IMG/VR virus record: IMGVR_UViG_3300034101_003783
Location: 1 to 64,000 of that record
DNA length: 64,000 nucleotides
Direction: 5' to 3' (one strand)
Origin: a virus
A program made the position numbers and the translations under genes. Below are positions 1-64,000 of this stretch, one piece after another. The notes under the pieces are model-generated. The model saw nothing but the letters and a program-made list of their open reading frames with translations, was not told where the DNA came from and did not search any database. How positions within the stretch are numbered: the stretch's first letter is position 1; the number at the start of each line of letters is the position of its first letter.

Positions 1-114
1 TGTCATAACAATCTTGCCATCAGAATTATAATAAAAATCTTTTGGTTGTAATTTCGGACCAAATTCTCTAACATATAATTGTTGTACCCAATCTTTTGAA
101 GCTCCTACGTTCAT
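1..114 (-). CDS. DUF5522-like small protein, N-terminal part (runs off the left edge)
   Basis: An ATG at 112-114 on the minus strand opens a frame that stays open for 38 codons to the window edge. The visible part begins MNVGASKDWVQQLYVREFGP and ends with FYYNSDGKIVMT. The ending resembles the start of the DUF5522 core (a Y-Y-x-x-x-G-x-x-V-x-T pattern normally followed by a YHLKRGYCC zinc-type motif), but the cysteine part lies outside the window, so the family call is an inference. It is the last visible gene of the leftward replication operon, 84 nt after the reductase gene, beyond a hairpin. Function unknown. Confidence 0.55.
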   Translation of the reverse strand, partial: MNVGASKDWVQQLYVREFGPKLQPKDFYYNSDGKIVMT

Positions 115-136
115 TTTAATTTATTTTTCTAAGATT

Positions 137-174
137 ATATAACGCTAACAATACTTGATATGTTAGCGTTATAT
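137..174 (-). terminator. Perfect 14-bp hairpin between the reductase gene and the next gene
   Basis: ATATAACGCTAACA (137-150) and its exact reverse complement (161-174) flank a 10-nt loop. It lies 24 nt after the nrdJ stop on the minus strand. No clear U-run follows on either strand, so it could be an mRNA 3'-end stabiliser or a weak terminator rather than a classical intrinsic terminator. Confidence 0.55.
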
Positions 175-198
175 TATTACCCCAAGTTACTTTCATTG

Positions 199-2058
199 TT
201 ATACAATTTCACAAGCTCCACCAGCACATGCGGCTTCACCTCTAAGGTCTGTATTATCTTGTAACTCAACTACTTTTGTTAAATCAACATCTTTCAATGT
301 TCCCAATAATCTATCAAAATCTTCTTTCGTACAATCTTCAAATGGTGCTTGTGTGTATGTTCCACCGTTATATGGTAATACAGATAATCCGTTATAGAAT
401 TTACGATTGTTCCACATCCATTCGCCTACCAATTCCCATTCGTCTTCTTTAATTGAAACTGTTGCGGATACGTTATGCGTATTTTGTCCTGTTCTATGTC
501 CGTTTTTAATCCATTCTTGTGCAACTTTTTTAACTCTCTCTAACATTTGAAATACTGATTCATACCTTAAAATTGATCCTTCAGGAGCGTGTTGTGGGAT
601 AGTAATCACTGCAGTGTCATGTGGGCGGAAATACTCATCTTCAACTAATTCTGGGTGATTAATTGCAAGGTATGTGTAAATTGCCTCATTTTTTCCAACA
701 CGGATTCTTCTTAAATAATAGTCATTATGCCAAGCATGAATTCCTGATGAGGTTCCCAAAACTAATGACGAAGTTCCTGATGGTTTTACTGTTGTTGTAC
801 GTGCGGACTTATTTATTCCAATAAGTTCAGCAACTCTTTCATTTTCTTGTTTAACGGCTTCAGCGGCCGCTTTCATATCATACCCCAAAACAACACCAGA
901 ACCAATACCTGTCATACCAACACCAATAAGTGCGTCCTTTTCTGTTGTACGTTTCCATACGTCTCTTAAATAATGAAAATCTGTATATCCCGCTTGTAAA
1001 GTTCCAATAAACGCCGCCCCTTTTACTCTTTGTTCAAAATCCTCTTGTGATTCAATATCTGAAGCATTTACTTCACATAGATTACAGAATTGGTATGGTC
1101 TAAGTGCAATCTCACAACATGGATTAGTTCCCCAATCTTTATCGTTAGAAAGATAAATTCCTGGTTCTCCTGCTCCTGATAATTCAATACGTTTCCAAAG
1201 ATCCATAAAAAACTCTTTAGTAATTTTGTGACGAAGAAGTACCGCTGAATTATTCGCTCTACCTCTTTGTGCGTTTTGTTCCCACCAATTGCCTGATTTA
1301 CAAGAAATCATTTCTTCATCATCCGCAGAAAATAATGATATAAGAGCCGCTCTTCTGATGCCTCCCGCTAATACCGCATCCGCAATATGACAAACAATAT
1401 CATGGGTTTCGATTGGAGTTAGTTTCTCCCCATCATTTTTATTTTCAAATACTTTTGTAATGTTATGAATACAATCTTTTAATGGTTGAGGTCCTGGCGC
1501 TTTGCCCCCTGAAGTTACTAATAATGCTCCTTTCTGACGTACATCAGAATAATCAAAAACAGGAGTTGATGACTTTGATCCCATATAAGATTCAACCAAT
1601 ACTTTAATTGCATCTGCCCATCCTTCAATGGAATCACCAATAAGGTATCTTCTTGTTCTTGTTGGGTTTGGTTTTTTAATTTCTGGTAGTTTATCTACGT
1701 GATGTTTTTGTACCGAAAATCCAACACCTGTACCACCTAAAAGTAGGAACATAGTTTCTGAAAATGCGTCAGTATGATCTACAGGTAAATAAGCACAGTT
1801 GTAAACTCTGTTTGGCGAGATTTCAATTGGTTTACCACCAAACTGTAACGATCTCATAGATGGGAGAATTTTTTTATCGTATACCATTTTATATACTTCT
1901 TCAATCTCATCTTTAATATGTGGGTATTTTTTTTGGTGCATTTCTTTGTTTCTTGTAACCAATTCTTCCCACGTTTCCCTTCTATTTAATTCAGGGACAA
2001 ATTTAGCGTATTTCATATACACTGTAATATCACTTAATATTTTTTGTGAAATATCCAT
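199..2058 (-). CDS. nrdJ: Class II (adenosylcobalamin-dependent) ribonucleotide reductase, monomeric type
   Basis: Reduces ribonucleotides to deoxyribonucleotides for phage DNA synthesis, using a radical generated from adenosylcobalamin. The 619-aa protein has the active-site motif N312-P-C314-C-E316 with C325 eleven residues further on, the same spacing as N406, C408, E410 and C419 of the Lactobacillus leichmannii enzyme. C88 (VYNCAY) fits the partner of the reducible disulfide. The C-terminal CAGGAC pair (C611, C616) fits the swinging-arm dithiol that accepts thioredoxin electrons. It is shorter than the 739-aa Lactobacillus enzyme, which carries an extra insertion. No radical-generating small subunit gene is visible nearby, as expected for class II. 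It is cotranscribed 25 nt behind the gp41 helicase. Confidence 0.93.
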   Translation of the reverse strand: MDISQKILSDITVYMKYAKFVPELNRRETWEELVTRNKEMHQKKYPHIKDEIEEVYKMVYDKKILPSMRSLQFGGKPIEISPNRVYNCAYLPVDHTDAFSETMFLLLGGTGVGFSVQKHHVDKLPEIKKPNPTRTRRYLIGDSIEGWADAIKVLVESYMGSKSSTPVFDYSDVRQKGALLVTSGGKAPGPQPLKDCIHNITKVFENKNDGEKLTPIETHDIVCHIADAVLAGGIRRAALISLFSADDEEMISCKSGNWWEQNAQRGRANNSAVLLRHKITKEFFMDLWKRIELSGAGEPGIYLSNDKDWGTNPCCEIALRPYQFCNLCEVNASDIESQEDFEQRVKGAAFIGTLQAGYTDFHYLRDVWKRTTEKDALIGVGMTGIGSGVVLGYDMKAAAEAVKQENERVAELIGINKSARTTTVKPSGTSSLVLGTSSGIHAWHNDYYLRRIRVGKNEAIYTYLAINHPELVEDEYFRPHDTAVITIPQHAPEGSILRYESVFQMLERVKKVAQEWIKNGHRTGQNTHNVSATVSIKEDEWELVGEWMWNNRKFYNGLSVLPYNGGTYTQAPFEDCTKEDFDRLLGTLKDVDLTKVVELQDNTDLRGEAACAGGACEIV

Positions 2059-2083
2059 TTTATGTAATTTTAATTATTTTTAT

Positions 2084-3472
2084 TTATTCTGATTTTTTTT
2101 GTTGTTCTCGTTCTTTCCTTTTTTCTAACAATTCTTTCACTCTTTGTCTTTGTCTTTCTTCTTTCTGTTCCTCAAGACCTAAGAATGTTGTTGTTGATTC
2201 AGTATCAATGTCTATCATTGCGTTATCAAATTTACAATTTTCAAAAACCACACCATCATCTCCGATACGAGATTTGGTAATTGCAATTGTGGCCAATTTC
2301 ATTTCTTTTTGTTGTAATGTTTTTGCTACTGAAATAATTACGTGACCCACTTGAGCCTTTTTAATAGATCCACCCATTTGATCTGTTGTAACAACTTCTG
2401 ATGATATTGATTGTCTATTACCTTGTGTTGCGGTCCAACCAACAATGTTTAATTCGTGACACATAGCCTCAAACCCTCTCATTACCGATCCCTCACTCTT
2501 CCATTCATCACCTAAGTTCTTATCCGGAACTATACAATCAATATAATCTAAAACCACCATATCAATCTTAGTTCCATCTGCAATCATCTTTCTTATTTCA
2601 TTCTTAATTTGCAACATAGTCTTAGTGTCCGATGGTAGTTTTTTTAAGATTAACTCATTTGGCATTGTTTCCTTAATTTCTTTTACCTTAGTCATCACCT
2701 CATCCTTTTTTTCTGACAATTCGTCAGGGTGAATCTTTGTCCAGAGTGTAAAATGTTTTCTCTGTATCACTTTTGGGTTGTCTTCAAAGAATACTTGAAG
2801 TACGTTAAATCCTAGGTTAAATGCGTGGTTTGAGATCTTTGTTAGAATAGTAGACTTTCCTACACCAGTAGGTGCTAATATTACACCAATTTCCCCTTTT
2901 GCTAATCCTCCTTTTAACAACCTATCAATACCTGGTATTCCCATTGGGATTGGGTGTCTATAGTCATCATCCAAGACTTGGTCTAAGTTTGAGAATACAT
3001 CTAACATTGATGTATCTTTAGAACCTACAAGTAACGCTTCTCTAACCATTTCTTCTAAAGTATCGTAGTTTTCAAATTCACCCCCATCAATAATTTTTTG
3101 GGCCTTTTTCATGACTTTAGTTAACTCTTGTTGTTTACAGAATTTTAGAGCCTTTTCTTGTACAAAAGATACCCCATCAACAGGGGCATCCTTGATTTTC
3201 TTGACCGTATCAAGAACTACTTTAACCGCAGTTTCTTGTTGTAATTCGGATTTTGCGACTTGTTCTAATGTATCAAATGATGGGGTGTGATCATATTTTT
3301 TATAATACTCCTTTATCATTTGAATTATTATCTTAAAGTACTTATTCTCAAAATAATTGTTCTCAATTACATCAATAATTGAATGAGAAAAGTCTTTATC
3401 TAAAATGATTTGATTTAGTAATTGAATCTGAAAATTATTACCGAGATATTCAAAATTTTTATTAGTCGCCAT
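2084..3472 (-). CDS. 41: Replicative DNA helicase, DnaB/T4 gp41 family
   Basis: Hexameric 5'-3' helicase that unwinds DNA at the phage fork. The 462-aa protein has an N-terminal helical domain (about 1-150) and a RecA-like motor domain. Walker A is APTGVGKST (200-208), Walker B is DMVVLDYID (304-312), and the later TATQGNR segment (347-353) fits the conserved Q-containing motif of DnaB-type helicases. The C-terminal 30 residues are highly charged (Lys/Glu/Gln) and probably disordered. It sits between the 151-aa unknown protein and the reductase in the replication operon. No separate primase gene is visible in this operon; a T4 gp61-type primase is probably elsewhere. Confidence 0.93.
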   Translation of the reverse strand: MATNKNFEYLGNNFQIQLLNQIILDKDFSHSIIDVIENNYFENKYFKIIIQMIKEYYKKYDHTPSFDTLEQVAKSELQQETAVKVVLDTVKKIKDAPVDGVSFVQEKALKFCKQQELTKVMKKAQKIIDGGEFENYDTLEEMVREALLVGSKDTSMLDVFSNLDQVLDDDYRHPIPMGIPGIDRLLKGGLAKGEIGVILAPTGVGKSTILTKISNHAFNLGFNVLQVFFEDNPKVIQRKHFTLWTKIHPDELSEKKDEVMTKVKEIKETMPNELILKKLPSDTKTMLQIKNEIRKMIADGTKIDMVVLDYIDCIVPDKNLGDEWKSEGSVMRGFEAMCHELNIVGWTATQGNRQSISSEVVTTDQMGGSIKKAQVGHVIISVAKTLQQKEMKLATIAITKSRIGDDGVVFENCKFDNAMIDIDTESTTTFLGLEEQKEERQRQRVKELLEKRKEREQQKKSE

Positions 3473-3494
3473 ATTTTTTCTTTATGTTAGTAAT

Positions 3495-3502
3495 GATAAA
3501 TA
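3495..3502 (-). promoter_or_regulatory. TATTTATC box upstream of the gp41 gene
   Basis: The minus strand reads TATTTATC, 22 nt before the helicase ATG. This is the only gene of the replication operon with this box, which otherwise marks virion genes, so it may be an internal promoter or chance in AT-rich DNA. Confidence 0.35.
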
Positions 3503-3505
3503 CTA

Positions 3506-3961
3506 CTAATTTTGAATAAATTGAGGATAAAAATAATTAAATTTTTTACCTGAAAAAATGTCAGTTAAGTCTGTTAATACTTGTTTTAGTTTTGGGCGTA
3601 GATCCACAGTATATCTTACCTTTGGTGGGTATACTTTTGCATCAAACGACCTCTGACAAATTGTCATGTTTTCTACCTTAATATAAAGGTTAAAATTTTC
3701 TTGACCTTCAGTTATTGATGTGTTCAATACTTCAGGGTTCTCAGTAATTTCATATCTGTTTTCCAACATATAAACTACTGATCTCATTTTTAAATCATAC
3801 TTAAGTTCATTACAAAATGTTTTAATAAAATCGTAAAACTCTTCTGATTTGTGGGCATTTTTATTAAACCCTTTAACATTAAAAAATCTTTGTACTACGA
3901 TGTTATCATTACACATCAACAAAAATTCTAATTTAGTTACTTCTTGTTCTTTCATTTTCAT
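3506..3961 (-). CDS. Conserved-position hypothetical protein of the replication operon (151 aa)
   Basis: Not recognised. The protein is mixed alpha/beta with no membrane segment and no nucleotide-binding motif. It starts MKMKEQEVTKLEFLLMCNDN and has an acidic middle. Its ATG overlaps the stop of the exonuclease gene by 4 nt (ATGA), so translation is probably coupled. The helicase gene follows after 33 nt. Placement between an exonuclease and the replicative helicase suggests a replication accessory role, such as a helicase loader (T4 gp59 occupies a comparable niche), but no sequence feature supports that directly. Confidence 0.7.
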   Translation of the reverse strand: MKMKEQEVTKLEFLLMCNDNIVVQRFFNVKGFNKNAHKSEEFYDFIKTFCNELKYDLKMRSVVYMLENRYEITENPEVLNTSITEGQENFNLYIKVENMTICQRSFDAKVYPPKVRYTVDLRPKLKQVLTDLTDIFSGKKFNYFYPQFIQN

Positions 3962-4974
3962 TTTTTTGTTCTGTTTCTAAAATTTGTTTTTTCTTTTCTT
4001 GATAATTTTAAAAATGGCTTTAAGAAATTAACCCAAGCATCATCCCCTTTTGGTAAAAATTTAAAGAATCCATCATTCATCATCATTCTAATTAAGTTTC
4101 TATACCCTCTACCGTCAGGATCCAATGACTCAGAATAATATAACCTAACTAATTCTTTTCCTTCTTCACTTATTAATGGTTTTGATAAATCTACTAATTT
4201 ATCATTAATAGTAAAAAACTCATCACCAAATATACCTTCTTTAGTTTTTCCCGTTAAAAGATTTTGTATGGCAACATTCCCTTTTTGTTCTAAAAGTAAC
4301 TTTTCTGCCTTTTTTAAAATATCGGTATAATTGATCTCAGTTTCAAGTATTTCGGGAAATAATTTTAAAAAAGTTTTTTCACCTAAATAAAAAATACCAT
4401 CAATATTATCTGAATTATCTCCTGTTAATATCTTGTAAGTTTTAATATTATAATGTGGTATTTCAGATTCATAAATTTTAATTTTATCCCCATTACGATA
4501 GTACCTCTTCTGTTGTGGGGAATATATTGTAACTTTATCTGAAATTAATTGAGTTAAATCTCTATCTGAAGAAAATATTGTTTTATCTTCATCTTCCGAA
4601 ATTTGACAATAGTATGCAATCAAATCATCGGCTTCAGATTTATCAATCTCAAGTTGTCTTACAAACATTTCCTCAAGATATTCTTTTACTCTATTTTTTT
4701 GATTTGAGAAGGACTGTTCTTTAAAGTCCTCTTCATTTTTTTGTTTTCTATTAAGTTTGTATTTGGGATAGATCAATCTTCTTTCGCTTGATGATGTATC
4801 GCTATCCCAAAATACCACTACCTTATTATAATTACTTTCTTCTAAAAATTTTCTTAAAGTGTTAAGAAAATGCCATGTTCCCCCAACGTGTTCTGTTCCG
4901 TTAAAAAAATCTTTAACACCATGAAAACCAATTTTTAATAAATTATTCCCGTCTACTAATAGGGTTTTAGTCAT
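3958..4974 (-). CDS. 5'-3' exonuclease / RNase H of the FEN family (T4 Rnh-like)
   Basis: Flap/5'-3' exonuclease that would remove RNA primers from lagging-strand fragments. The acidic metal-binding residues are all visible: D8 in LLVDGNN; D57 and D59 in VFWDSD, with the basic YPKYKLNR segment after them; E114, D116, D117 in SEADDLI; D137 and D139 in SSDRDL; and D186 with D189 in the helix-hairpin-helix region ILTGDNSDNIDG. The length of 338 aa is close to T4 RNase H (305 aa). It lies 25 nt after uvsX and overlaps the next gene by 4 nt. Family membership is secure. Assignment as T4 rnh rather than a polymerase I-type exonuclease domain rests on context. Confidence 0.88.
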   Translation of the reverse strand: MTKTLLVDGNNLLKIGFHGVKDFFNGTEHVGGTWHFLNTLRKFLEESNYNKVVVFWDSDTSSSERRLIYPKYKLNRKQKNEEDFKEQSFSNQKNRVKEYLEEMFVRQLEIDKSEADDLIAYYCQISEDEDKTIFSSDRDLTQLISDKVTIYSPQQKRYYRNGDKIKIYESEIPHYNIKTYKILTGDNSDNIDGIFYLGEKTFLKLFPEILETEINYTDILKKAEKLLLEQKGNVAIQNLLTGKTKEGIFGDEFFTINDKLVDLSKPLISEEGKELVRLYYSESLDPDGRGYRNLIRMMMNDGFFKFLPKGDDAWVNFLKPFLKLSRKEKTNFRNRTKK

Positions 4975-4999
4975 TTTCTGTATTATTACAGGGTTGTTA

Positions 5000-6007
5000 C
5001 TATTCTACTTCTTCTTTTTCTGACTTTAATTCAAAGTCACCATCCACTCCAATTATCTCTTTCCAATAATCGGCATATTCTTTTTTATATTGCTCAATAG
5101 ATGCCTTTTCTTCTGTTGTATCTTTTCCAGGTAAAAACCCATGAGGAGTTACTATTATTTTACCATCCTCAAATCCAAGACCATTAATATGGTTTTTTAA
5201 TACAGATACTTTTGTTCTTGATGCAAATTTAACGGTACGTTTGTCTTTAGTTGCGGTTATTTTAGTTGTGCCGGCACCTTTTTGATTTCCAAATAAAAAA
5301 ACTAAAGATGAGTTTAACCAAATTGCTTCTCCACCTTTTGCTTTTATTTTTGGTTGACCAAATGGATTATCAGGTAATTCAACCCAAGGTTGGTTAACAA
5401 TTATTAAAGTATTTTCATACTTTGAGTCCGCCTTTCTTGAACCTGAAATTCTTTGATTGATTCCCATACCAATTTTATCAGCTAAAACACTTGCATTATG
5501 TTGTTTACCACCTTTACCGTCATATGTCATTTTACAAGGTACTGATCCGACTGAATCCCACATAATACATAATGAATAATCCAATTCTCCTTTATCTTGT
5601 GCATCTAATAAATCATTAATATAATCGGTAATTTGTTCAATATAATCAAAGTTATTATTAAATAAGAAAAATCCATCCCATCCAATTTCTCCTGTTTCCT
5701 CATCAACAACTTCTTCACATTCTAACCCCATTAATCTTGAGTGCTCAAAAGACCACTTTTGTTCTGTTATTATAAAAACAGGTAGTATTCCTTTTTTTTG
5801 AGAGTCAACCGCGGTTTTAATAAGTGCTGTTGTTTTACCGGTATCTGAATGACCTAATAACATATTTAGATGCCCAATTGCGGGCCCAGGTAGCCCAACC
5901 GCATCTAAAAACTCAGGTCCAAGATCAAAAAATCTTTGTGGTTTATATTTTGCTGATGTTGAAAATTTTTTCTTTAGTGAACTAAAATCATTCTTTTTAA
6001 TTGCCAT
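5000..6007 (-). CDS. uvsX: UvsX-like RecA/RAD51 family recombinase
   Basis: Strand-exchange protein for recombination-dependent replication and repair. The 335-aa protein has Walker A GHSDTGKTT at 52-60, a hydrophobic Walker B strand ending in MWDSVGS near residue 150, and a typical ATP-response stretch NQPWVE followed by KAKGGEAI, as in UvsX. The C-terminal tail is acidic, as in other recombinases. It is downstream of gp32 and upstream of the exonuclease, and UvsX works together with gp32 in T4. It is one of very few genes here with a strong ribosome binding site. Confidence 0.93.
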   Translation of the reverse strand: MAIKKNDFSSLKKKFSTSAKYKPQRFFDLGPEFLDAVGLPGPAIGHLNMLLGHSDTGKTTALIKTAVDSQKKGILPVFIITEQKWSFEHSRLMGLECEEVVDEETGEIGWDGFFLFNNNFDYIEQITDYINDLLDAQDKGELDYSLCIMWDSVGSVPCKMTYDGKGGKQHNASVLADKIGMGINQRISGSRKADSKYENTLIIVNQPWVELPDNPFGQPKIKAKGGEAIWLNSSLVFLFGNQKGAGTTKITATKDKRTVKFASRTKVSVLKNHINGLGFEDGKIIVTPHGFLPGKDTTEEKASIEQYKKEYADYWKEIIGVDGDFELKSEKEEVE

Positions 6008-6008
6008 T

Positions 6009-6293
6009 TTATTCTCCTTTTTGTTTGTTTAAAACTTCTAACATTTCTTCGGTTATTTCAAATTTTTCCTCTTTTTTAATATTGTACTTATAAACAACTT
6101 CCAACATTTCTAATTTATCTTTAGCGTTTGTCATTTTTTCAACAAACTTATCCATTTCTTCTAAATGTTGTGGGTGCTCACCAATACCAACAGGATTATT
6201 AAAATAAATTAAAAGGGTGGCTTCGGCCTCTGCCATTTCAGATCTATACTTTAAGCATAGAGACTCGTACATTTTTTCGCTTATTTTATTCAT
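6009..6293 (-). CDS. Small conserved-position protein between gp32 and uvsX (94 aa)
   Basis: Function unknown. The 94-aa protein is almost entirely helical and probably coiled coil, with a short non-helical segment FNNPVGIGEHPQHLEE in the middle. It is charged and has no membrane segment. It ends 1 nt before the uvsX ATG, and its last codons contain the uvsX Shine-Dalgarno sequence, so the two genes are translationally coupled. Position between ssDNA-binding protein and recombinase would suit a mediator such as T4 UvsY. Its size (T4 UvsY is 137 aa) and sequence do not establish this. Confidence 0.75.
   Translation of the reverse strand: MNKISEKMYESLCLKYRSEMAEAEATLLIYFNNPVGIGEHPQHLEEMDKFVEKMTNAKDKLEMLEVVYKYNIKKEEKFEITEEMLEVLNKQKGE
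6014..6019 (-). promoter_or_regulatory. Strong Shine-Dalgarno site for uvsX
   Basis: AAGGAG on the minus strand, 6 nt before the uvsX ATG and inside the end of the preceding gene. It stands out because most start codons in this window have only A/T-rich leaders. Confidence 0.7.
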
Positions 6294-6313
6294 ATTTTTT
6301 AATTTTAAGAAAT

Positions 6314-6351
6314 ATAACTTGGGTGTAAATTTTAATAAACACCCAAGTTAT
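6314..6351 (-). terminator. 13-bp hairpin immediately after gp32 (attenuator or mRNA stabiliser)
   Basis: ATAACTTGGGTGT (6314-6326) pairs perfectly with 6339-6351 around a 12-nt loop, starting 6 nt after the gp32 stop. No U-run follows on the minus strand, so it may only partly terminate or may protect the gp32 message. Either would favour high gp32 expression over the downstream uvsX genes. Confidence 0.6.
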
Positions 6352-6357
6352 CTAATA

Positions 6358-7221
6358 TTAGAATGGTAATTCCTCATCCACATCATCATTAACTTGTGGA
6401 TCTTCAACTTGATTGATTGTTTTTTTTCCTCCACCAATAGAAACTGATGATTCTTCATCGTTAGAATAAATGTACTTTCCAGCGTCTGAATCCCATCTTG
6501 GGGTTTCTCCTCTTGCTATTGATTCTAAATATTCTGTTGGTTTTTTAGAGTATACATCTTCCCAACCTAATTCATCTGTAATCCATTCAGACATTTTTTC
6601 TTCGTCTGTATGAACAGGTGATGGGTCGTCATACATAACAGTCTGAATAACAGTATAGAAAGCCCCTTTTGGTGTTTTTGCTTTTGTTAATTCAAGAATA
6701 AGGTCTCTTCCTTTTTCGGCGTCAGCAACATCACCTTTAGCTTTGTATATAGGAATAATTTTATCAAAAATTCCTTCTTGTTTGTAGTTGTGTTTGAATC
6801 GCCAAAATTTAGGTCCATCTTGTTCGTTATCACGGTCAATAACTTTAACAATATAAAACTTACGAGGTTTATATTGTTTGGCAAGTTCTTTATCAGATTC
6901 TTTACCCGTTGACATTAACTCATCATAAACCTCACTTAATGGTGATCTTTCATTATCATTTTTTCCTGGATCGTAAAATTTCTGCCATTTACCATCAACC
7001 AAGATTTCATGAAACCAAACTTCTTTAAATGGTGAGGATCCGTCTGATGTAGGTAATATACGGATTCTTTTTTGTGCCTGTTTTTCGTTGTCTTTAAGTA
7101 TTGCGGCAAAATACTTTTTCAATCTTTCTTCTTGTGACATTTTTGAAGTGGAAGAAGTGCCACTTTGTTTTGAGCTTTCATACTGTGCCAAAACTGCATC
7201 TAAAACATTGTTTGTCGCCAT
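6358..7221 (-). CDS. 32: Single-stranded DNA-binding protein, T4 gp32-like
   Basis: Coats single-stranded DNA at the replication fork and partners UvsX and the polymerase. The 287-aa protein (T4 gp32 is 301) has a basic, Ser/Thr-rich N-terminal arm for cooperative binding, an OB-fold core with aromatic-rich strands (EVWFHEILVDGKW; KFWRFKHNY), and an acidic C-terminal tail ending DDVDEELPF, the protein-interaction tip seen in gp32 and bacterial SSB proteins. It contains no cysteine at all, so the zinc site of T4 gp32 (one His, three Cys) is absent. It is the first gene of the leftward replication operon, with a good promoter upstream and a hairpin downstream. Confidence 0.9.
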   Translation of the reverse strand: MATNNVLDAVLAQYESSKQSGTSSTSKMSQEERLKKYFAAILKDNEKQAQKRIRILPTSDGSSPFKEVWFHEILVDGKWQKFYDPGKNDNERSPLSEVYDELMSTGKESDKELAKQYKPRKFYIVKVIDRDNEQDGPKFWRFKHNYKQEGIFDKIIPIYKAKGDVADAEKGRDLILELTKAKTPKGAFYTVIQTVMYDDPSPVHTDEEKMSEWITDELGWEDVYSKKPTEYLESIARGETPRWDSDAGKYIYSNDEESSVSIGGGKKTINQVEDPQVNDDVDEELPF

Positions 7222-7252
7222 ATTATTATATTATTTAAAAGTTTACTATAGA

Positions 7253-7281
7253 AATATAAGTTATAAAATTGTCGCAGTCAA
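7253..7281 (-). promoter_or_regulatory. Sigma-70-like promoter for gp32 and the replication operon
   Basis: On the minus strand, TTGACT (7276-7281) and TATATT (7253-7258) are 17 nt apart, with the gp32 ATG about 32 nt beyond the -10 box. The -10 region TATATTTC also loosely fits the Bacteroidota TAnnTTTG box. Confidence 0.6.
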
Positions 7282-7289
7282 TAAATAAA

Positions 7290-7329
7290 AATTAAAAAAC
7301 AAAAAAGAGATTATTTAAATCCCTTTTTT
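7290..7329 (-). terminator. Intrinsic terminator ending the tail operon
   Basis: On the minus strand, AAAAAAGGGATT pairs with AATCTCTTTTTT (7301-7312 with 7318-7329, one G-U pair, 5-nt loop), followed by a T-rich stretch. It begins 6 nt after the stop of the 237-aa gene and insulates the gp32 promoter from the tail operon. Confidence 0.75.
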
Positions 7330-7334
7330 GTTTA

Positions 7335-8048
7335 TCACATCATATCTTCTTCATCTTGTCCGTACTCATTAAAGGTATCTTCAATTTGATCGGGGGAAAA
7401 TTGTTTTACTTCATCAGAGGTTAAAACATATTCATTTTTTCCTGATCTTTCCATTTCTTCTTGTTTATCAACAAAAAAATCAGATAATTTTTGTTTAAAT
7501 GGTCCTGAATCTAAACTTCTAAGTTCTAATTTTTCTTGTGGAGTTTTAGGTTTATATCTTTCTATTTTATCTTCAATAGACGAAAGTCTATTTGTAAGTC
7601 CATCCATTTCTTTTAATTTACTATCCATTGCCTCTAATTGTTTAAATAGATTTTGGAAGTACTCTTCTTGTTTATCTTCAATGTTTTTTTGTGCGGTCAC
7701 TAGATCTGTAATATCTAATTCTTCTTCTTCACCTTCTCCTTCATCACCAACTTCTTCGACATCAGGATCTGTTTTTGTGTCTATAGGTTGTGGTGCTCCT
7801 CCTTCAGGTGCTCCTCCTGCTGGTGGCGCTCCTCCTTCAGGTGCTCCTCCTGCTGGTGGTGCTCCTCCTGCCATTGGGTCTTCTCCTCCTGCTGGTGGTG
7901 CTCCTCCTGCCATTGGGTCTTCTCCTCCCGCTGGTGGTGCTCCTAAATCAGCTAAAGGGTCCTCACCTGGGGCTCCCTGTTCTATAATATATTTACTAAT
8001 AAATTTAACTCTTTTAATTTCTTCTAAAATTTTTTTATCTATATTCAT
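7335..8048 (-). CDS. Gly/Ala/Pro-repeat protein with acidic and coiled-coil segments (237 aa)
   Basis: Not recognised. Residues 1-25 form a basic amphipathic helix (MNIDKKILEEIKRVKFISKY). Residues about 25-90 are a low-complexity GAPPAGGxxP repeat. Residues about 95-115 are strongly acidic, and about 115-175 look like a coiled coil. It is the last gene of the tail operon, one nt after the 74-aa gene, and is followed by an intrinsic terminator. The repeat tract is much richer in G+C than its surroundings. A virion or virion-assembly role is inferred from its place in the operon. Confidence 0.7.
   Translation of the reverse strand: MNIDKKILEEIKRVKFISKYIIEQGAPGEDPLADLGAPPAGGEDPMAGGAPPAGGEDPMAGGAPPAGGAPEGGAPPAGGAPEGGAPQPIDTKTDPDVEEVGDEGEGEEEELDITDLVTAQKNIEDKQEEYFQNLFKQLEAMDSKLKEMDGLTNRLSSIEDKIERYKPKTPQEKLELRSLDSGPFKQKLSDFFVDKQEEMERSGKNEYVLTSDEVKQFSPDQIEDTFNEYGQDEEDMM
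7792..7942. repeat. In-frame tandem repeats encoding the Gly-Ala-Pro tract
   Basis: Two 39-bp units (7852-7890 and 7891-7929) differ at only one position, and 33-bp-type units sit to their left. All units are multiples of 3, so gain or loss of a unit keeps the reading frame. A long open frame on the plus strand here is a by-product of the GC-rich repeat. Confidence 0.85.
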
Positions 8049-8049
8049 T

Positions 8050-8274
8050 TTATCCGTTTAATAAAGTTTTTATTCCAGATTTTGTTTCAACCTGAATTTT
8101 TTTAAATTGTTTCATTGTGTTATCAACTCTTTCAATTAGTCCATCTTTTATTCTAACTGTATAACAGTCGCCAGTATCTAAATCACATACTTCTTTAAAT
8201 CCATTACCAGTATCTTTTTCTGATATTCTTGTATTTTTACCTAAGTAATTATCCAATATTAATTTTGTATTCAT
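8050..8274 (-). CDS. Small hypothetical protein (74 aa)
   Basis: Not recognised. It starts MNTKLILDNYLGKNTRISEK and has a central beta-type segment with two cysteines (EVCDLDTGDCYTVRI). It has no signal peptide or membrane segment. A TATTTATA box lies 17 nt before the ATG and the 237-aa gene starts 1 nt after its stop. It is a late-type gene at the end of the tail operon. Confidence 0.65.
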   Translation of the reverse strand: MNTKLILDNYLGKNTRISEKDTGNGFKEVCDLDTGDCYTVRIKDGLIERVDNTMKQFKKIQVETKSGIKTLLNG

Positions 8275-8291
8275 AGTTATATTATTTTATT

Positions 8292-8299
8292 TATAAATA
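8292..8299 (-). promoter_or_regulatory. TATTTATA box, 17 nt before the 74-aa gene
   Basis: TATTTATA on the minus strand, followed by an A-rich leader. The site is nearly palindromic (ATTTATAAAT), so its direction rests on the neighbouring gene. Confidence 0.5.
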
Positions 8300-8322
8300 T
8301 ATCAATTGGTGTAAATGTTTTT

Positions 8323-11300
8323 TTAACTTCCTAAGTTTAATTGATTTGCAAAATTTATTGCTTCTGTAATTTCTTTAGATAATAAATCTTTGTCGGTTTT
8401 TTGTAATAAATTATATACATCGTCTTTTACTTCATTTGGCCAATATTTAATATAAAGTTTAGCAAAACCTTCTATAACGGATTGTGGTGGAGTTGACGAA
8501 GTTAGTATTGCTTGTGTTAAATTACTTAAGAAAGGGTCTCCTCCATTTGCAAAAGTATAAAATCTATTACTTAAAACTTGTATTGAATCTTTGATTGAAT
8601 TAAATGCTGCAATAGGTTTTGGGCTTCCATTTCCACTGGTTTGACAAAAATAATTTTTAGTAACTTTATTAATATAATCACTATTTGTTATATCATATTT
8701 TTGATCTAAAGGTATGTTACCAAAATTATATGAATTAATTAAAAATTTATTATTTGCTTTGTCACCATTAGAAATGTAACCTATAATAAATGTAAAATAC
8801 CTTAGTGCAATGTTATTGTTACTAACATTATTGTTAAATAAAACATCAACAACACTTTTAATTGTTGTTGCAATACCTGAAGGACTAACCGATGTTGCGG
8901 TAGATGCAGTATATGTAAATACATCAAATGGTGATTTTAATAATTGACCACAATTACTTTGTGTGTTTACTGTATTTTGTGGTCCGCCTATAGTTTCAAC
9001 TTTACTTGTTTGTTGTGCTATTATATTTGTTGATATGTTGGCTGATACTTCAGTCTTAACTTTTGTTAAAAGGGGTGTTACAAAATTTTTATATATTGTT
9101 TGTAAATATGAATCTTGAGTTGATATTTCATAAACAGGTTGTCTTGTTCCTGAAAATGTTGTGGAAAATATTCCTGGAGATATTGTATGAGATACATTTT
9201 GTATTTGATATGGTCCAGAAAACATAGGTACATTTCTTAAATTAAAATACATTTTAGGTTGTATTAAAGCATTTCCCATCATAGACACGTCACAAGTATA
9301 AACTCTATATTTATATAAATTATACATAGACTGACTTTGTGGTGTAACATTTATACCTCCAGCCTGATTAGCGGTATATTCTAACATTTTTATTTCTTCT
9401 GCGGTTTTTTGTCCTGAATTCATATTAACATCAAAACTATTAAAAATACCTTGGTTTTGTCTACCAATATCCATATTAAATGCAACTAACTTATTAGATT
9501 GACCCCAATCTTGTTTTTTACTTTGATTTTCTATCAAAGGATTTTCAGATTGTCTATTTAATTGGAATACGTCGTTTCTAAAATCACTATTTGGTATATC
9601 TAAATTTTTACTTGCCTCATTTGCAAATGTACATACCATTTTAGTTTTAGAATTTCTGTAATCAACATTTAAAAATGTACCAAAAATATCATTAGCAATA
9701 GAAGTAGATCCTTGATTTGATGGGTTTGGTCTAACGGTAACATCATTAACATCATAATAGTTCACATAACCAGCGTAATCCTGTACATTAAAACCTGATG
9801 CCACTATTAAGTCTTTAAGCATCATTAAAAGTTGCATATCAGGATTTTTTAAAATTAATCCTTCAAGTTTATCTTTCCATAAGACAACATCACAATATAC
9901 TTCACCTCCTATGTTTCTTGATGCTCTATCTAAAAATAAAAAATCTTCAAATAAAGAATTTTCTTTGTAGTCGTTTCCAGCAATCCACTTATCATTAACA
10001 CTTTTTATTTTTTCCCAAGTCTCTATTCTTCCTATATTTCCTGTATAGTTTGCCTTATTGGGTACTGGAGTTATAGTTTGTGTTGGTAAGTTTTTAAGTA
10101 CTTCAGGCATTAATGTGTTAATAATATTATTTTTAAATAAATTACAACTTTCAAAATAATTCTTTAGAGATTCTCTTAATTTAAATTCATTAAATGTATT
10201 ATCGTTTAATTTTTGTGTTGCGTAAATTTTAATTATAGGCGCAAAATCTTTTATATTTTCAACAGAAAAAGAAATATCTAAATCAATAAAAAAATCGGTA
10301 ATAAAAGAACCCGTATTACTATATATAAGTTGAGGTATTGTTGAGAATCCTACATATGTTTCTAACGCTCTCCATTCGTCCGGGTAAGCATTTTGAGATT
10401 GAGCTAATGTTGTTGTGCCGTTTATTGATGGTAAAGCATAAGGTGTGTCTAAATTATATGATTTTGGTCTAATTTTATCCACTAAAGGTAAGTCCGTAAA
10501 ACTATAAAAAACTCTTTTATTATAACATGATGGATTACCATTATTAAATAACATGTCATAGTTTATAAATTTATTAACTATATCGTAAATAGAAACAATC
10601 TGTTGTCCTCTAATTTTACTTATAACAATATCACTGTTTGTTTCTCCAATAAATATTGATTCAGGTATTTTAAACATTTCCGTTGCAAGTAATTGGAAAT
10701 TTCTATATTTTATCAATATTGAGTCTTCGGCAGATGGACTTCCTTGTGGTGTTTTAATTATGTTAATATAATCATATTTAGATTTAGAAAAATTTAAAAA
10801 ATGTTCTTCAAACAAATCTAATATACCTCTTTCAAAAACAGAAAAAATCTCATCTATTTTACTATATTTTGTGGTATCTCCATTAATTGAAAAATTCTGT
10901 TGTTTTTCTTTATCTAATAATATTGTTTTTAAATACTCGTCGGGTGAATTTATAGCCAATCTATTATTATCAAAATAACCATAATTAGGTAAAGCCCAAA
11001 ACATTCTTACTGATCCATTAAATACCGCCGGATTATTTTTTACTTCTGTTTTTAATTTTTGTTGACCATCAGGCCCTGTAAAACACTCATATTTAGTTTG
11101 ATTAAAACTTGACCCAAATGAAGGTGTTATAAAATAATTAGATCCATTGTCATCTTTAAGTAAAGTAAAAAATGTAGAAATTTTAAGTGCCCTATTTGGG
11201 TCTGAGTTATCAAAACCAAAGTCATAGTTTAATAAAGAATTATTAGAAAAGTTTAAATATAAATTTTTATTATCTATATTTTCTTGTATTTCTAAATCCG

Positions 11301-14300
11301 TATAATTATCAAACATATTTAATCCATTATAAAAGACATTCATGTCATTTATTAATTTTGGGTAAAACCCTAAATTCATTTGAGTGGCACTTAAAAATCC
11401 TGAAACAACGTCTCTTTGTAATGATATTTCAGTTGGTGCATTTGTTAGGGTTGAGTATCCTGAAATATTATATATTTTAGATATGTTCTGTGTTATTGGG
11501 TCATAATTATTGGTATAATCAAAGTTATCCCAAGGAACGGTCATAAAATCAAATCCAGTTTCTATCCAATTTTTATATCTGTGCCATATTGATCCATATT
11601 TTAAAACCCAAGCATATGGAAGTCTGTGTACTGAACCAAATTTTTTAAATGTTGCAAACATATAATCTAAATCACTAACATTACCTGTAATAAGTGATTT
11701 ATATTTTTCCTTTAATGTTGTTAAAGGTAATGAATTTAAAAAAAGATAAGCGGCTTCTTTATAAGGATATTGATTGTTATTTCTAAAATTATCAACCCCT
11801 TTTGATATTGCATTAACAAAATAAGGTGTATTTAATATTGAAGTTGTTTGGGTATCTATCAATTCATTCTCATATTCCACATAATTTATAGTTCCTTCGG
11901 TTATAAACTGTTTATCATAATTTTCACTTCTTTCTTTATAAAAGTCAAATAGATTTTGTTTTGATAATATGTTTACAGTAGGATCCGGTATTGCACTTGT
12001 ATAAAAATATGTAAAGGGTCTAACAAAATTTTGATTACTACCATCTAAAAAGTTAGCGGTTTGGACTATTGTAGTATTATAAAAAATTGTTTTGTTTGTG
12101 TTAAACGCTTTTTTTATGTCTCCGCTCACTGTTAATGAATTGGCCAAATTATTATTAACCCAATTAACATTAACATACGGATAAGTATCTGTCACATCAA
12201 ATTCATTGTTTTTTGTAGATAAAAGAAAATTACTAACATTAGTTGATCCTCCAACTAAAGGTTGTGTTGGTGGTTCATATGTTGATAAATAAAAGGGATT
12301 TTCAGTAATACTTTTAAGGTATCCAGTATTATAAATTCCTCTTCTAAAATTTTGCCAACTTTCTCCATTACCTTCGTTTGATATGTGTTTTAATATTAAC
12401 TCAAAATTAAGAGCATTAAAGTTATAATTTTTTAATAGTTGTATTAAAAATGGGTTATCTGTTCCTAAACCATTCTTAATGTTTTGTACTTCCATTTCCA
12501 TAATAGAACTAAAAACACTATTATCATTACTTCCTTGCCTATTTAACTTAGAATAAAACGCATATGTTAGTATTCTTTCATAAATTTCATATATAAATTT
12601 AACGTCTTCTGTACTTGAAAATAATTCATATGTTAGTGGGTATTCAATTGTATTTAAAGAAGTATATGGTAAATTTAATTGTTGATTTTGAGTTACAATA
12701 AAATTTGCATTTACGTTTCTTTGTGTAAACCCATACAAATATTCTTCTATAAATTCAACTTCAGGCCAAATATTATAATCATTTGATCCTGTTTCAGACG
12801 GATAATCTCCAGGGTATTTAATCTGATATGTTGTTTTATTAGGGTTTGAATTATCTTCAACAATAAATTGAGGCCAAGGAAAAACAGGGGAATTGGCTCT
12901 TGATATTTTTGGTCTATCTACAGAAGCACTATTTGATATAGAATCTAATATGGCTTTTCTTCTTGTTGGGTCGTCTCTTTTGTTCCACGCATTTTTATGA
13001 ACCTCATCTAATATTCTTAAAAATGCCTCAGCGTTTGCCATAATAACACCAACCATATTTTTTATTGTTGGTTTAAAACCTAAATTTAACTCTAACGTAT
13101 CTTTTAATGCATTAGTTAATTCATTTTCAATTTCAGTTTTTTTAGTTTTTAATTCTTTTTCTAAATCATTTATTTTTTCTATAAACTTTTTACTTCCTTG
13201 ATAAAAACCATCAAAAACAAAATAATCAGGTTTAGTATTTGTTAATTCATTATTAATATCGGTTTTATATTTAACAAAATTAGGGTCTGTATCTCCTGTT
13301 GGTGATGAGTTATAAACAAACTGATATGATTGTTTATAGTCTATAGGGTCTGTAGGTATAATCTGACTATCATTTCTATCAAAATAAAAATCATTTAAAG
13401 ATATATCTACGGGTATTTCTGAATTTGTTTCTTTTCCGGCAATAATATACTTTCCACCATTACCAAAGGTTGCGTTTAATTCTAAATCTTTTAAATTACT
13501 ATTTATTAAATTTTCTAATTCAGTTATTGCGTTAGCCCTTTTTCCGACATCTTTTTGTATTTCTTCTTTAAGTCTAAAATTACTTATAAAACTCACAGAA
13601 TTGGTATTATTAACTGAACTAATAATTAACGGTCCCTGTATGTATAGATTCTTGTTGTACCAAGAATCTTTATCATAATAAATTTTATTTTTAAATTCTG
13701 TAAGTTGATTTAAATATAATTCACAATTTGTTAAAGCACTTAAAGATTCTTGATTTTGATAATTATTTAGTATATCAGTTATAAATGTTTTTAATTTTTC
13801 TTTAAATTCATAAACAGTAAATTCAGGTAAATTTTCGTCTATTAATTTTTTTTTCTTATATTCTTTATAAACTTCTCTTATTTTTTGATAACCTCTTGTT
13901 AGTTTTGATGTTGTTGAAACATTGTTTTGTGTTACAACGTTTGGTGTTGATGTAATAGTTGCATTAGCCTGATACATATGTGGTAATGCTAATGTGTCTG
14001 AAAGACTAATATCTTGTAGTATTGTAAATTGGTAAGGTTGGAATTTTAGGTCTATATTAAAACTTCCTGATTCCGCATCAAACCTACTTTTAAAATCTAA
14101 AAGTTGTAATTTATATTGTATTGCCTTACCATACCAACCCTTAATGGTTAAGGTAAATGGTGGATATGGAAATTGAAAAAAAACCGCATATGGTGAGTTA
14201 TCTGCCAATTCAAATAAAGCTCTACCTCTAATGTCAACTAAAGATACGGAAACTTCTGTCTTAAGACTTAACTGTGTGTTAACTCTTATGCTTCTTATTC

Positions 14301-14733
14301 CTAATAATCCAGTATCTGTTGTTTGATTTTTACCTTCACTTAAAAAAGTTTGATTTAAATAAAATTCATTTGAATTTTTTGGGTTATTCACCGCAGTCTG
14401 ACTTGGTTGATTTACCCCTTGTCCTTGTAAAGTTCCTTTACCTGTTATTTGATCGGTATAAGAGTTATCTAAAAATTTTTTATTTCCAGGATTTAAAAAA
14501 TTAATAGTTGCTATTGATAAATTTTGTAAATCAGTATTATTAGGTGTTGCTCCAATAATTAATTTAGTTCTAGGTAAAACCTTACATTCTAAATTAGCAT
14601 ACATTACTAAATTTTCATGTCTTACTGCTCGTTCTTTAACATTACCATCATTGTCTATAATTTTATTTGGATCTATAATTATTATATTTTGGTAATCAAA
14701 ATCTACTAAAATATTTTCATTTTCAATCGCCAT
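8323..14733 (-). CDS. Giant baseplate/hub-like structural protein (2136 aa)
   Basis: Very large Asn/Tyr-rich beta protein, probably part of the baseplate. An N-terminal segment (about 165-255) with RGRALFELADNSPYAVFFQF and FPYPPFTLTIKGWYG looks like a beta-barrel domain. Near residues 1811-1880 the pattern GNALIQPKMYFNLRNVPMFS followed by GPYQIQNVSHTISPG resembles the C-terminal barrel of late-control-D/gp27-type tail hub proteins (G-N-P-x-L-x-P-G... F-x-G-x-Y-x-V-x-x-V-x-H). Its start overlaps the end of the gp53-like gene by 11 nt. Hub function is inferred from this segment and from its position after the tape measure and other baseplate genes. T4 has no baseplate protein of this length. 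Confidence 0.75.
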   Translation of the reverse strand: MAIENENILVDFDYQNIIIIDPNKIIDNDGNVKERAVRHENLVMYANLECKVLPRTKLIIGATPNNTDLQNLSIATINFLNPGNKKFLDNSYTDQITGKGTLQGQGVNQPSQTAVNNPKNSNEFYLNQTFLSEGKNQTTDTGLLGIRSIRVNTQLSLKTEVSVSLVDIRGRALFELADNSPYAVFFQFPYPPFTLTIKGWYGKAIQYKLQLLDFKSRFDAESGSFNIDLKFQPYQFTILQDISLSDTLALPHMYQANATITSTPNVVTQNNVSTTSKLTRGYQKIREVYKEYKKKKLIDENLPEFTVYEFKEKLKTFITDILNNYQNQESLSALTNCELYLNQLTEFKNKIYYDKDSWYNKNLYIQGPLIISSVNNTNSVSFISNFRLKEEIQKDVGKRANAITELENLINSNLKDLELNATFGNGGKYIIAGKETNSEIPVDISLNDFYFDRNDSQIIPTDPIDYKQSYQFVYNSSPTGDTDPNFVKYKTDINNELTNTKPDYFVFDGFYQGSKKFIEKINDLEKELKTKKTEIENELTNALKDTLELNLGFKPTIKNMVGVIMANAEAFLRILDEVHKNAWNKRDDPTRRKAILDSISNSASVDRPKISRANSPVFPWPQFIVEDNSNPNKTTYQIKYPGDYPSETGSNDYNIWPEVEFIEEYLYGFTQRNVNANFIVTQNQQLNLPYTSLNTIEYPLTYELFSSTEDVKFIYEIYERILTYAFYSKLNRQGSNDNSVFSSIMEMEVQNIKNGLGTDNPFLIQLLKNYNFNALNFELILKHISNEGNGESWQNFRRGIYNTGYLKSITENPFYLSTYEPPTQPLVGGSTNVSNFLLSTKNNEFDVTDTYPYVNVNWVNNNLANSLTVSGDIKKAFNTNKTIFYNTTIVQTANFLDGSNQNFVRPFTYFYTSAIPDPTVNILSKQNLFDFYKERSENYDKQFITEGTINYVEYENELIDTQTTSILNTPYFVNAISKGVDNFRNNNQYPYKEAAYLFLNSLPLTTLKEKYKSLITGNVSDLDYMFATFKKFGSVHRLPYAWVLKYGSIWHRYKNWIETGFDFMTVPWDNFDYTNNYDPITQNISKIYNISGYSTLTNAPTEISLQRDVVSGFLSATQMNLGFYPKLINDMNVFYNGLNMFDNYTDLEIQENIDNKNLYLNFSNNSLLNYDFGFDNSDPNRALKISTFFTLLKDDNGSNYFITPSFGSSFNQTKYECFTGPDGQQKLKTEVKNNPAVFNGSVRMFWALPNYGYFDNNRLAINSPDEYLKTILLDKEKQQNFSINGDTTKYSKIDEIFSVFERGILDLFEEHFLNFSKSKYDYINIIKTPQGSPSAEDSILIKYRNFQLLATEMFKIPESIFIGETNSDIVISKIRGQQIVSIYDIVNKFINYDMLFNNGNPSCYNKRVFYSFTDLPLVDKIRPKSYNLDTPYALPSINGTTTLAQSQNAYPDEWRALETYVGFSTIPQLIYSNTGSFITDFFIDLDISFSVENIKDFAPIIKIYATQKLNDNTFNEFKLRESLKNYFESCNLFKNNIINTLMPEVLKNLPTQTITPVPNKANYTGNIGRIETWEKIKSVNDKWIAGNDYKENSLFEDFLFLDRASRNIGGEVYCDVVLWKDKLEGLILKNPDMQLLMMLKDLIVASGFNVQDYAGYVNYYDVNDVTVRPNPSNQGSTSIANDIFGTFLNVDYRNSKTKMVCTFANEASKNLDIPNSDFRNDVFQLNRQSENPLIENQSKKQDWGQSNKLVAFNMDIGRQNQGIFNSFDVNMNSGQKTAEEIKMLEYTANQAGGINVTPQSQSMYNLYKYRVYTCDVSMMGNALIQPKMYFNLRNVPMFSGPYQIQNVSHTISPGIFSTTFSGTRQPVYEISTQDSYLQTIYKNFVTPLLTKVKTEVSANISTNIIAQQTSKVETIGGPQNTVNTQSNCGQLLKSPFDVFTYTASTATSVSPSGIATTIKSVVDVLFNNNVSNNNIALRYFTFIIGYISNGDKANNKFLINSYNFGNIPLDQKYDITNSDYINKVTKNYFCQTSGNGSPKPIAAFNSIKDSIQVLSNRFYTFANGGDPFLSNLTQAILTSSTPPQSVIEGFAKLYIKYWPNEVKDDVYNLLQKTDKDLLSKEITEAINFANQLNLGS

Positions 14734-15046
14734 AATAAAAATAATAATTTTCTATTGCATTTTTATAATCTTGTAGTGATCCAACTAATGGAAATGGAAC
14801 ACGTAAAATTGATCCGTCGGGTATATTCCATTCTTCACCACCAAATTGTGGATTTGCCAACAATATTAACCAACCAAAAAATGGTGTTCCATAATATTGT
14901 TGTGAAATTTTATCAAGTCTGGATTGTCCGACTTTATAAATATAGTTCTTATCTGACGGTTTTGTATCTAATTTTACAAAAGGAACAATATTTTGTTCTC
15001 CATTTATTAAAAATTGATTATATCTATTATAATACTGTAGTCCCAT
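14723..15046 (-). CDS. 53: Baseplate wedge protein, gp53-like with LysM-type fold
   Basis: A 107-aa protein with the pattern typical of gp53/LysM-like baseplate proteins: an N-terminal aromatic strand (MGLQYYNRYNQF), then YKVGQSRLDKISQQYYGTPF, FGWLILLANPQF and a closing IPDGSILRVPFP. In T4, gp53 joins wedges to the central hub. It lies between the two giant baseplate genes, starts 1 nt after the 1615-aa gene and overlaps the 2136-aa gene by 11 nt, so all three are probably translated in a coupled way. Confidence 0.8.
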   Translation of the reverse strand: MGLQYYNRYNQFLINGEQNIVPFVKLDTKPSDKNYIYKVGQSRLDKISQQYYGTPFFGWLILLANPQFGGEEWNIPDGSILRVPFPLVGSLQDYKNAIENYYFYYGD

Positions 15047-15047
15047 T

Positions 15048-18000
15048 TTAATTTAACTTAACTTTACCATTAAAGGTTTTTTTATCGTTATCCCAATTTG
15101 TTTGTCCGTATATCTGAGTTATTTCTTTTTTCTTATCATTAGTTAACCCATCATTACTGTTTAAGGGTTGGGTATTATATAATAGCCTTCTATTAGTACT
15201 ATCTTCTAATTTAAAGGTTTTTAGTTTTAAAAATTCAGTATTATTAGATCCTTCTTTCATTCTTAATTTATCTTTAGAATACGCTTCTTCATATAAAACT
15301 TTTAATGAATCTAATCTAGATGTTAAATCTTCTCTAGCTCCGGGTATTGCCTCTACTTCTGGTGTAGAGACAAACTCAACAAATAATAATTCATATTTAT
15401 CTTTATTTGTAAATGTTTGTGATAGTAAAGTATAAAATCTTTTACCTTCATCTGTAAATATATTAGATAATGAGTATTCTGTAGTTTCAAAACATTTTTC
15501 GTTATCATAAAATTGTGAGGTTGGTGAGGGTACTATTTTAGTTGCGTTTTCTAAGTTGGCATAATCATTTAAAGTTTTTGCGACTGTTAAATATTCTGTG
15601 ATTAATTTATCAAATACCGTAGCGTCTCCTGTTAAATTATAGATTTTAACATTACCATCAGGTAATATTTTACCATCAAGTCCTGTTAATGTTTGTACGT
15701 TACCTAATTTTTTAGTCGTAACTACATTAAGTTTATTAAAAGTTTTTATTAAATTTTGTTCGGTATCCACAATTGTATTTATTGGTTGGGCAATATCTCT
15801 TATTATTTCTTTTTCAACGCTCTCAACATATTTTTTTAATTTTGATTTTGTATCCCTAATTATGTTATCTTTATCCGCTAAAGATGGTATATCTAAAAAT
15901 ATAGTTATTATAGGATTTGTATCATTATTAATGTCTTCTTTTATTTTACTACTTAATTTATTTATTCTTTTTTCAAAATCATTTGGTTTACCATATAATT
16001 TAGTATCAACTAAACTAGCGGTATTTGTTATTGTATTACCTGATTTATAATTTCTTTCATAATTTACTAATTGGAACATGCTATAATTAAACTGATCAAC
16101 TATGGTATTATATTGATTATTGGTTATATTAATAAAGTCTCTTGTTTGATCTGATAATTGAGTATATATTTTTGTATAATCAATATCACCACTCTCAGTT
16201 TCACCACTTTTTATAGTAGTTAAAACAGTTCCTATTGTTTCTCCACCATCATTTGATTGTTCATTATTAACTGTTTGATTAGCAATTGCTTTATCAACTA
16301 ATTCTAAAAGTGCCAAGTTTAACTCAGTTTCCTCAGCCCTTTCATCGTACATTTCTGTATTAGCATAGAAGTTAAATGATAATGCGTTTTGTAAAGTTTC
16401 AACAGGTCTTGCTAATCCGTGTCCTCCAATAAATTTTAAATCTAAACTAACACTTACAATCATGGGTTGAACTCCAATTCCTTCGGGATTTATATCAAAA
16501 AACGGTGCCTCATAAGTTATTGATAGTGCTCCTGGTATTGCTTTAGTATGATAAAAGTCACCCACTCTTATAACCAATACAGGTGGTGCGCCAAATGTTG
16601 TGTTTAACGCATCATCATATTTTGGTCTACCGTCACTACCAATAACAGGTATTGTTTGTCCAGGTCTAACACATTGATTTAAAAATGTTAACCTAGCATT
16701 TAGACCTTCAGGTGTCATTGAGTGAAATGCCGGATTAAAGAATTTTAATTTATCTTTTAATGTTTCAAAAACCATTGGGTCGTTGTCTTTTAATAGTTCA
16801 AAATAATCACATTCGGTTAATAGTCTTCTTATTATTTTTTTACCTATAGCTTGTTTTAATTTATCTTGTATATCTGTATTTGGTTGTGGTTTAACTGCTT
16901 GTGGGTTTTGTTGATCAGGAGAACTTTGGTTTTTATTATTTTCTTCTTCAGGGTCTTTATTTGATAAATCGTCAACTATAGTTATCTTACTTATAATAGC
17001 ACAATTTACCGCCAAATTAGGATAACTATTGTTTTTTTGTTGTTGTGTTAAAGTTGTAACTGATGTTTGTGGTGATACTATAGTTTGATTAGTATTAAAA
17101 GAAGCCCCTGGTTGTGGTTGTGTCGGATTAACATAATTTTTAACCGTATTTTTAGTTAGTGTTCCTCCTATTGTTATTGTTAATTTTTTATTATCTATTT
17201 CTGTTTTTAATTTTTCAGTTAAAAATGTTTTTACTGATTCTGAAAACTGTTGATTTCTTCCTTCAATTTTTAAATCTATTATATTTTTGTTTGATATTAT
17301 GTCTTTTAATCCTCCTATAAACTCATTGTTTATTGCACTATAATTACTTTTTACTATATTATTTATAAAAACAGTTGTATTAGTCTTTTTATAATCTGTT
17401 GCTGATCCCCCTACAACACTACATTCGTCCGGAGAAAGTTGTGTAATTGTGTTAACATCCGATATATATTTATTTATTTGTTGTTCAAAATTTATATTAG
17501 TTGTTGATTCAGGAGAAAAATAAAATCCTATTCCTTCATAATTCAAACTAAAGTTTTTTTCCGCTTCAGGCGTATTACCTATAGTACTAGCATTTTCTGG
17601 TGATGTGTTTTCAGAAGGGATTTCATTTTGTATTTGTTCTAATTCTTCGGGAGTTAACCTTGGGTCATTAAGTAAGTTTTGATACATTTCAAGTTCTCTT
17701 AATGGTAACGTATTAAACTTTGCTGCTAATTCATAAAGGTCATATTTTGTACATCCAGCAATAAATGATTTAACAACCTGATCAAACTTTTCTTTACCTA
17801 ACTTTTCTAATTGTTTGTTCGCTAATAGATTCATTATTGATGGGTGGTCAACAACAATTTTAAAACCTAACTTACCCGATCTACTAGTGTTTTTATATGT
17901 GTATACAGGTTCAGGTCTTCCTAAAAATGATACTTCATCAAAAGAAGCAGAACTACCGTCATTGAATGTGACATCATATGGAGGAAACCACATAATTCTA

Positions 18001-19895
18001 CCTCCATTTGGTCCTCTTTCACATAGCGGTAATTCATCAACCGTAAAACCAGGTCTATCAGAAGTTCTCCAAGCTAAATTTTCAATTGATATCATATATT
18101 TTTTTGCCCCTTTTGAAGTTACATTAGTAGAACCAATCCCCTTTATTGGTGCAATATTTAAATTATATGTTTTATCAAGCACAGAATAAGAAAACCTTCT
18201 ATTTTCTGTTGTCATACCTTCTGACTTTTGTAAATCGTTAAATGTATAATATGGCGTATCTTTAGTAAACAACCTACAATATTCTATACCTGCCTCCTCT
18301 CCTGTTGCATTATCAACATAAGACATTATTTTAGAACCTTTTGTTATTTCTCTATAACCATCATGAAAAACTTTACTTACTTGATTAATAGCATTACCTG
18401 CATGTTTTAATCTTCTCTTACCGAATAGATTATCTGCAGAATTTATTAGTCTTTGTGTATTATCGAGTATTGACCCTTGTTTTAAACCAAAATTTGTTGA
18501 TTCATTAAAAAGATATGATGAACTTATTTGGTTAAACTCTTCATCTATAGTTGCGAGATCTCCACCTTTTTTAACTTTATAACCGGCTGCTTCTTTAAAT
18601 CTTGGTGATGTCCAAACAAATCCTCCGTCAGGTTTTCCTCCGTTCTCCGTTGAGATTCCGTTTAATCCAAAAAATGCCTGTTCCATTCCAGGTCCTTCAT
18701 ATTGATTTCCAACCTCATCGGGACCAAAAACAATTGCGTTTGTTAGCTTACCATAAGAATTAATAGGCACCGCGTTTACTGGTGAAGTTATAAATTCAGG
18801 TCTATTTACATCAGAACCAACATAATAACCTCCACTTAAAGAAGCACCAACAGATTTTAATATAGAGTTAACTCCAGTTAAAACGGCGTTACCCAAACCT
18901 CCTATCTCATATGAAGGTCTATAAATATTTTTATTTAATAATGTATATAATGTCGATATTTGACCTGCTCCTGTTTGTTCTAACAAACCTTTAGATGGTT
19001 GTAAAAGTCTACTTGACCCATCTGCTAAAAGATTAAAAGATCCTGCTGCGGTGTTTTGTAGTACATTAGCAATTTGATTACCTGTTGATGGATTTCTATT
19101 TGAGTCTTCATCAATAAATAATGGTCCAGTTAAAGGCGATCCAGGACTAAAGTCTCCTTTTAATCTATCTAAAAATGTGACATTATTTAATGGTACTGTT
19201 ATTCTATAATCTCTACTTGTACCAACACCACTTCCAGCCAATGCGGATGTTGATGTTAGGTTTGGGGTTGTTTGTCTAAATAATTGTCTTTGTTCTTCTG
19301 CCGCAATAGAAGCATTAAAATTAGTCTCTAATTTTGTTGCAGATAACCTCATTAAGTATGAGTCGCTGGATAATGAACCATCACTACCTATAGGATTATC
19401 TTGAGTGTATAAATTATAAGGATCATACTTAGATGGTGTAAAAAATATTGGGTCAAAATATGGTTGGTGTACTTGATTGGCTATTTGATATTCAGTCACA
19501 TCAAACATTTCATTATATCCACCAATAGGTCCGTACTTATTTTTACTGTATGCAGAATCTATAAAAAATTCATTTACAATATCTAAATTTGTTTCTGAAG
19601 GATCATATTCACCCTCATTTGAAGAATTTATAATAGGGTCTTGTTGTAACCCTATGGCATTTACAAAACCACCATTAGGTCCGTATTTATTTAATGGATA
19701 AAAAGTATCGGCTTCGTTTGTTGATCCAATGTTTGGTAAATTTAAATTTGAATATTCAGATAAATTAATTTCATAATTTTGAGGACCTAAAGGTGAGCTA
19801 AATGCTCCAGACACACTATATGGTGGTAAAGTCCTCGCTATTAATGAATTTCTAAAGCTAGCACTATTTTGAAAACTTAAACTACTCTGTGGCAT
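15048..19895 (-). CDS. Large multidomain baseplate structural protein (1615 aa)
   Basis: The N-terminal about 200 residues have repeated NKYGPxGG motifs (NKYGPNGGFVNAIG; NKYGPIGGYNEMF). Around residues 630-690 is a tail-adaptor-like module with WFPPYDV, SFLGRPEPVYTYKNTSRSG and LGFKIVVDHPS, matching the G-R-x-x-P-v-x-x-Y-x-x-x-x-R-x-x-x-F pattern of LysM-linked baseplate adaptor proteins. Residues about 770-935 may hold a degenerate OmpA-like domain (weak). Residues about 1100-1185 (RVGDFYHTKAIPGALSITYE, then SVSLDLKFIGG) look like a second adaptor-like beta region. It follows the tape measure gene and precedes gp53. A structural baseplate role is well supported by context, the exact T4 counterpart is not. 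Confidence 0.72.
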   Translation of the reverse strand: MPQSSLSFQNSASFRNSLIARTLPPYSVSGAFSSPLGPQNYEINLSEYSNLNLPNIGSTNEADTFYPLNKYGPNGGFVNAIGLQQDPIINSSNEGEYDPSETNLDIVNEFFIDSAYSKNKYGPIGGYNEMFDVTEYQIANQVHQPYFDPIFFTPSKYDPYNLYTQDNPIGSDGSLSSDSYLMRLSATKLETNFNASIAAEEQRQLFRQTTPNLTSTSALAGSGVGTSRDYRITVPLNNVTFLDRLKGDFSPGSPLTGPLFIDEDSNRNPSTGNQIANVLQNTAAGSFNLLADGSSRLLQPSKGLLEQTGAGQISTLYTLLNKNIYRPSYEIGGLGNAVLTGVNSILKSVGASLSGGYYVGSDVNRPEFITSPVNAVPINSYGKLTNAIVFGPDEVGNQYEGPGMEQAFFGLNGISTENGGKPDGGFVWTSPRFKEAAGYKVKKGGDLATIDEEFNQISSSYLFNESTNFGLKQGSILDNTQRLINSADNLFGKRRLKHAGNAINQVSKVFHDGYREITKGSKIMSYVDNATGEEAGIEYCRLFTKDTPYYTFNDLQKSEGMTTENRRFSYSVLDKTYNLNIAPIKGIGSTNVTSKGAKKYMISIENLAWRTSDRPGFTVDELPLCERGPNGGRIMWFPPYDVTFNDGSSASFDEVSFLGRPEPVYTYKNTSRSGKLGFKIVVDHPSIMNLLANKQLEKLGKEKFDQVVKSFIAGCTKYDLYELAAKFNTLPLRELEMYQNLLNDPRLTPEELEQIQNEIPSENTSPENASTIGNTPEAEKNFSLNYEGIGFYFSPESTTNINFEQQINKYISDVNTITQLSPDECSVVGGSATDYKKTNTTVFINNIVKSNYSAINNEFIGGLKDIISNKNIIDLKIEGRNQQFSESVKTFLTEKLKTEIDNKKLTITIGGTLTKNTVKNYVNPTQPQPGASFNTNQTIVSPQTSVTTLTQQQKNNSYPNLAVNCAIISKITIVDDLSNKDPEEENNKNQSSPDQQNPQAVKPQPNTDIQDKLKQAIGKKIIRRLLTECDYFELLKDNDPMVFETLKDKLKFFNPAFHSMTPEGLNARLTFLNQCVRPGQTIPVIGSDGRPKYDDALNTTFGAPPVLVIRVGDFYHTKAIPGALSITYEAPFFDINPEGIGVQPMIVSVSLDLKFIGGHGLARPVETLQNALSFNFYANTEMYDERAEETELNLALLELVDKAIANQTVNNEQSNDGGETIGTVLTTIKSGETESGDIDYTKIYTQLSDQTRDFINITNNQYNTIVDQFNYSMFQLVNYERNYKSGNTITNTASLVDTKLYGKPNDFEKRINKLSSKIKEDINNDTNPIITIFLDIPSLADKDNIIRDTKSKLKKYVESVEKEIIRDIAQPINTIVDTEQNLIKTFNKLNVVTTKKLGNVQTLTGLDGKILPDGNVKIYNLTGDATVFDKLITEYLTVAKTLNDYANLENATKIVPSPTSQFYDNEKCFETTEYSLSNIFTDEGKRFYTLLSQTFTNKDKYELLFVEFVSTPEVEAIPGAREDLTSRLDSLKVLYEEAYSKDKLRMKEGSNNTEFLKLKTFKLEDSTNRRLLYNTQPLNSNDGLTNDKKKEITQIYGQTNWDNDKKTFNGKVKLN

Positions 19896-19911
19896 TATAT
19901 AAATTTTATTT

Positions 19912-19919
19912 TATAAATA
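19912..19919 (-). promoter_or_regulatory. TATTTATA box, 16 nt before the 1615-aa gene
   Basis: Minus strand CTATTTATA followed by AAATAAAA and the ATG. Confidence 0.55.
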
Positions 19920-19937
19920 GAATATAGATTTGTTTTT

Positions 19938-21956
19938 TTAGTAAAAATTAAATCCTTCGATTGATTTCATACCATCTCTTAGTTTGTTTAAAAACTCAGG
20001 TTGTTTAATCGCGGTTTCTAATGTATTTTTTAAATCATTTTGATTCATATTTGTTGGTACATTTTTTAAATCAACAACCAAATCTAATTTATGATTTATA
20101 TCATTTGTTGTTTTTATTTCTTTTGGTGTTGTACTGTTTTCTTTACCTGACATCTGTGTCATCATAATCTCAGTCAAGGCCTTTTCTCTTTGTGAATCCA
20201 TTGCAGATTTAATTCCCATATTTTCCGGAATTAACAATGGTTTTGTTTCAATAGGAGATGAAATAAAAGAGTTTTGTGGCGATTTTAAAATTTCCATCAT
20301 TTTATTAACCTCTTCTTCTGTTTTTGGAAAATCTGTTCCAGCAATAATAGTATCATTTTCATTTACCTCAAAAGTCCCTTCAGGTCCTGTTAACATTCTA
20401 TTATTTCCAGGAAAACTTACAAAGTCATCCGCTTTTTTAATTTTAAAAATATCTATCAATCCATCCATCGCTATTTTAAAAGGACTTGATGTGCTTGTAA
20501 ATGCGTCACTTAAAATAGTTGTTACCGAATCAAAATTTGATGTCGCTATTTTTTGGATCCCTGTGGCTGCAGTATCTATAGTTTTTTTTGCATATTCTGT
20601 CTGTAATTCAATTGTTTTATCAAATGCCTCTCCTATTCTATCTGTGGCCGAATCTAATTTTTCAAATGTTTTTGATGATAATTTATCAATATTTTCACTT
20701 GTAGTTTTAACAAATTCTTCACCTCTGTTTGATCCAGCAATTTGACTTGTCGCAATAGTTCCAATAGCTTCAACCGCCTTAGACATTTTGGTACTAATGT
20801 CCATTTGTTGTTCAACTAATTTTGTTAAATTTTTATCCTCACCAGGTTTGGCGGCAAATGTATTTGTTATTTCTTGATTTTGTTTTTCTAAAAATTTTTG
20901 TAATTCTGTTCTTTCATAAGAATTCATGTCTTCAAGTGCCTTAGTTACTTGTTGACCGTCTTGTTCATATGTAACCTCAAACTTACCATCTTTACCTTTT
21001 GTAAGTAAATTATTAAGTTTCTCTAGTTCTTTTGAGTCTGGTGCAAGATTAAATCCTGACTTACCAATTAATTCTTTCTTTTCGGCTATTTGAGAAAAAG
21101 AAATACCCATTTTTGATAAATCCTCAGCGCCAATTCCCGCCTCTTTTGATATTTCATCTAAGAAATCCATACCAACCGCAGACATTTTTCCTGTTTCATC
21201 AACAAATTTAGATGCCATTTTTGCAATTTCTTCTTGGAGTTTTGCGGGTTCATTTCTCGCTAAAAATCTTACTCTTTCAACATTCATTAATTCTTGAGAA
21301 CCTGTGGCCCCTAATCTTGACAATGTATTAACAAATGATTGAGCCTTTTCAGGACTATATAGATCTTTAGCAGCCTTAAGTGATGTTGCCATATCAACTC
21401 TTAAAACTGCGGATTTTGCCGCCATATCGGAAAGACCCATAACTCCGTCTTTAAAATTAAACCTTTGAAGTTCCTTCATATTAGTACTCACTGACTGAGC
21501 AACTTTTTGTGCATTTACACCAATTAAATTTGCACTTTCCATAATGGAAGCCATCTCAGAATTTGACTCATGTATTGATTTACCTAAATTAGCATAATTA
21601 TCTGACAGTTCCTGTACTTTAATTCCCGTTGCAGTTGTTGTTGCAAATAAATCTGTAGTTGCGTTTTTATTTAAAACTAGTTGTGTTCCAAAAGTATTAT
21701 TTAAAGCTGTTTGTTGTTCAATAATATTAGCAACACTACCACCTAATCTTGTGATTTCTGTAAGACCTTCTGTAAGTGTTTGTTTTAAAAGAAATGCCTG
21801 TTCTCTACCCGCACCTATTGTAACTGCTAATTTTGAGAATTCTTTGTCGATACTCTCGACCATTTCTCTAATACCTGTAACATTCTTTTTTACAGCATCA
21901 GATATTGCCGCAGCATTTGTTAAAAAACTAGTTCCTCCTGTGGTAAAAAACATCAT
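19938..21956 (-). CDS. Tail tape measure protein
   Basis: Sets tail length and occupies the tube lumen. The 672-aa protein is nearly all helical, Ser/Thr/Ala-rich and without cysteine, with repeated short amphipathic segments between residues 10 and 500. Near residue 520 is the segment KKADDFVSFPGNNRMLTGPE, then a short beta stretch ending NENDTIIAGTDFP. This resembles the DDFISxPG...xxDxxxA motif found near the C-terminus of many tape measure proteins. The gene follows the tube and the frameshifted chaperone, the canonical position. It is short for a myovirus, although T4 gp29 is only 590 aa. Start MM at 21956 follows a TATTTATA box. Confidence 0.8.
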   Translation of the reverse strand: MMFFTTGGTSFLTNAAAISDAVKKNVTGIREMVESIDKEFSKLAVTIGAGREQAFLLKQTLTEGLTEITRLGGSVANIIEQQTALNNTFGTQLVLNKNATTDLFATTTATGIKVQELSDNYANLGKSIHESNSEMASIMESANLIGVNAQKVAQSVSTNMKELQRFNFKDGVMGLSDMAAKSAVLRVDMATSLKAAKDLYSPEKAQSFVNTLSRLGATGSQELMNVERVRFLARNEPAKLQEEIAKMASKFVDETGKMSAVGMDFLDEISKEAGIGAEDLSKMGISFSQIAEKKELIGKSGFNLAPDSKELEKLNNLLTKGKDGKFEVTYEQDGQQVTKALEDMNSYERTELQKFLEKQNQEITNTFAAKPGEDKNLTKLVEQQMDISTKMSKAVEAIGTIATSQIAGSNRGEEFVKTTSENIDKLSSKTFEKLDSATDRIGEAFDKTIELQTEYAKKTIDTAATGIQKIATSNFDSVTTILSDAFTSTSSPFKIAMDGLIDIFKIKKADDFVSFPGNNRMLTGPEGTFEVNENDTIIAGTDFPKTEEEVNKMMEILKSPQNSFISSPIETKPLLIPENMGIKSAMDSQREKALTEIMMTQMSGKENSTTPKEIKTTNDINHKLDLVVDLKNVPTNMNQNDLKNTLETAIKQPEFLNKLRDGMKSIEGFNFY

Positions 21957-21972
21957 AGTAATATTATTTTTA

Positions 21973-21980
21973 TATAAATA
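21973..21980 (-). promoter_or_regulatory. TATTTATA box, 16 nt before the tape measure gene
   Basis: Minus strand GGTATTTATATAAAAA. It lies in the 30-nt gap between the chaperone extension and the tape measure start. Confidence 0.55.
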
Positions 21981-21986
21981 CCTATT

Positions 21987-22142
21987 TTATTGTTTTGGTT
22001 GATTCATTTCAATAACTTTATCTATCATATAATTTCTTTGATATGTAGGTATTTTTAGAAAATCAGAATATGATGTCCTAAGAAATTTTGCAAGAAAAAT
22101 GTACTGATCTAAAAGATATTGCTTATACGTTGAAGAAAGGCC
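21987..22142 (-). CDS. Out-of-frame C-terminal extension of the tail chaperone (51 codons, reached by +1 frameshift)
   Basis: Open frame, +1 relative to the chaperone gene, beginning GLSSTYKQYLLDQYIFLAKF and ending VIEMNQPKQ. It has no ATG until its last 13 residues, no convincing ribosome site, and an upstream stop at 22164-22166. Its sequence is protein-like: aromatic and helical, with a P-T-Y-Q-R-N-Y motif near the end that recalls the second-frame domain of tail assembly chaperones in many tailed phages. It lies exactly between the chaperone and tape measure genes, where such frameshift products are made. An unframeshifted alternative would need a TTG start at 22152-22154 or 22158-22160. 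Confidence 0.6.
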   Translation of the reverse strand, partial: GLSSTYKQYLLDQYIFLAKFLRTSYSDFLKIPTYQRNYMIDKVIEMNQPKQ

Positions 22143-22878
22143 GAAAAAAGTCAACCCCAAACGTTATCGAGGTCGACACGTTTTCTCCTGACGGGGCTAT
22201 TGCATTTAATGTTAAGTCCAACCCTGGTTCATTTTCTGATATAAATTTTTTAATATGTTTAGAATCCATTATTGGCATATTTTGTACAAATTCAATAATT
22301 TTACCTTTATCTGTCTCACCATTTAATTCAACAATTTGTTCTTGTAATGTCCATATTGTTGTTGGCGCCACCCTACCTTTAGGGTAACTTGATTCCATAT
22401 TTGTTATTTTTGTTTTTTCACCCAAATTTAAAAGTTTAAGTTTAACTTTAGCTCCACTTCTTGGTAATTCTGTATTAAACGTACCATCTTCATTAGGTGT
22501 TATCTTAGGTGTTTTAAAATTTATTTCATCAATAACAAATGAATGTTGGAACATTCTTCCTGTTGCGGGGTCCATTAAACTTAATGTGTATTCAGGACCA
22601 AAGGAAGTATTTCTAAGAAAAATTAATATTGCTTCAATGTCTCCATCCAATAACTCTTCAGGTTTTAATTCAGGTTCATATAATTTATTTCTTAATAGAG
22701 TGGTTAATAAGTTATTATTTTTAATTCCTGAGCTTAATATGTCTTCATCGGCTGCAGTTAAATAACCAACCTTTACACTAGATTTTTTATTTTTATAATA
22801 TAAACCTTTAGAGGGTAATTCAACCACATCGTGTGGTAAATTAAAATTCATTTGTCCATACAAAATTTCATTTTCCAT
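22123..22878 (-). CDS. Tail assembly chaperone / gp26-like baseplate protein, zero-frame product
   Basis: The start at 22878 (MENEILYGQMNFNLPHDVVE) is preferred over an upstream ATG at 22947, which would add a hydrophobic stretch overlapping the tube terminator. The 251-aa protein has the layout of T4-like gp26-type proteins: an N-terminal beta strand pair (VVELPSKGLYYKN), then LTAADEDILSSG, a helical LLRNKLYEPELKPEELLDGD segment, and FLRNTSFGPEYTLSLMDP. It ends in frame with VDFFRPFFNV at 22123. A slippery UUU-UUU-CGG lies eight codons before the stop. Position between tube and tape measure argues for a tape measure chaperone. The sequence similarity to gp26 is by pattern only. Confidence 0.72.
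   Translation of the reverse strand: MENEILYGQMNFNLPHDVVELPSKGLYYKNKKSSVKVGYLTAADEDILSSGIKNNNLLTTLLRNKLYEPELKPEELLDGDIEAILIFLRNTSFGPEYTLSLMDPATGRMFQHSFVIDEINFKTPKITPNEDGTFNTELPRSGAKVKLKLLNLGEKTKITNMESSYPKGRVAPTTIWTLQEQIVELNGETDKGKIIEFVQNMPIMDSKHIKKFISENEPGLDLTLNAIAPSGENVSTSITFGVDFFRPFFNV
22141..22149 (-). promoter_or_regulatory. Candidate +1 ribosomal frameshift site UUU-UUU-CGG
   Basis: Zero frame is GAC TTT TTT CGG. Phe-tRNA on the second UUU can re-pair with UUC after a +1 slip. The next zero-frame codon is CGG, an arginine codon that should be rare in such AT-rich DNA and could stall the ribosome. The slip would give a 296-aa fusion (245 codons plus 51). Confidence 0.5.
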
Positions 22879-22926
22879 AATTTGTTTTATTATAAAAATA
22901 CTTTTAAAAAGTTTTTTGTAAATAAA

Positions 22927-22955
22927 AATCCATATTGTACATGACAATATGGATT
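22927..22955 (-). terminator. Intrinsic terminator after the tail tube gene
   Basis: AATCCATATTG (22927-22937) pairs perfectly with 22945-22955 around a 7-nt loop. On the minus strand the stem runs into TTTTTATTT. It lies 26 nt after the tube stop, so the abundant tube message ends here and the chaperone needs read-through or its own promoter. Confidence 0.85.
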
Positions 22956-22981
22956 AAAATTATTATATTAATAAAGTTTAA

Positions 22982-23470
22982 TTAGTAAACTAGAATCGCT
23001 CTATCCATTTTAAGTGTAATGGAAACCTCAGCAGGACCGTCAGTTCCATACCCTACAGAACCAAAGTCAGCACTTGTCGGAAATGCATTTACCAAAATCC
23101 ATCTTTCGATAACAACTCCTGTTGGATCTAACATTTCTAAATCAACGTTTCTTTTGTACCCTGCGGCATAACCCATACGACCTGTTACTGATTCAGCAAC
23201 CAATCTAACCCATTCCATAACCGCTTGAGTTGTAGAAGGACCGATAGGGTCTAACATTTTAACTGTAATATCCCCCCATGTAAATGAACCTGCAACATAA
23301 GTTTCTGTGTTAAGAAATTTAATGTTATTAGATGTTATTGTAATTTTAGGTCTTGACGCTGTTTGAACGAACCATTCATTGATACCCAAATCTGTAGGAA
23401 ACCTCAAGATAAATCGGTTCTGTTTTTTTGGTTCATACGGTATGGGCATTTTCATTAAAAGATCTGCCAT
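22982..23470 (-). CDS. 19: Tail tube protein, gp19-like
   Basis: Forms the inner tube through which DNA passes. The 162-aa protein matches T4 gp19 in length (163). It has the family pattern: a short N-terminal segment MADLLMKMPIPYEPKKQNRF leading into strand-rich FILRFPTDLG, the middle WGDITVKMLDPIGPST, MEWVRLVAE, and the C-terminal DLEMLDPTGVVIERWIL and ADFGSVGYGTDGPAEVSI. It lies downstream of the sheath and HAD genes and is followed by a strong terminator. Its own TATTTATA box sits 38 nt upstream, consistent with high late expression. Confidence 0.9.
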   Translation of the reverse strand: MADLLMKMPIPYEPKKQNRFILRFPTDLGINEWFVQTASRPKITITSNNIKFLNTETYVAGSFTWGDITVKMLDPIGPSTTQAVMEWVRLVAESVTGRMGYAAGYKRNVDLEMLDPTGVVIERWILVNAFPTSADFGSVGYGTDGPAEVSITLKMDRAILVY

Positions 23471-23508
23471 GTTTTCTATTTTTTAGTTTTAGTTTATTTT
23501 TATTTTAT

Positions 23509-23516
23509 TATAAATA
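23509..23516 (-). promoter_or_regulatory. TATTTATA box upstream of the tail tube gene
   Basis: Minus strand GTATATTTATAATAAAA, 38 nt before the ATG, one of three boxes with a longer (35-38 nt) leader. Confidence 0.5.
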
Positions 23517-23520
23517 TACG

Positions 23521-23539
23521 ATAGAAAAAATTTTTCTAT
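23521..23539 (-). terminator. A/T palindrome after the HAD gene
   Basis: ATAGAAAAA-A-TTTTTCTAT is a perfect 9-bp palindrome with a 1-nt centre, 16 nt after the HAD stop. It is entirely A/T apart from one pair per arm, so it is a weak candidate terminator. Confidence 0.3.
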
Positions 23540-23555
23540 TTACTTCCATCTTTTT

Positions 23556-24458
23556 TTAAAATATTCTTATACTAGACCGGTTTTCATATAATCTTTTTTC
23601 TCCTCCTTTAGTATAATAAACATTTAATTTTTTACCTATATCTGAAAATCTATTTTTAATTGATCTAACATTTCTTTCATCATCATCTGAAAAACCAAAT
23701 GAAGGTTCTTTGAATTTAAATAATCCACTACCTATTGAATTTTTTCCAGTGTCTACGTGATTTACAAATTGAGCTTTTTGGAATTTTTTAGATGACCTAC
23801 TCATTCTGTTGTAAAATCTTAATAACTCATTATATTTTTCTTCTTCAGGGTTAGCAGCAGATCCTTTTCCATAAGATACGGGAGAAAACTGACATCTGTC
23901 CAAGTAATCGTTTATTAACCAATTTTCATTTTCCACTTGTTTTAATCCTGCCAATCTTCTGTATTCTTTTAAATTTCTAACCAACTCACTTTTTTCAATA
24001 CCATGCATATTATTTTCTATAATATGTCTTACCGCCTTTTTAAGAGCCGCTGGGGAATGACCTCTTGCTGTTATGATGGCAAAAACGGAACCATTATTAA
24101 TTGCTTCTTTAAAATCATTCCATACTTCTTCAGATGCGATAGGGGCGTATTTTATATCTTCTAAAAATTTTCTATCTCCTGTAACATTAAAATCTCTAAA
24201 AGGATCCTTATCAAAACTTACTATGGTATGTCCTTCATAATCAAAAGGTTCGGAACCTATATATGTTCTATATTCGGCAAAATCTTCAGTATTCATACCA
24301 ATAACATCACCATCTTCGTCCTTAAGGTATATTAAAGTTGGCATTTGCATTAAATTATCATCCCAGTCAAATGCGTAATATTTAGAAGCGTATTGTGTAT
24401 TTTTCTCATCAACTACCTCTTTAATTATTTTTTTAACTAAAAATTTATAATAATTCAT
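23556..24458 (-). CDS. HAD-superfamily phosphatase-like protein
   Basis: Predicted phosphohydrolase of the haloacid dehalogenase superfamily. Motif I is YAFDWDDNLMQMPT, with nucleophile D31 and acid/base D33. Motif II is AIITARGHSP with the conserved Thr near residue 140, preceded by an ISEEVWND-like helical region. A later acidic pair (WLINDYLDRC) could be motif IV. The first 18 residues form a basic amphipathic helix (MNYYKFLVKKIIKEVVDE) not part of the HAD fold. The C-terminal 90 residues are unassigned and charged. The substrate is unknown. It lies between sheath and tube genes, unusual for an enzyme. Only 4 nt separate its ATG from a TATTTATA box. Confidence 0.75.
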   Translation of the reverse strand: MNYYKFLVKKIIKEVVDEKNTQYASKYYAFDWDDNLMQMPTLIYLKDEDGDVIGMNTEDFAEYRTYIGSEPFDYEGHTIVSFDKDPFRDFNVTGDRKFLEDIKYAPIASEEVWNDFKEAINNGSVFAIITARGHSPAALKKAVRHIIENNMHGIEKSELVRNLKEYRRLAGLKQVENENWLINDYLDRCQFSPVSYGKGSAANPEEEKYNELLRFYNRMSRSSKKFQKAQFVNHVDTGKNSIGSGLFKFKEPSFGFSDDDERNVRSIKNRFSDIGKKLNVYYTKGGEKRLYENRSSIRIF

Positions 24459-24462
24459 ATCA

Positions 24463-24470
24463 TATAAATA
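24463..24470 (-). promoter_or_regulatory. TATTTATA box directly before the HAD gene
   Basis: Minus strand ATATATTTATATGATATG. The 4-nt gap to the ATG is shorter than the usual 10-17 nt, so the message would have almost no leader if this is the promoter. Confidence 0.35.
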
Positions 24471-24488
24471 TATTAATGTTATAAAAAA

Positions 24489-24511
24489 AAAGAGGGAATA
24501 AATCCCTCTTT
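24489..24511 (-). terminator. Intrinsic terminator after the sheath gene
   Basis: AAAGAGGGA (24489-24497) pairs with TCCCTCTTT (24503-24511) around a 5-nt loop. On the minus strand the stem leads into a run of nine T. It starts 20 nt after the sheath stop. Confidence 0.88.
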
Positions 24512-24531
24512 AACTTTTAATTTAGATTTTA

Positions 24532-27500
24532 TCACACATCTTCAAAAGAAGCTCCTGTTGGTGTGATGTAGAAAGTAATATCAATAAATTCTAAAGACCT
24601 TGTTGGTTTTATATAGATTTTACCTGTTAATTGGTTTCTATCTAAATCTTCAGGATCACTTGATACCGTTACTCTAAAGTCATATAAACCTCTATCTCTT
24701 CTAATTCCATCTAAAATTGGATTGACTGCATTTAAGAAATCTTGTCTTACTTTCTCATCATTTTGATCAAACAACAATCTTACTGAAACCGCTGAAATTA
24801 GTTTTCTTGCTTGTAATAATAATCTTCTTACGTTGATTCTATCAAGAGCCGATTGTCTAACTTGTAAAGTTTTATTACCCCATATTACAGTACCAACATC
24901 AGAGAAAGTGGCAATTGGGTTAATTCTTCCAAGGTAAAGAACGTCTCTATCTTCTTGAGTTAACTTCTTACGTGCTTTAATTGAGTTTACAATACCACGA
25001 GTGTAACCTGCCGCCGCAAACCAAGGGAAAGCAATATTATCTGTAAGTGCTAAGTTTCTTGTAACTTCAGCTGTCGGTGGTAAATAAATTTGAGTATTAT
25101 TTACACTATCACGAGTTAAAACCCAAGGATAATAAGTTGCGGTGTAGTTTGAGTCTATACCTGTTTCATCAAGATTATCAACCGCTTCTTGTGGATAAAT
25201 TAATCCATCAACTCCTGTTGTTGTAGGTAATAATAGGTTATAATCAGGTGTTGTTGTAATATACAATGAATCGGCTCTTTCATTTTCTATCATATCTATA
25301 GTTGCCTCAACTAAATCACTATTATTTACATAATCAATACCTGGTGTTGTAAATACATTAATGTTAACCGCCTCAGGATTAGCGAATGTTCTTATACCTA
25401 ATAAGTAAGCATAATAGTCAGTGTTTGCGTAATCTATTGTACCATCACCAACTGTTATTTGTTTAAACGCCCCCCATCCAATTGCCGATGGGTATCTTGT
25501 GGTTGCACAAGCTCCGTTAAGATATCCTGTTCTACCTAATTGGTATCTATCTGCGTTTGTTCTTCTTTCTCTGTATATATCCCATCCATCAAAACCTCCT
25601 TGTACTAATAAAGTAAATTTACGTGAAAATAATCTATAGTAAGAATTAGTCTCAACTGTTGGTTCACTACTAAAATCCGCATTGCCAACATAAAATCTTG
25701 GAGTACCGCTTGTTGCGAATGCGTTTGCGATTGTAATTCCACTTGCGTTTTTATCCATATGGAAACCTCTTGTTCTATATAACCAAGGAGATGAATCTGT
25801 CGCAAAACATATATTAGAAGGATTTCTCTTACCTTTATATTCGAAGAAACTTGGGTCATATCCATAATCACCGCTTGTAGAAAATCCTAAGAATGTTTTT
25901 CTAATATTATCACCTGAAGATAATCCAGCATCATCAGTGCCTGAAGGGGTACCAAATGGAGGATTGAAAACTAGTTCTCCCGGATAATCATATTTTGTTT
26001 TAAGAATTGGGAATGGTGATTTAGCTCCTGAATATTCTCTAAAGTTATAACCCTCAAAACCACAAGGTAACGAATCGATAGGGGCATCTTCATTCATCTC
26101 AACCATAACATATCTTGACCTTAATTCGTATTCACCATCTAATGTTCCTATTTTTTTAGCAATAAAACTATTTTCGTTTGGATTCATTGTACAGTTTGTA
26201 AATTTCTCAAGAACTACTGGATTTGAGTCTGTATCAAAATAATCTCTAATTAATACTGTAAATGTTTCATTAGCAAATGATATATCTGAAATTGATATTT
26301 TAATTTCAGTGTTTGCACTATTACCATCTGCTATTGTATAAAACTTAAATAAGTTAAAAACTTTAGAACCTCTTACTTCTGAAACCACCCACGGACTCTC
26401 TGGAGATTGGTATTTTTCTAAATACCACGCTATTGATGTAGGGTCTTCACTTTGAGCTTCAGGTAATGATATTAATTGACATTTTAAACCTCTAATATAA
26501 CCTTTATTATAAGACCATCTTAATAAGGATTGGAATCTTTCTTCAACAAATAAAGGAACTACATTTCTAGGTTTACCAAAGTTACTTGTACCAAAAACTT
26601 TTGTTAGATATTCTGAATCTGAATTAGCAAATGAAGTAACAAACGTAAAATTATTACCCAAATAATTAGTGGCGTTAATTGCAAATTTTGCAAAAGGATT
26701 TTTAAGTACATCAACATACTGACCTGAACAATCAATATTTACATCTGTTAATCCTGTTATTTCATATCTTGGGTTAACATCATCACTATAATCGGCAACA
26801 CCTCTTGATCTTAATGTTGCGACAACCATATCATCATATTGTGTGTAAGAGTTACCGGTATAATAATAAATCATACCTATCATTGTCCCTGAATAACAAT
26901 CAAGAATAGTTGTTGTTGTAGTTGTTGTAGGTACAACAGGTGTTGGTGTAACACAAGGATTTGTTGTTGTACTTGTTGTTGTAGGTGCTGAAGTTGTTGT
27001 TGTAATAGGGTTTATTAATGTAAGTCCTGAAACTACAGACCAAAAAGAATAACCAGAATAATTACCATTACCAATATTTTCAAATAACGCATAATACCAT
27101 GTATCATTAAATGGTGATAAGTAATTAGTTAAAGTACTTGATGGTGATGGTACATCAAAAACATTAGTTGATGCGGTATAACCCGATGATAAAATATCAT
27201 AATCTTCACCATCTATTGTACCAAAATAAGCAATAGAAGTACTTTGTGATAATGGATTTAAAATTCTCTCATATGCAAATACTTGTAAATCATTTAACAA
27301 CGTTGATGTATTACCATTAAATTGTTCATATTCATTATTTATTATATTAGCAATTTCTTCAGGAAATGAACTACCGTCAAACCCAAACTCAACACTAGAT
27401 GAACTATTAGTACATCCCGTGAAATTTATTACAAATGGTAATGTTTTTGCTGATACACATATAGGTTCACAAGATCCTGAAGGAGTAACCTCACTTAAAC

Positions 27501-27873
27501 AATAAGGTTCTAATGTTGATGGGTCTAAATTTGCACTTGTTACTATAGACCAAGAAGGTCCCGCATCATAACCTGATAAACCTAAAACTCTTGTTACAAA
27601 AAGTTGATTTGATTGTTGTAAATAAGATTTAGCAATATATGCTGCTTCATATTTTGGTATTTGTGTATTAACAAATTTTTCAGGTGAAGTACCTCCAAAG
27701 TAAGATTGGAACTCATCATAATTCTTTATGAATATAGGTTCAAAAGCCGGTCCCTTTAAAGTTTCTCCAGCAATACCTAAAGTTGTAACACCAACACTTT
27801 GTGCTACAAAACTTAAATCTACTTCTGAAGTATAGACACCAGGTGAAACAAAAATTTTACTGTTAGTTGCCAT
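24532..27873 (-). CDS. 18: Tail sheath protein, gp18-like, with a large insertion
   Basis: Contractile sheath subunit. The N-terminus is diagnostic (FVSPGVYTSEVDLSFVAQSV, then TTLGIAGETLKGPAFEP and NYDEFQSYFGG). The C-terminal domain has LDRINVRRLLLQARKLISAV, FDQNDEKVRQDFLNAVNPIL and a strand-rich ending LEFIDITFYITPTG, which form the conserved inner core. At 1113 aa it is far longer than T4 gp18 (659). The extra sequence lies roughly at residues 110-480, including a Thr-rich linker (about 288-322, TTTTSAPTTTSTTT), and would project from the sheath surface. It is followed by a strong terminator and preceded by a TATTTATA box 37 nt upstream. Confidence 0.93.
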   Translation of the reverse strand: MATNSKIFVSPGVYTSEVDLSFVAQSVGVTTLGIAGETLKGPAFEPIFIKNYDEFQSYFGGTSPEKFVNTQIPKYEAAYIAKSYLQQSNQLFVTRVLGLSGYDAGPSWSIVTSANLDPSTLEPYCLSEVTPSGSCEPICVSAKTLPFVINFTGCTNSSSSVEFGFDGSSFPEEIANIINNEYEQFNGNTSTLLNDLQVFAYERILNPLSQSTSIAYFGTIDGEDYDILSSGYTASTNVFDVPSPSSTLTNYLSPFNDTWYYALFENIGNGNYSGYSFWSVVSGLTLINPITTTTSAPTTTSTTTNPCVTPTPVVPTTTTTTTILDCYSGTMIGMIYYYTGNSYTQYDDMVVATLRSRGVADYSDDVNPRYEITGLTDVNIDCSGQYVDVLKNPFAKFAINATNYLGNNFTFVTSFANSDSEYLTKVFGTSNFGKPRNVVPLFVEERFQSLLRWSYNKGYIRGLKCQLISLPEAQSEDPTSIAWYLEKYQSPESPWVVSEVRGSKVFNLFKFYTIADGNSANTEIKISISDISFANETFTVLIRDYFDTDSNPVVLEKFTNCTMNPNENSFIAKKIGTLDGEYELRSRYVMVEMNEDAPIDSLPCGFEGYNFREYSGAKSPFPILKTKYDYPGELVFNPPFGTPSGTDDAGLSSGDNIRKTFLGFSTSGDYGYDPSFFEYKGKRNPSNICFATDSSPWLYRTRGFHMDKNASGITIANAFATSGTPRFYVGNADFSSEPTVETNSYYRLFSRKFTLLVQGGFDGWDIYRERRTNADRYQLGRTGYLNGACATTRYPSAIGWGAFKQITVGDGTIDYANTDYYAYLLGIRTFANPEAVNINVFTTPGIDYVNNSDLVEATIDMIENERADSLYITTTPDYNLLLPTTTGVDGLIYPQEAVDNLDETGIDSNYTATYYPWVLTRDSVNNTQIYLPPTAEVTRNLALTDNIAFPWFAAAGYTRGIVNSIKARKKLTQEDRDVLYLGRINPIATFSDVGTVIWGNKTLQVRQSALDRINVRRLLLQARKLISAVSVRLLFDQNDEKVRQDFLNAVNPILDGIRRDRGLYDFRVTVSSDPEDLDRNQLTGKIYIKPTRSLEFIDITFYITPTGASFEDV
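26905..27010. repeat. GTT/GTA microsatellite coding for the Thr-rich sheath linker
   Basis: The plus strand shows repeated GTTGTTGTA-type triplets, read on the minus strand as runs of ACA/ACT threonine codons. It lies within the sheath insertion. Confidence 0.75.
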
Positions 27874-27910
27874 ATTTTTTTAATGTTAGTTTATTATAAT
27901 TTATTTTTTA

Positions 27911-27918
27911 TATAAATA
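27911..27918 (-). promoter_or_regulatory. TATTTATA box upstream of the sheath gene
   Basis: Minus strand AGTATTTATATAAAAAAT, 37 nt before the ATG. Confidence 0.5.
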
Positions 27919-27954
27919 CTGGTGTTTTAAGCAAAAACTTTACTTATATAAAAG

Positions 27955-27962
27955 TATTTATA
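27955..27962 (+). promoter_or_regulatory. TATTTATA box upstream of the ribbon-helix-helix gene
   Basis: Plus strand AGTATTTATATC, 35 nt before the ATG at 27998. Together with the minus-strand box at 27911 it makes a divergent pair with similar leader lengths. A TATGAT at 27969-27974 could instead act as a -10 box. Confidence 0.4.
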
Positions 27963-27997
27963 TCTTGGTATGATTTTATTCTGCCTTTTTTCTACCT

Positions 27998-28162
27998 ATG
28001 AATAAAGAACCAAAAAAAATAAAAAACTTAAAGATTGATACTGAAGTTCATGAGATATTAAAAAAATATTGCGATAAAAGAGGTATCAAAATGTATAAAT
28101 TTTTAGAGAATCTAATAATTGAGAGATGTAAAGAAAAAAAGGATTTATACGGAGAAATTTAA
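27998..28162 (+). CDS. Small ribbon-helix-helix-type DNA-binding protein (54 aa)
   Basis: An ATG at 27998 opens a 54-codon frame, MNKEPKKIKNLKIDTEVHEI and onward to KKDLYGEI. The pattern is that of an Arc/MetJ-type ribbon-helix-helix: a basic N-terminal arm, a beta strand (KNLKIDTEV), helix A (HEILKKYCDKRG), a Gly turn, then helix B (MYKFLENLIIERC). Such proteins dimerise and bind operators through the paired strands. It lies alone on the plus strand within the leftward tail operon, divergent from the sheath gene. Its TAA shares the bases TTAA with the stop of the converging neck gene. Transcription factor function is inferred from fold pattern only. Confidence 0.75.
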   Translation: MNKEPKKIKNLKIDTEVHEILKKYCDKRGIKMYKFLENLIIERCKEKKDLYGEI

Positions 28163-29190
28163 ATTAATTTTTGTTGTAAAACTATCTTAGATTCTTTATT
28201 AAAATCATCTTTAACAATTTCAATTTTGATTATGTCACCAGTGTTTATTTGTATATCTATAATGTCATTACCATAAAAATCATCATTTATATAAATACTA
28301 TAAGAATCAATATTTTCAACGGTACTTATTTTCATATCTGAAGTAAAAAATATTTTATCGGTAAAACTATTATTACCTATTTTATAGTTAAAGGTTAAAT
28401 CTAACGGTAATTCATTATTTTTTTTAGGTTTTTTCTTTTTAATTTGACTATCTGTTTCATAAACTTGCATAGTTCTTACTATAGCTGGTTGTACAACAAA
28501 ATCATCCTCATCTAATAAAAATCCCTGTAATGTCATCGGATATTTTTGTATATAGTATTTTCTTTTTTCTAAATCCAAAACAGATTCATCGGCAACGTCT
28601 CCCATTATTATTGGAATATAATGTCCTTTAATTTTTTGATATGCTTGTCTTGAAGCAAAAGTCTCCATTATTACTTTATTAAATTCATTAATTTCTCTCA
28701 TTCTGTTACAAATTATTATTACCGTATAGTTTATTTGTACAGGAATTGGTTGAGGGATTTTATATATATCCATACCGTGTCTTTGACCATCCCATGTTGG
28801 AACTTGTGCGTAATGGTATAATTTTCTATTTGGTATATTATATTTAATTTGTGGGTCACCAAATTTTACTTCAGGTTGTCTTACTACTGTAACAAATGGG
28901 GGTTCGGCATTTTTGTCTATGTTTTGAAAATTCCATGTTTCGGTAAATTGAGACCAATTTTGCGTTGTTACTAAAATATCAACAATAGATATTTTTTTAC
29001 CCTCAATTGATATTGAGAAATTATCTTTTACAAAATCTAAAAATCCTTTATCTAGATCGGCATGTAATAATCCTTTAGGTAAAAATGTACCTTTATCGGC
29101 AATCATGTCGGCCAATTGGTGTCTTCTTTCTAATGGATTTACACCCACTTCTAAAGGTATATATTTTTTTATTTTTTTAGGTAATCCCAT
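28159..29190 (-). CDS. Neck/tail completion protein, probably gp15-like
   Basis: A 343-aa protein in the position of T4 gp15, the tail sheath stabiliser that caps the tail. The central region has an alternating beta/helix pattern seen in tail terminator proteins (PVQINYTVIIICNRMREINE, then ASRQAYQKIKGHYIPIIMGD and YPMTLQGFLLDEDDF). The C-terminal 70 residues look like a separate small beta domain after a Lys-rich linker (KKKKPKKNN). It follows the gp14-like gene after 11 nt and precedes the sheath operon. The gp15 assignment rests on order and pattern. A different neck protein cannot be excluded. Confidence 0.65.
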   Translation of the reverse strand: MGLPKKIKKYIPLEVGVNPLERRHQLADMIADKGTFLPKGLLHADLDKGFLDFVKDNFSISIEGKKISIVDILVTTQNWSQFTETWNFQNIDKNAEPPFVTVVRQPEVKFGDPQIKYNIPNRKLYHYAQVPTWDGQRHGMDIYKIPQPIPVQINYTVIIICNRMREINEFNKVIMETFASRQAYQKIKGHYIPIIMGDVADESVLDLEKRKYYIQKYPMTLQGFLLDEDDFVVQPAIVRTMQVYETDSQIKKKKPKKNNELPLDLTFNYKIGNNSFTDKIFFTSDMKISTVENIDSYSIYINDDFYGNDIIDIQINTGDIIKIEIVKDDFNKESKIVLQQKLI

Positions 29191-29201
29191 AATATATTAT
29201 T

Positions 29202-29714
29202 TTATAATCCTCTAAATTCATTAGAAGTGACCGGCGCGGCAATTATTGTTCTATAAAAAGGTCTAAATCCTTTATATGTGTGTTTTATATCTGATATAAC
29301 ACGACCATCATTCACAACTGTATAATATCTAACAAAATTTTCTGTATCGTAATACCCAATATAATCCCCAAAACTAATATCAATATTTAATTCCTCCAAA
29401 GTTTTTAAATAAACAGAGATTGTAATATTACCCGCTTCAATTTGATCTATTCTTGTAGATCCCATGAACTTATTTTCAGGTGCGGCAATAGCAACATAGG
29501 CGTTAAATTCTACAGGAGGTAAAAAATTTATACTATCTGAAGTAGTCTCACCATAAACATCATCTGTTTTTGTTTTAGCTCTATCCACCCTATAAAGAAC
29601 ACAAGTATAATTCATGTCACCATATAACCACTCTTGACCCATAGAAATTTCAAGAGAAAAGTCCTTATCCCCAAAAAATTTTCCTAATCTTGTAATAGGT
29701 ACTTTATTACTCAT
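29202..29714 (-). CDS. 14: Neck protein, gp14-like head-closure protein
   Basis: A 170-aa beta-rich protein at the head of the leftward tail operon. Segments such as GQEWLYGDMNYTCVLYRVDR, IDISFGDYIGYYDTENFVRY and the ending FYRTIIAAPV fit T4-type neck proteins, which with gp13 join the tail to the capsid. A TATTTATC box is 14 nt upstream of the ATG. The divergent neighbour is the SNF2 helicase. T4 gp14 is longer (256 aa). The assignment combines pattern and synteny with the gp13-like gene at 34616. Confidence 0.68.
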   Translation of the reverse strand: MSNKVPITRLGKFFGDKDFSLEISMGQEWLYGDMNYTCVLYRVDRAKTKTDDVYGETTSDSINFLPPVEFNAYVAIAAPENKFMGSTRIDQIEAGNITISVYLKTLEELNIDISFGDYIGYYDTENFVRYYTVVNDGRVISDIKHTYKGFRPFYRTIIAAPVTSNEFRGL

Positions 29715-29726
29715 TTAAATGTTTTA

Positions 29727-29755
29727 TTGATAAATATCTTTTTTTTTCTTATTTT
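29727..29755 (+). promoter_or_regulatory. Sigma-70-like promoter for the SNF2 helicase
   Basis: TTGATA (29727-29732), a 17-nt spacer and TATTTT (29750-29755), about 14 nt before the TTG start. The -10 is imperfect. Confidence 0.4.
29729..29736 (-). promoter_or_regulatory. TATTTATC box, 14 nt before the gp14-like gene
   Basis: Minus strand AGATATTTATCAATAAAA. It overlaps the -35 element of the divergent helicase promoter, so the two may compete. Confidence 0.5.
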
Positions 29756-29769
29756 TATAAAAAAAGGTT

Positions 29770-31533
29770 TTGTCTACTAATAAACAATTAATAGAACATC
29801 AAGCATTAGAACTTTTGGGCACATATAGTGGAGCCAATAATCATATATTATATATTAAATCTAAAAAAGAATCTAACAAAAAATTCTACCCAACAAGAAC
29901 ACAGTCAGAATATATAATTAATTATTACAATACACAACCAAAAGTTGCAAGAAGATGGGTTGATTTAGATACTTATTTTGCTAAAAAATTTTCTGAAGAA
30001 AGATATCTTTTAAAAGTTCCTGAAAAAATCTATGTTGAAAAATTATTAGTTGAGAAAGAAAAGTCTTACCATATTTGGGGTAAATTTTTTGATAATGATC
30101 CTTTGTCTGAATTTTGGGTACCAAAATCTGCATTAATTAAATCACACACAATAGAAGAAGTAAAAATAGATTATTCTAAATACGGGCACAGACCCCCGCT
30201 TTCACACCAAAAGGAAGCAATAGAAAAATTGGTTGGGTCAAGAAGGTTTATTTTGGCCGATGACATGGGTCTTGGTAAAACTACCTCAACAATAATTGCG
30301 GCTTTAGAGACAGGTGCAAAAAAAATATTAATTATATGTCCAGCTTCTCTTAAAATAAATTGGGAGAGAGAAATTGCAAATTATTCAGATAGAAGTTGTT
30401 TCATTGCGGAAGGGAAAAAGTATTCTACAGAATCGGATTTTGTTATAGTTAATTATGACATATTAAAGAATTTTCATGACCCTAAAGATTTAGAAAAATC
30501 ACTTCTTAATAAATCTAATTTTGAGTTGGTTATATTGGATGAAGCTCATATGGTTTCTAATGCTCAAGCCCAAAGAACAAAAATTATTAACAGTTTTGTT
30601 AAAAAAATTAAAAGAGTATGGTTATTAACCGGTACTCCGATGACATCAAGACCTATAAATTATTATAACCTTTTAAATATAATTGAAAGTCCTGTTGCTC
30701 AAAATTGGATGGCCTACGCTATAAGGTACTGTCAAGGATATCAATTTAATGCCGGTAAACGTAAGGTATGGAATGTCACGGGAGCATCTAACTTAGAAGA
30801 ATTAAAGGATAGAACATCTAAACAAATTTTAAGAAGATTAAAAGAAGAAGTTTTAGATTTACCTGATAAAATCATTACTCCGGTATATTTAAGACTAAAG
30901 TCAAAAGAATATGAAGAATTAATGGGAGAATATTATGATTGGTTTGATAAAAACCCAAACGAGTCTTCTTCACTTACAGTACAGTTCTCAAAACTAATGA
31001 AAGTTAGAAAAGTAATTGCAAATGAAAAATCAAAACAAACAATAGAATTTGCTGAAAATATTTTAGAACAAGGTAAAAAAGTTATTATATTTACAAACTT
31101 TACAGATACGTTACAAACAATATATCAACACTTTGGTAAACAAGCGGTTTATTTAGATGGAAGTTGTAATAAAGTACAAAGACAATATGCTGTAGACCAA
31201 TTTCAAGAAAACGATAAAATAAAAGTTTTTGTCGGTAATTTAAAAGCGGCAGGAGTTGGTTTAACTTTAACATCAGCGGAGGCTGTAATAATGAACGATC
31301 TATCATTTGTACCCGCAGAACATTCACAAGCGGAAGATAGAGCTTATAGATATGGTCAAAAAAATAACGTATTAGTATATTACCCATTATTTGATAATAC
31401 AATTGAAGGTGCTATCTATGATATACTAAACCACAAGAAAAAAATAATAGGAACAGTAATGGGAGATGAAATTTCTGAAAATGTTGGTGATGTTGTTGAA
31501 GAGATTTTAAACCTTATTAATAAAAGAAGATAA
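29770..31533 (+). CDS. SNF2-family helicase/translocase (HARP/SMARCAL1-type arrangement)
   Basis: ATP-driven DNA translocase. The start is a TTG at 29770, just after an AAAGG sequence; no upstream or early in-frame ATG exists. The N-terminal 140 residues are a separate domain ending in KYGHRPPLSHQKEAIEKL, the Q-motif region. Motif I is ADDMGLGKTT (163-172), motif II is DEAH (257-260), motif III is LLTGTPM, and motif VI is QAEDRAYRYGQKN, the SNF2 hallmark. At 587 aa it is close to T4 UvsW (503), which acts at stalled forks, but the motif set is SNF2 rather than UvsW type. A role in fork remodelling or transcription-replication switching is inferred. It is divergent from the tail operon. Confidence 0.87.
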   Translation: MSTNKQLIEHQALELLGTYSGANNHILYIKSKKESNKKFYPTRTQSEYIINYYNTQPKVARRWVDLDTYFAKKFSEERYLLKVPEKIYVEKLLVEKEKSYHIWGKFFDNDPLSEFWVPKSALIKSHTIEEVKIDYSKYGHRPPLSHQKEAIEKLVGSRRFILADDMGLGKTTSTIIAALETGAKKILIICPASLKINWEREIANYSDRSCFIAEGKKYSTESDFVIVNYDILKNFHDPKDLEKSLLNKSNFELVILDEAHMVSNAQAQRTKIINSFVKKIKRVWLLTGTPMTSRPINYYNLLNIIESPVAQNWMAYAIRYCQGYQFNAGKRKVWNVTGASNLEELKDRTSKQILRRLKEEVLDLPDKIITPVYLRLKSKEYEELMGEYYDWFDKNPNESSSLTVQFSKLMKVRKVIANEKSKQTIEFAENILEQGKKVIIFTNFTDTLQTIYQHFGKQAVYLDGSCNKVQRQYAVDQFQENDKIKVFVGNLKAAGVGLTLTSAEAVIMNDLSFVPAEHSQAEDRAYRYGQKNNVLVYYPLFDNTIEGAIYDILNHKKKIIGTVMGDEISENVGDVVEEILNLINKRR

Positions 31534-31552
31534 TTTTTTTTAAAATATAATA

Positions 31553-31560
31553 TATTTATT
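31553..31560 (+). promoter_or_regulatory. TATTTATT box, 12 nt before the 105-aa gene
   Basis: Plus strand ATATATTTATTAATAAAAAA followed by the ATG. Confidence 0.5.
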
Positions 31561-31572
31561 AATAAAAAAATT

Positions 31573-31890
31573 ATGAATAGATATAATCAAAAAAAAATAG
31601 AAAGTCTTGTTAGAAGAATAGTAAGAGAAGAAGAAGAATCTTTTGATCTTAAAAAAACTGTTATGGATACCGCTCAATTTGAGGAAGAAGATATACCAGC
31701 CGAGTGTACTGATGATCCAAGTAAACCGAGGATTGAAAATATCCAAGCTTGTATTAACAAAATAACTGAAAAATCAACCGCACTTAATAATGCAATTAAA
31801 GCATTATCTGATTCACTTAATAAAGCAAAAACTGAGGCAAGTTCAGTACAGACAGAGTCAAGAAGATATAGAAGTAGATATAGATACTAA
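31573..31890 (+). CDS. Small hypothetical protein with basic N-terminal helix (105 aa)
   Basis: Not recognised. It starts MNRYNQKKIESLVRRIVREE, an amphipathic basic helix also seen at the front of other proteins here. A short acidic segment with a lone cysteine (DIPAECTDDPSK) follows, then a helical coiled-coil-like region about 55-95. The ending is Arg/Tyr-rich (SRRYRSRYRY), suggestive of nucleic acid or capsid-interior contact. It is monocistronic: a TATTTATT box in front and a strong terminator 18 nt after the stop imply strong, separate late expression. This expression pattern fits a packaged or scaffold-type protein, though no function is shown. Confidence 0.72.
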   Translation: MNRYNQKKIESLVRRIVREEEESFDLKKTVMDTAQFEEEDIPAECTDDPSKPRIENIQACINKITEKSTALNNAIKALSDSLNKAKTEASSVQTESRRYRSRYRY

Positions 31891-31908
31891 AAAAATATAT
31901 AAATTATT

Positions 31909-31936
31909 AACCCCACTTTATAGGTGGGGTTTTTTA
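31909..31936 (+). terminator. Strong intrinsic terminator after the 105-aa gene
   Basis: AACCCCAC (31909-31916) pairs with GTGGGGTT (31924-31931) around a 7-nt loop, followed by TTTTTATTT. Confidence 0.9.
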
Positions 31937-31970
31937 TTTATTTTAATTTTATCTAAATTATCTTGTTAAA

Positions 31971-31980
31971 AGATGAGGTT
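31971..31980 (+). repeat. Left arm of an inverted repeat flanking the 123-aa gene
   Basis: AGATGAGGTT here is the exact reverse complement of AACCTCATCT at 32387-32396, after the gene. The 16-base context TTAAAAGATGAGGTTT recurs with one change as TTAAAAGATGGGGTTT at 32411-32426 inside the terminator. Confidence 0.6.
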
Positions 31981-32006
31981 TAATAAAAATTAAAAAAAAT
32001 AAAGTT

Positions 32007-32378
32007 ATGGAAACAGTTATATTAATATCAGTTTTATCTACTTTGGGTGTGGTTGCGGTTGTAACATCAGTTGTGGTCATGTTTTCAAAGATAAAAGATA
32101 AGGTTGGTAAAAATACTTTTTTTACTGAAGTTAAATCATTTCATGATTATATTGATCATATTGAAAGGGAAAGAAAGCACTCACTTGGTGAGATAAACAA
32201 TCGTATTAATGATCTACATAAAGATTTATCAATTAAATTAAACAACTATAGTGACGAAGTTGATAGACGATTTACAGATTTAGAAAGACTAACTAAATTT
32301 GACATTTCAAATCTATCAAGTCATATAGATTCGCGTTGTGATAAATTAGACGCAAAAATTAAAGAACACAAAAAATAA
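32007..32378 (+). CDS. Membrane-anchored coiled-coil protein (123 aa)
   Basis: Residues 1-27 form one hydrophobic segment (METVILISVLSTLGVVAVVT and on) that should act as an N-terminal membrane anchor. There is no cysteine lipobox. The remaining about 95 residues are charged and helical with heptad character (IERERKHSLGEINNRINDLH; RRFTDLERL). The topology resembles small phage envelope proteins such as spanin components or inner-membrane accessory proteins, but no specific family was recognised. The gene stands alone between two intrinsic terminators and is flanked by an inverted repeat that could pair the message ends. Confidence 0.7.
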   Translation: METVILISVLSTLGVVAVVTSVVVMFSKIKDKVGKNTFFTEVKSFHDYIDHIERERKHSLGEINNRINDLHKDLSIKLNNYSDEVDRRFTDLERLTKFDISNLSSHIDSRCDKLDAKIKEHKK

Positions 32379-32400
32379 AAAAATATAACCTCATCTAAAT

Positions 32401-32429
32401 AAACCCCATTTTAAAAGATGGGGTTTTTT
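32401..32429 (+). terminator. Strong intrinsic terminator after the 123-aa gene
   Basis: AAACCCCAT (32401-32409) pairs with ATGGGGTTT (32418-32426) and T residues follow. The right arm can alternatively pair with AACCTCATCT at 32387-32396 (ten pairs, one G-U), which would break the terminator. Confidence 0.88.
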
Positions 32430-32440
32430 AATTAATTTGA

Positions 32441-32448
32441 TATTTATC
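32441..32448 (+). promoter_or_regulatory. TATTTATC box directly before the fusion gene
   Basis: Plus strand GATATTTATCTTTAATG. The gap to the ATG is only 4 nt. Confidence 0.4.
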
Positions 32449-32452
32449 TTTA

Positions 32453-34585
32453 ATGAAAGTTACTTTTAAAAATATTGGGGCCAATATAGACACTAAAAAA
32501 AAAGAATTATTAAAAAAATTTTGTAAGTTTTTACAAAAAAATTATGGATTAAAAAATGATTTAACGATTACTTTTGTTGGTGAAAGAATTGGTAGAATGA
32601 CAACAGGTAGTCAGCATAAAGAAAAAGGTATTAAAGTCTTAGTTAACAATAGAATGAATAGAGACATTCTAAGAACTCTGTCACATGAGTGGATTCATTC
32701 TTATCAAAGAAATGTTATTGGCAGAGAAAGAGGTCCAGATATTGGAGGTAAAAATGAAGACGAAGCTAATGCGTTGTCGGGATCTTTAATAAAAAAGTTT
32801 GAAAAGGAAAACCCTGATTTAGAGGATATAATTTTTGAAGGTTTTAAACCAATACATAAAAAATTAGAATTAATTAAAGAAGAAATATTAATACAAGATA
32901 AGAAAAAAATTAAGAGTGATTTTATCTTAGAGATGAAGAAAATAGGTATTGATAAATTACCGTACTCATATTCGGCAATAAAACAATTTGTTGATCCTAA
33001 AACAATGGATATTCACTATAATAAACATTACAAAGGTTATGTAAAAAAATTAAATGATGCCTTATCTAAAAAAAATTATGGTGATTTAGATTTAGAAGAT
33101 ATTATAAAATCAATAAGTAAATACGACGATACTATTAGAAATAATGCAGGGGGAGCATTTAATCACGCATTATTTTGGAAAATGTTATCCCCTAAAAAAC
33201 AAATACCAAAAGGTGAGATCCTTAAAAAAATTACGGGTCAATATGGTAACATAAAAAAAATGAAAGACGAATTTAACGAAGTTGCAAAAAAAAGATTTGG
33301 GTCTGGTTGGGCTTGGTTAATTTTAACAAAAAATAATACTTTAAAAGTCATCTCAACACCAAATCAAGATAATCCACTTATGAATGTAATTAAGGGTGGT
33401 GGTTTTCCACTTTTAGGACTTGATCTTTGGGAACATGCTTATTATTTAAAATACCAAAATAAAAGAGACGAATATATAAAAAAGTTTTGGAATTATGTTA
33501 ATTGGGATTTTGTTAATGATCTTTTTATAAAAAAAACAAATAAAAAACCTTTAGATGAGTCTGTTAAAAATAAAAAATTAATAACTGAAAAAAAAGAAGT
33601 TTTTCCATTAACACCTACATCATTTAAAAATATTATTAATAAAGTTTATCCTATATGTGAAGGGAATACATATATGGATGGATGTTTAGGTAAAATAGAA
33701 ACAGATGATTGTAAAACAGATGAGGGAGTTATTGGTGGTAATTTCACAGAACAAAACTATGGTGGTATCGGTAATTGGTCGATCATAAATAGATTTGACA
33801 CAAATAGTTCTGTACATAAAGAAATACAGAAAATATGGATAGAAGAAACTGATGGTTTAGATAATTTTAGAGGATGGATTTTAAATAATATAAAAGATTT
33901 AGTTGGTAATGAAGGTAGATTTACTGAAAGGTTAGTTAGATTAAATAGTCAGATAATATTAGATGGTAGAGCAAATGAAAATTACGCAAAAAGTGTTTTG
34001 ATACGATCCTTTAAATTAAACCCAGAAGAGGAAAATTTAACTTGGAAAATAAATGAACGGTGTGCTGGTGATACAAGAGATAGAAAATTAGGTCAAGATT
34101 TTGATGTTATTATTGATAACATTTCTTACTTTATTCAAGTAAAACCAACTGTTTATACCTCCATAGAAAAATATGGTTCAGAAAGAGGTTATTATTATAA
34201 GGTACCTTCTTGGCATAATCACAGTAAATACAAAGAACAAAATGTTGATATAATTTTGTATGTTGATAAACAAAATGAAAAATATATAATGTTTAGAAAC
34301 GACTACACAAGAATCCAAACTGTTGCAAATCCATCAACTTTTCCTAAATTTTATGTTATATATTATGAAAACCCATTAAAAAGTAATATGGAATTTGAGG
34401 TAAAATTAGAAAAAGAATCAACAGAAAAAAAACCTAAATTACAAAGAGATGTTGATAAAGAAATTGAGTACTTTAAAGAAAGAATTCAATATTATAAAGA
34501 CAAACTAAAAGAGTTAGGACATTCTGATGAAATAAATGAAATGATTAATCATTATAGAAAAGAATTAAAAGAACTTATTAATTAA
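32453..34585 (+). CDS. Three-part fusion: HExxH metallopeptidase-like, Mn/Fe superoxide dismutase, nuclease-like domain
   Basis: Residues 1-130 carry H78-E-W-I-H82 and, 20 residues on, NEDEANALS, with E102 or E104 as a possible third zinc ligand, a minigluzincin-like layout. Residues about 160-360 are a complete superoxide dismutase. The metal ligands are H188 (MDIHYNKHY), H238 (NNAGGAFNHALFW), D324 and H328 (LLGLDLWEHAYY). The signatures RFGSGWAWL and STPNQDNPLM (Q305) point to the Mn-type or cambialistic group. Residues 385-650 are unassigned. Within them, QDFDVIID then YFIQVKP (D549 or D551, Q562, K564) looks like a PD-(D/E)xK-type nuclease core. The last 45 residues are coiled coil. No signal peptide was seen. 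The SOD part is certain, the flanking calls are inference. Confidence 0.85.
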   Translation: MKVTFKNIGANIDTKKKELLKKFCKFLQKNYGLKNDLTITFVGERIGRMTTGSQHKEKGIKVLVNNRMNRDILRTLSHEWIHSYQRNVIGRERGPDIGGKNEDEANALSGSLIKKFEKENPDLEDIIFEGFKPIHKKLELIKEEILIQDKKKIKSDFILEMKKIGIDKLPYSYSAIKQFVDPKTMDIHYNKHYKGYVKKLNDALSKKNYGDLDLEDIIKSISKYDDTIRNNAGGAFNHALFWKMLSPKKQIPKGEILKKITGQYGNIKKMKDEFNEVAKKRFGSGWAWLILTKNNTLKVISTPNQDNPLMNVIKGGGFPLLGLDLWEHAYYLKYQNKRDEYIKKFWNYVNWDFVNDLFIKKTNKKPLDESVKNKKLITEKKEVFPLTPTSFKNIINKVYPICEGNTYMDGCLGKIETDDCKTDEGVIGGNFTEQNYGGIGNWSIINRFDTNSSVHKEIQKIWIEETDGLDNFRGWILNNIKDLVGNEGRFTERLVRLNSQIILDGRANENYAKSVLIRSFKLNPEEENLTWKINERCAGDTRDRKLGQDFDVIIDNISYFIQVKPTVYTSIEKYGSERGYYYKVPSWHNHSKYKEQNVDIILYVDKQNEKYIMFRNDYTRIQTVANPSTFPKFYVIYYENPLKSNMEFEVKLEKESTEKKPKLQRDVDKEIEYFKERIQYYKDKLKELGHSDEINEMINHYRKELKELIN

Positions 34586-34593
34586 ATCTAAGA

Positions 34594-34601
34594 TATTTAT
34601 A
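34594..34601 (+). promoter_or_regulatory. TATTTATA box, 14 nt before the gp13-like gene
   Basis: Plus strand GATATTTATATAAAAAC then ATG. Confidence 0.55.
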
Positions 34602-34615
34602 TAAAAACAATCAAC

Positions 34616-35740
34616 ATGTCAATAATAAGTAACGAAGAAAGAGAAAGGTTATATACAAGAGTTAGACATATCTTGGGAGCTCCATTAAGATCTGTGGAAT
34701 TAGAAGATGAACAACTAGATACTCTTCTTGAATTCTCAATTGAGGATTACTCACAATATGTTCAGGATTGGCTAACTGAAAGTCAATGGTCAAACCTTTG
34801 GGGTTTAAACGTTGAGACTCAATCGTTGTCTAGGGCTTTTATGACAAAAAGTTTAGACTATGAGACAAGATATACATATGCCTATTCAAAAATAGTAGGA
34901 CTACAAGCCGGAGGGGATTGGGTTTTAAAGAAAGACTATATACAATTACAGGCAAAACAACAAATTTATGAAATACCTGCAGGAAGAGAATTAAATGAAT
35001 TACTTTGGTTTACACCACCTGAGATGAATAATTTATTATTTGATCCTTGGGCTTTTGGGGGTATTGCGGGTGGGGGTATTTCAGGACCAGCAGGATACGC
35101 TCAGGTTGGTAATGTATCGGGAAGTTACTTTTTAATGCCGGCATTTGATATGTTATTAAGAATGCAAGAGATAAATATCCAAAGAAGGATAATTGCAGGA
35201 GATCTTACATATAGAGTTACCGCTTTACCTGACGGTAAAAAGGCGATTCATTTAATGAACACTCCTGGTGGTAAATTTGACTTTGGTAACTCAACTTTAA
35301 TGAGAGGTAAAGTTTGGTATTGGTATTATGATACTAATGATGGTGATAGAGATAAATGTTTAAAAGATAATCCTGATATAATTAAATTACCGTCAGATGT
35401 TCCATTTGATAAATTATCTTGGGATGATCTTAATAATCCAGCCCAAATTTGGGTTAGAAGATGGTTCGTTGCTTCGGCAAAAGAATTACTATCAAAGGTT
35501 AGAGGTAAATTTAGTGGTAATCTTAAAACACCTGATGGAGATTTAACTATGGAATATGCAACTTTAGCCACTGAAGGTAAAGATGAAAAGACAAAATTAA
35601 TAGAAGAGTTAACAGGGGCTGAAGGTAAATTAACAAGATTAAGACCTGATAAAGTTATGGAGAGGGAAGCTTTAATTGCCGAAAACCTAAACAAGTCTCT
35701 TAAGTTTAGAGCCATGCCAAGACAAATTTATGTAATATGA
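34616..35740 (+). CDS. 13: Neck protein, gp13-like
   Basis: A 374-aa protein with the T4 gp13-type layout. It has an N-terminal helical part (EERERLYTRVRHILGAPLRS, then LEFSIEDYSQYVQDWLTESQ), a Gly-rich central loop (AFGGIAGGGISGPAG, about 147-161) and a beta-rich part (GKVWYWYYDTND). After that come WVRRWFVASAKELLSKVRGK and a helical C-terminus ending FRAMPRQIYVI. T4 gp13 is 309 aa and, with gp14, forms the collar joining head and tail. It is on the opposite strand from the gp14-like gene, 4.9 kb away, so the usual 13-14 adjacency has been broken. The next gene overlaps its stop by 4 nt. Confidence 0.82.
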   Translation: MSIISNEERERLYTRVRHILGAPLRSVELEDEQLDTLLEFSIEDYSQYVQDWLTESQWSNLWGLNVETQSLSRAFMTKSLDYETRYTYAYSKIVGLQAGGDWVLKKDYIQLQAKQQIYEIPAGRELNELLWFTPPEMNNLLFDPWAFGGIAGGGISGPAGYAQVGNVSGSYFLMPAFDMLLRMQEINIQRRIIAGDLTYRVTALPDGKKAIHLMNTPGGKFDFGNSTLMRGKVWYWYYDTNDGDRDKCLKDNPDIIKLPSDVPFDKLSWDDLNNPAQIWVRRWFVASAKELLSKVRGKFSGNLKTPDGDLTMEYATLATEGKDEKTKLIEELTGAEGKLTRLRPDKVMEREALIAENLNKSLKFRAMPRQIYVI

Positions 35741-36081
35741 CAAATATACCTCAAAGAAAAAATGTTATTAAATATCAAACATCAATTGATATCCCTAAAG
35801 AAAATGATAAAGCGTTGATCATTTCTAAAGAACAATATATAACAAATGATGAAACCTTATTAATTGTAAGATCTGTTAGTAATTCTGAAGTTACATTAAA
35901 TTCTAATGTGACAAAAAGAATAGTTATAAAATCTTTAACCTCAGTTTTAGTTAAACCTGACTTAGGGTCAATTGATGAAGAATGGGATGAATTACTTTTA
36001 GAAAAAGGATCTTGCGTTCAATTCCAATTTGTACAAGGTAATTGGTACATACTTTCATCTGATGGGTTAAAAATGTCTTAA
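35737..36081 (+). CDS. Small beta-rich virion-type protein (114 aa)
   Basis: Not assigned to a named family. The protein is strand-rich throughout and ends VQGNWYILSSDGLKMS, a closing pattern typical of small phage structural or fibre-associated proteins. Its ATG overlaps the gp13 stop (ATGA), so it is translationally coupled to the neck gene, which supports a virion role. It converges with the polymerase gene, and the two stop codons share the bases TTAA at 36078-36081. Confidence 0.68.
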   Translation: MTNIPQRKNVIKYQTSIDIPKENDKALIISKEQYITNDETLLIVRSVSNSEVTLNSNVTKRIVIKSLTSVLVKPDLGSIDEEWDELLLEKGSCVQFQFVQGNWYILSSDGLKMS

Positions 36082-38909
36082 ACCAATTCCTCCCAACCAG
36101 GTTCTGCAAAATTATAAATATAATTAGGGTCAATCCCTACCTTTTCCCAAAACTCAACTTCACCTTCTTCCATTTTCATTAAATGATCATCAAGGTCATC
36201 TTGATCCTTTTCTTCAAAAGGAACCCCATTTATAAGTTCACACTGTTCTTTTGTGAAGAATACTCTATCTTCAGGGTTCTTAGCTAACAAACCATCTCTT
36301 ACTTCTTCTTTAAAAACAATAAGTAAAGGTTCAACCCTTTTATTAAATGTTGCTATCGCTCTTTGTATATTATACTCGCCTAACATGTCAGGATTGTTTT
36401 CAATATCGAACGGGTTTAACATGTAGGAATTTAATTGGATTATTGAATCCCAACTATTGTTAGGGTAAGTACCGTAACTTTCATAATAACTATCTAATTG
36501 TTCTTGTGCCCATCCTTTCTTTGGTTTATTCACTTTTTGTACATCCCCATGTGAAGCCTTTGTTCCATTATTAACATAATAAATAATATCACCAAGATTC
36601 ACATTAAGTCCATCTCGTATCGCAAGTTCCATGTGAGCCTGTCTTGACATAAGAGCACCTGCCTTAGTTGTTTGTTTACTTCTTTTAATGTAGTCGTCTA
36701 TTGTTTGTTTTACTTTTGATTTAGATGCAATCTGAACAAGAGGCACCTTCTGATCAAATATTTTTTGTAGGTATTCATAATAGTACTCAATAAATTCTTG
36801 ACCTTTACCCTCAAGTAATAATCTAATTCCTTTATCTAAAAATAACTCAATATATTTTGGCATTTTTTTAGATTTAATTGAGTTTCCTGTTAATTTAATT
36901 TTACCGTTATGTTCTAATGTCGCATAGTTTTTACGAGCAAGGTTAATACAAGAACTCCATGTACCGTCACAATCAAGACCCATTTCACCTTTCATAAATG
37001 TGTCATTGAACTCTGCAACATCCGCATCATAACCCTTGTATTCCTTACCTTCCTTAACTAACCAATTTAACCCTTTTCCAATATAAATACGATCATCAAC
37101 CCCACTTTCTGGCAATGAAAAGTTCATACCGTCAGTATCACACACAAGTGGTGTGTATCCTCTTTTAACAAAGAATTTTAACATCTGACGTAGATATTGC
37201 CTTCCCGTACACGTAATCTGTTCACCCATATCAATGTCCCCCCACGGAAACACTTGAGGGGCTGACAATGAGCCAAAGAATGCGTTAATAAAGATTTTAA
37301 TAGGTAATTGTTTTCTATCGTAAGATAATGATTTTTTCTTATCAATTCCTTTATATTCTGATGCTAAATTTTTATACATAATACGAGTACTACGAAAATA
37401 CGTAAGCAATCCTTTCATCGCCCCTGTAATGTCACATTCAGGAAATACATCATGTACTAATTGTATTGATGGATAAAGAGAAGAATAGTCAAGTTTTAAT
37501 ACGTCTTTTGAGTACCCTGTTTTTAACAGTCTTGATAATCCGCCAACAAATCTTCTTTGTTCTTTTTTCTTTGGGATTGCAAGCCCAAATTTGTATGACC
37601 ATGCAAGCATTATCATTTTCCATAATGTTGCGGTACCCATAGTTGATACTCTCTCATATGTTGTTGGAACGAGTGATGCTAATAGGAATGTACCTTGATT
37701 GAACTCGTCATCGACAACCAAAGTCTCCTCAAGGTCATCGTCAAGATATCTCTCTACCAAATCATCTCCTGTAGTTTTAATATAAATGTCAGACCTTCTT
37801 TCACATACCTCATCTACTTTTTCACTATCACCAACTCTTTTATATTTACCATTTTCTATGTTTAACCAAAATTCATTTTTTTCGGCGTACATAGGACCAA
37901 TCTTATTGTGGTCAATATAAATACGATCTTTAGCCTCAGCATCAATATATTTTGTAATATATTTCAAACCCGCCTCTTTTATGTTTGAATTAATTGCCTG
38001 AGCTCTACGAACTGAGTGTATAATATCAATCACATTATAACCCCACAACTGAACTTGATTGTATTTCTCAACTTCATTTGCAAGTTTTAACATTGATTCC
38101 TTTTGAGAGATGGTTCTGTTTGGGTTTAATGATTTGGCAATTTTTTTAATATCAAGATTTAAAGCCTTACATCTTTCAAATATCCAATACCAGTCAAAGT
38201 TTGCTGAATTGTATCCTGAAATTATTGATGGTTTTAATTCGTCTATTGTGTTAAAGAACTCAACAAGTCCCCTTCTTTCTTCATCTTCATTTTTACATTC
38301 GATGACTTTAAGAAATCCTTTATTTGTTTTCATTCCAATCATAAAGATACGACCGTCTTTTGGTTCTAATGAGGTCGTCTCAAGGTCAAATCCAAATCTA
38401 GTAATATCGTTATATTCCTCAAACCCTTTAAAAAGTCTTTTTTCTTTAGATATTAAATACTGTTCAACAGGAGGTAACATCAAGAACTTATCTTTTGTTT
38501 TTTCTCCCCAAGGATCTATCCCACCATCACGAAAAAATTGTGTTAGAGCTCGATATCCTTTCATAGATTTAACCATAAAAGTTAATCCCTCTTCTAATCT
38601 TTTATTATTATCTGTTCTAAGTTTATCTATTATAATCCCATACTTAGACATTGCCTCTTTTTGTAAAGCTTTTGATCCTTGGTAAAAATTTAAACCTTTT
38701 AGATCACCAACCCAAGCGAAAGCAATAAGACTATCCCTAACAATTGATTTACCTTTACCTGGAACTTCTTTGATTTTATAAATGTGGTCTGATACGTAAT
38801 CAAACTCAATAGCAACTATGTGCTCTTCAGGATCGTTTCCTTCAAGGAAACTTTTAATTTCTTCTTGTGATATCATATAATTATTTAAGTTTGGTTTATT
38901 AACTGTCAT
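36078..38909 (-). CDS. 43: Family B DNA polymerase, T4 gp43-like
   Basis: Phage replicative polymerase with proofreading. The 943-aa protein (T4 gp43 is 898) has exonuclease motif I FGFDLETTS near residue 172, and an Exo II-type GYNSANFDWYW. Polymerase motif A is KLDYSSLYPS near 473, motif B is INAFFGSLSAPQVF, and motif C is VCDTDGMNFS near 590. The C-terminal end is acidic. No intein or split is visible, although motifs A and C are common insertion points. It lies downstream of the fibre block but has its own sigma-70-like promoter, consistent with early or middle expression independent of the late fibre genes. Confidence 0.95.
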   Translation of the reverse strand: MTVNKPNLNNYMISQEEIKSFLEGNDPEEHIVAIEFDYVSDHIYKIKEVPGKGKSIVRDSLIAFAWVGDLKGLNFYQGSKALQKEAMSKYGIIIDKLRTDNNKRLEEGLTFMVKSMKGYRALTQFFRDGGIDPWGEKTKDKFLMLPPVEQYLISKEKRLFKGFEEYNDITRFGFDLETTSLEPKDGRIFMIGMKTNKGFLKVIECKNEDEERRGLVEFFNTIDELKPSIISGYNSANFDWYWIFERCKALNLDIKKIAKSLNPNRTISQKESMLKLANEVEKYNQVQLWGYNVIDIIHSVRRAQAINSNIKEAGLKYITKYIDAEAKDRIYIDHNKIGPMYAEKNEFWLNIENGKYKRVGDSEKVDEVCERRSDIYIKTTGDDLVERYLDDDLEETLVVDDEFNQGTFLLASLVPTTYERVSTMGTATLWKMIMLAWSYKFGLAIPKKKEQRRFVGGLSRLLKTGYSKDVLKLDYSSLYPSIQLVHDVFPECDITGAMKGLLTYFRSTRIMYKNLASEYKGIDKKKSLSYDRKQLPIKIFINAFFGSLSAPQVFPWGDIDMGEQITCTGRQYLRQMLKFFVKRGYTPLVCDTDGMNFSLPESGVDDRIYIGKGLNWLVKEGKEYKGYDADVAEFNDTFMKGEMGLDCDGTWSSCINLARKNYATLEHNGKIKLTGNSIKSKKMPKYIELFLDKGIRLLLEGKGQEFIEYYYEYLQKIFDQKVPLVQIASKSKVKQTIDDYIKRSKQTTKAGALMSRQAHMELAIRDGLNVNLGDIIYYVNNGTKASHGDVQKVNKPKKGWAQEQLDSYYESYGTYPNNSWDSIIQLNSYMLNPFDIENNPDMLGEYNIQRAIATFNKRVEPLLIVFKEEVRDGLLAKNPEDRVFFTKEQCELINGVPFEEKDQDDLDDHLMKMEEGEVEFWEKVGIDPNYIYNFAEPGWEELV

Positions 38910-38938
38910 ACAAAGATGACATTTACCTTACTTTTATA

Positions 38939-38967
38939 AGTATATGTTTTGAAAATATTTAAGTCAA
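38939..38967 (-). promoter_or_regulatory. Sigma-70-like promoter for the DNA polymerase gene
   Basis: On the minus strand, TTGACT (38962-38967), 17 nt, TATACT (38939-38944), about 30 nt before the ATG. The -35 element directly abuts the stop codon of the upstream 183-aa gene. Confidence 0.65.
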
Positions 38968-39519
38968 TTACCTTTTAGAAATTGGTACTGAATTATATAA
39001 TGTTTTCCCAAAAAAACTTTTATTTTTCATAGAAAATTCATTTCTAATTTTATTAGATTTAAATTTTTTTTCTATGATCATTTGAACAAAGTTATTGGCT
39101 TTATTCGCATCAACTTTATTAAGTTCTTTACCGTCATAACCAACTAATTGTAAGTTTTCTCTTACTTTATTATCAGGGTTTTTAACTTCTCTTGTTCTTA
39201 TTTGATCTATTATTTTTGTAGCAATATCACCCCTTTTTATTTCGGTTTCAAACTCATCTATTTTTTTATAACCGGACTCAATAATATTTTGTAATTCTTC
39301 AGATCTTTTTTTACTTATTTCGTCTTCTTTACCAATTAAAGAATTAAATTCTTTTCTATCCTTATTAAGTTTTTTATTAATATTGTTGTAAGACTTTAAT
39401 TCTTTATTTATTAATTCGTCTATCTCAATAATTACAAGTTCATCAACACCTCTAAATGCAAAAGTAGGGTGTGTTCTTCTTGTTTCTTTCATCTCATCTA
39501 ATCTTATTTTTGCTTCCAT
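38968..39519 (-). CDS. Coiled-coil hypothetical protein (183 aa)
   Basis: Not recognised. It starts MEAKIRLDEMKETRRTHPTF. Residues about 25-110 are predicted coiled coil, dominated by Lys, Glu and Asn (ELINKELKSYNNINKKLNKD). The C-terminus is basic. No catalytic motif or membrane segment is visible. It is the last gene of the fibre block before the polymerase. An elongated coiled coil beside fibre genes could be a fibre-assembly chaperone (compare T4 gp57A or gp38 in role), but that is inference from position. Confidence 0.68.
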   Translation of the reverse strand: MEAKIRLDEMKETRRTHPTFAFRGVDELVIIEIDELINKELKSYNNINKKLNKDRKEFNSLIGKEDEISKKRSEELQNIIESGYKKIDEFETEIKRGDIATKIIDQIRTREVKNPDNKVRENLQLVGYDGKELNKVDANKANNFVQMIIEKKFKSNKIRNEFSMKNKSFFGKTLYNSVPISKR

Positions 39520-39525
39520 AATTTT

Positions 39526-39870
39526 TTAATTATATACTCTTATTTCTATTGATACGTTATCTAATAAACCGTTTGTTTTTACTCCTGAAATGTTTTGAGT
39601 TCCAACATTAATTACATTATCACTTAATCTTCTTATTTTAATGAAAGCAATATCTATTGGTGTTATAAAAAGCATTGTCTTTCCTGAAACAAAATCGTTA
39701 TTTGTTGATGTTAATAAATACTCCCCTGTACTATCATATGTCCAAGTCATAGTAGACACAAAAGTATTATCTAACACAGTTACTGATGGTGGGGATGTTC
39801 CTACTTGACTTAAATTTGCAACATAAGTCTTATATGTATTATTACTTGATGTTATATATTTTGTTGACAT
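39526..39870 (-). CDS. Small beta protein following the repeat adhesin (114 aa)
   Basis: Not recognised. It is Thr/Ser/Asn-rich and strand-rich (VSTMTWTYDSTGEYLLTSTN), with no cysteine or membrane segment. Its ATG shares one base with the stop of the 1266-aa adhesin gene (TAATG), so it is translationally coupled to it. Small beta proteins coupled to fibre genes are often fibre caps, chaperones or a second subunit. Which applies here cannot be read from the sequence. Confidence 0.65.
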   Translation of the reverse strand: MSTKYITSSNNTYKTYVANLSQVGTSPPSVTVLDNTFVSTMTWTYDSTGEYLLTSTNNDFVSGKTMLFITPIDIAFIKIRRLSDNVINVGTQNISGVKTNGLLDNVSIEIRVYN

Positions 39871-42800
39871 TATGAGTTTACGTTTACTATAATTAAATTA
39901 TCAAGAGCATCAAAATAGCTCAATCTATTATTACCTCCAGAATTCTCAAATAAAGTACAATTATATGAATTATATACATGTGTTGCAGGTGAAAAATCAG
40001 TACCCGTAATTTGAGTTTGTGTTATATTATATTGAAAGTTAGGACCAACAATATTTCCTTGGAAGTCATTAAAAATATTATTATTATTAAAATTACTAGC
40101 AATTTGATTTCCTACTATGTGGTCGCCAATTTGATTATCGAAAATATTTGATCCCCATATATTACCAGACACAAAAGGTTGTCCACAAAAATTACCTATT
40201 GTATTGTGTTGGAAATCATTACCTATATTATTACCATAAAAAGAATCATTTGTATGATTAGATGAAAAGTTTGTTCCTACTTCATTAATCCAAGAAAAAT
40301 ACCCAATTCTGTTATCTGTTGCAAAATCAGCAAAAGTATTTAAATTAAAAAAGTACCCAATTTCATTATCAGCAAAATAAGAACCTAAAGTATTTTCATA
40401 AAATATATCAGCAATACGATTAAAATTAAAACCATCTGTGATAGTATTTCTACTACATCCATAACCTATAACATTATTAAAATATCCTAAATCTGATGTA
40501 TTAACTGTTACATTATATGTAAATGACTCACCTATCACATTTTCCGCAAAATTATTTCTTATTATGTTACCACCATCACCGTTATCTACCAAATCAAAAC
40601 CAAAATAATTACCAATAGTGTTTCCTGAAAATTTATCTAAGATAATATTTGATATTCCAGTTGTTTTATAACTACCAAAATTATTTCTAATAAAGTTATT
40701 TTGGAAATATGTACCTATTTGATTATTAATAAAAGTATTACCTATTAAATTATTTTGGGTGAAACCGCTAGCCAATGGCTCAATTGTGTATCCTGTTATA
40801 ACTGCGGATGACCCACTCAAATTATCTATTGTGTCGCCAACAGTTAAATCACCTATAATCAAATTTATTATCATTTCATCAACCCCATTATCACTAACTA
40901 CTTCAGCACTTCCACCAAAACCATCCTCAATTGTTTCACCAATATTAAATGTATTTATATCTGTTATGGTGATAGTCGCATCATTACCTCCTGTCGTTAT
41001 TGTAATAATGTCACCAACAGAATAGTATGTTCCGGCATTACTTATTGTTACACTAATTATAACACCAAAACCATCTGTTGTAATATCAACAGTAAGACCT
41101 ACTCCTGTTCCTCCGTATGTTGTTGGTACTCCTGTGGAATTTGAGTAACCTGATCCACCATTATTTAAGTTTATTGTTGTTGGAATTCCTTTTAATGTCG
41201 AATACCCTACTGTTGTTACAACCCCTATTAAGTTTGCTCCTGTATCAGTTAAACCATCATTTCCAAAATAATTACCAATATGGTTATTTTGGAAAAATCC
41301 ACCAATTATTTGTTTTTCGTTTGTACACCCAAAATAATCCCCAATATCATTTCCTTGAAAATTTGGCCCTACTGTGTTATTAACAAAATAATTTTTTATA
41401 TTATTAAAAATAAAATTGTCATCTATAACATTTTTGTTAAAACCATTACCTATATTGTTATTATATGTATTATTTGATATTTCATTGTCTTGAAAAAAAT
41501 CTCCTATTGTGTTACCTAAAGGTATAACCGAATCAGTCCCAAAGTTATTTCCAATAGTATTAGATTTAAAATTATTACCTATTCTATTATATGAAAAATC
41601 AGAACCATTATCACCTTTTTGTGCATATATTGAATTCCAGGTTGTACCTGAAGGACTTAATAGTGAATTAAAACTACCCTCAACGGCTGAATTATAAATA
41701 CCACCCCCAATATTAGATCTTGTTATTTCTAAAAATCCAGGTATAATAACATCTATTTCAGAACCAAAATCTGTTTTAGTAAATAATAATTTGTTACCTA
41801 TAGGTGTTCCTACAGAATCATATTCTTGTCTTTCGTATTGGAATCCTCCATTATTTATTGACCATTGTTTAAAAATAATTGAAAAGTATCTGTCTGGTAT
41901 GGTATTAACTTTCATTATTAGTTCTTTACCAACTATTAAATCATCTATCGAACCATCTAATGAATCATTAAAGGTTACATAATTTCTATTTGATATAGTA
42001 TTAAAATCACTAAAACCAAAAAAATAATTATTAATAGGAGAGTTTCCAAAAAACCCATCATTAATGACGTTACTACTAAAATTATAACTAAATAAATTTT
42101 TAGTGGCGTTATTTCCAATACTGTTGGAGACAAATCCATCACCTATCGTATTACTAGAAAACTTATTTTTTATTACATTTTCTTTAAACGAATCATCAAT
42201 TATATTTGCAAAAAATCCCTGACCAATGTCATTCCCTTCAAAGACACCATAAATTATATTTTTTGTAAAATCATCATAGATATTATTATTATTAAAATTT
42301 GAAAATAGTCTAATGTTATCAAAATTATCTTTTATTGTGTTAGATGAAAATACAAAATTATTTTTGTTAAAGGCATCCCCTATAATATTGTTAGTAAAAT
42401 AATTACCTATTTGATTATCTGAAAATTGGTTATATATGATATTATTAATAAAATTATTACCTATTTGATTATCTGAAAACGAGGTTGAGTTTTCACCTAA
42501 AAATCTATTCGATTCAAATACATCACCAATAATATTATTGGAAAGATTACAATTTATTATATTATTATTAAAATAATAACCAAAAACACACTCATCGATA
42601 TCATTTGTTGAGACGTTTTCAAAACAATAATCCCCCCAAACGTTATTTTCATTGTCGGTACCAAAAGTATTATTGTAACTATTGTTACCTATTTTATTAT
42701 TATTGTATTCACCCTCTAAAAATAAATTATTTGATAGTAAAAAAATACCTGACCCAATATTTTGATAATTATTAGCATAATCACCAACGTAATTATTAAT

Positions 42801-43670
42801 GGCATAACTATTAAGGATTGCATCACCAAAAGTAGTTTTTTCGTAAAAATCATTAGTTTTAACATTTGTTTGTTTATAACTAAAATAACCATTAGTACCA
42901 TTTGTTTCTTCTATACCTAAATAAAAAGATAAATTGTTACCTGTTGTTATGGTGTCACCAGTTATTGTCATAGAGGTATCATTACTTATATTAACAACCT
43001 CAAAAAAACTAGGATTTATTCCATCAACATATATTACATCACCTAAACTTAAATCTGTAAATTTTGTATTTGTACCTGTAACAACACCACCTAATGCAAT
43101 GTCAATTAAACCATTTAATGGTAAATCAAATCTATAGGTATATAATTTGTATCTCTTAAATAATATGTTTTTATGGTCATAGTCTGTTCTATTATTAAAC
43201 TCATCAATTCTTTCTGTAATTCTCCCAAAAGCAACACCGTTTGTTACTTCAGTTGTAGAAAAAGTCCAATCATATCTTATTCTGTCAAAGGGGTGTGATG
43301 ATTGATAAGCAACTTCACTTATTGTATTAATGCTTGTTGCTAAAACCATAATAGGTTCTACCGGTCCTTGTTTGTAATTTCCTGTTGTTATTGGGTTATT
43401 GTTTACATCAAAATTAGGTTGATCATAACAAGTTCTAAAATTTACAATGTTATAGAAGGCACCAGGTATTAAACTATTATTTGTAATTAAATTTACAAAT
43501 GATGCGTATGTAATAGGGGTCGCACTTAAAACCCAACTTTGGAAATCTATTATTGGTGTGTGTTTTGTGGTTCCTGTTTGTACATCATAATTAACTATTG
43601 GCATAATGTCTGCCGATGTGTACCCTGTATTTCCTACATATGGTAATTGTGATATTCTTTTATTTGCCAT
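39870..43670 (-). CDS. Long tail fibre/adhesin with nonapeptide repeats (1266 aa)
   Basis: Probable receptor-binding fibre. Residues 1-50 (ISQLPYVGNTGYTSADIMPI) match the N-terminus of the 325-aa fibre protein, suggesting a shared attachment module. Three tracts (about 285-555, 690-800 and 965-1210) are built from a 9-residue unit, [I/V]-G-x-x-F-x-x-N-x, for example IGNGFNKNV and IGDYFGCTN, which should form a right-handed beta-solenoid-like fold lined with Asn ladders. Between the second and third tracts (about 815-970) is a Gly/Thr-rich beta insertion (NNGGSGYSNSTGVPTTYGGT) common in fibres. It is the largest gene of the host-recognition block and follows a TATTTATA box. No enzymatic motif was seen. 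Confidence 0.8.
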   Translation of the reverse strand: MANKRISQLPYVGNTGYTSADIMPIVNYDVQTGTTKHTPIIDFQSWVLSATPITYASFVNLITNNSLIPGAFYNIVNFRTCYDQPNFDVNNNPITTGNYKQGPVEPIMVLATSINTISEVAYQSSHPFDRIRYDWTFSTTEVTNGVAFGRITERIDEFNNRTDYDHKNILFKRYKLYTYRFDLPLNGLIDIALGGVVTGTNTKFTDLSLGDVIYVDGINPSFFEVVNISNDTSMTITGDTITTGNNLSFYLGIEETNGTNGYFSYKQTNVKTNDFYEKTTFGDAILNSYAINNYVGDYANNYQNIGSGIFLLSNNLFLEGEYNNNKIGNNSYNNTFGTDNENNVWGDYCFENVSTNDIDECVFGYYFNNNIINCNLSNNIIGDVFESNRFLGENSTSFSDNQIGNNFINNIIYNQFSDNQIGNYFTNNIIGDAFNKNNFVFSSNTIKDNFDNIRLFSNFNNNNIYDDFTKNIIYGVFEGNDIGQGFFANIIDDSFKENVIKNKFSSNTIGDGFVSNSIGNNATKNLFSYNFSSNVINDGFFGNSPINNYFFGFSDFNTISNRNYVTFNDSLDGSIDDLIVGKELIMKVNTIPDRYFSIIFKQWSINNGGFQYERQEYDSVGTPIGNKLLFTKTDFGSEIDVIIPGFLEITRSNIGGGIYNSAVEGSFNSLLSPSGTTWNSIYAQKGDNGSDFSYNRIGNNFKSNTIGNNFGTDSVIPLGNTIGDFFQDNEISNNTYNNNIGNGFNKNVIDDNFIFNNIKNYFVNNTVGPNFQGNDIGDYFGCTNEKQIIGGFFQNNHIGNYFGNDGLTDTGANLIGVVTTVGYSTLKGIPTTINLNNGGSGYSNSTGVPTTYGGTGVGLTVDITTDGFGVIISVTISNAGTYYSVGDIITITTGGNDATITITDINTFNIGETIEDGFGGSAEVVSDNGVDEMIINLIIGDLTVGDTIDNLSGSSAVITGYTIEPLASGFTQNNLIGNTFINNQIGTYFQNNFIRNNFGSYKTTGISNIILDKFSGNTIGNYFGFDLVDNGDGGNIIRNNFAENVIGESFTYNVTVNTSDLGYFNNVIGYGCSRNTITDGFNFNRIADIFYENTLGSYFADNEIGYFFNLNTFADFATDNRIGYFSWINEVGTNFSSNHTNDSFYGNNIGNDFQHNTIGNFCGQPFVSGNIWGSNIFDNQIGDHIVGNQIASNFNNNNIFNDFQGNIVGPNFQYNITQTQITGTDFSPATHVYNSYNCTLFENSGGNNRLSYFDALDNLIIVNVNS
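40040..40770. repeat. C-terminal nonapeptide-repeat tract of the adhesin
   Basis: 27-bp periodicity coding [I/V]-G-x-x-F-x-x-N-x units; boundaries approximate. A short non-repeat turn interrupts it at several places. Confidence 0.65.
41270..41600. repeat. Central nonapeptide-repeat tract of the adhesin
   Basis: Consecutive units read IGNGFNKNV, IDDNFIFNN, IKNYFVNNT, VGPNFQGND; boundaries approximate. Confidence 0.68.
42005..42815. repeat. N-terminal nonapeptide-repeat tract of the adhesin
   Basis: Includes a near-exact DNA duplication: ATTACCTATTTGATTATCTG occurs at 42402-42421 and again 54 bp later, exactly two 27-bp units. Boundaries approximate. Confidence 0.68.
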
Positions 43671-43680
43671 TTTTTTATTT

Positions 43681-43688
43681 TATAAATA
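43681..43688 (-). promoter_or_regulatory. TATTTATA box, 10 nt before the adhesin gene
   Basis: Minus strand AATATTTATAAAATAAAAAA then ATG; it abuts the stop of the upstream gene. Confidence 0.55.
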
Positions 43689-44156
43689 TTAGATTATTAA
43701 TAATGTTGTCGTTGTTGTAACAGGTAATGGTGGTTTAGGCCCTACACAACAAGGAAATTCAGAAACGTAACAACTATCGTATGGTAAGTCATCCGCAATA
43801 AAACTTTCTTGTATATTTATATATAATTTATCTCTTATTGGTAATATTAAAACCCCATCACTATTTCTTAAAAGGAATTGACCTTCATACCTACCAACCT
43901 TTCTTGTGTCTTTATTTGTAAATTGATAATAAATATAATATTCAGGATCTGAGTTTGGGTCTATCATTGTTTTAGAAACAAAACCGGCAGGTCTTGTTAT
44001 TATTTTAGGTATACCAGTTTCAATGTCTACCATAGAAAAAAATATTGCAGAATTTTCTATCAATTCCATCATTCTATTATAATCACTACGACCATCTTTT
44101 ACAACCTGCATTTTAAGTAAGGGTAGTGTGGCGTTTTTTTTAATAAAAAATTCCAT
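43689..44156 (-). CDS. Virion-type protein with Thr-run C-terminus (155 aa)
   Basis: A 155-aa beta-rich protein. The start MEFFIKKNATLPLLKMQVVK and later YEGQFLLRNSDGVLILPIRD resemble N-terminal beta-sandwich domains of small baseplate or fibre-anchoring proteins (a BppU-like pattern, weak). The tail has clustered cysteines (CYVSEFPCCVG) followed by PKPPLPVTTTTTLLII. The same Thr-run plus hydrophobic ending closes the 728-aa protein at 50317. It sits just before the adhesin gene with a TATTTATT box upstream. A structural role is likely, exact identity unknown. Confidence 0.65.
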   Translation of the reverse strand: MEFFIKKNATLPLLKMQVVKDGRSDYNRMMELIENSAIFFSMVDIETGIPKIITRPAGFVSKTMIDPNSDPEYYIYYQFTNKDTRKVGRYEGQFLLRNSDGVLILPIRDKLYINIQESFIADDLPYDSCYVSEFPCCVGPKPPLPVTTTTTLLII

Positions 44157-44170
44157 TAATCTTTTTTATT

Positions 44171-44178
44171 AATAAATA
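44171..44178 (-). promoter_or_regulatory. TATTTATT box, 14 nt before the 155-aa gene
   Basis: Minus strand TTATATTTATTAATAAAAAA. Confidence 0.45.
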
Positions 44179-44184
44179 TAACAA

Positions 44185-45855
44185 CTAACATTCTTTTCTT
44201 AATTGGCCATCATAAAAATCAAATCTATTATGTTCAGTTGGGGTTAGGAGTAAAACGGAAGGATTAATATTACCTTTTATTGTTTCTTGATAACAATGGC
44301 TCATTAATGTTTGTTCATAGGGGTTTTGGAATCTTGTTTTTAAATAACATTTATAGTTTCCTTCTTTTGTCATTAGAATTGGCCAATTTGAAAGATATAT
44401 TTCCCCGCTAGCATATGGTACTCCTTTGTGTGACTTTATGTGTTTAAACTCTAAATTAGGAGAGTTTGGGTCTAAACCTTGTTTTGGTAATGTTTTATTA
44501 TTAACCCAATGTATTTCTCTGAAACTTTGTGGTACATTATACCATGACCATTGTTTATCATGACTACCAAAAAATTCCGTAAAATTTAATTTCAAAAAAT
44601 CAAAATTTTCTTTTTTAATAATTTCTTGTGTTATATTAAATAAATTTTTTACATAACGATTAAATCCATTTTTACATAAACTAGATTCTTTATTATAGAA
44701 AGCCATATCATCCTCAAAAAAATAATAAGTAGATAAATCATTTTGTTCATTAAAATGTTCCGCAATAAATTGTCTACCACCAGTAATACCAATATTATTT
44801 TTTTTGATGTGGCTAAATCCGTACATATCACAAATCCTTAAGTATTCTTCTGTTGTTGTTAAATCTGTGGAATTATTTAATAAAAATTTTTTAGTTTTTT
44901 TTATAAACGAAGGATCATAATCCATCATAGACTCAACCAAAACCTCAAACTGTTTTGGGGAATTAAATGTAATAACGTATAAACCAACACCATTATTATC
45001 TATAGTTTGATCTATTTTTTGTCTTTTATTTTCAAATAAAACAATGTTATTTTTTATGTCCTCAAAAAATTTATATAGTAGTCCGTTTGAATCAATTTTT
45101 ACATGATCAATTAAATTAGAATATTTGTATGTTAGAATTGTAAATAAACTTTCTTCAGTTCCCATGTAACCTGATGACAAAGTATCGTACATTAATTGAT
45201 AATACAAACCATTTAATTGTGATATAGTTTCTCTTGTTCCACCAAAAAATCCACCCCTTGCCACCATATTTGGTTTTTTACCAATGTATTCAGACATAGG
45301 TCCTATTGAAAACCCATGTATCTCTGTGTTTGTTTCGTATGGAAAACAAATAAATGTAAATTTATTAAAAGTATTGTTTATTTTTTCTAAAACTTTGTCA
45401 TGGGTGAAATACCCAACATTCACCGTGTTTGTAATTCCCGCATCAACCCAATATAATTTTTCTGAATTAAATGGGTCAAGTAACATGGCATCATGTAGTA
45501 AAAACATTTTAGACATAACAAGTGGGTTATACATATCTAACTTACCTTGTGTTGAATCTTTTAACCAACCTACTTGGTTATACCATTCTGGATTATTTCT
45601 TATATTTTGTATTTTATTATAAAAGTCATTATTTTTAAACCAACTTAAATCTCTTAATATAAATCTTGTTTTGTTTTGATCTCTACCTTGAGATATAACA
45701 AATTTTTGAAGTTCAGGGTCCCCAAAAATTATCATGTTACAATCAATTTTTAATGTTTCTTTAAATCTTTCTAAATAGAAATCGAAATTTCTTGACCAAC
45801 CTTCGGTCATATTACCTCTACCTATATCCCACAAACCTGTAACTAATGTTATCAT
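44185..45855 (-). CDS. Two-domain glycosyltransferase: HtrL/YibB-like plus GT-A-like domain
   Basis: A 556-aa protein. Residues 1-270 resemble the HtrL/YibB (WlaTC) family: MITLVTGLWDIGRGN at the start, then LYWVDAGITN and GGFFGGTRE, a family linked to lipopolysaccharide sugar transfer. Residues 290-556 form a second domain with a GT-A-like beginning (VGLYVITFNSPKQFEVLVES), a DNA-level acidic pair EDDMAFYN as probable nucleotide-sugar/metal site, and GEIYLSNWPIL. It lies in the fibre block between two virion-type genes and 8 nt after the GT25 gene. The acceptor could be a virion protein or a host glycan. The sequence does not decide. Confidence 0.75.
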   Translation of the reverse strand: MITLVTGLWDIGRGNMTEGWSRNFDFYLERFKETLKIDCNMIIFGDPELQKFVISQGRDQNKTRFILRDLSWFKNNDFYNKIQNIRNNPEWYNQVGWLKDSTQGKLDMYNPLVMSKMFLLHDAMLLDPFNSEKLYWVDAGITNTVNVGYFTHDKVLEKINNTFNKFTFICFPYETNTEIHGFSIGPMSEYIGKKPNMVARGGFFGGTRETISQLNGLYYQLMYDTLSSGYMGTEESLFTILTYKYSNLIDHVKIDSNGLLYKFFEDIKNNIVLFENKRQKIDQTIDNNGVGLYVITFNSPKQFEVLVESMMDYDPSFIKKTKKFLLNNSTDLTTTEEYLRICDMYGFSHIKKNNIGITGGRQFIAEHFNEQNDLSTYYFFEDDMAFYNKESSLCKNGFNRYVKNLFNITQEIIKKENFDFLKLNFTEFFGSHDKQWSWYNVPQSFREIHWVNNKTLPKQGLDPNSPNLEFKHIKSHKGVPYASGEIYLSNWPILMTKEGNYKCYLKTRFQNPYEQTLMSHCYQETIKGNINPSVLLLTPTEHNRFDFYDGQLRKEC

Positions 45856-45863
45856 TTTGTTTT

Positions 45864-46544
45864 TTATTCTTTATTAAGTTTATCATATATAAAATTATGG
45901 TAGTTACCCTGTATCCAAACATCGTAATTAACAGGACCATTAGGTTGTAAAGTTGATACAAACCCAACGGCATGATTTATCATTAAAGGTATTGTAGTTA
46001 GAACTTTAAACCCCTTTGAAGATAATAAACATAGATGGTCATCTATTGCAATATAATCTTTTTTGTAATTAATATTATCAATTAAATGTTCATAAGCTCT
46101 TTTTTTTATTAGATAGGCCCATGAACCAGTACTTTTAGTTACCGAATATAGATTGTCCGTCACATATTTTAAATCTTCCTTTGGGTTACACCCAAGCAAT
46201 ACAACATCCCACTCAACAGATTTTAAATCTAAAACAACTTTTTTTAATACTTCCGTAAATTCTTTTTTTTCTTTTGGGTAATAACAAATATCCTCAATAT
46301 TAAAATCATCTTCCCCCACAAAAATTATTTCTAAATTTTCTTTTTTTGCAATCTTAAATAATTCTAAATGACTTTTAGTACAAGAATAAACTTTTAAATC
46401 ATCTGTTTGGGCAGGAAACCTAAATAAGTTTTTTATCTCATATTTAGAAATCAAACTATTAACATGGATTAACCTATCTACACTACTATCAAGATTTATA
46501 AAAAAACCCTTGTTGGCTAAAACCTCATTTAAAATACTAAACAT
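45864..46544 (-). CDS. Glycosyltransferase family 25-like protein
   Basis: A 226-aa protein with the GT25 pattern. The opening is KGFFINLDSSVDRLIHVNSL (family: f-v-I-N-L-d-x-s-x-x-R), then the CTKSHLELFKIAKKENLEII region, the acidic FVGEDDF motif that binds the metal-nucleotide sugar, WDVVLLGC, and SWAYLIKKRAYEHLI followed by IDDHLC. GT25 enzymes typically add galactose or glucose to LPS or, in eukaryotes, to collagen. It is 3 nt after one glycosyltransferase and 8 nt before another, forming a tight three-gene unit inside the fibre block. Confidence 0.85.
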   Translation of the reverse strand: MFSILNEVLANKGFFINLDSSVDRLIHVNSLISKYEIKNLFRFPAQTDDLKVYSCTKSHLELFKIAKKENLEIIFVGEDDFNIEDICYYPKEKKEFTEVLKKVVLDLKSVEWDVVLLGCNPKEDLKYVTDNLYSVTKSTGSWAYLIKKRAYEHLIDNINYKKDYIAIDDHLCLLSSKGFKVLTTIPLMINHAVGFVSTLQPNGPVNYDVWIQGNYHNFIYDKLNKE

Positions 46545-46547
46545 TTT

Positions 46548-47795
46548 TTATAAATTACCCGTTATTCTATTACACCACCCTTTTGATTTAGAGTAAGGCC
46601 AAACAACCCAATACTTTGGTTTTTCTGTTGTATTAAATTCTCTCCATACTTTACAGTATCCATCAGGATCCTTTTTCATTCTAAGGATTTCATTAGTGTC
46701 CGCATCTTGTCTGTGAAGAGTCTCATCCTTACTATTATGAAATGCAACAACCCAAAACTCATAATCATTTTCTGGAACATCGTTAAACGAAACATCAATA
46801 CAATGTTTAAAGATCATTGAAAAACTATTAATCCATTCTTCCTCGTTCTTATATTCATATGGGTTTGGTGGATATTTCTTATCTATTGTATATTGTTGTA
46901 CTGCTCTTTTAGAGAATAAAATACCCGAATATTTTTCATAGTCTTTAATCGTTCTTTCAGACCCCATACCATAAATCCCAATATCCTCATTTAAAGTTTC
47001 ACCGTCAACACCTAAAAGTTTTCTATTTTTAGAATGTGACGAATCATTTTTCTTATACCATTCTTTATCATCATCCCATTGTTTTGTTCTACCTTTTCTT
47101 GTGTATTCATGCCAAATTACAACTTTGTGTGGGTGAAATAAATCATACCCATGGGTATAAGACCTTACCGCAATTGATATTTCTTCTCCATGAAAATAAT
47201 ATTCAGGGTCATGTTGTACTTCTTTTGTAAATTCACCTAATGTAAAACAAAAATGAGCCGAGTAGAATCTTGCAGGAATAGGACCCGTTAAGTCTTTCCA
47301 ATTAGGAATCACTTCGGGTAAAAAGAAAACACAACCTTCAGGTGTAAATCTATCAAACGCCATTCTCCATGGTTCAGTTACTCTACCTTGTGGGTCGTTA
47401 TCAGGATCAAAAGACGAAACATATCCGGTTAATAAAGGTTTTTTATAACCCTTATTCTGTAAATCTGTAATCATACTAATAAGAGTAGAATCCCAACCCT
47501 TCTCAAACCTCATATGAGAATCTATTTGTAATGTGTACTCCTCATTGTCGTATTGTTGTTGTGTAAGATTTCTTGCCCAACAAACTCCTTTTGATTCTAC
47601 GTACGGAATATTTAAAATTTTAAATCTCTTATCATTATCAAACTCAGAAAGATCATCAAATTTATCTTCTTCATTAAATTGTCTTGCAATTGAAAAAACT
47701 AAGTTCTCAGGGTTTTTTGCTTTATCTAAACAATCTTTGATTGTTGGTACTAATTGTGGATCTCTGTAAGACGCAATCTGTATAAAAATTTTCAT
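46548..47795 (-). CDS. GlcNAc-type glycosyltransferase (PF11397-like)
   Basis: A 415-aa protein that starts MKIFIQIASYRDPQLVPTIK, with NPENLVFSIARQ soon after. This is the signature of the family described in Dictyostelium as UDP-GlcNAc:hydroxyproline GlcNAc transferase and widespread in phages and bacteria. The metal-site analogue is LQIDSHMRFEKGWD, followed by a region with YFHGEEISIAVR. The family's known protein acceptor (hydroxyproline in Skp1) is notable because neighbouring genes code for Pro-Thr-rich virion proteins. First gene of the three glycosyltransferase unit. Confidence 0.85.
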   Translation of the reverse strand: MKIFIQIASYRDPQLVPTIKDCLDKAKNPENLVFSIARQFNEEDKFDDLSEFDNDKRFKILNIPYVESKGVCWARNLTQQQYDNEEYTLQIDSHMRFEKGWDSTLISMITDLQNKGYKKPLLTGYVSSFDPDNDPQGRVTEPWRMAFDRFTPEGCVFFLPEVIPNWKDLTGPIPARFYSAHFCFTLGEFTKEVQHDPEYYFHGEEISIAVRSYTHGYDLFHPHKVVIWHEYTRKGRTKQWDDDKEWYKKNDSSHSKNRKLLGVDGETLNEDIGIYGMGSERTIKDYEKYSGILFSKRAVQQYTIDKKYPPNPYEYKNEEEWINSFSMIFKHCIDVSFNDVPENDYEFWVVAFHNSKDETLHRQDADTNEILRMKKDPDGYCKVWREFNTTEKPKYWVVWPYSKSKGWCNRITGNL

Positions 47796-47843
47796 TTACT
47801 TTTTTTGTAAAAAATAATAAACAAATAAAATAAAATAAATAAT

Positions 47844-48314
47844 TTAAAGACAAAGATTAGAAACACAAGGAGGTCCTGTTACAATATTAACGTTAACTAA
47901 ATTTGTAACGTTTGAAGCACAAAAATATGTTGGCAATATGTGACCTATTGGTACTAATGTATTAATATTACCAAAACAATCTACAAAATCTAACGTTCCA
48001 CCTTCTATCGTTAATGCGATTGCCTCTATACAGTTACATTCCGTAGGTAAAGGGCTTGGGGTTGGTGTGGGTGTTGGTGTAGGGCTTGGTGTAATACATG
48101 TATATAACTCAAACCTATCACAACCTTCCCCATCTATTATTTTAACTAACAAAGATCCTGACGTATTTAATGGTGACGGAACAGTAAAAGTGTAAGACGG
48201 TGGACAAGAAGTAAGTCCCGTTATATAAACACATATTGTATTTGTTATGTCACAAACATAAACATCATAAGGAGATGTACCAGTAATAACGTTTATGGTT
48301 ATTTCATTTGACAT
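47844..48314 (-). CDS. Pro/Thr-linker virion-type protein (156 aa)
   Basis: Not recognised by family. Two beta-rich halves with several cysteines (about 1-80 and 92-156) are joined by a linker [19 protein letters not shown] near residues 75-92. The first half contains VYVCDITNTICVYITG. The gene overlaps no neighbour, starting 1 nt before the end of the 109-aa gene. The linker type recurs in the 222-aa and 728-aa proteins of the same block, so a virion-surface role is likely. Confidence 0.68.
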   Translation of the reverse strand: MSNEITINVITGTSPYDVYVCDITNTICVYITGLTSCPPSYTFTVPSPLNTSGSLLVKIIDGEGCDRFELYTCITPSPTPTPTPTPSPLPTECNCIEAIALTIEGGTLDFVDCFGNINTLVPIGHILPTYFCASNVTNLVNVNIVTGPPCVSNLCL

Positions 48315-48644
48315 TTAATTATTATTGATTATTTGATTGTAAACTAATAAAATCCCCTCACCATAAGAAGGATACTGATTCATTTCATTTTTAGTTTTTA
48401 TAATTTCCACAGATTTTATTTCTCCGTCTAATAAATAAAATTTAACCGTTTCCCAATCACTAATATCTTCAGGATTTTTCACATAAGTTAAATCATTTAT
48501 CATACAAATAAAAAAATCATTTAATAACGTAATTAAATTATTTTGATCATCTAAAAAAAATGTTTCGTTCGGGACTGAGTAAGTGTTGATATTTTTATCA
48601 ACATTATACAACTCCATAAAAAAGTATTTTTGATTGTTTGCCAT
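48315..48644 (-). CDS. Small hypothetical protein of the fibre block (109 aa)
   Basis: Not recognised. It starts MANNQKYFFMELYNVDKNIN, is mixed alpha/beta and acidic, with one cysteine and no linker or membrane segment. Packed between the 325-aa fibre gene (4 nt) and the 156-aa gene (adjacent), it is probably cotranscribed with both. Position suggests a fibre chaperone or small accessory structural protein, without direct sequence support. Confidence 0.65.
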   Translation of the reverse strand: MANNQKYFFMELYNVDKNINTYSVPNETFFLDDQNNLITLLNDFFICMINDLTYVKNPEDISDWETVKFYLLDGEIKSVEIIKTKNEMNQYPSYGEGILLVYNQIINNN

Positions 48645-48648
48645 AATT

Positions 48649-49626
48649 TTAATTTTTTATTATTATTATATATAATTCTCCTTGTCTTGAGTTGCCCGAA
48701 ACCCCAGATACCGCCGCCCCTTGAGCCGCAGTACTTGTATTAACGTACCTAGCCCTAATATCAATTGTATGACTTCCTGCACTTAAATTTAATATAGAAC
48801 TTAATGACCATGTTGTATTAGTAAAGGCCACATTTATAGTGTTTGGGTTCATTGTGTTTATGTGATTAAATCCACCATCTGTTTGTAAAGATCCATCAAC
48901 AAAAATACCAATGTAAGATGTAAATGTATAATTAGACCCATTGGTGTTACCTATACCTCCTATTGAAGACACATAAACAGAACAATTACTAGGGACGGTA
49001 AAGGTTTGGGATAATCCTGGAACAACAAAATATGCTGTAGTTGCATTTGATAAAGGAAGAGATGCGTTACCATATAGTTTATATGTTGTCTGACCTAACC
49101 CAGCAACTAATTTACCTGATGAATCAAAAGATGCTGCTTGATTTGGTGTTCCTGTTGTATTACCTACATTTACTGTAGAAGAACTAAAAGTTGTTGCAAT
49201 TAGTCCTTGTGCGGACGTATTACCGGTTATATTTAAATTTCCATTAACGGTTAAACCTGTTACAGTATTAATTGTTTGAGTTAAATCGGGTTGACCATTA
49301 TTTTGTTTTATTGTGAAAACATTATCACTATATGTAAAACCTGTAACATATGTGTCAGGATCAATTGGTAAATTTTGATATGTTGTTGCCGATATGATAT
49401 TTGTATTTATACCGTTTGTAAAAGAAGTAGATCCGGTAACTGTTCCTCCGCTTAATGGTAAAAAATAGTTATAAGAATCTATTATGACATAATCTTTAAC
49501 ATCATCTATCTTTGTGTTACTTGTGGTTCCTGTCGGATTTAAATAGTTAACAAAAACTAATAAATCAATTGGTGTATAGCCGGTATTTCCGATATAAGGA
49601 AACTGTGATATTTTAACATCAGACAT
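48649..49626 (-). CDS. Tail fibre protein with shared N-terminal module and C-terminal jelly-roll-like head (325 aa)
   Basis: Residues 1-50 (KISQFPYIGNTGYTPIDLLV) match the N-terminus of the 1266-aa adhesin, a likely attachment module. Residues 50-170 contain short Thr/Asn-rich strands typical of fibre shafts (LTVNGNLNITGNTSAQGLIA). Residues about 180-325 look like a C1q/TNF-type beta-sandwich head: YFVVPGLSQTFTVPSNCSVY, IGIFVDGSLQTDGG, LSAGSHTIDIRARY and the final beta strand ELYIIIIKN. The protein is probably trimeric. It has a TATTTATA box 15 nt upstream. Confidence 0.8.
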   Translation of the reverse strand: MSDVKISQFPYIGNTGYTPIDLLVFVNYLNPTGTTSNTKIDDVKDYVIIDSYNYFLPLSGGTVTGSTSFTNGINTNIISATTYQNLPIDPDTYVTGFTYSDNVFTIKQNNGQPDLTQTINTVTGLTVNGNLNITGNTSAQGLIATTFSSSTVNVGNTTGTPNQAASFDSSGKLVAGLGQTTYKLYGNASLPLSNATTAYFVVPGLSQTFTVPSNCSVYVSSIGGIGNTNGSNYTFTSYIGIFVDGSLQTDGGFNHINTMNPNTINVAFTNTTWSLSSILNLSAGSHTIDIRARYVNTSTAAQGAAVSGVSGNSRQGELYIIIIKN

Positions 49627-49641
49627 TTTTTATTTTTTTAT

Positions 49642-49649
49642 TATAAATA
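49642..49649 (-). promoter_or_regulatory. TATTTATA box, 15 nt before the 325-aa fibre gene
   Basis: Minus strand ACTATTTATAATAAAAAAAT then ATG. Confidence 0.55.
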
Positions 49650-49651
49650 GT

Positions 49652-50320
49652 TTATTCTGCAATTATGTACTGACTTATTTCTGATAGAATTTTATTCCCA
49701 TCTTCACTAACAATATAAAATACGAATGCCGTTACTGTTGGTGTTGGTGTACTAGTAACTGTTGGTGTTGGGGTATTAGTTCCTGTCGGAGTAGGTTTTG
49801 GTGTATTAGTTCCTGTCGGAGTAGGTGTTGGTGTACATCCACAAGGGTTTGTACAAGTTTGAGTTGGTTTAGGTGGTTTAACTGTTGGTGTTGGTGTTGG
49901 GTTATTACAACCACAAGGGTTTGTACAAGTCTCACTTGGTGTTGGTGTTATTGTTGGAGTAACGCTTATTGTTGGAGTAACTGTAGGTGTTGGTGTTGGT
50001 ACTTTACATGGATCCAAAGTTGTTGTAGGAGTATTAGTTGGTGTTGGGGTTGGTGTTTGAGTTCTTGTTGGAGTATTAGTTGGTGTTGGGGTTGGTGTAG
50101 ATCTAGGGACATTAATTATGTTCACACATTTACTACCATTTACTAAAATTGTATATGTTCCGTAAATTTCTCTTGGTGGGTTTAATTCGTTAGGAAAAAA
50201 TACAAAAGGTAATATAACTTGACCTAAATTTATTGTTATTAAATCATTATCCGGTTTAAAAAGTACTGTTACACTTTCTCCACTAAAATTTATACTTTCT
50301 ATTGTAATACTTAAACTCAT
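49652..50320 (-). CDS. Mucin-like Pro-Thr repeat virion protein (222 aa)
   Basis: Residues 1-73 form a beta-rich domain ending CVNIINVP. Residues about 74-200 are almost wholly Pro-Thr repeats ([20 protein letters not shown]) interrupted by two copies of a CTNPCGC cluster. The last 25 residues form a short beta segment ([20 protein letters not shown]). The ATG overlaps the stop of the 728-aa gene (ATGA). An extended, possibly glycosylated stalk is the simplest reading. No enzymatic feature was seen. Confidence 0.75.
49735..50100. repeat. GTTGGTGT-type repeats coding Pro-Thr tract
   Basis: The plus strand shows repeated GGTGTTGGTGTT and GGAGTAGGTTTTGGTGTATT-type units, all read in frame on the minus strand as Pro-Thr. 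Slippage by 6 bp or unit exchange would keep the frame. Shorter tracts of the same kind lie at about 48052-48096 and 51391-51434. Confidence 0.75.
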
Positions 50321-52503
50321 ATAATAACTGTAGTTGTTGTAGTAATATTATCATTAATTTGATATGTTAAATCATTTGTTGGACAAAATTTAGTATCACA
50401 AACAGGGCAGTCAGGATCAAACAAATCAAATTTATCTTTTAAAATAATAAAATTATGTTTTATTTCATCAGAAGATAAAGGATCAATATACATTCTAAAT
50501 TGAGATATACCACCTTCAAAAGTACCCCCAAAATTTTGTTCTAATAAAATATTTGTGTTTAACCCAGATAAACTAGTTCCACTTAAAATATTATTTGGTA
50601 GACATTCAGGATCTTGTATGTAATTTGATGTTAATGCGGAACAAGAAGAAAATGTTAGGTTCTCATGTAATCCTTGTGTACCACCTCCCCAAGAAATATT
50701 AAATGGTACACCTATTTGTTTTTCTTTATCGGTAAATAAACCTCTAGGTATTACCTCTTCAAAGTCCTCAATGGTATATATCTTTTTCCCATTAACATAA
50801 ATTTTTAATCTACCCAACCTGTATTTTTTTTCGTCTAACCATATATCATTTAAATTAACTAACTCAATTAATTCTCCATCTTTATCTAAATGAGTTAGTG
50901 GAGGTTTTATAAGATCAACAGAATTATTAGATAAAGAATCTAAATATTCAAATTTAGTTATATCCCCTAATCCACCATAAAATTTTAAATCACAGAAATC
51001 AAACCATGAATATCTTTCCCATACAACATTAACTAAAAACCAATGTTCTTCATCTAAGAAGGCTGGATTGACAACCTCACAATATGGGTATATTGGGGGT
51101 GAGCAATACTCATCAATAGTATACCCTGTTACATATGTTTGTCCTGTTGTGCAAGTTCCTGTTGTTTCACATCCACCAGTAAACCTTAAAACTTTAACCC
51201 CAATTTGTGGATTTTTTGGATTTCCACATAATTTAAAAGATATATTATTAGACATAACATCAAACAATGGGTCTGTCTCACAGGTGTATTCCACAGACGT
51301 AAAACCTGTATATTCACAACTTGTACATTCATCACATTTATAACATTTTGTACAACTTGGGGTACATATAGGTGTTTGCACATTACAATTAGGTGTTGGG
51401 CTTGGGGTTGGTGTTGGGGTTGGAGTTGGTATTACCACAGTCTTACAATTATGTATCTGACATTCCCACCCACAAGACTCACAAGGAGATTCGTTACAAC
51501 CACAACCACAAGTTACTGAAACCTCAAGGTTACCATTACATAACCTACAACCATAATTTACATGTGGATCATGTTGATTATTTTTAGATCTAGGAGGGTA
51601 AACATATATACACCTACTATTAGTTACAGTCTTATCACAACAAGCACATGTTGACGGACAACCACTTAGAGATTCTGTAACTCTAGTATATCCTGTCAGA
51701 CAATTTGGGTGTCCGTCAGCATGGTGGTAAAATTTATTTTCCGCTCTTGTACCAAAATAAAAAAAGGTGTTTTTATTTTTTGGGTACAATAAATTTAATG
51801 TGGTTTCATTTGGTAATGGGGAGTATTCATCAACAAGTCTTGGTTTTAATAACATCTCAACGGACCAACCTTTAGATGTTCTTTCTGGTAAAACTTCATA
51901 ATCAAAACCAAATAACTTATAAAAACCTTGATAAAATCCACCATATAGTTCATGGTATTTACCTATAATAGGATCATTTTTACTTACAATTTCGTATAAA
52001 GTATTTTTAGATATTCCTGAAAATCTATTATTATTTTCTGTATATCCCGTTACTTGGAATAACTTAAATCTTCTATCAAAATGTAATCTATCAAATTTTA
52101 AAAAATCATCATATAAACCTTTTGTATAATTTAAAGTCTCTCCGGTCATTTTTTCTACCAACCCATTGTCTACCCCCGTTAATCCAACATCACATAGTGT
52201 TGTTGAGGAAAAACAAGTTAAATCTTCATTATTTGGGTTGTAATAATTTTGTGAAACAAAAACATTGTTTGGATTAAAATTTTTATATGTTAATGTTAAT
52301 CCTGTTTGTGAGGTTAAAGGGTTGTTAATATCAATATTAATTGGTAATTTATTACCATAAGTTTCTGCGATTAAGTATGGTGAAAATACAACTTCTTCTT
52401 TATAGTTTCTTTCATCAGAAGCTAAAGACATATCCATAGATTCAGAAACAAGATTAATTTTGTATTTCTGATACACATATTGATTAATATTTTGTTCCGC
52501 CAT
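50317..52503 (-). CDS. LamG-like virion protein split by a cysteine-rich insert (728 aa)
   Basis: Residues about 210-260 ([15 protein letters not shown], then [12 protein letters not shown]) and about 490-700 ([52 protein letters not shown]) together resemble a laminin-G/concanavalin-like jelly roll, a usual carbohydrate-binding fold. Between them, about 270-450, lies a Cys-rich insert with many CxxC-type pairs ([32 protein letters not shown]) and a [13 protein letters not shown] linker. The C-terminus is [12 protein letters not shown]. It is the first gene of the leftward host-recognition block and may be the distal receptor-binding protein. The LamG call is by pattern. Confidence 0.72.
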
Positions 52504-52514
52504 TCTTTTTATTT

Positions 52515-52522
52515 AATAAATA
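52515..52522 (-). promoter_or_regulatory. TATTTATT box, 11 nt before the LamG-like gene
   Basis: Minus strand GTGTATTTATTAAATAAAAA then ATG. It faces the plus-strand box at 52536, forming a divergent promoter pair. Confidence 0.5.
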
Positions 52523-52535
52523 CACCAAATCAAAG

Positions 52536-52543
52536 TATTTATA
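52536..52543 (+). promoter_or_regulatory. TATTTATA box, 13 nt before the LETM1-like gene
   Basis: Plus strand AAGTATTTATATAAAAAAC, nearly identical to the sequence before the gp13-like gene. Confidence 0.55.
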
Positions 52544-52556
52544 TAAAAAACTATTT

Positions 52557-53549
52557 ATGTCACATTTAAATAATTTGTTAAAAGAAGACAAACCAAAAAA
52601 CACTGGATCAATTATTAGTGCCTTAAAAAAATATAAAGATTCTGCGGTTAGTGAACTTAAAGAAACAAGACTACTTGTAAAAATTTTAATAACCACTACT
52701 AAACAATATTTGAAAAATAAAGATTTTGAATTAAGTGACGAAGAAAAAAAATTTATAAAAGACCAATCTTCAGATATATTAAAATTAATACCCATTATTG
52801 TTTTTCAATTAATACCTGGATCAACTATCGCAACTCCATTTATTTTAAAATTAAGTAAAAAATTAGGAATAACATTAAATAGTAAAGTTCCTGAAAAATA
52901 TAAAGAAAATAAAGAAGTTAAAAGTGATGGTGAAATAGAAGAATTAGTCAATGCGGATGGATCCCCAATAGGATCTAATATACCAATGTTAAAACTAAGT
53001 CATCACCCAAGAAAAACTATGGACCAAACCGCGAGGATGTCTAGAGTTAGTCAGTTTCCTTTTATAAGAGTTTATTATGGAGAATCTAAAGAAGATAAAC
53101 TAGTATTAGATGAAGAAGATATGTCTGGTGCTTTTGGTGATGAAGAGACAAAAAATGATAGAACATACGCTGAATGTATGAGAACCATGAAAAAACTTGG
53201 GGTTAAGGAATTTTTAGAAAGAGACGAAAGATGTAAAACTTTTGGATTTGATAAAAATTTAGACAAACAATTAACATTCCAAAAAAGAAAGGGTAAGTGT
53301 AAAAAATGTTTTACTAGAAAAAGATTATCGGAATTGGAGCAAGAAAAAATAGATGTTTTAATTGATGAGATTGTTTTAAATAAAAAATCAAATTCCGAAG
53401 ATATTGTAAAAAAAGAAAAAGAAGATTTAGGGAATGAAAAACCAATTCTAAAAATAATTCAAAGAAATTTACAATCTATAAAAAAAATTGCAGATAAAGA
53501 AAACATAGGAATAAATAAATTAGTGCAAATTTTAAAAAAAGGTGAATAA
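52557..53549 (+). CDS. LETM1-like protein with charged C-terminal half (330 aa)
   Basis: Residues about 28-125 resemble the LETM1 core: a helical lead (SELKETRLLVKILITTTKQY), a charged FELSDEEKKFIKDQSSDILK, then the hydrophobic LIPIIVFQLIPGSTIATPFI followed by LKLSKKLGI, matching the family's L-x-P-x-x-V-F-x-x-x-P-x-x-x-x-x-x-P pattern. The rest (about 130-330) is unassigned and contains HHPRKTMDQTARMSR and a C-x-x-C pair in KGKCKKCFTRKR. LETM1 proteins act on membranes or ribosomes in organelles. Their phage role is unknown. First gene of the rightward block. The next gene's GTG lies inside its last codons. Confidence 0.65.
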   Translation: MSHLNNLLKEDKPKNTGSIISALKKYKDSAVSELKETRLLVKILITTTKQYLKNKDFELSDEEKKFIKDQSSDILKLIPIIVFQLIPGSTIATPFILKLSKKLGITLNSKVPEKYKENKEVKSDGEIEELVNADGSPIGSNIPMLKLSHHPRKTMDQTARMSRVSQFPFIRVYYGESKEDKLVLDEEDMSGAFGDEETKNDRTYAECMRTMKKLGVKEFLERDERCKTFGFDKNLDKQLTFQKRKGKCKKCFTRKRLSELEQEKIDVLIDEIVLNKKSNSEDIVKKEKEDLGNEKPILKIIQRNLQSIKKIADKENIGINKLVQILKKGE

Positions 53550-54003
53550 GGATTTATATGATAAAATAATTTATATACCAAAAGAAATGTTGGACCATTT
53601 AACGGTATGTTTTGAACGTGTTCCTAATTCTGATTCTTCTGTCGAGGGTCACAAAAGAAACGAAGAATTAAGAAATTCAAAATACGCAACCTTTCAACAG
53701 TTAGAAAGAATAGATAATTGGTTTAGATATTATAACGGAAATAAGGAAGACGCTCCTTATATTTTAAATGGTGGAGACACTATGAGAAATTGGGTGACTA
53801 ACACAATAAAAGGTTTAAGAGATAATGATGGTTTTACAAAAAAAATACATAACGATTATATGCCTGAAGAACCTATAGATAAAAATTTTTTAAAAGATTT
53901 GGGTCCATTGGCCAGTCAATTTGATCCAGAGGATAATACAGATAATATAAAAATAAAAGAAAACCTTAACAGGATAAATGATTTAATTAAAAAAATAATT
54001 TAA
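53542..54003 (+). CDS. Hypothetical protein (153 aa), GTG start
   Basis: Not recognised. The start is GTG at 53542, overlapping the preceding gene by 8 nt. The first in-frame ATG would remove 13 residues, so GTG with coupling is preferred but not certain. The protein is helical and charged, with a central segment YATFQQLERIDNWFRYYNGN and an acidic C-terminus (FDPEDNTDNIKIKE). It lies in a run of small, tightly coupled genes (53542-54672), typical of structural accessory or packaging genes in T4-like phages. Confidence 0.65.
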   Translation: MNKDLYDKIIYIPKEMLDHLTVCFERVPNSDSSVEGHKRNEELRNSKYATFQQLERIDNWFRYYNGNKEDAPYILNGGDTMRNWVTNTIKGLRDNDGFTKKIHNDYMPEEPIDKNFLKDLGPLASQFDPEDNTDNIKIKENLNRINDLIKKII

Positions 54004-54004
54004 T

Positions 54005-54289
54005 ATGCCAACTTTAGAACCACTTGATTTTAGTCAACCTAACAATTTGTTGTCTAAATATGCAGATCAAGAAAGAAAAAAATTAATACCTAAAAATGAC
54101 TATAAAACAACAAACGAATATTCAGCAACAAATAAAGATGCGTTAAGTGATGGAGACGAAAAAGGTAGAGGTACTGGAACTTTTTTAGATGTAACTAACG
54201 GAGGAACAAAAACAGATATTTTAGAAAGACAATCCGAAATAGTTATAAATAAATACAAACCAACTAACCCATATACTAAACCAACCTAG
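54005..54289 (+). CDS. Small hydrophilic hypothetical protein (94 aa)
   Basis: Not recognised. It starts MPTLEPLDFSQPNNLLSKYA and is rich in Lys, Thr and Asn, with low predicted structure and no cysteine. It begins 1 nt after the preceding stop, and its own TAG shares a base with the GTG of the next gene. An intrinsically flexible linker or scaffolding-type protein is possible. Nothing in the sequence defines a function. Confidence 0.62.
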   Translation: MPTLEPLDFSQPNNLLSKYADQERKKLIPKNDYKTTNEYSATNKDALSDGDEKGRGTGTFLDVTNGGTKTDILERQSEIVINKYKPTNPYTKPT

Positions 54290-54672
54290 TGAAACTTTAC
54301 AATTCTTTTAAAGATATTATTGTTGAGGTAGCATCAATATCCTCAATTGTAGACGCAATTAAAAAAAAACGTCGAGTAATTGTGTATTATGATGGTGATG
54401 AACCAGGAGGTAAAGGTTTGAGAATAATTGAACCTGTTTGTTTTGGATACAGTAAAAAAGGAAATCCAGTATTAAGAGCTTGGGATATGGAGGGAGCCTC
54501 ACATAGGGGATATAAGGGTAAAAAACCATTACCTAGTTGGCGGTTATTTAGGGTTGATAAAATTATTGCTTTAAAACCAACAATGGAAAAATTTAACGAA
54601 CCAAGACCAGATTATAATCCTAATGGTGATAAAAGCATGTCAAGAGTTATAATTAATGCGATTTTTGATTAA
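54289..54672 (+). CDS. Stand-alone WYL-like domain protein (127 aa), GTG start
   Basis: A GTG at 54289 starts MKLYNSFKDIIVEVASISSI. The body has the WYL pattern: RRVIVYYDGDEPGGKGLRII, then EPVCFGYSKKGNPVLRAWDM and WRLFRVDKIIALKPT, i.e. an SH3-like beta barrel with the closing R-x-F-R-x-D-R-I-type motif. WYL domains sense ligands or nucleic acids in regulators such as PafBC, in CRISPR and other defence regulators, and in helicases. Here there is no DNA-binding domain attached, so it may act as a partner subunit or bind nucleic acid directly. The C-terminus (MSRVIINAIFD) is short. Confidence 0.75.
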   Translation: MKLYNSFKDIIVEVASISSIVDAIKKKRRVIVYYDGDEPGGKGLRIIEPVCFGYSKKGNPVLRAWDMEGASHRGYKGKKPLPSWRLFRVDKIIALKPTMEKFNEPRPDYNPNGDKSMSRVIINAIFD

Positions 54673-54691
54673 AAAATAAAATTTAATAAAT

Positions 54692-55294
54692 ATGAATACA
54701 GAACAGGAGTTATTACAAAAACTACAAATATCAAAAAAAATAATGGAGAGACATAATGATATGGGTAGAAGTTCAGTTAAAGAAAGTATAAATAGAAATG
54801 TGGGTGTTGAGGATTTTGAACCTATTAATGGTAAATATAACATCCCCCAAGATTATTTATCAGAACAAGCCGTAAAACAACAACAAGTACAGTATGAAAA
54901 TACTGAAGATAAAATTTTAAATTCTAGATTACCTGATGAAATAAAAAGATTGATGATTGAGCATCCAATACAACAACCTACAAATAATTTAAATTCTTCT
55001 GTTTTATCTGATGAATTGGTTAATAAGGCAACTAGATTAATGAATGTTGATTCTAAAGGTGACTACATTGGTGAAAATAAACAACAAAGACAAATTATAC
55101 AAAATAAAACAAATCAAATTAATGTTGGGGTTGAGGATATAAGAAATATTGTTAGAGAAACTGTTGAGTCTGTTTTAAAAGAAAATGGTCTACTAACAGA
55201 ATCTGAAAGTAAAACTAATGATATTTTTAAATTTAGGGTTGGTCAACACATTTTTGAGGGTAAATTAACAAAAGTAAAAAAAATTACAAAATAA
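54692..55294 (+). CDS. Coiled-coil hypothetical protein with C-terminal beta tail (200 aa)
   Basis: Not recognised. The N-terminal 110 residues are Gln/Asn-rich and partly helical (MNTEQELLQKLQISKKIMER). Residues 140-165 form an amphipathic helix VEDIRNIVRETVESVLKENG of the type found at the front of other proteins here. A short beta-type end FRVGQHIFEGKLTKVKKITK follows. It ends a transcription unit, with an intrinsic terminator 20 nt downstream. The layout recalls prohead core or scaffold-type proteins, but this is inference. Confidence 0.65.
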   Translation: MNTEQELLQKLQISKKIMERHNDMGRSSVKESINRNVGVEDFEPINGKYNIPQDYLSEQAVKQQQVQYENTEDKILNSRLPDEIKRLMIEHPIQQPTNNLNSSVLSDELVNKATRLMNVDSKGDYIGENKQQRQIIQNKTNQINVGVEDIRNIVRETVESVLKENGLLTESESKTNDIFKFRVGQHIFEGKLTKVKKITK

Positions 55295-55313
55295 TTTATT
55301 AACTATTAAATTT

Positions 55314-55345
55314 AAACCCTCAATAAATTATTGGGGGTTTTTGTT
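55314..55345 (+). terminator. Intrinsic terminator after the 200-aa gene
   Basis: AAACCCTCAAT (55314-55324) pairs with ATTGGGGGTTT (55330-55340), one U-G pair, 5-nt loop, followed by TTGTTTTTTT. Confidence 0.87.
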
Positions 55346-55353
55346 TTTTTAGG

Positions 55354-55382
55354 TTGATATTCTTATATTAATACAATATATT
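55354..55382 (+). promoter_or_regulatory. Sigma-70-like promoter of the glycan/nucleotide gene cluster
   Basis: TTGATA (55354-55359), 17 nt, TATATT (55377-55382). The ATG at 55389 is only 6 nt beyond the -10 box, so the transcript would be essentially leaderless. Confidence 0.5.
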
Positions 55383-55388
55383 TTTACT

Positions 55389-56606
55389 ATGGAAAAAATT
55401 AATGTATTAGTATTACCTTCAGATAAATCTGGTGTTGGTAAGTATAGGTCCGTAGATCCTCATGTTAAACTACAAAACATGTATCCAGATGAGTTTCATG
55501 TTGATATAGATTATCAACCAAACGTAAATGATATAAACTACTTTAAGAAATATCAAATTATCCATTTTCATAGAAGTATTGGTCAAGATTATGAAAAATC
55601 AGTAGAACTTATTAATAAGCTAAAAAGTGAAGGTATTATTGTTATTGGTGATATTGATGATTATTGGTTACCAACAAAAGAGCATCCTATACATCAATTA
55701 ATCGTACAAAATAAAATGCACGAAAAAATTGTATCTAATTTAAAGGCGGCATCTTATGTAACAACTACAACTGAAATTTTTGCAAATGAAATTAGAAAAT
55801 TTAATAAAAATGTTATAGTGTTACCAAACGCAATAGACCCGCAAGATCCTCAATATAATGAACCAACATTACCTTCAGAAAAAATTAGAGTTGGTTGGTT
55901 GGGAGGTTCGTCTCACTTACATGATTTAAAATTATTAGAGGGTATGGTTAGTAAGTTATCTAATCTACAAGAAAAATTACAATTTTATGTTTGTGGGTTT
56001 GACACTAGAGGTGTTGTTACGGAAATAAATAAACAAACAGGTGAAAAAAAACAAAGACCTATTAAACCTGAAGAAACTGTTTGGGTTAAATACGAACAAA
56101 TTTTTACTAACAACTACCAGATAGTATCACCAAAATACAAAGAATTTTTAGATAAATTTAATGATGAAGAATATTTTGGTAGCACAGAAAAAGAAAATTA
56201 CATTAGGGTTTGGACAAGACCGGTTACGTCTTACGCAAAGAACTACTCGAAGTTTGATATATCTTTATCCCCAATTAAAAACCATATTTTTAATAGAATG
56301 AAATCACAATTAAAAGTAATTGAGGCTGGTTTTTATAAAAAAGCGATAATTGCATCTAATGTAGGTCCGTATACTATTGATTTAAAACACGCACTTAAAA
56401 ACGGTCAATTTACTGATGGAAACGCTCTTTTAGTTAATGAAAATAATAACCACAGTGATTGGAGTAAAAATATAAAAAAATTGGTCGAGAACCCTAATAT
56501 GATTACAGACCTTGGGGAAAGATTATATGAATCAGTAAAAGATAAATATGATTTAAATAACGTCACAAAAGAAAGATCTTCATTTTACAAATCACTAATT
56601 AAATAA
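55389..56606 (+). CDS. GT-B fold glycosyltransferase
   Basis: A 405-aa protein with a GT4-like, two-Rossmann-fold layout. The N-terminal half holds INVLVLPSDKSGVGKYR and the IIVIGDIDDYWLP strand pair. The C-terminal half begins EKIRVGWLGGSSHLHDLKLL, with later FDISLSPIKNHIFNRMKSQL, then LKVIEAGFYKKAIIASNVGP, where the E of KVIEAG corresponds to the donor-binding glutamate of the GT4 E-x7-E motif. An unusual insertion (VTEINKQTGEKKQRPIKPEE) lies between them. It opens the right-hand cluster, right after its promoter and just upstream of the PolB-type exonuclease gene. Confidence 0.82.
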   Translation: MEKINVLVLPSDKSGVGKYRSVDPHVKLQNMYPDEFHVDIDYQPNVNDINYFKKYQIIHFHRSIGQDYEKSVELINKLKSEGIIVIGDIDDYWLPTKEHPIHQLIVQNKMHEKIVSNLKAASYVTTTTEIFANEIRKFNKNVIVLPNAIDPQDPQYNEPTLPSEKIRVGWLGGSSHLHDLKLLEGMVSKLSNLQEKLQFYVCGFDTRGVVTEINKQTGEKKQRPIKPEETVWVKYEQIFTNNYQIVSPKYKEFLDKFNDEEYFGSTEKENYIRVWTRPVTSYAKNYSKFDISLSPIKNHIFNRMKSQLKVIEAGFYKKAIIASNVGPYTIDLKHALKNGQFTDGNALLVNENNNHSDWSKNIKKLVENPNMITDLGERLYESVKDKYDLNNVTKERSSFYKSLIK

Positions 56607-56611
56607 AAAAA

Positions 56612-57343
56612 ATGATTAATATACCAATTACAAAAATTTTATTCTTGGATATTGAAACTGTTGGTGGATGTCCTGATTATGAATCTTGTCAAAAGTTTAG
56701 TCCTGAAATTGCAGACCAATATGTAAAATATTATGATTGGTTTAAAAAAAGATTTCCTGAAGATCATATTGAGGTACCAAAAACAAAAATAGAATCGGAT
56801 AAAAGAATGAATGAGGTCTTTAAAAAAAGAGCGGCTCTTGTACCAGAATTTGCAAAAATTGTTTGTGTTTCAGTGGCCTTTGTTTTAGAAAATGGTGAAA
56901 CTAAAAAACAATCTTTTTACGGTGATGACGAGAAAAAATTATTAAAGGAAGTTAGGACTCTTCTTGACCGTTGTGAAAAACTTGGGTTTTTTCTTTGTGG
57001 TCACAATCTAAAAAATTTTGATATTCCAATGTTAGCAAAAAGAATGATCATAAATGGAATTCGTCCCTCAAAAATTCTTCCATCTTATGATACAAAACCT
57101 TGGGAAATAAAGGCAATTGACACAAAAGAAATTTGGCAATATGGAGCGTATACGTCAATAGGATCTTTAGATTTATTATGTTCTTGTTTAAATATCCCAA
57201 CCCCAAAAGATGGTGAAGTTACAGGATCTTCTGTTCACAAATCATACTGGGAAGACCAAAAAATAAAAGAAATTGCGGAATATTGTGAGAAGGATGTTGA
57301 AGTTTTAATTGACGCAATAATGAAATTAAAAAGTTTAGAATAA
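56612..57343 (+). CDS. Stand-alone 3'-5' exonuclease of the PolB exo family (DEDDy-like)
   Basis: A 243-aa protein with the three exonuclease motifs: ILFLDIETVGG (Exo I, D13 and E15), FFLCGHNLKNFDIPML (Exo II, D in NFDIP) and AEYCEKDVEVLIDA (Exo III). It matches the predicted 3'-5' exonuclease family related to DNA polymerase B proofreading domains (PF10108). It lacks any polymerase domain. It sits between a glycosyltransferase and dUTPase genes, 5 nt after the first and sharing one base with the second. DNA repair or degradation of host DNA ends are possible roles. Confidence 0.83.
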   Translation: MINIPITKILFLDIETVGGCPDYESCQKFSPEIADQYVKYYDWFKKRFPEDHIEVPKTKIESDKRMNEVFKKRAALVPEFAKIVCVSVAFVLENGETKKQSFYGDDEKKLLKEVRTLLDRCEKLGFFLCGHNLKNFDIPMLAKRMIINGIRPSKILPSYDTKPWEIKAIDTKEIWQYGAYTSIGSLDLLCSCLNIPTPKDGEVTGSSVHKSYWEDQKIKEIAEYCEKDVEVLIDAIMKLKSLE

Positions 57344-57948
57344 TGAATAAAAATGATTTAAATAAAATTTTATCTCAAACAAAAGATCTTGAGAAATTAT
57401 TTGAGGGTACTGAATTAAACGATGATGTTGAGTTAGATGCTCTTATGAATGAGTATGGTATAGATTTAAATGAATTAGAAAAAGTTTTTACTGATGATAT
57501 ACCAAAAGTTAAAATGAATATTAAACTTATCCATAAAGATGCTATATTACCTAAATTTGCTTATGAAACGGACTCCGGTGTTGATTTATATTCCGTTGAT
57601 GAACACATAATACCACCTATGGGAAGGTCATTAATTTCAACAGGAATTGTAATTGATGTTCCTGAAAACCATGAAATTCAGATTAGATCAAAAAGTGGAT
57701 TGGCATTAAACCAAGGTTTATTTGTTTTAAATTCACCTGGAACTGTAGATCAAGGGTATACGGGCGAAATAAAAGTAATACTATTTAACACAAACAATGA
57801 AGAGTTTAAAATTACAAAAGGAATGAAAGTCGCTCAAGCGGTTTTGTGTCCTGTTGTTTGTGGTAAATGGGTAGATATTGTAAAAGTTTCTGAAGTAGAA
57901 AATAAAGATAGGTCTAACAATGGGTTTGGAAGTACAGGATTAATTTAA
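57343..57948 (+). CDS. dut: dUTPase with an N-terminal extension
   Basis: Hydrolyses dUTP to dUMP, keeping uracil out of phage DNA and feeding dTMP synthesis. The trimeric dUTPase motifs are all present: DSGVDLYS (from residue 77), RSKSGLA (115-121), GTVDQGYTGEI (133-143), a GMKVAQAVL strand pair and the C-terminal Phe-containing RSNNGFGSTG (190-199). The first 55 residues are an acidic helical extension (KLFEGTELNDDVELDALMNE) absent from usual dUTPases. Translational coupling with the exonuclease (TAATG). Length 201 aa, versus about 150 for a minimal enzyme. Confidence 0.93.
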   Translation: MNKNDLNKILSQTKDLEKLFEGTELNDDVELDALMNEYGIDLNELEKVFTDDIPKVKMNIKLIHKDAILPKFAYETDSGVDLYSVDEHIIPPMGRSLISTGIVIDVPENHEIQIRSKSGLALNQGLFVLNSPGTVDQGYTGEIKVILFNTNNEEFKITKGMKVAQAVLCPVVCGKWVDIVKVSEVENKDRSNNGFGSTGLI

Positions 57949-57954
57949 ATTTAA

Positions 57955-58650
57955 ATGGTCACAGTTTATACAGTAACTTATAACGAAGAGTTAATTATTG
58001 AGTTTTTTATAAATCACTATAGAGAAAATTTTCCAAACTGTAAAATTGTAATATTTGATAACTATTCAACAGACAAAACTGTAGAAATCGCAAAATCATT
58101 TGGTTGTTGTGTAATATTTTTTGATACTAATAATAAGTTTTCAGATAAAAAACATATTGAAATAAAAAATAGTTGCTGGAAAGATTCTGAAACTGAATGG
58201 GTTGTTGTGTGTGATTGTGATGAACTAATCCAAATTAATGAAGAACAATTAAAAAAAGAACAAAAAAACGGACATACAATCTTCAAATTTAACGGATATA
58301 ATTTAATGAATCATAATGATGGTAACTTAGAAGATATTTCCTATGGGTGGCCTGATGAAGGGTACGACAAAATTTTATTATTTAATAAAACAAAAATTAA
58401 AGAAATAAACTACAATTATGGTTGTCACGAATCAAATCCGGTTGGGATTTTAAACTATTGTAAAAATTATAACATGTTTCACTATAATTTTTTGGGTAAA
58501 AATTATACAATTAATAGATATAAAAATTTTTCAGAAAGACTATCTGAAGAAAATATAGAACTAAGGTTAGGTTATCACTATTTTAGTGATGAACAAGAAA
58601 TTAATAAATTATACGATAATAATAAAGGATTTTTAATTAAGTTAAAATGA
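57955..58650 (+). CDS. GT-A glycosyltransferase, GT2-like (231 aa)
   Basis: The fold begins MVTVYTVTYNEELIIEFFIN, followed by FPNCKIVIFDNYSTDKTVEI and the donor-binding acidic cluster WVVVCDCDELIQI (D-C-D-E). This matches the phage/bacterial glycosyltransferase family related to GT2 (Glyco_tranf_2_4). The C-terminal part contains HYNFLGKNYTINRYKNFSER. It has only short spacing to dut (6 nt) and overlaps the next glycosyltransferase by 4 nt. Confidence 0.82.
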   Translation: MVTVYTVTYNEELIIEFFINHYRENFPNCKIVIFDNYSTDKTVEIAKSFGCCVIFFDTNNKFSDKKHIEIKNSCWKDSETEWVVVCDCDELIQINEEQLKKEQKNGHTIFKFNGYNLMNHNDGNLEDISYGWPDEGYDKILLFNKTKIKEINYNYGCHESNPVGILNYCKNYNMFHYNFLGKNYTINRYKNFSERLSEENIELRLGYHYFSDEQEINKLYDNNKGFLIKLK

Positions 58651-60158
58651 TAACAATAATATATTCAACACATAAAGATTTAGAATATAATTCTAAATTT
58701 AAACAACATCTATTACAAACATCTGGAGTTGATGGGATTCAAATATTAGAATATGTCAATTATAACAAATTTTCATTATCTCAGGTATATAATATCGGAA
58801 TTACTGAATCAATACATGATATAATTGTTTGTTGTCATAATGATATTAAATTAGAAAAAAATTGGGGTAAAAAATTATTAAAAGATTATGAAGATAATTT
58901 AGATTACGGAATAATAGGTAAAGCAGGATCTTGTTATTTCCCAAAATCTGGAATCTATTGGGAAAAACTATCTCAAACAATGGTGGGTCAAGTGTATCAT
59001 TTTCCCCCTAAACAGAAAAAATTTTTAAGTAGATATTCTCCAAAATTACCATTTCTAATACCTGTAGTTACTATTGATGGTCTTTTTATTTCTTTTAACA
59101 AAAATAAAATAAAACATAAATTTGATGAAACTTTTGGTAAATTTCATTTTTATGATCATGGATTTTGTATACCAAACTATATAGATGGAGTTAAGATTGG
59201 AGTTACTTCTTCTTTTGAAATTACTCATGAGTCTATTGGACAACCAAATAAAGAATTTTGGGAATCAAAAGATTTATTTTTAAAAAAATGGGGAGATAAA
59301 TTACCAATTGATCTTAAACCAAAATTTATATTTGCACCAAAAATAAAAAGACAAGAATTTAAAAAATTTGGTAAAGTTGCAATTATCATACCAACAAAAA
59401 ATAAATCCGAAATGTTAATTGAATGTTTAGAGTCCTATTTATTAAATTGTGATAATAATGTTTTTGATATTTTTATTGCCGATACAGGTTCATCAGAAGA
59501 GGAAAAAAATAAAATAAAATATTTTATAAAAAATTATAATAATATAAATTTAATTGAGTTTGATTACTATAATTTTGGTAAAATAAACAATGAGGTCGTA
59601 AGAAATGAAATTGGGGACTCATACGAATTTTTATTATTTTCAAATAACGATATTAAAATAATGAACGATGTTATAAGCGGCATGTTACAAATCTTTAAAG
59701 AAAATCCAAGAACAGGGACTGTTGGATGTAGGTTACACTTTGAAGACAATACTATACAACACGACGGCATTTTAATTGCAAAACATAAAAATGATAACAA
59801 ACTACATTTAGGTCATATAAATATGAAAAATTACTATAACTATTTTAACGAAACAAAAGAAGTTATTGGGAATACCGCAGGTCTAATGATGGTAAGAAAA
59901 AATGTCTTTGAAAAAGTTGGGTATTTTAATGAAAACTATGTTTCATGTTTTGAAGATGTTGAATTAAATATAAAATTAATATCTATGGGATTAAAAAATT
60001 TTATTAGTAGTAAATCTGTTGCTTACCATTATGAATCACAAACAAGAAAAGAAGATTTAGATTATGAAAAAAAATTAGTTAACGATTATAACACTACTTT
60101 ATTACCGGTACTTAAAGAAAATATAGAAAAAATAAAAGATAAAATAATTATAGTTTAA
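58647..60158 (+). CDS. Tandem GT2-like glycosyltransferase (503 aa)
   Basis: Two GT-A domains in one chain. The first (about 1-225) has MITIIYSTHKDLEYNSKFKQ, IIVCCHNDIKLEKNWGKKLL and HDHGFC-like acid/His residues. The second (about 240-495) has VAIIIPTKNKSEMLIECLES, FIADTGSSEEEKN, LLFSNNDIKIMNDVIS (N-N-D donor site) and the GNTAGLMMVRKNVFEKVGYF / FEDVELNIKLISMG pair typical of GT2 rhamnosyl-type transferases. Such tandem enzymes commonly build alternating glycan repeats. It overlaps the preceding gene by 4 nt. Confidence 0.85.
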   Translation: MITIIYSTHKDLEYNSKFKQHLLQTSGVDGIQILEYVNYNKFSLSQVYNIGITESIHDIIVCCHNDIKLEKNWGKKLLKDYEDNLDYGIIGKAGSCYFPKSGIYWEKLSQTMVGQVYHFPPKQKKFLSRYSPKLPFLIPVVTIDGLFISFNKNKIKHKFDETFGKFHFYDHGFCIPNYIDGVKIGVTSSFEITHESIGQPNKEFWESKDLFLKKWGDKLPIDLKPKFIFAPKIKRQEFKKFGKVAIIIPTKNKSEMLIECLESYLLNCDNNVFDIFIADTGSSEEEKNKIKYFIKNYNNINLIEFDYYNFGKINNEVVRNEIGDSYEFLLFSNNDIKIMNDVISGMLQIFKENPRTGTVGCRLHFEDNTIQHDGILIAKHKNDNKLHLGHINMKNYYNYFNETKEVIGNTAGLMMVRKNVFEKVGYFNENYVSCFEDVELNIKLISMGLKNFISSKSVAYHYESQTRKEDLDYEKKLVNDYNTTLLPVLKENIEKIKDKIIIV

Positions 60159-60160
60159 AT

Positions 60161-60811
60161 ATGGCAAATGGAATATATAAAATAACAGAAGAGTTTGAGC
60201 AGGCACTTTCTAATTACACTTGTGCCCCTTATGTTATAACAGTTGATAATCAATCTAATGCATTATTTTTGTCGTTATATTATGAAAAAAATATAAAAAA
60301 ATCTATAGATGTAGACACAATTACAATACCATCAAGAACGTACCCATCTGTTCCTTGTGAAATAATTCATGCAGGATTAAATGTTAATTTTAAATCGGTT
60401 GAGGGTAAAACTTTAAAAGGGTCTTACAATTTAGAGGGTAGTAATGTTTGGGATTCGGCATTAAGCTTTACTTATAATATGTATAAACCAAATACACACA
60501 TGTGTGTTTCATTTACTGGCCCCTATAAGCATTTTAAATTATCAAAAGGAGGAGCAATTTTAACTGACGATCATGATGCATATCTTTGGTTTAAAAGAGC
60601 CAGATATAGTGGAAGGAGAGAATGTTCATACCATGATGATAATTTTGATATGTTAGGTTGGAACTTTTATATGATGCCTGAGTTAGCATCAAGAGGTTTG
60701 TTATTAATGAATCAATTTTATAAAGGAGAAACCCCAAAACATAATGAAGATATAGAAATGCCATATCCAGACCTATCTAAATTTGAAATTTATACGAAAA
60801 AAAATATATGA
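60161..60811 (+). CDS. Short DegT/DnrJ/EryC1-type aminotransferase-like protein (216 aa)
   Basis: Resembles PLP-dependent sugar aminotransferases: VITVDNQSNALFLSLYYEKN corresponds to the cofactor-phosphate loop, TITIPSRTYPSVPCEIIHAG to the following strand-turn, and VSFTGPYKHFKLSKGGAILT to the lysine (internal aldimine) region with the GGAI-TDD strand. YSGRRECSYHD and GWNFYMMPELASRGL match substrate-side segments. Full-length relatives are about 370 aa. Here the C-terminal domain is missing and the protein ends soon after the core. It may form a minimal enzyme or be inactive. Neighbouring glycosyltransferases point to amino-sugar glycan synthesis. Confidence 0.72.
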   Translation: MANGIYKITEEFEQALSNYTCAPYVITVDNQSNALFLSLYYEKNIKKSIDVDTITIPSRTYPSVPCEIIHAGLNVNFKSVEGKTLKGSYNLEGSNVWDSALSFTYNMYKPNTHMCVSFTGPYKHFKLSKGGAILTDDHDAYLWFKRARYSGRRECSYHDDNFDMLGWNFYMMPELASRGLLLMNQFYKGETPKHNEDIEMPYPDLSKFEIYTKKNI

Positions 60812-61566
60812 AGACGTGTATATCAACTAGATTTGATAGATATAATATATTTTTTGATTTGTGGTTAAAAAACTATTTGAATTATAATTTAGATATTATA
60901 ATTTTTTTAGACGGAGAAGTTACTGAGATAGTAAATAAAGTTAATGAATTAAAAAATTTAGGTATTAAAATTTCAGTGATAGAGTTAAAAAATAAAGAAA
61001 ATATCTATAAAATAGATAATATAAAATTTTTTAACGGTATATTTAACATTTTATATAATGATTATAAATATGAAAAAATTATTTATATTGATCCTGACGA
61101 GTTAATATTAGTTGATGATATTAACATTATTTTAAATAACCAAGATGATTTTTTGATTTCAAAAGGATTTGAAATAATTCAATATAAAAATGAAGAGTTT
61201 TATGATTTAAATAAAAATTTTTTAGGTCAAAGAAATTTTGGTAAATGGACTCATGAATATGATAAAGTTTGCGTTTTTAAAAAAAATATTTTTCCCAAAA
61301 GTCAAGGTAGACATGGTTATAACATATCACATGGACCATCTATAATAGAAAAAAAATACATTTATTTAATTAATTTAAGAGAAATTTGTTTTTTAACTTT
61401 ATTAGAAAACAGCGAAATAAATTTAAAAAAATATGCAACAAATCATAAACATCATTCTTTAAGTTCATTTAAAGAAATAAATGATAGGATGGAAAAGTGG
61501 TATTACCCAAATTCAATAGAAATCCCAACAGATATAAAAAAAATTATTATAAAACATAGTATATGA
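60808..61566 (+). CDS. Putative glycosyltransferase-like protein (252 aa)
   Basis: Begins MKTCISTRFDRYNIFFDLWL with IIIFLDGEVTEIVNKVN, then a donor-site-like YEKIIYIDPDELILVDDINI (D-P-D). The pattern fits GT-A type enzymes such as GT8, but overall family was not recognised. Later residues include RHGYNISHGPSII and a basic C-terminus. Its start overlaps the aminotransferase stop and its end overlaps the WbqC start, each by 4 nt, so the three act as one translational unit. Very AT-rich codon use, like its neighbours. Confidence 0.68.
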   Translation: MKTCISTRFDRYNIFFDLWLKNYLNYNLDIIIFLDGEVTEIVNKVNELKNLGIKISVIELKNKENIYKIDNIKFFNGIFNILYNDYKYEKIIYIDPDELILVDDINIILNNQDDFLISKGFEIIQYKNEEFYDLNKNFLGQRNFGKWTHEYDKVCVFKKNIFPKSQGRHGYNISHGPSIIEKKYIYLINLREICFLTLLENSEINLKKYATNHKHHSLSSFKEINDRMEKWYYPNSIEIPTDIKKIIIKHSI

Positions 61567-62267
61567 AAAAAATAGCAATAATGCAACCTTATTTTATGCC
61601 ATACATTGGGTATTTTCAGTTGATAAATTCTGTTGATGAGTTTATAATATATGACAATATCCAATATACAAAAAAGGGTTGGATTAATAGAAATAGAATT
61701 TTATCAAATGGTTCAGATAAGATAATAACTTTACCATTAAAAAATGGGTCAACTTACTCAAATGTAGTTGAGAGGTTTGTATCAGATACTTGGGATGTAG
61801 ATAAACAAAAACTTATTACCCTAATAAATAATAGTTACAAAAAAGCTGATCATTTTTCAGAAGTTTTTGATTTAATTTATAATTGTATAAATTTTAAAGA
61901 AAATAATCTTTTTAATTTCATATATAATAGTATATCTAACATAAATGATTATTTAGATATTAAAACCCCAATAATATTGTCATCTTCATTAGATATAGAC
62001 CATAATTTAAAATCCCAAGAAAAGGTCTTAGCGATTTGTAAAAATAGAAAAACAGAAGTTTATATAAATTCAATAGGAGGAATAAATTTATATGATAAAG
62101 AAACGTTTAAAAAAAATAAAATAGACTTATTATTTATTAAGACAAATCCGATAGATTACAAACAATTTGATAATAAATTTATACCTTGGTTGTCTATAAT
62201 TGACGTACTTATGTTCAATTCAAAAGAAAAAATAAAAAATTTATTAGACGAATATACATTAACTTAA
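61563..62267 (+). CDS. WbqC-family protein
   Basis: A 234-aa member of the WbqC family (PF08889): the opening MKKIAIMQPYFMPYIGYFQL, then VDEFIIYDNIQYTKKGWINR and RNRIL are the family signature. Members occur in O-antigen and capsule loci, where they are linked to acyl or amino sugar transfer, and some work together with DegT aminotransferases and GNAT acetyltransferases. The exact reaction is not established. Here it follows the aminotransferase-like and glycosyltransferase genes and precedes a methyltransferase. Confidence 0.92.
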   Translation: MKKIAIMQPYFMPYIGYFQLINSVDEFIIYDNIQYTKKGWINRNRILSNGSDKIITLPLKNGSTYSNVVERFVSDTWDVDKQKLITLINNSYKKADHFSEVFDLIYNCINFKENNLFNFIYNSISNINDYLDIKTPIILSSSLDIDHNLKSQEKVLAICKNRKTEVYINSIGGINLYDKETFKKNKIDLLFIKTNPIDYKQFDNKFIPWLSIIDVLMFNSKEKIKNLLDEYTLT

Positions 62268-62278
62268 AAATAAAAAAA

Positions 62279-62830
62279 ATGGAACATTTTTATCAAAAAA
62301 TTCATGGGTGGTTTACATACCCTAATTTATACTTACATGCGATTGAATCTTCACCTGATAATGGTCATTTTGTTGAGGTTGGGTCATGGAAAGGAAGAAG
62401 CGCGGCTTTTATGGGAGTCGAGATTATAAAATCAGGAAAAAAAATTAAATTAGATTGTATAGATCCTTTTTTAAGTGTTGGTGATGAAATGCCTCAGTAT
62501 AAAATAACACACGAAGAACTAAAGAATGATTTTATTAATAACATGAAACCTTTAGAAAATTATTACAAATTATATACAACAGGTTCTCCAGAGATAACTA
62601 AAATTTACGAAGACAAATCTTTAGACTTTGTCTTTATTGATGGAAGTCATAAATATGATGATGTTGTAAACGACATTAAGGCTTGGTTACCTAAAATTAA
62701 ACATGGAGGTATTTTAGCGGGTCATGACTATATTGATTTTGATGATGTGAAAAGAGCCGTTCATGATGTTTTAGGTGAGAAAGATTATTCTGATCCTTGG
62801 GGTAATAGGTGTTGGATATTAAATTGTTAG
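62279..62830 (+). CDS. Class I SAM-dependent methyltransferase (Methyltransf_24-like)
   Basis: A 183-aa Rossmann-fold methyltransferase. The SAM-binding motif I is HFVEVGSWKGRSAAFMGVEI, motif II strand ends KLDCIDPF, and the later acidic strand LDFVFIDGSHKYDDVVNDIK with GGILAGHDY is typical of cephalosporin-hydroxylase/Methyltransf_24 enzymes. Such enzymes usually O-methylate sugars in polysaccharide clusters, matching the surrounding WbqC, aminotransferase-like and glycosyltransferase genes. DNA methylation is unlikely, because there is no target-recognition region. Confidence 0.87.
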   Translation: MEHFYQKIHGWFTYPNLYLHAIESSPDNGHFVEVGSWKGRSAAFMGVEIIKSGKKIKLDCIDPFLSVGDEMPQYKITHEELKNDFINNMKPLENYYKLYTTGSPEITKIYEDKSLDFVFIDGSHKYDDVVNDIKAWLPKIKHGGILAGHDYIDFDDVKRAVHDVLGEKDYSDPWGNRCWILNC

Positions 62831-62835
62831 TAAAT

Positions 62836-63798
62836 ATGAAATGGAAAAAATTAGGACATATTTTTGATCCCACAACTTGGGATGATGGTATTGATAGGCC
62901 TTGGATGAAAAGTCATTCACAATGTACTCATTCATTAATATTAGACAATATTGTTAGAATTTATTTTTCTTGTAGACCTGAAAATGATGTAAATGGGTTT
63001 GCTAAATCTTATACAACATTTTTAGATTTGGATAAAAACGATTTGACAAAAATCGTAAGAGTTTCGGATAAACCAATACTACCTTTGGGTGATTTAGGTA
63101 CTTTTGATGAATTTGCGGTTTATCCTTCTTGTAATATAAAACATAAAAACAAAATTTTATTTTACTATGCTGGCTGGTCAAGGTGTCAATCTGTACCTTT
63201 TAACACCTCTATAGGATTAGCAATAAGTGAAGATAATGGAGAAACGTTTAAACGAATAGGAAAAGGACCAATACTTTCTGCGAGTGTTAATGAACCTTTT
63301 GTTTTAAGCGGACCAAAAGTTAGGATATTCAACGACAAGTGGTACATGTTTTATTTATCAGGAACAAAATGGATTGATTATAATGGTAAACCAGAAATAA
63401 TATATAAAAATAAATTGGCCTTTTCAGATGACGGTATTAATTGGGTTAAATATAATAAAAATATTATTCCTGATGTTTTAGATGAGAATGAATGTCAAGC
63501 AGGACCCGATGTATTTTTCAAAGACGGTTTATATCACATGTACTTTGTTTATAGGGAAGGTTTAGATTTTAGAACAAAAGAAGGTAGAGGTTATAAAATA
63601 GGTTACGCAACATCATTAGATTTATTAAACTGGGATCGTAAAGATAATGAGTCAGGAATTACATATTCAGAACATGGTTGGGATAGTAAAATGCATCATT
63701 ACCCTCATGTCTTTAATATTGGGAAAGAGTATTATATGACATATAATGGAAATGATTTTGGTAGGTATGGATTTGGGATTGCTAAATTAGAAAAATGA
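62836..63798 (+). CDS. Five-bladed propeller glycosidase-like protein (320 aa)
   Basis: The start at 62836 (MKWKKLGHIFDPTTWDDGID) is chosen because an upstream start at 62809 would overlap the preceding gene and add residues unlike the family. The protein has the repeated blade pattern of GH43/GH117/GH130-like enzymes: VRIYFSCRPENDVNGF, LGTFDEFAVYPSCNIKHKNK, KWYMFYLSGTKWIDYNGKPE, DGLYHMYFVYREG and YYMTYNGNDFGRYGFGIAKL. Candidate acidic residues (D in the first blade, E in the FDEFA or ENECQAG segments) are present, but catalysis is not certain. A role in trimming or modifying glycans made by this cluster is inferred. Confidence 0.75.
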   Translation: MKWKKLGHIFDPTTWDDGIDRPWMKSHSQCTHSLILDNIVRIYFSCRPENDVNGFAKSYTTFLDLDKNDLTKIVRVSDKPILPLGDLGTFDEFAVYPSCNIKHKNKILFYYAGWSRCQSVPFNTSIGLAISEDNGETFKRIGKGPILSASVNEPFVLSGPKVRIFNDKWYMFYLSGTKWIDYNGKPEIIYKNKLAFSDDGINWVKYNKNIIPDVLDENECQAGPDVFFKDGLYHMYFVYREGLDFRTKEGRGYKIGYATSLDLLNWDRKDNESGITYSEHGWDSKMHHYPHVFNIGKEYYMTYNGNDFGRYGFGIAKLEK

Positions 63799-64000
63799 AT
63801 ATAGAATATAAAATAAATAACTCAACTATAGAGGACATAGTTTATCACCTAACTAATTGTTCTAAACTTTTTGTTCCCGAACTTAACACTTATGTTAATA
63901 TTTTAGAATATTCTAATAAAATTTTTAATAAAAGTGTGAGGTTTGAAGCATATAATGACGGAAATCTAATTGGGTTATTGGCATTATATATTAATGAAGA
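63795..64000 (+). CDS. Acyltransferase-like protein, N-terminal part (runs off the right edge)
   Basis: The ATG overlaps the previous stop (ATGA) and the frame is open to the window end, giving about 68 residues: MNIEYKINNSTIEDIVYHLT onward to FEAYNDGNLIGLLALYINEE. The strand pattern N-x-x-F-E-A-Y-x-D-G-x-L-I-G-L-L-A-L-Y resembles the start of GNAT-type acetyltransferases, which fits a glycan cluster containing WbqC. The acetyl-CoA motif lies outside the window, so this is tentative. Confidence 0.5.
   Translation, partial: MNIEYKINNSTIEDIVYHLTNCSKLFVPELNTYVNILEYSNKIFNKSVRFEAYNDGNLIGLLALYINE

Follow-up and report, generated by a model that had tools for sequence, protein, structure and literature searches.

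One uninterrupted frame of 710 codons, located directly before the neck gene of a T4-like phage, raises the question of whether it codes for a single enzyme with three domains or for several enzymes made as one chain. The window analyzed, 64,000 nt long, is one part of a viral record of 104,017 bases. The initial annotation read the frame as one triple enzyme, consisting of a metallopeptidase, a superoxide dismutase (SOD) and a nuclease-like domain.

The fusion gene is part of a widespread modular family

The frame starts with ATG and contains no internal stop codon, in agreement with the initial annotation, which had also placed it correctly before neck gp13: the next gene codes for a T4-type neck/adaptor protein (Table 1). 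Scans of IMG/VR yielded 245 viral loci matching the fusion protein, with relatives matching over its whole length, and 425 loci matching its first (zincin) domain; the best 80 of the 245 and the best 80 of the 425 were examined. A total of 244 complete zincin-SOD frames, a number which includes some duplicates because some contigs came up in several scans, were reduced to 50 divergent representatives.

The first two modules were found in all 50 representatives, the HExxH+E residues and the four SOD ligands being kept in every one. The third module is swapped (types CA, CB and CC) or missing. The architectures observed were zincin-SOD alone (mostly 362-372 aa), zincin-SOD-CA (the window), zincin-SOD-CB, zincin-SOD-CC and zincin-SOD-CC-CA, one relative of the last type carrying two CC copies. 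The occurrence of unfused zincin-SOD forms of 362-372 aa shows that the nuclease is not required. The neck gene directly follows the fusion in 47/50 representatives, with a gap of mostly 24-60 bases; in the remaining three, tandem CC genes take its place. The fusion belongs to a modular family that is widespread and whose tail can be exchanged.

The unusual size of the fusion, and the fact that its modules are separate adjacent genes in some relatives, could suggest that adjacent genes were joined during assembly or gene calling. The whole-length relatives, with identical joints, in many independent viral contigs rule out such an artefact, the probability of which we consider negligible; absence of the fusion from related phages had been named as grounds for rejecting it.

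None of the annotated phage records held the fusion, confident matches being limited to the SOD part. A literature search, thin on subscription papers, found no report of an SOD fusion or of a prohead-processed enzyme polyprotein.

Table 1. Features of the fusion gene and its surroundings (window coordinates; a slash marks the candidate cleavage position)
Feature	Coordinates	Strand	Basis or remarks
SNF2-family helicase, conserved on the upstream side of the slot	29770..31533	+	
105-aa gene with N-terminal tag (MNRYNQKKIESLVRRIVRE/E)	31573..31890	+	
Terminator-like hairpin and T-run (ACCCCATTTTAAAAGATGGGGTTTTTT), end of preceding gene	32401..32429	+	read from sequence
TATTTAT box, candidate late promoter of fusion gene	32441..32447	+	upstream motif count
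Fusion gene, 710 aa	32453..34585	+	single ATG-started frame, 710 codons, no internal stops
Module 1, zincin-like, residues 1-129	32453..32839	+	invariant residues, AlphaFold2, Foldseek
Linker 1, residues 130-168	32840..32956	+	candidate prohead-protease sites LIKE143/E and ILE160/M; IFE129/G just before
Module 2, Fe/Mn superoxide dismutase, residues 169-362	32957..33538	+	Pfam, PDB sequence matches, invariance
Linker 2, residues 363-379	33539..33589	+	candidate sites PLDE369/S and LITE379/K
Module 3, type CA, PD-(D/E)XK-like nuclease, residues 380-650	33590..34402	+	invariance, AlphaFold2, Foldseek
Charged helical C-terminal tail of module 3, residues 651-710	34403..34582	+	AlphaFold2 helices
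TATTTAT box of neck gene	34594..34600	+	upstream motif count
Neck/head-tail adaptor protein, T4 gp13-like	34616..35740	+	PHROG 211, 1.2e-9; synteny

Three domains are recognized in the chain

The HEWIH motif reported at residues 78-82 is present, and H78, E79, H82 and E104 are invariant in 51/51 sequences (window plus 50 representatives), as is E129 (IFE/G), at which module 1 closes. In the AlphaFold2 model of this domain (pLDDT 89), helices 69-89 and 99-119 carry HExxH and the Glu ligand, respectively. Foldseek searches of predicted viral structures gave 24 matches at E <= 1e-3, headed by a stand-alone 127-aa phage protein (1.1e-13); others were annotated as IrrE-like (E 1.9e-6) and SprT-like (E 2.1e-4). 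The top PDB matches to the model were zincins, e.g. 1oz9, thermolysin and M61, none at E <= 1e-3. A PDB sequence-profile search with the domain gave no match, and none was found in cellular genomes in a first scan of genome contigs. The predicted fold supports the earlier assignment of a zincin-like domain, of the IrrE/SprT type. In one relative (L280) the zincin occurs alone, as an untagged protein of 128 aa whose last residue is equivalent to E129.

Module 2 matched Pfam Sod_Fe_N (PF00081) at residues 166-246 (1.5e-20, 73.9 bits, cut-off 27) and Sod_Fe_C (PF02777) at residues 252-356 (9e-39, 132.1 bits, cut-off 20.9); nothing else in the 710-aa protein gave a significant Pfam match. The closest solved structures by sequence were bacterial SODs (5.7e-61). 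The four metal ligands previously listed, H188, H238, D324 and H328, are invariant in 51/51 sequences, and the FGSGWAW and STPNQDNPLM motifs were both found in the translation. Against the 80 best cellular matches (mostly from Bacteroidota, the nearest with about 55% identity), the SODs of the family formed a single branch (100/100). Stand-alone phage SODs were ruled out as close kin, with 25-31% identity over the matched part.

The D...QVK pattern described in the C-terminal segment was recovered as D549, Q562 and K564, which together with E509 and D540 are invariant in the 21/21 members containing CA. These residues fit the PD-(D/E)XK superfamily pattern of a core acidic residue, (D/E/Q)-x-K and a helix Glu. 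The AlphaFold2 model of CA (pLDDT 83) had I-Ssp6803I as its top PDB match by Foldseek (probability 1.00, E 2.6e-3, TM 0.40-0.45 on target), followed by DpnI, HJC, RecU and MGME1; the two helices of the tail correspond to model residues 290-311 and 315-332. The model suggests a possible PD-(D/E)XK nuclease-like fold for the segment that the initial annotation had read as nuclease-like. The 13-residue spacing from D549 to Q562 in D...Q-x-K appears to match that of I-Ssp6803I. PDB sequence-profile searches with the CA and CB domains gave no match; CB is a putative nuclease, on the basis of a motif.

Two further module types were observed. CC, which has no Pfam match, occurs as tandem small genes of about 100-150 aa next to the fusion in L059-L061, L149, L160 and L161, and copies also sit inside the fusion. 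CD (GIDC...TAQIKP), nuclease-like, is found alone in L239:4017-4898 and fused to SOD in L247:3317-4918.

The architecture of zincin-like, SOD and nuclease-like domains was supported by Pfam, the predicted folds and the invariant residues. Of the reading as one triple enzyme, the three domains stood; the modular family with its swappable tail, and joints resembling protease sites (see below), had gone unnoticed.

Late-type promoter boxes and likely host

The sequence TATTTAT was found within 60 bp upstream of 16 of the 52 window genes, the fusion and neck genes included, when about 1.8 were expected. This enrichment bears out the late-type box that had been noted and, together with the place before the neck gene, supports a late, structural-gene context for the fusion gene. 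TATTTAT(A) is probably the late promoter of this lineage; across the window it precedes many genes, mostly structural. The hairpin and T-run at the end of the preceding gene may, judging from their sequence, affect transcription. A search for RNA families near the fusion locus found none.

Shine-Dalgarno-like sites were detected in 1/52 window genes; such sites are nearly missing in Bacteroidota genes. The capsid protein is nearest to those of Flavobacterium phage immuto, Microcystis phage Mel-JY01, Rhodothermus phage RM378 and uncultured phages. A Bacteroidota host is likely for the T4-like phages carrying the fusion.

Further large genes lie in the structural region of the window. The tail sheath (24532-27873, 1113 aa) matches sheath families in its last third only (about residues 823-1110), so that some 820 residues at the N-terminus have no assignment. 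Three giant frames on the minus strand (8323-14733, 15048-19895 and 39870-43670; 2136, 1615 and 1266 aa), without PHROG match, are interspersed with genes for the baseplate, the tail and other parts of the structural region.

The joints resemble prohead-protease sites

The T4 prohead protease gp21 recognizes L/I-X-E and cuts behind it, and the C-terminus of T4 Alt is likewise cleaved (PMC9026906). What is new here, as far as sequence can tell, is that the joints of the fusion carry (L/I)-x-E, the published gp21 cleavage motif.

[LI]xE is present in every linker. In linker 1 it was observed 166 times among the 50 representatives (shuffled 88 +/- 7.5, maximum 112 of 2000) and in linker 2 it was observed 84 times among the 43 representatives with a tail (shuffled 31 +/- 4.7, maximum 48), counts which overstate independence because the representatives are kin and (L/I)-x-E is short. 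The motif is depleted in the zincin body (40 observed, 82 shuffled) and at chance in the SOD body (61 observed, 68 shuffled). The joint glutamates are conserved, E129 and E160 in 51/51 sequences and E143 in 50/51. Linker 1 is helical in the AlphaFold2 model, and helix packing, not cleavage, could be what keeps E160 conserved.

The same genome encodes an S77 prohead protease (Peptidase_S77, PF03420, 3.6e-22), which was aligned with T4 gp21 over the catalytic region, as well as a T4-like portal and capsid protein. In the capsid protein, ENQASFLINE/ATSETSNG aligns where T4 gp23 has SFLTE/AEIGG, suggesting a T4-like cleavage site at FLINE/A. Between the protease and capsid genes lies a gene for an acidic protein, scaffold-like, in which near-identical GEDMMTYEDMSYEDEL repeats are numerous (L170:1840-3492, same genome).

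Since the joints resemble prohead-protease sites, a polyprotein cut into separate proteins is likelier than one triple enzyme.

Modules occur as separate tagged genes in relatives

Most modules were also found as genes of their own in relatives, several of them in the same slot before gp13, and most of these unfused modules carry a short N-terminal segment ending in the joint motif. In L239, CD (ITLVLSES/KAEK) and CA (IKENINE/D) are two genes in the same helicase-to-neck slot. In L247/248 an SOD-CD protein without zincin starts with MKYIENKIQLIENSILMES/A, and the next gene is a separate CA starting with MKYIFTES/Q. The fused CD of L247 (QILAES/T) and the separate CD of L239 are 47% identical, the motif lying inside the alignment. 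CB occurs alone in L216 (HVLNE/I), and CA alone in L279 (IIVE/A), L280 (IITE/A) and also L277; in all, tagged stand-alone CA copies were seen in L238/239, L247/248, L277, L279 and L280. Stand-alone CC genes begin with MKIIITES/..., and fused CC is preceded by TINES/.... The simplest reading of these sequences is that the joints are former N-terminal tags.

With the N-terminal tag defined as [LIV][LIVT]xE[SNAQEGD] within residues 3-35, tags were found in 67 of 236 unique genes of the phage loci (28%; shuffled 16.5, maximum 29). Among 301 control genes from chromosome loci dominated by Bacteroidota, 10 had a tag (3%; shuffled 12.8). The slot of the 105-aa gene holds similarly tagged genes in several relatives. 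Some tags recur on many otherwise unrelated genes, genome-wide in related loci: MKIIITES..., MKRIIRLTESDLARIVRRVIxE..., MSNSRSQTKIRKTQQVNLLxEQ... and MENKKLQEQITxMKxLMSEQ. Examples of tagged genes are 31573-31890 in the window, L216 8429-9387, L122 7200-7942 and L280 4396-4731. These recurrent segments look like head-packaging tags.

These findings bear on two other explanations of the fusion. It could act uncut, as a late enzyme of several cooperating domains or as an auxiliary metabolic protein, with the SOD protecting the cell late in infection, nothing being cut or packaged and the linkers serving as helical spacers. Stand-alone SODs in Vibrio phage 2.275.O and the Pseudomonas PA5oct/MIJ3 group, and the helical prediction for linker 1, are in agreement with this explanation. 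However, it leaves unexplained the motif at every joint and at the N-terminus of separate genes, its depletion inside the zincin and the fixed position next to the neck gene, and we consider this explanation improbable.

Alternatively, the fusion could be a polyvalent protein, injected or acting in the cell, from which the embedded zincin, and not the prohead protease, frees the modules. The HExxH+E residues are intact in the fusion zincin, and in polyvalent proteins zincins are the most frequent hub domain, with a proposed role in processing the chain (Iyer et al. 2017, PMC5512222). Against this, (L/I)xE precedes modules that have no fused zincin, or none visible at the locus (L239, L247/248, stand-alone CC), and the joint motifs fit the published prohead-protease motif (PMC9026906). 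Processing by the zincin therefore appears unlikely.

Proposed mechanism

The reading that we favor is that the gene encodes a late polyprotein which would be packaged into the head and which the prohead protease would mature into individual enzymes, probably ejected with the DNA; we regard this as reasonably probable. A TATTTAT box of its own would drive late transcription of the gene, which lies directly before the neck gene; the motif counts support this step. Tag-like segments, here between the domains and not N-terminal, would bring the chain into the prohead core. The S77 gp21-like protease would then cut the joints after (L/I)-x-E, as the motif and the comparison of relatives suggest, giving a zincin of roughly 129 residues, an SOD that spans approximately residues 161-369 and a nuclease that spans approximately residues 380-710. 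By analogy with T4 Alt and the internal proteins, the mature head would retain the products, and they would reach the cell together with the DNA.

The SOD may remove superoxide in the head or in the newly infected cell; an anti-oxidant role of the predicted enzyme on ejection, as first proposed, is plausible. The nuclease may attack or block other DNA; if packaged, it would have to be prevented from acting on the DNA of the phage itself. The zincin may cleave host proteins or help processing. Since it has no N-terminal tag, either fused or alone (L280), its packaging is the weakest step. Such a chain could have originated when neighboring tagged genes were joined, the tags being kept as linkers.

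A wider proposal, for which we see about even chances, is that in a T4-like lineage, probably of Bacteroidota, the prohead protease serves as a polyprotein processor: head-bound enzymes including an SOD would be synthesized as a single chain, enter the head together and be separated there at (L/I)-x-E joints that were formerly packaging tags, as modular cargo that is fused, split and swapped. If true, an antioxidant enzyme joins what phages may inject, multi-domain phage effectors would be shown to be built from tagged single genes, and a readable sequence tag would predict head cargo in many uncultured phages. The way in which polyvalent phage proteins are released would become directly testable.

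Comparison with known systems

Of the systems described so far, polyvalent proteins are closest in kind, and in mechanism the closest are the T4 internal proteins and Alt. Like polyvalent proteins (PMC5512222), the fusion is one mobile-element chain with several unrelated enzyme domains, including a zincin-like metallopeptidase, and with predicted co-delivery with DNA; host delivery of polyvalent proteins with the DNA was inferred there too (Iyer et al. 2017, PMC5512222). At least two biochemically unrelated domains per chain define such proteins, and the fusion has a zincin, an SOD and a nuclease-like domain. The word "superoxide" is absent from the main text of that study. Unlike polyvalent proteins, the fusion has a tail that is swapped among related phages, modules that also occur as neighboring tagged genes, and joints with prohead-protease motifs.

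With T4 IPI-III and Alt the fusion shares a T4-type head with an S77 protease, (L/I)-x-E segments by the mature protein, late genes and variable cargo. The T4 cargo consists of single proteins trimmed at their ends, whereas the fusion has several enzyme domains per chain and internal motifs: a capsid targeting sequence ending in (L/I)-x-E is absent from its N-terminus, the motifs lying at the inter-domain joints. The fusion is therefore said to work like the T4 internal head proteins and not to be a member of that group.

The SODs of Pseudomonas phages PA5oct/MIJ3 and Vibrio phage 2.275.O also belong to the Fe/Mn-SOD family and to large phages, but they are separate short genes, and their identity to the fusion is only 25-31% across the part of the SOD that matches. 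P1 DarB and other defence proteins are large, are loaded into the head through a targeting signal and are delivered to the host (PMC9024508). The fusion resembles DarB in its proposed head loading and host delivery; P1 has a different head-assembly system.
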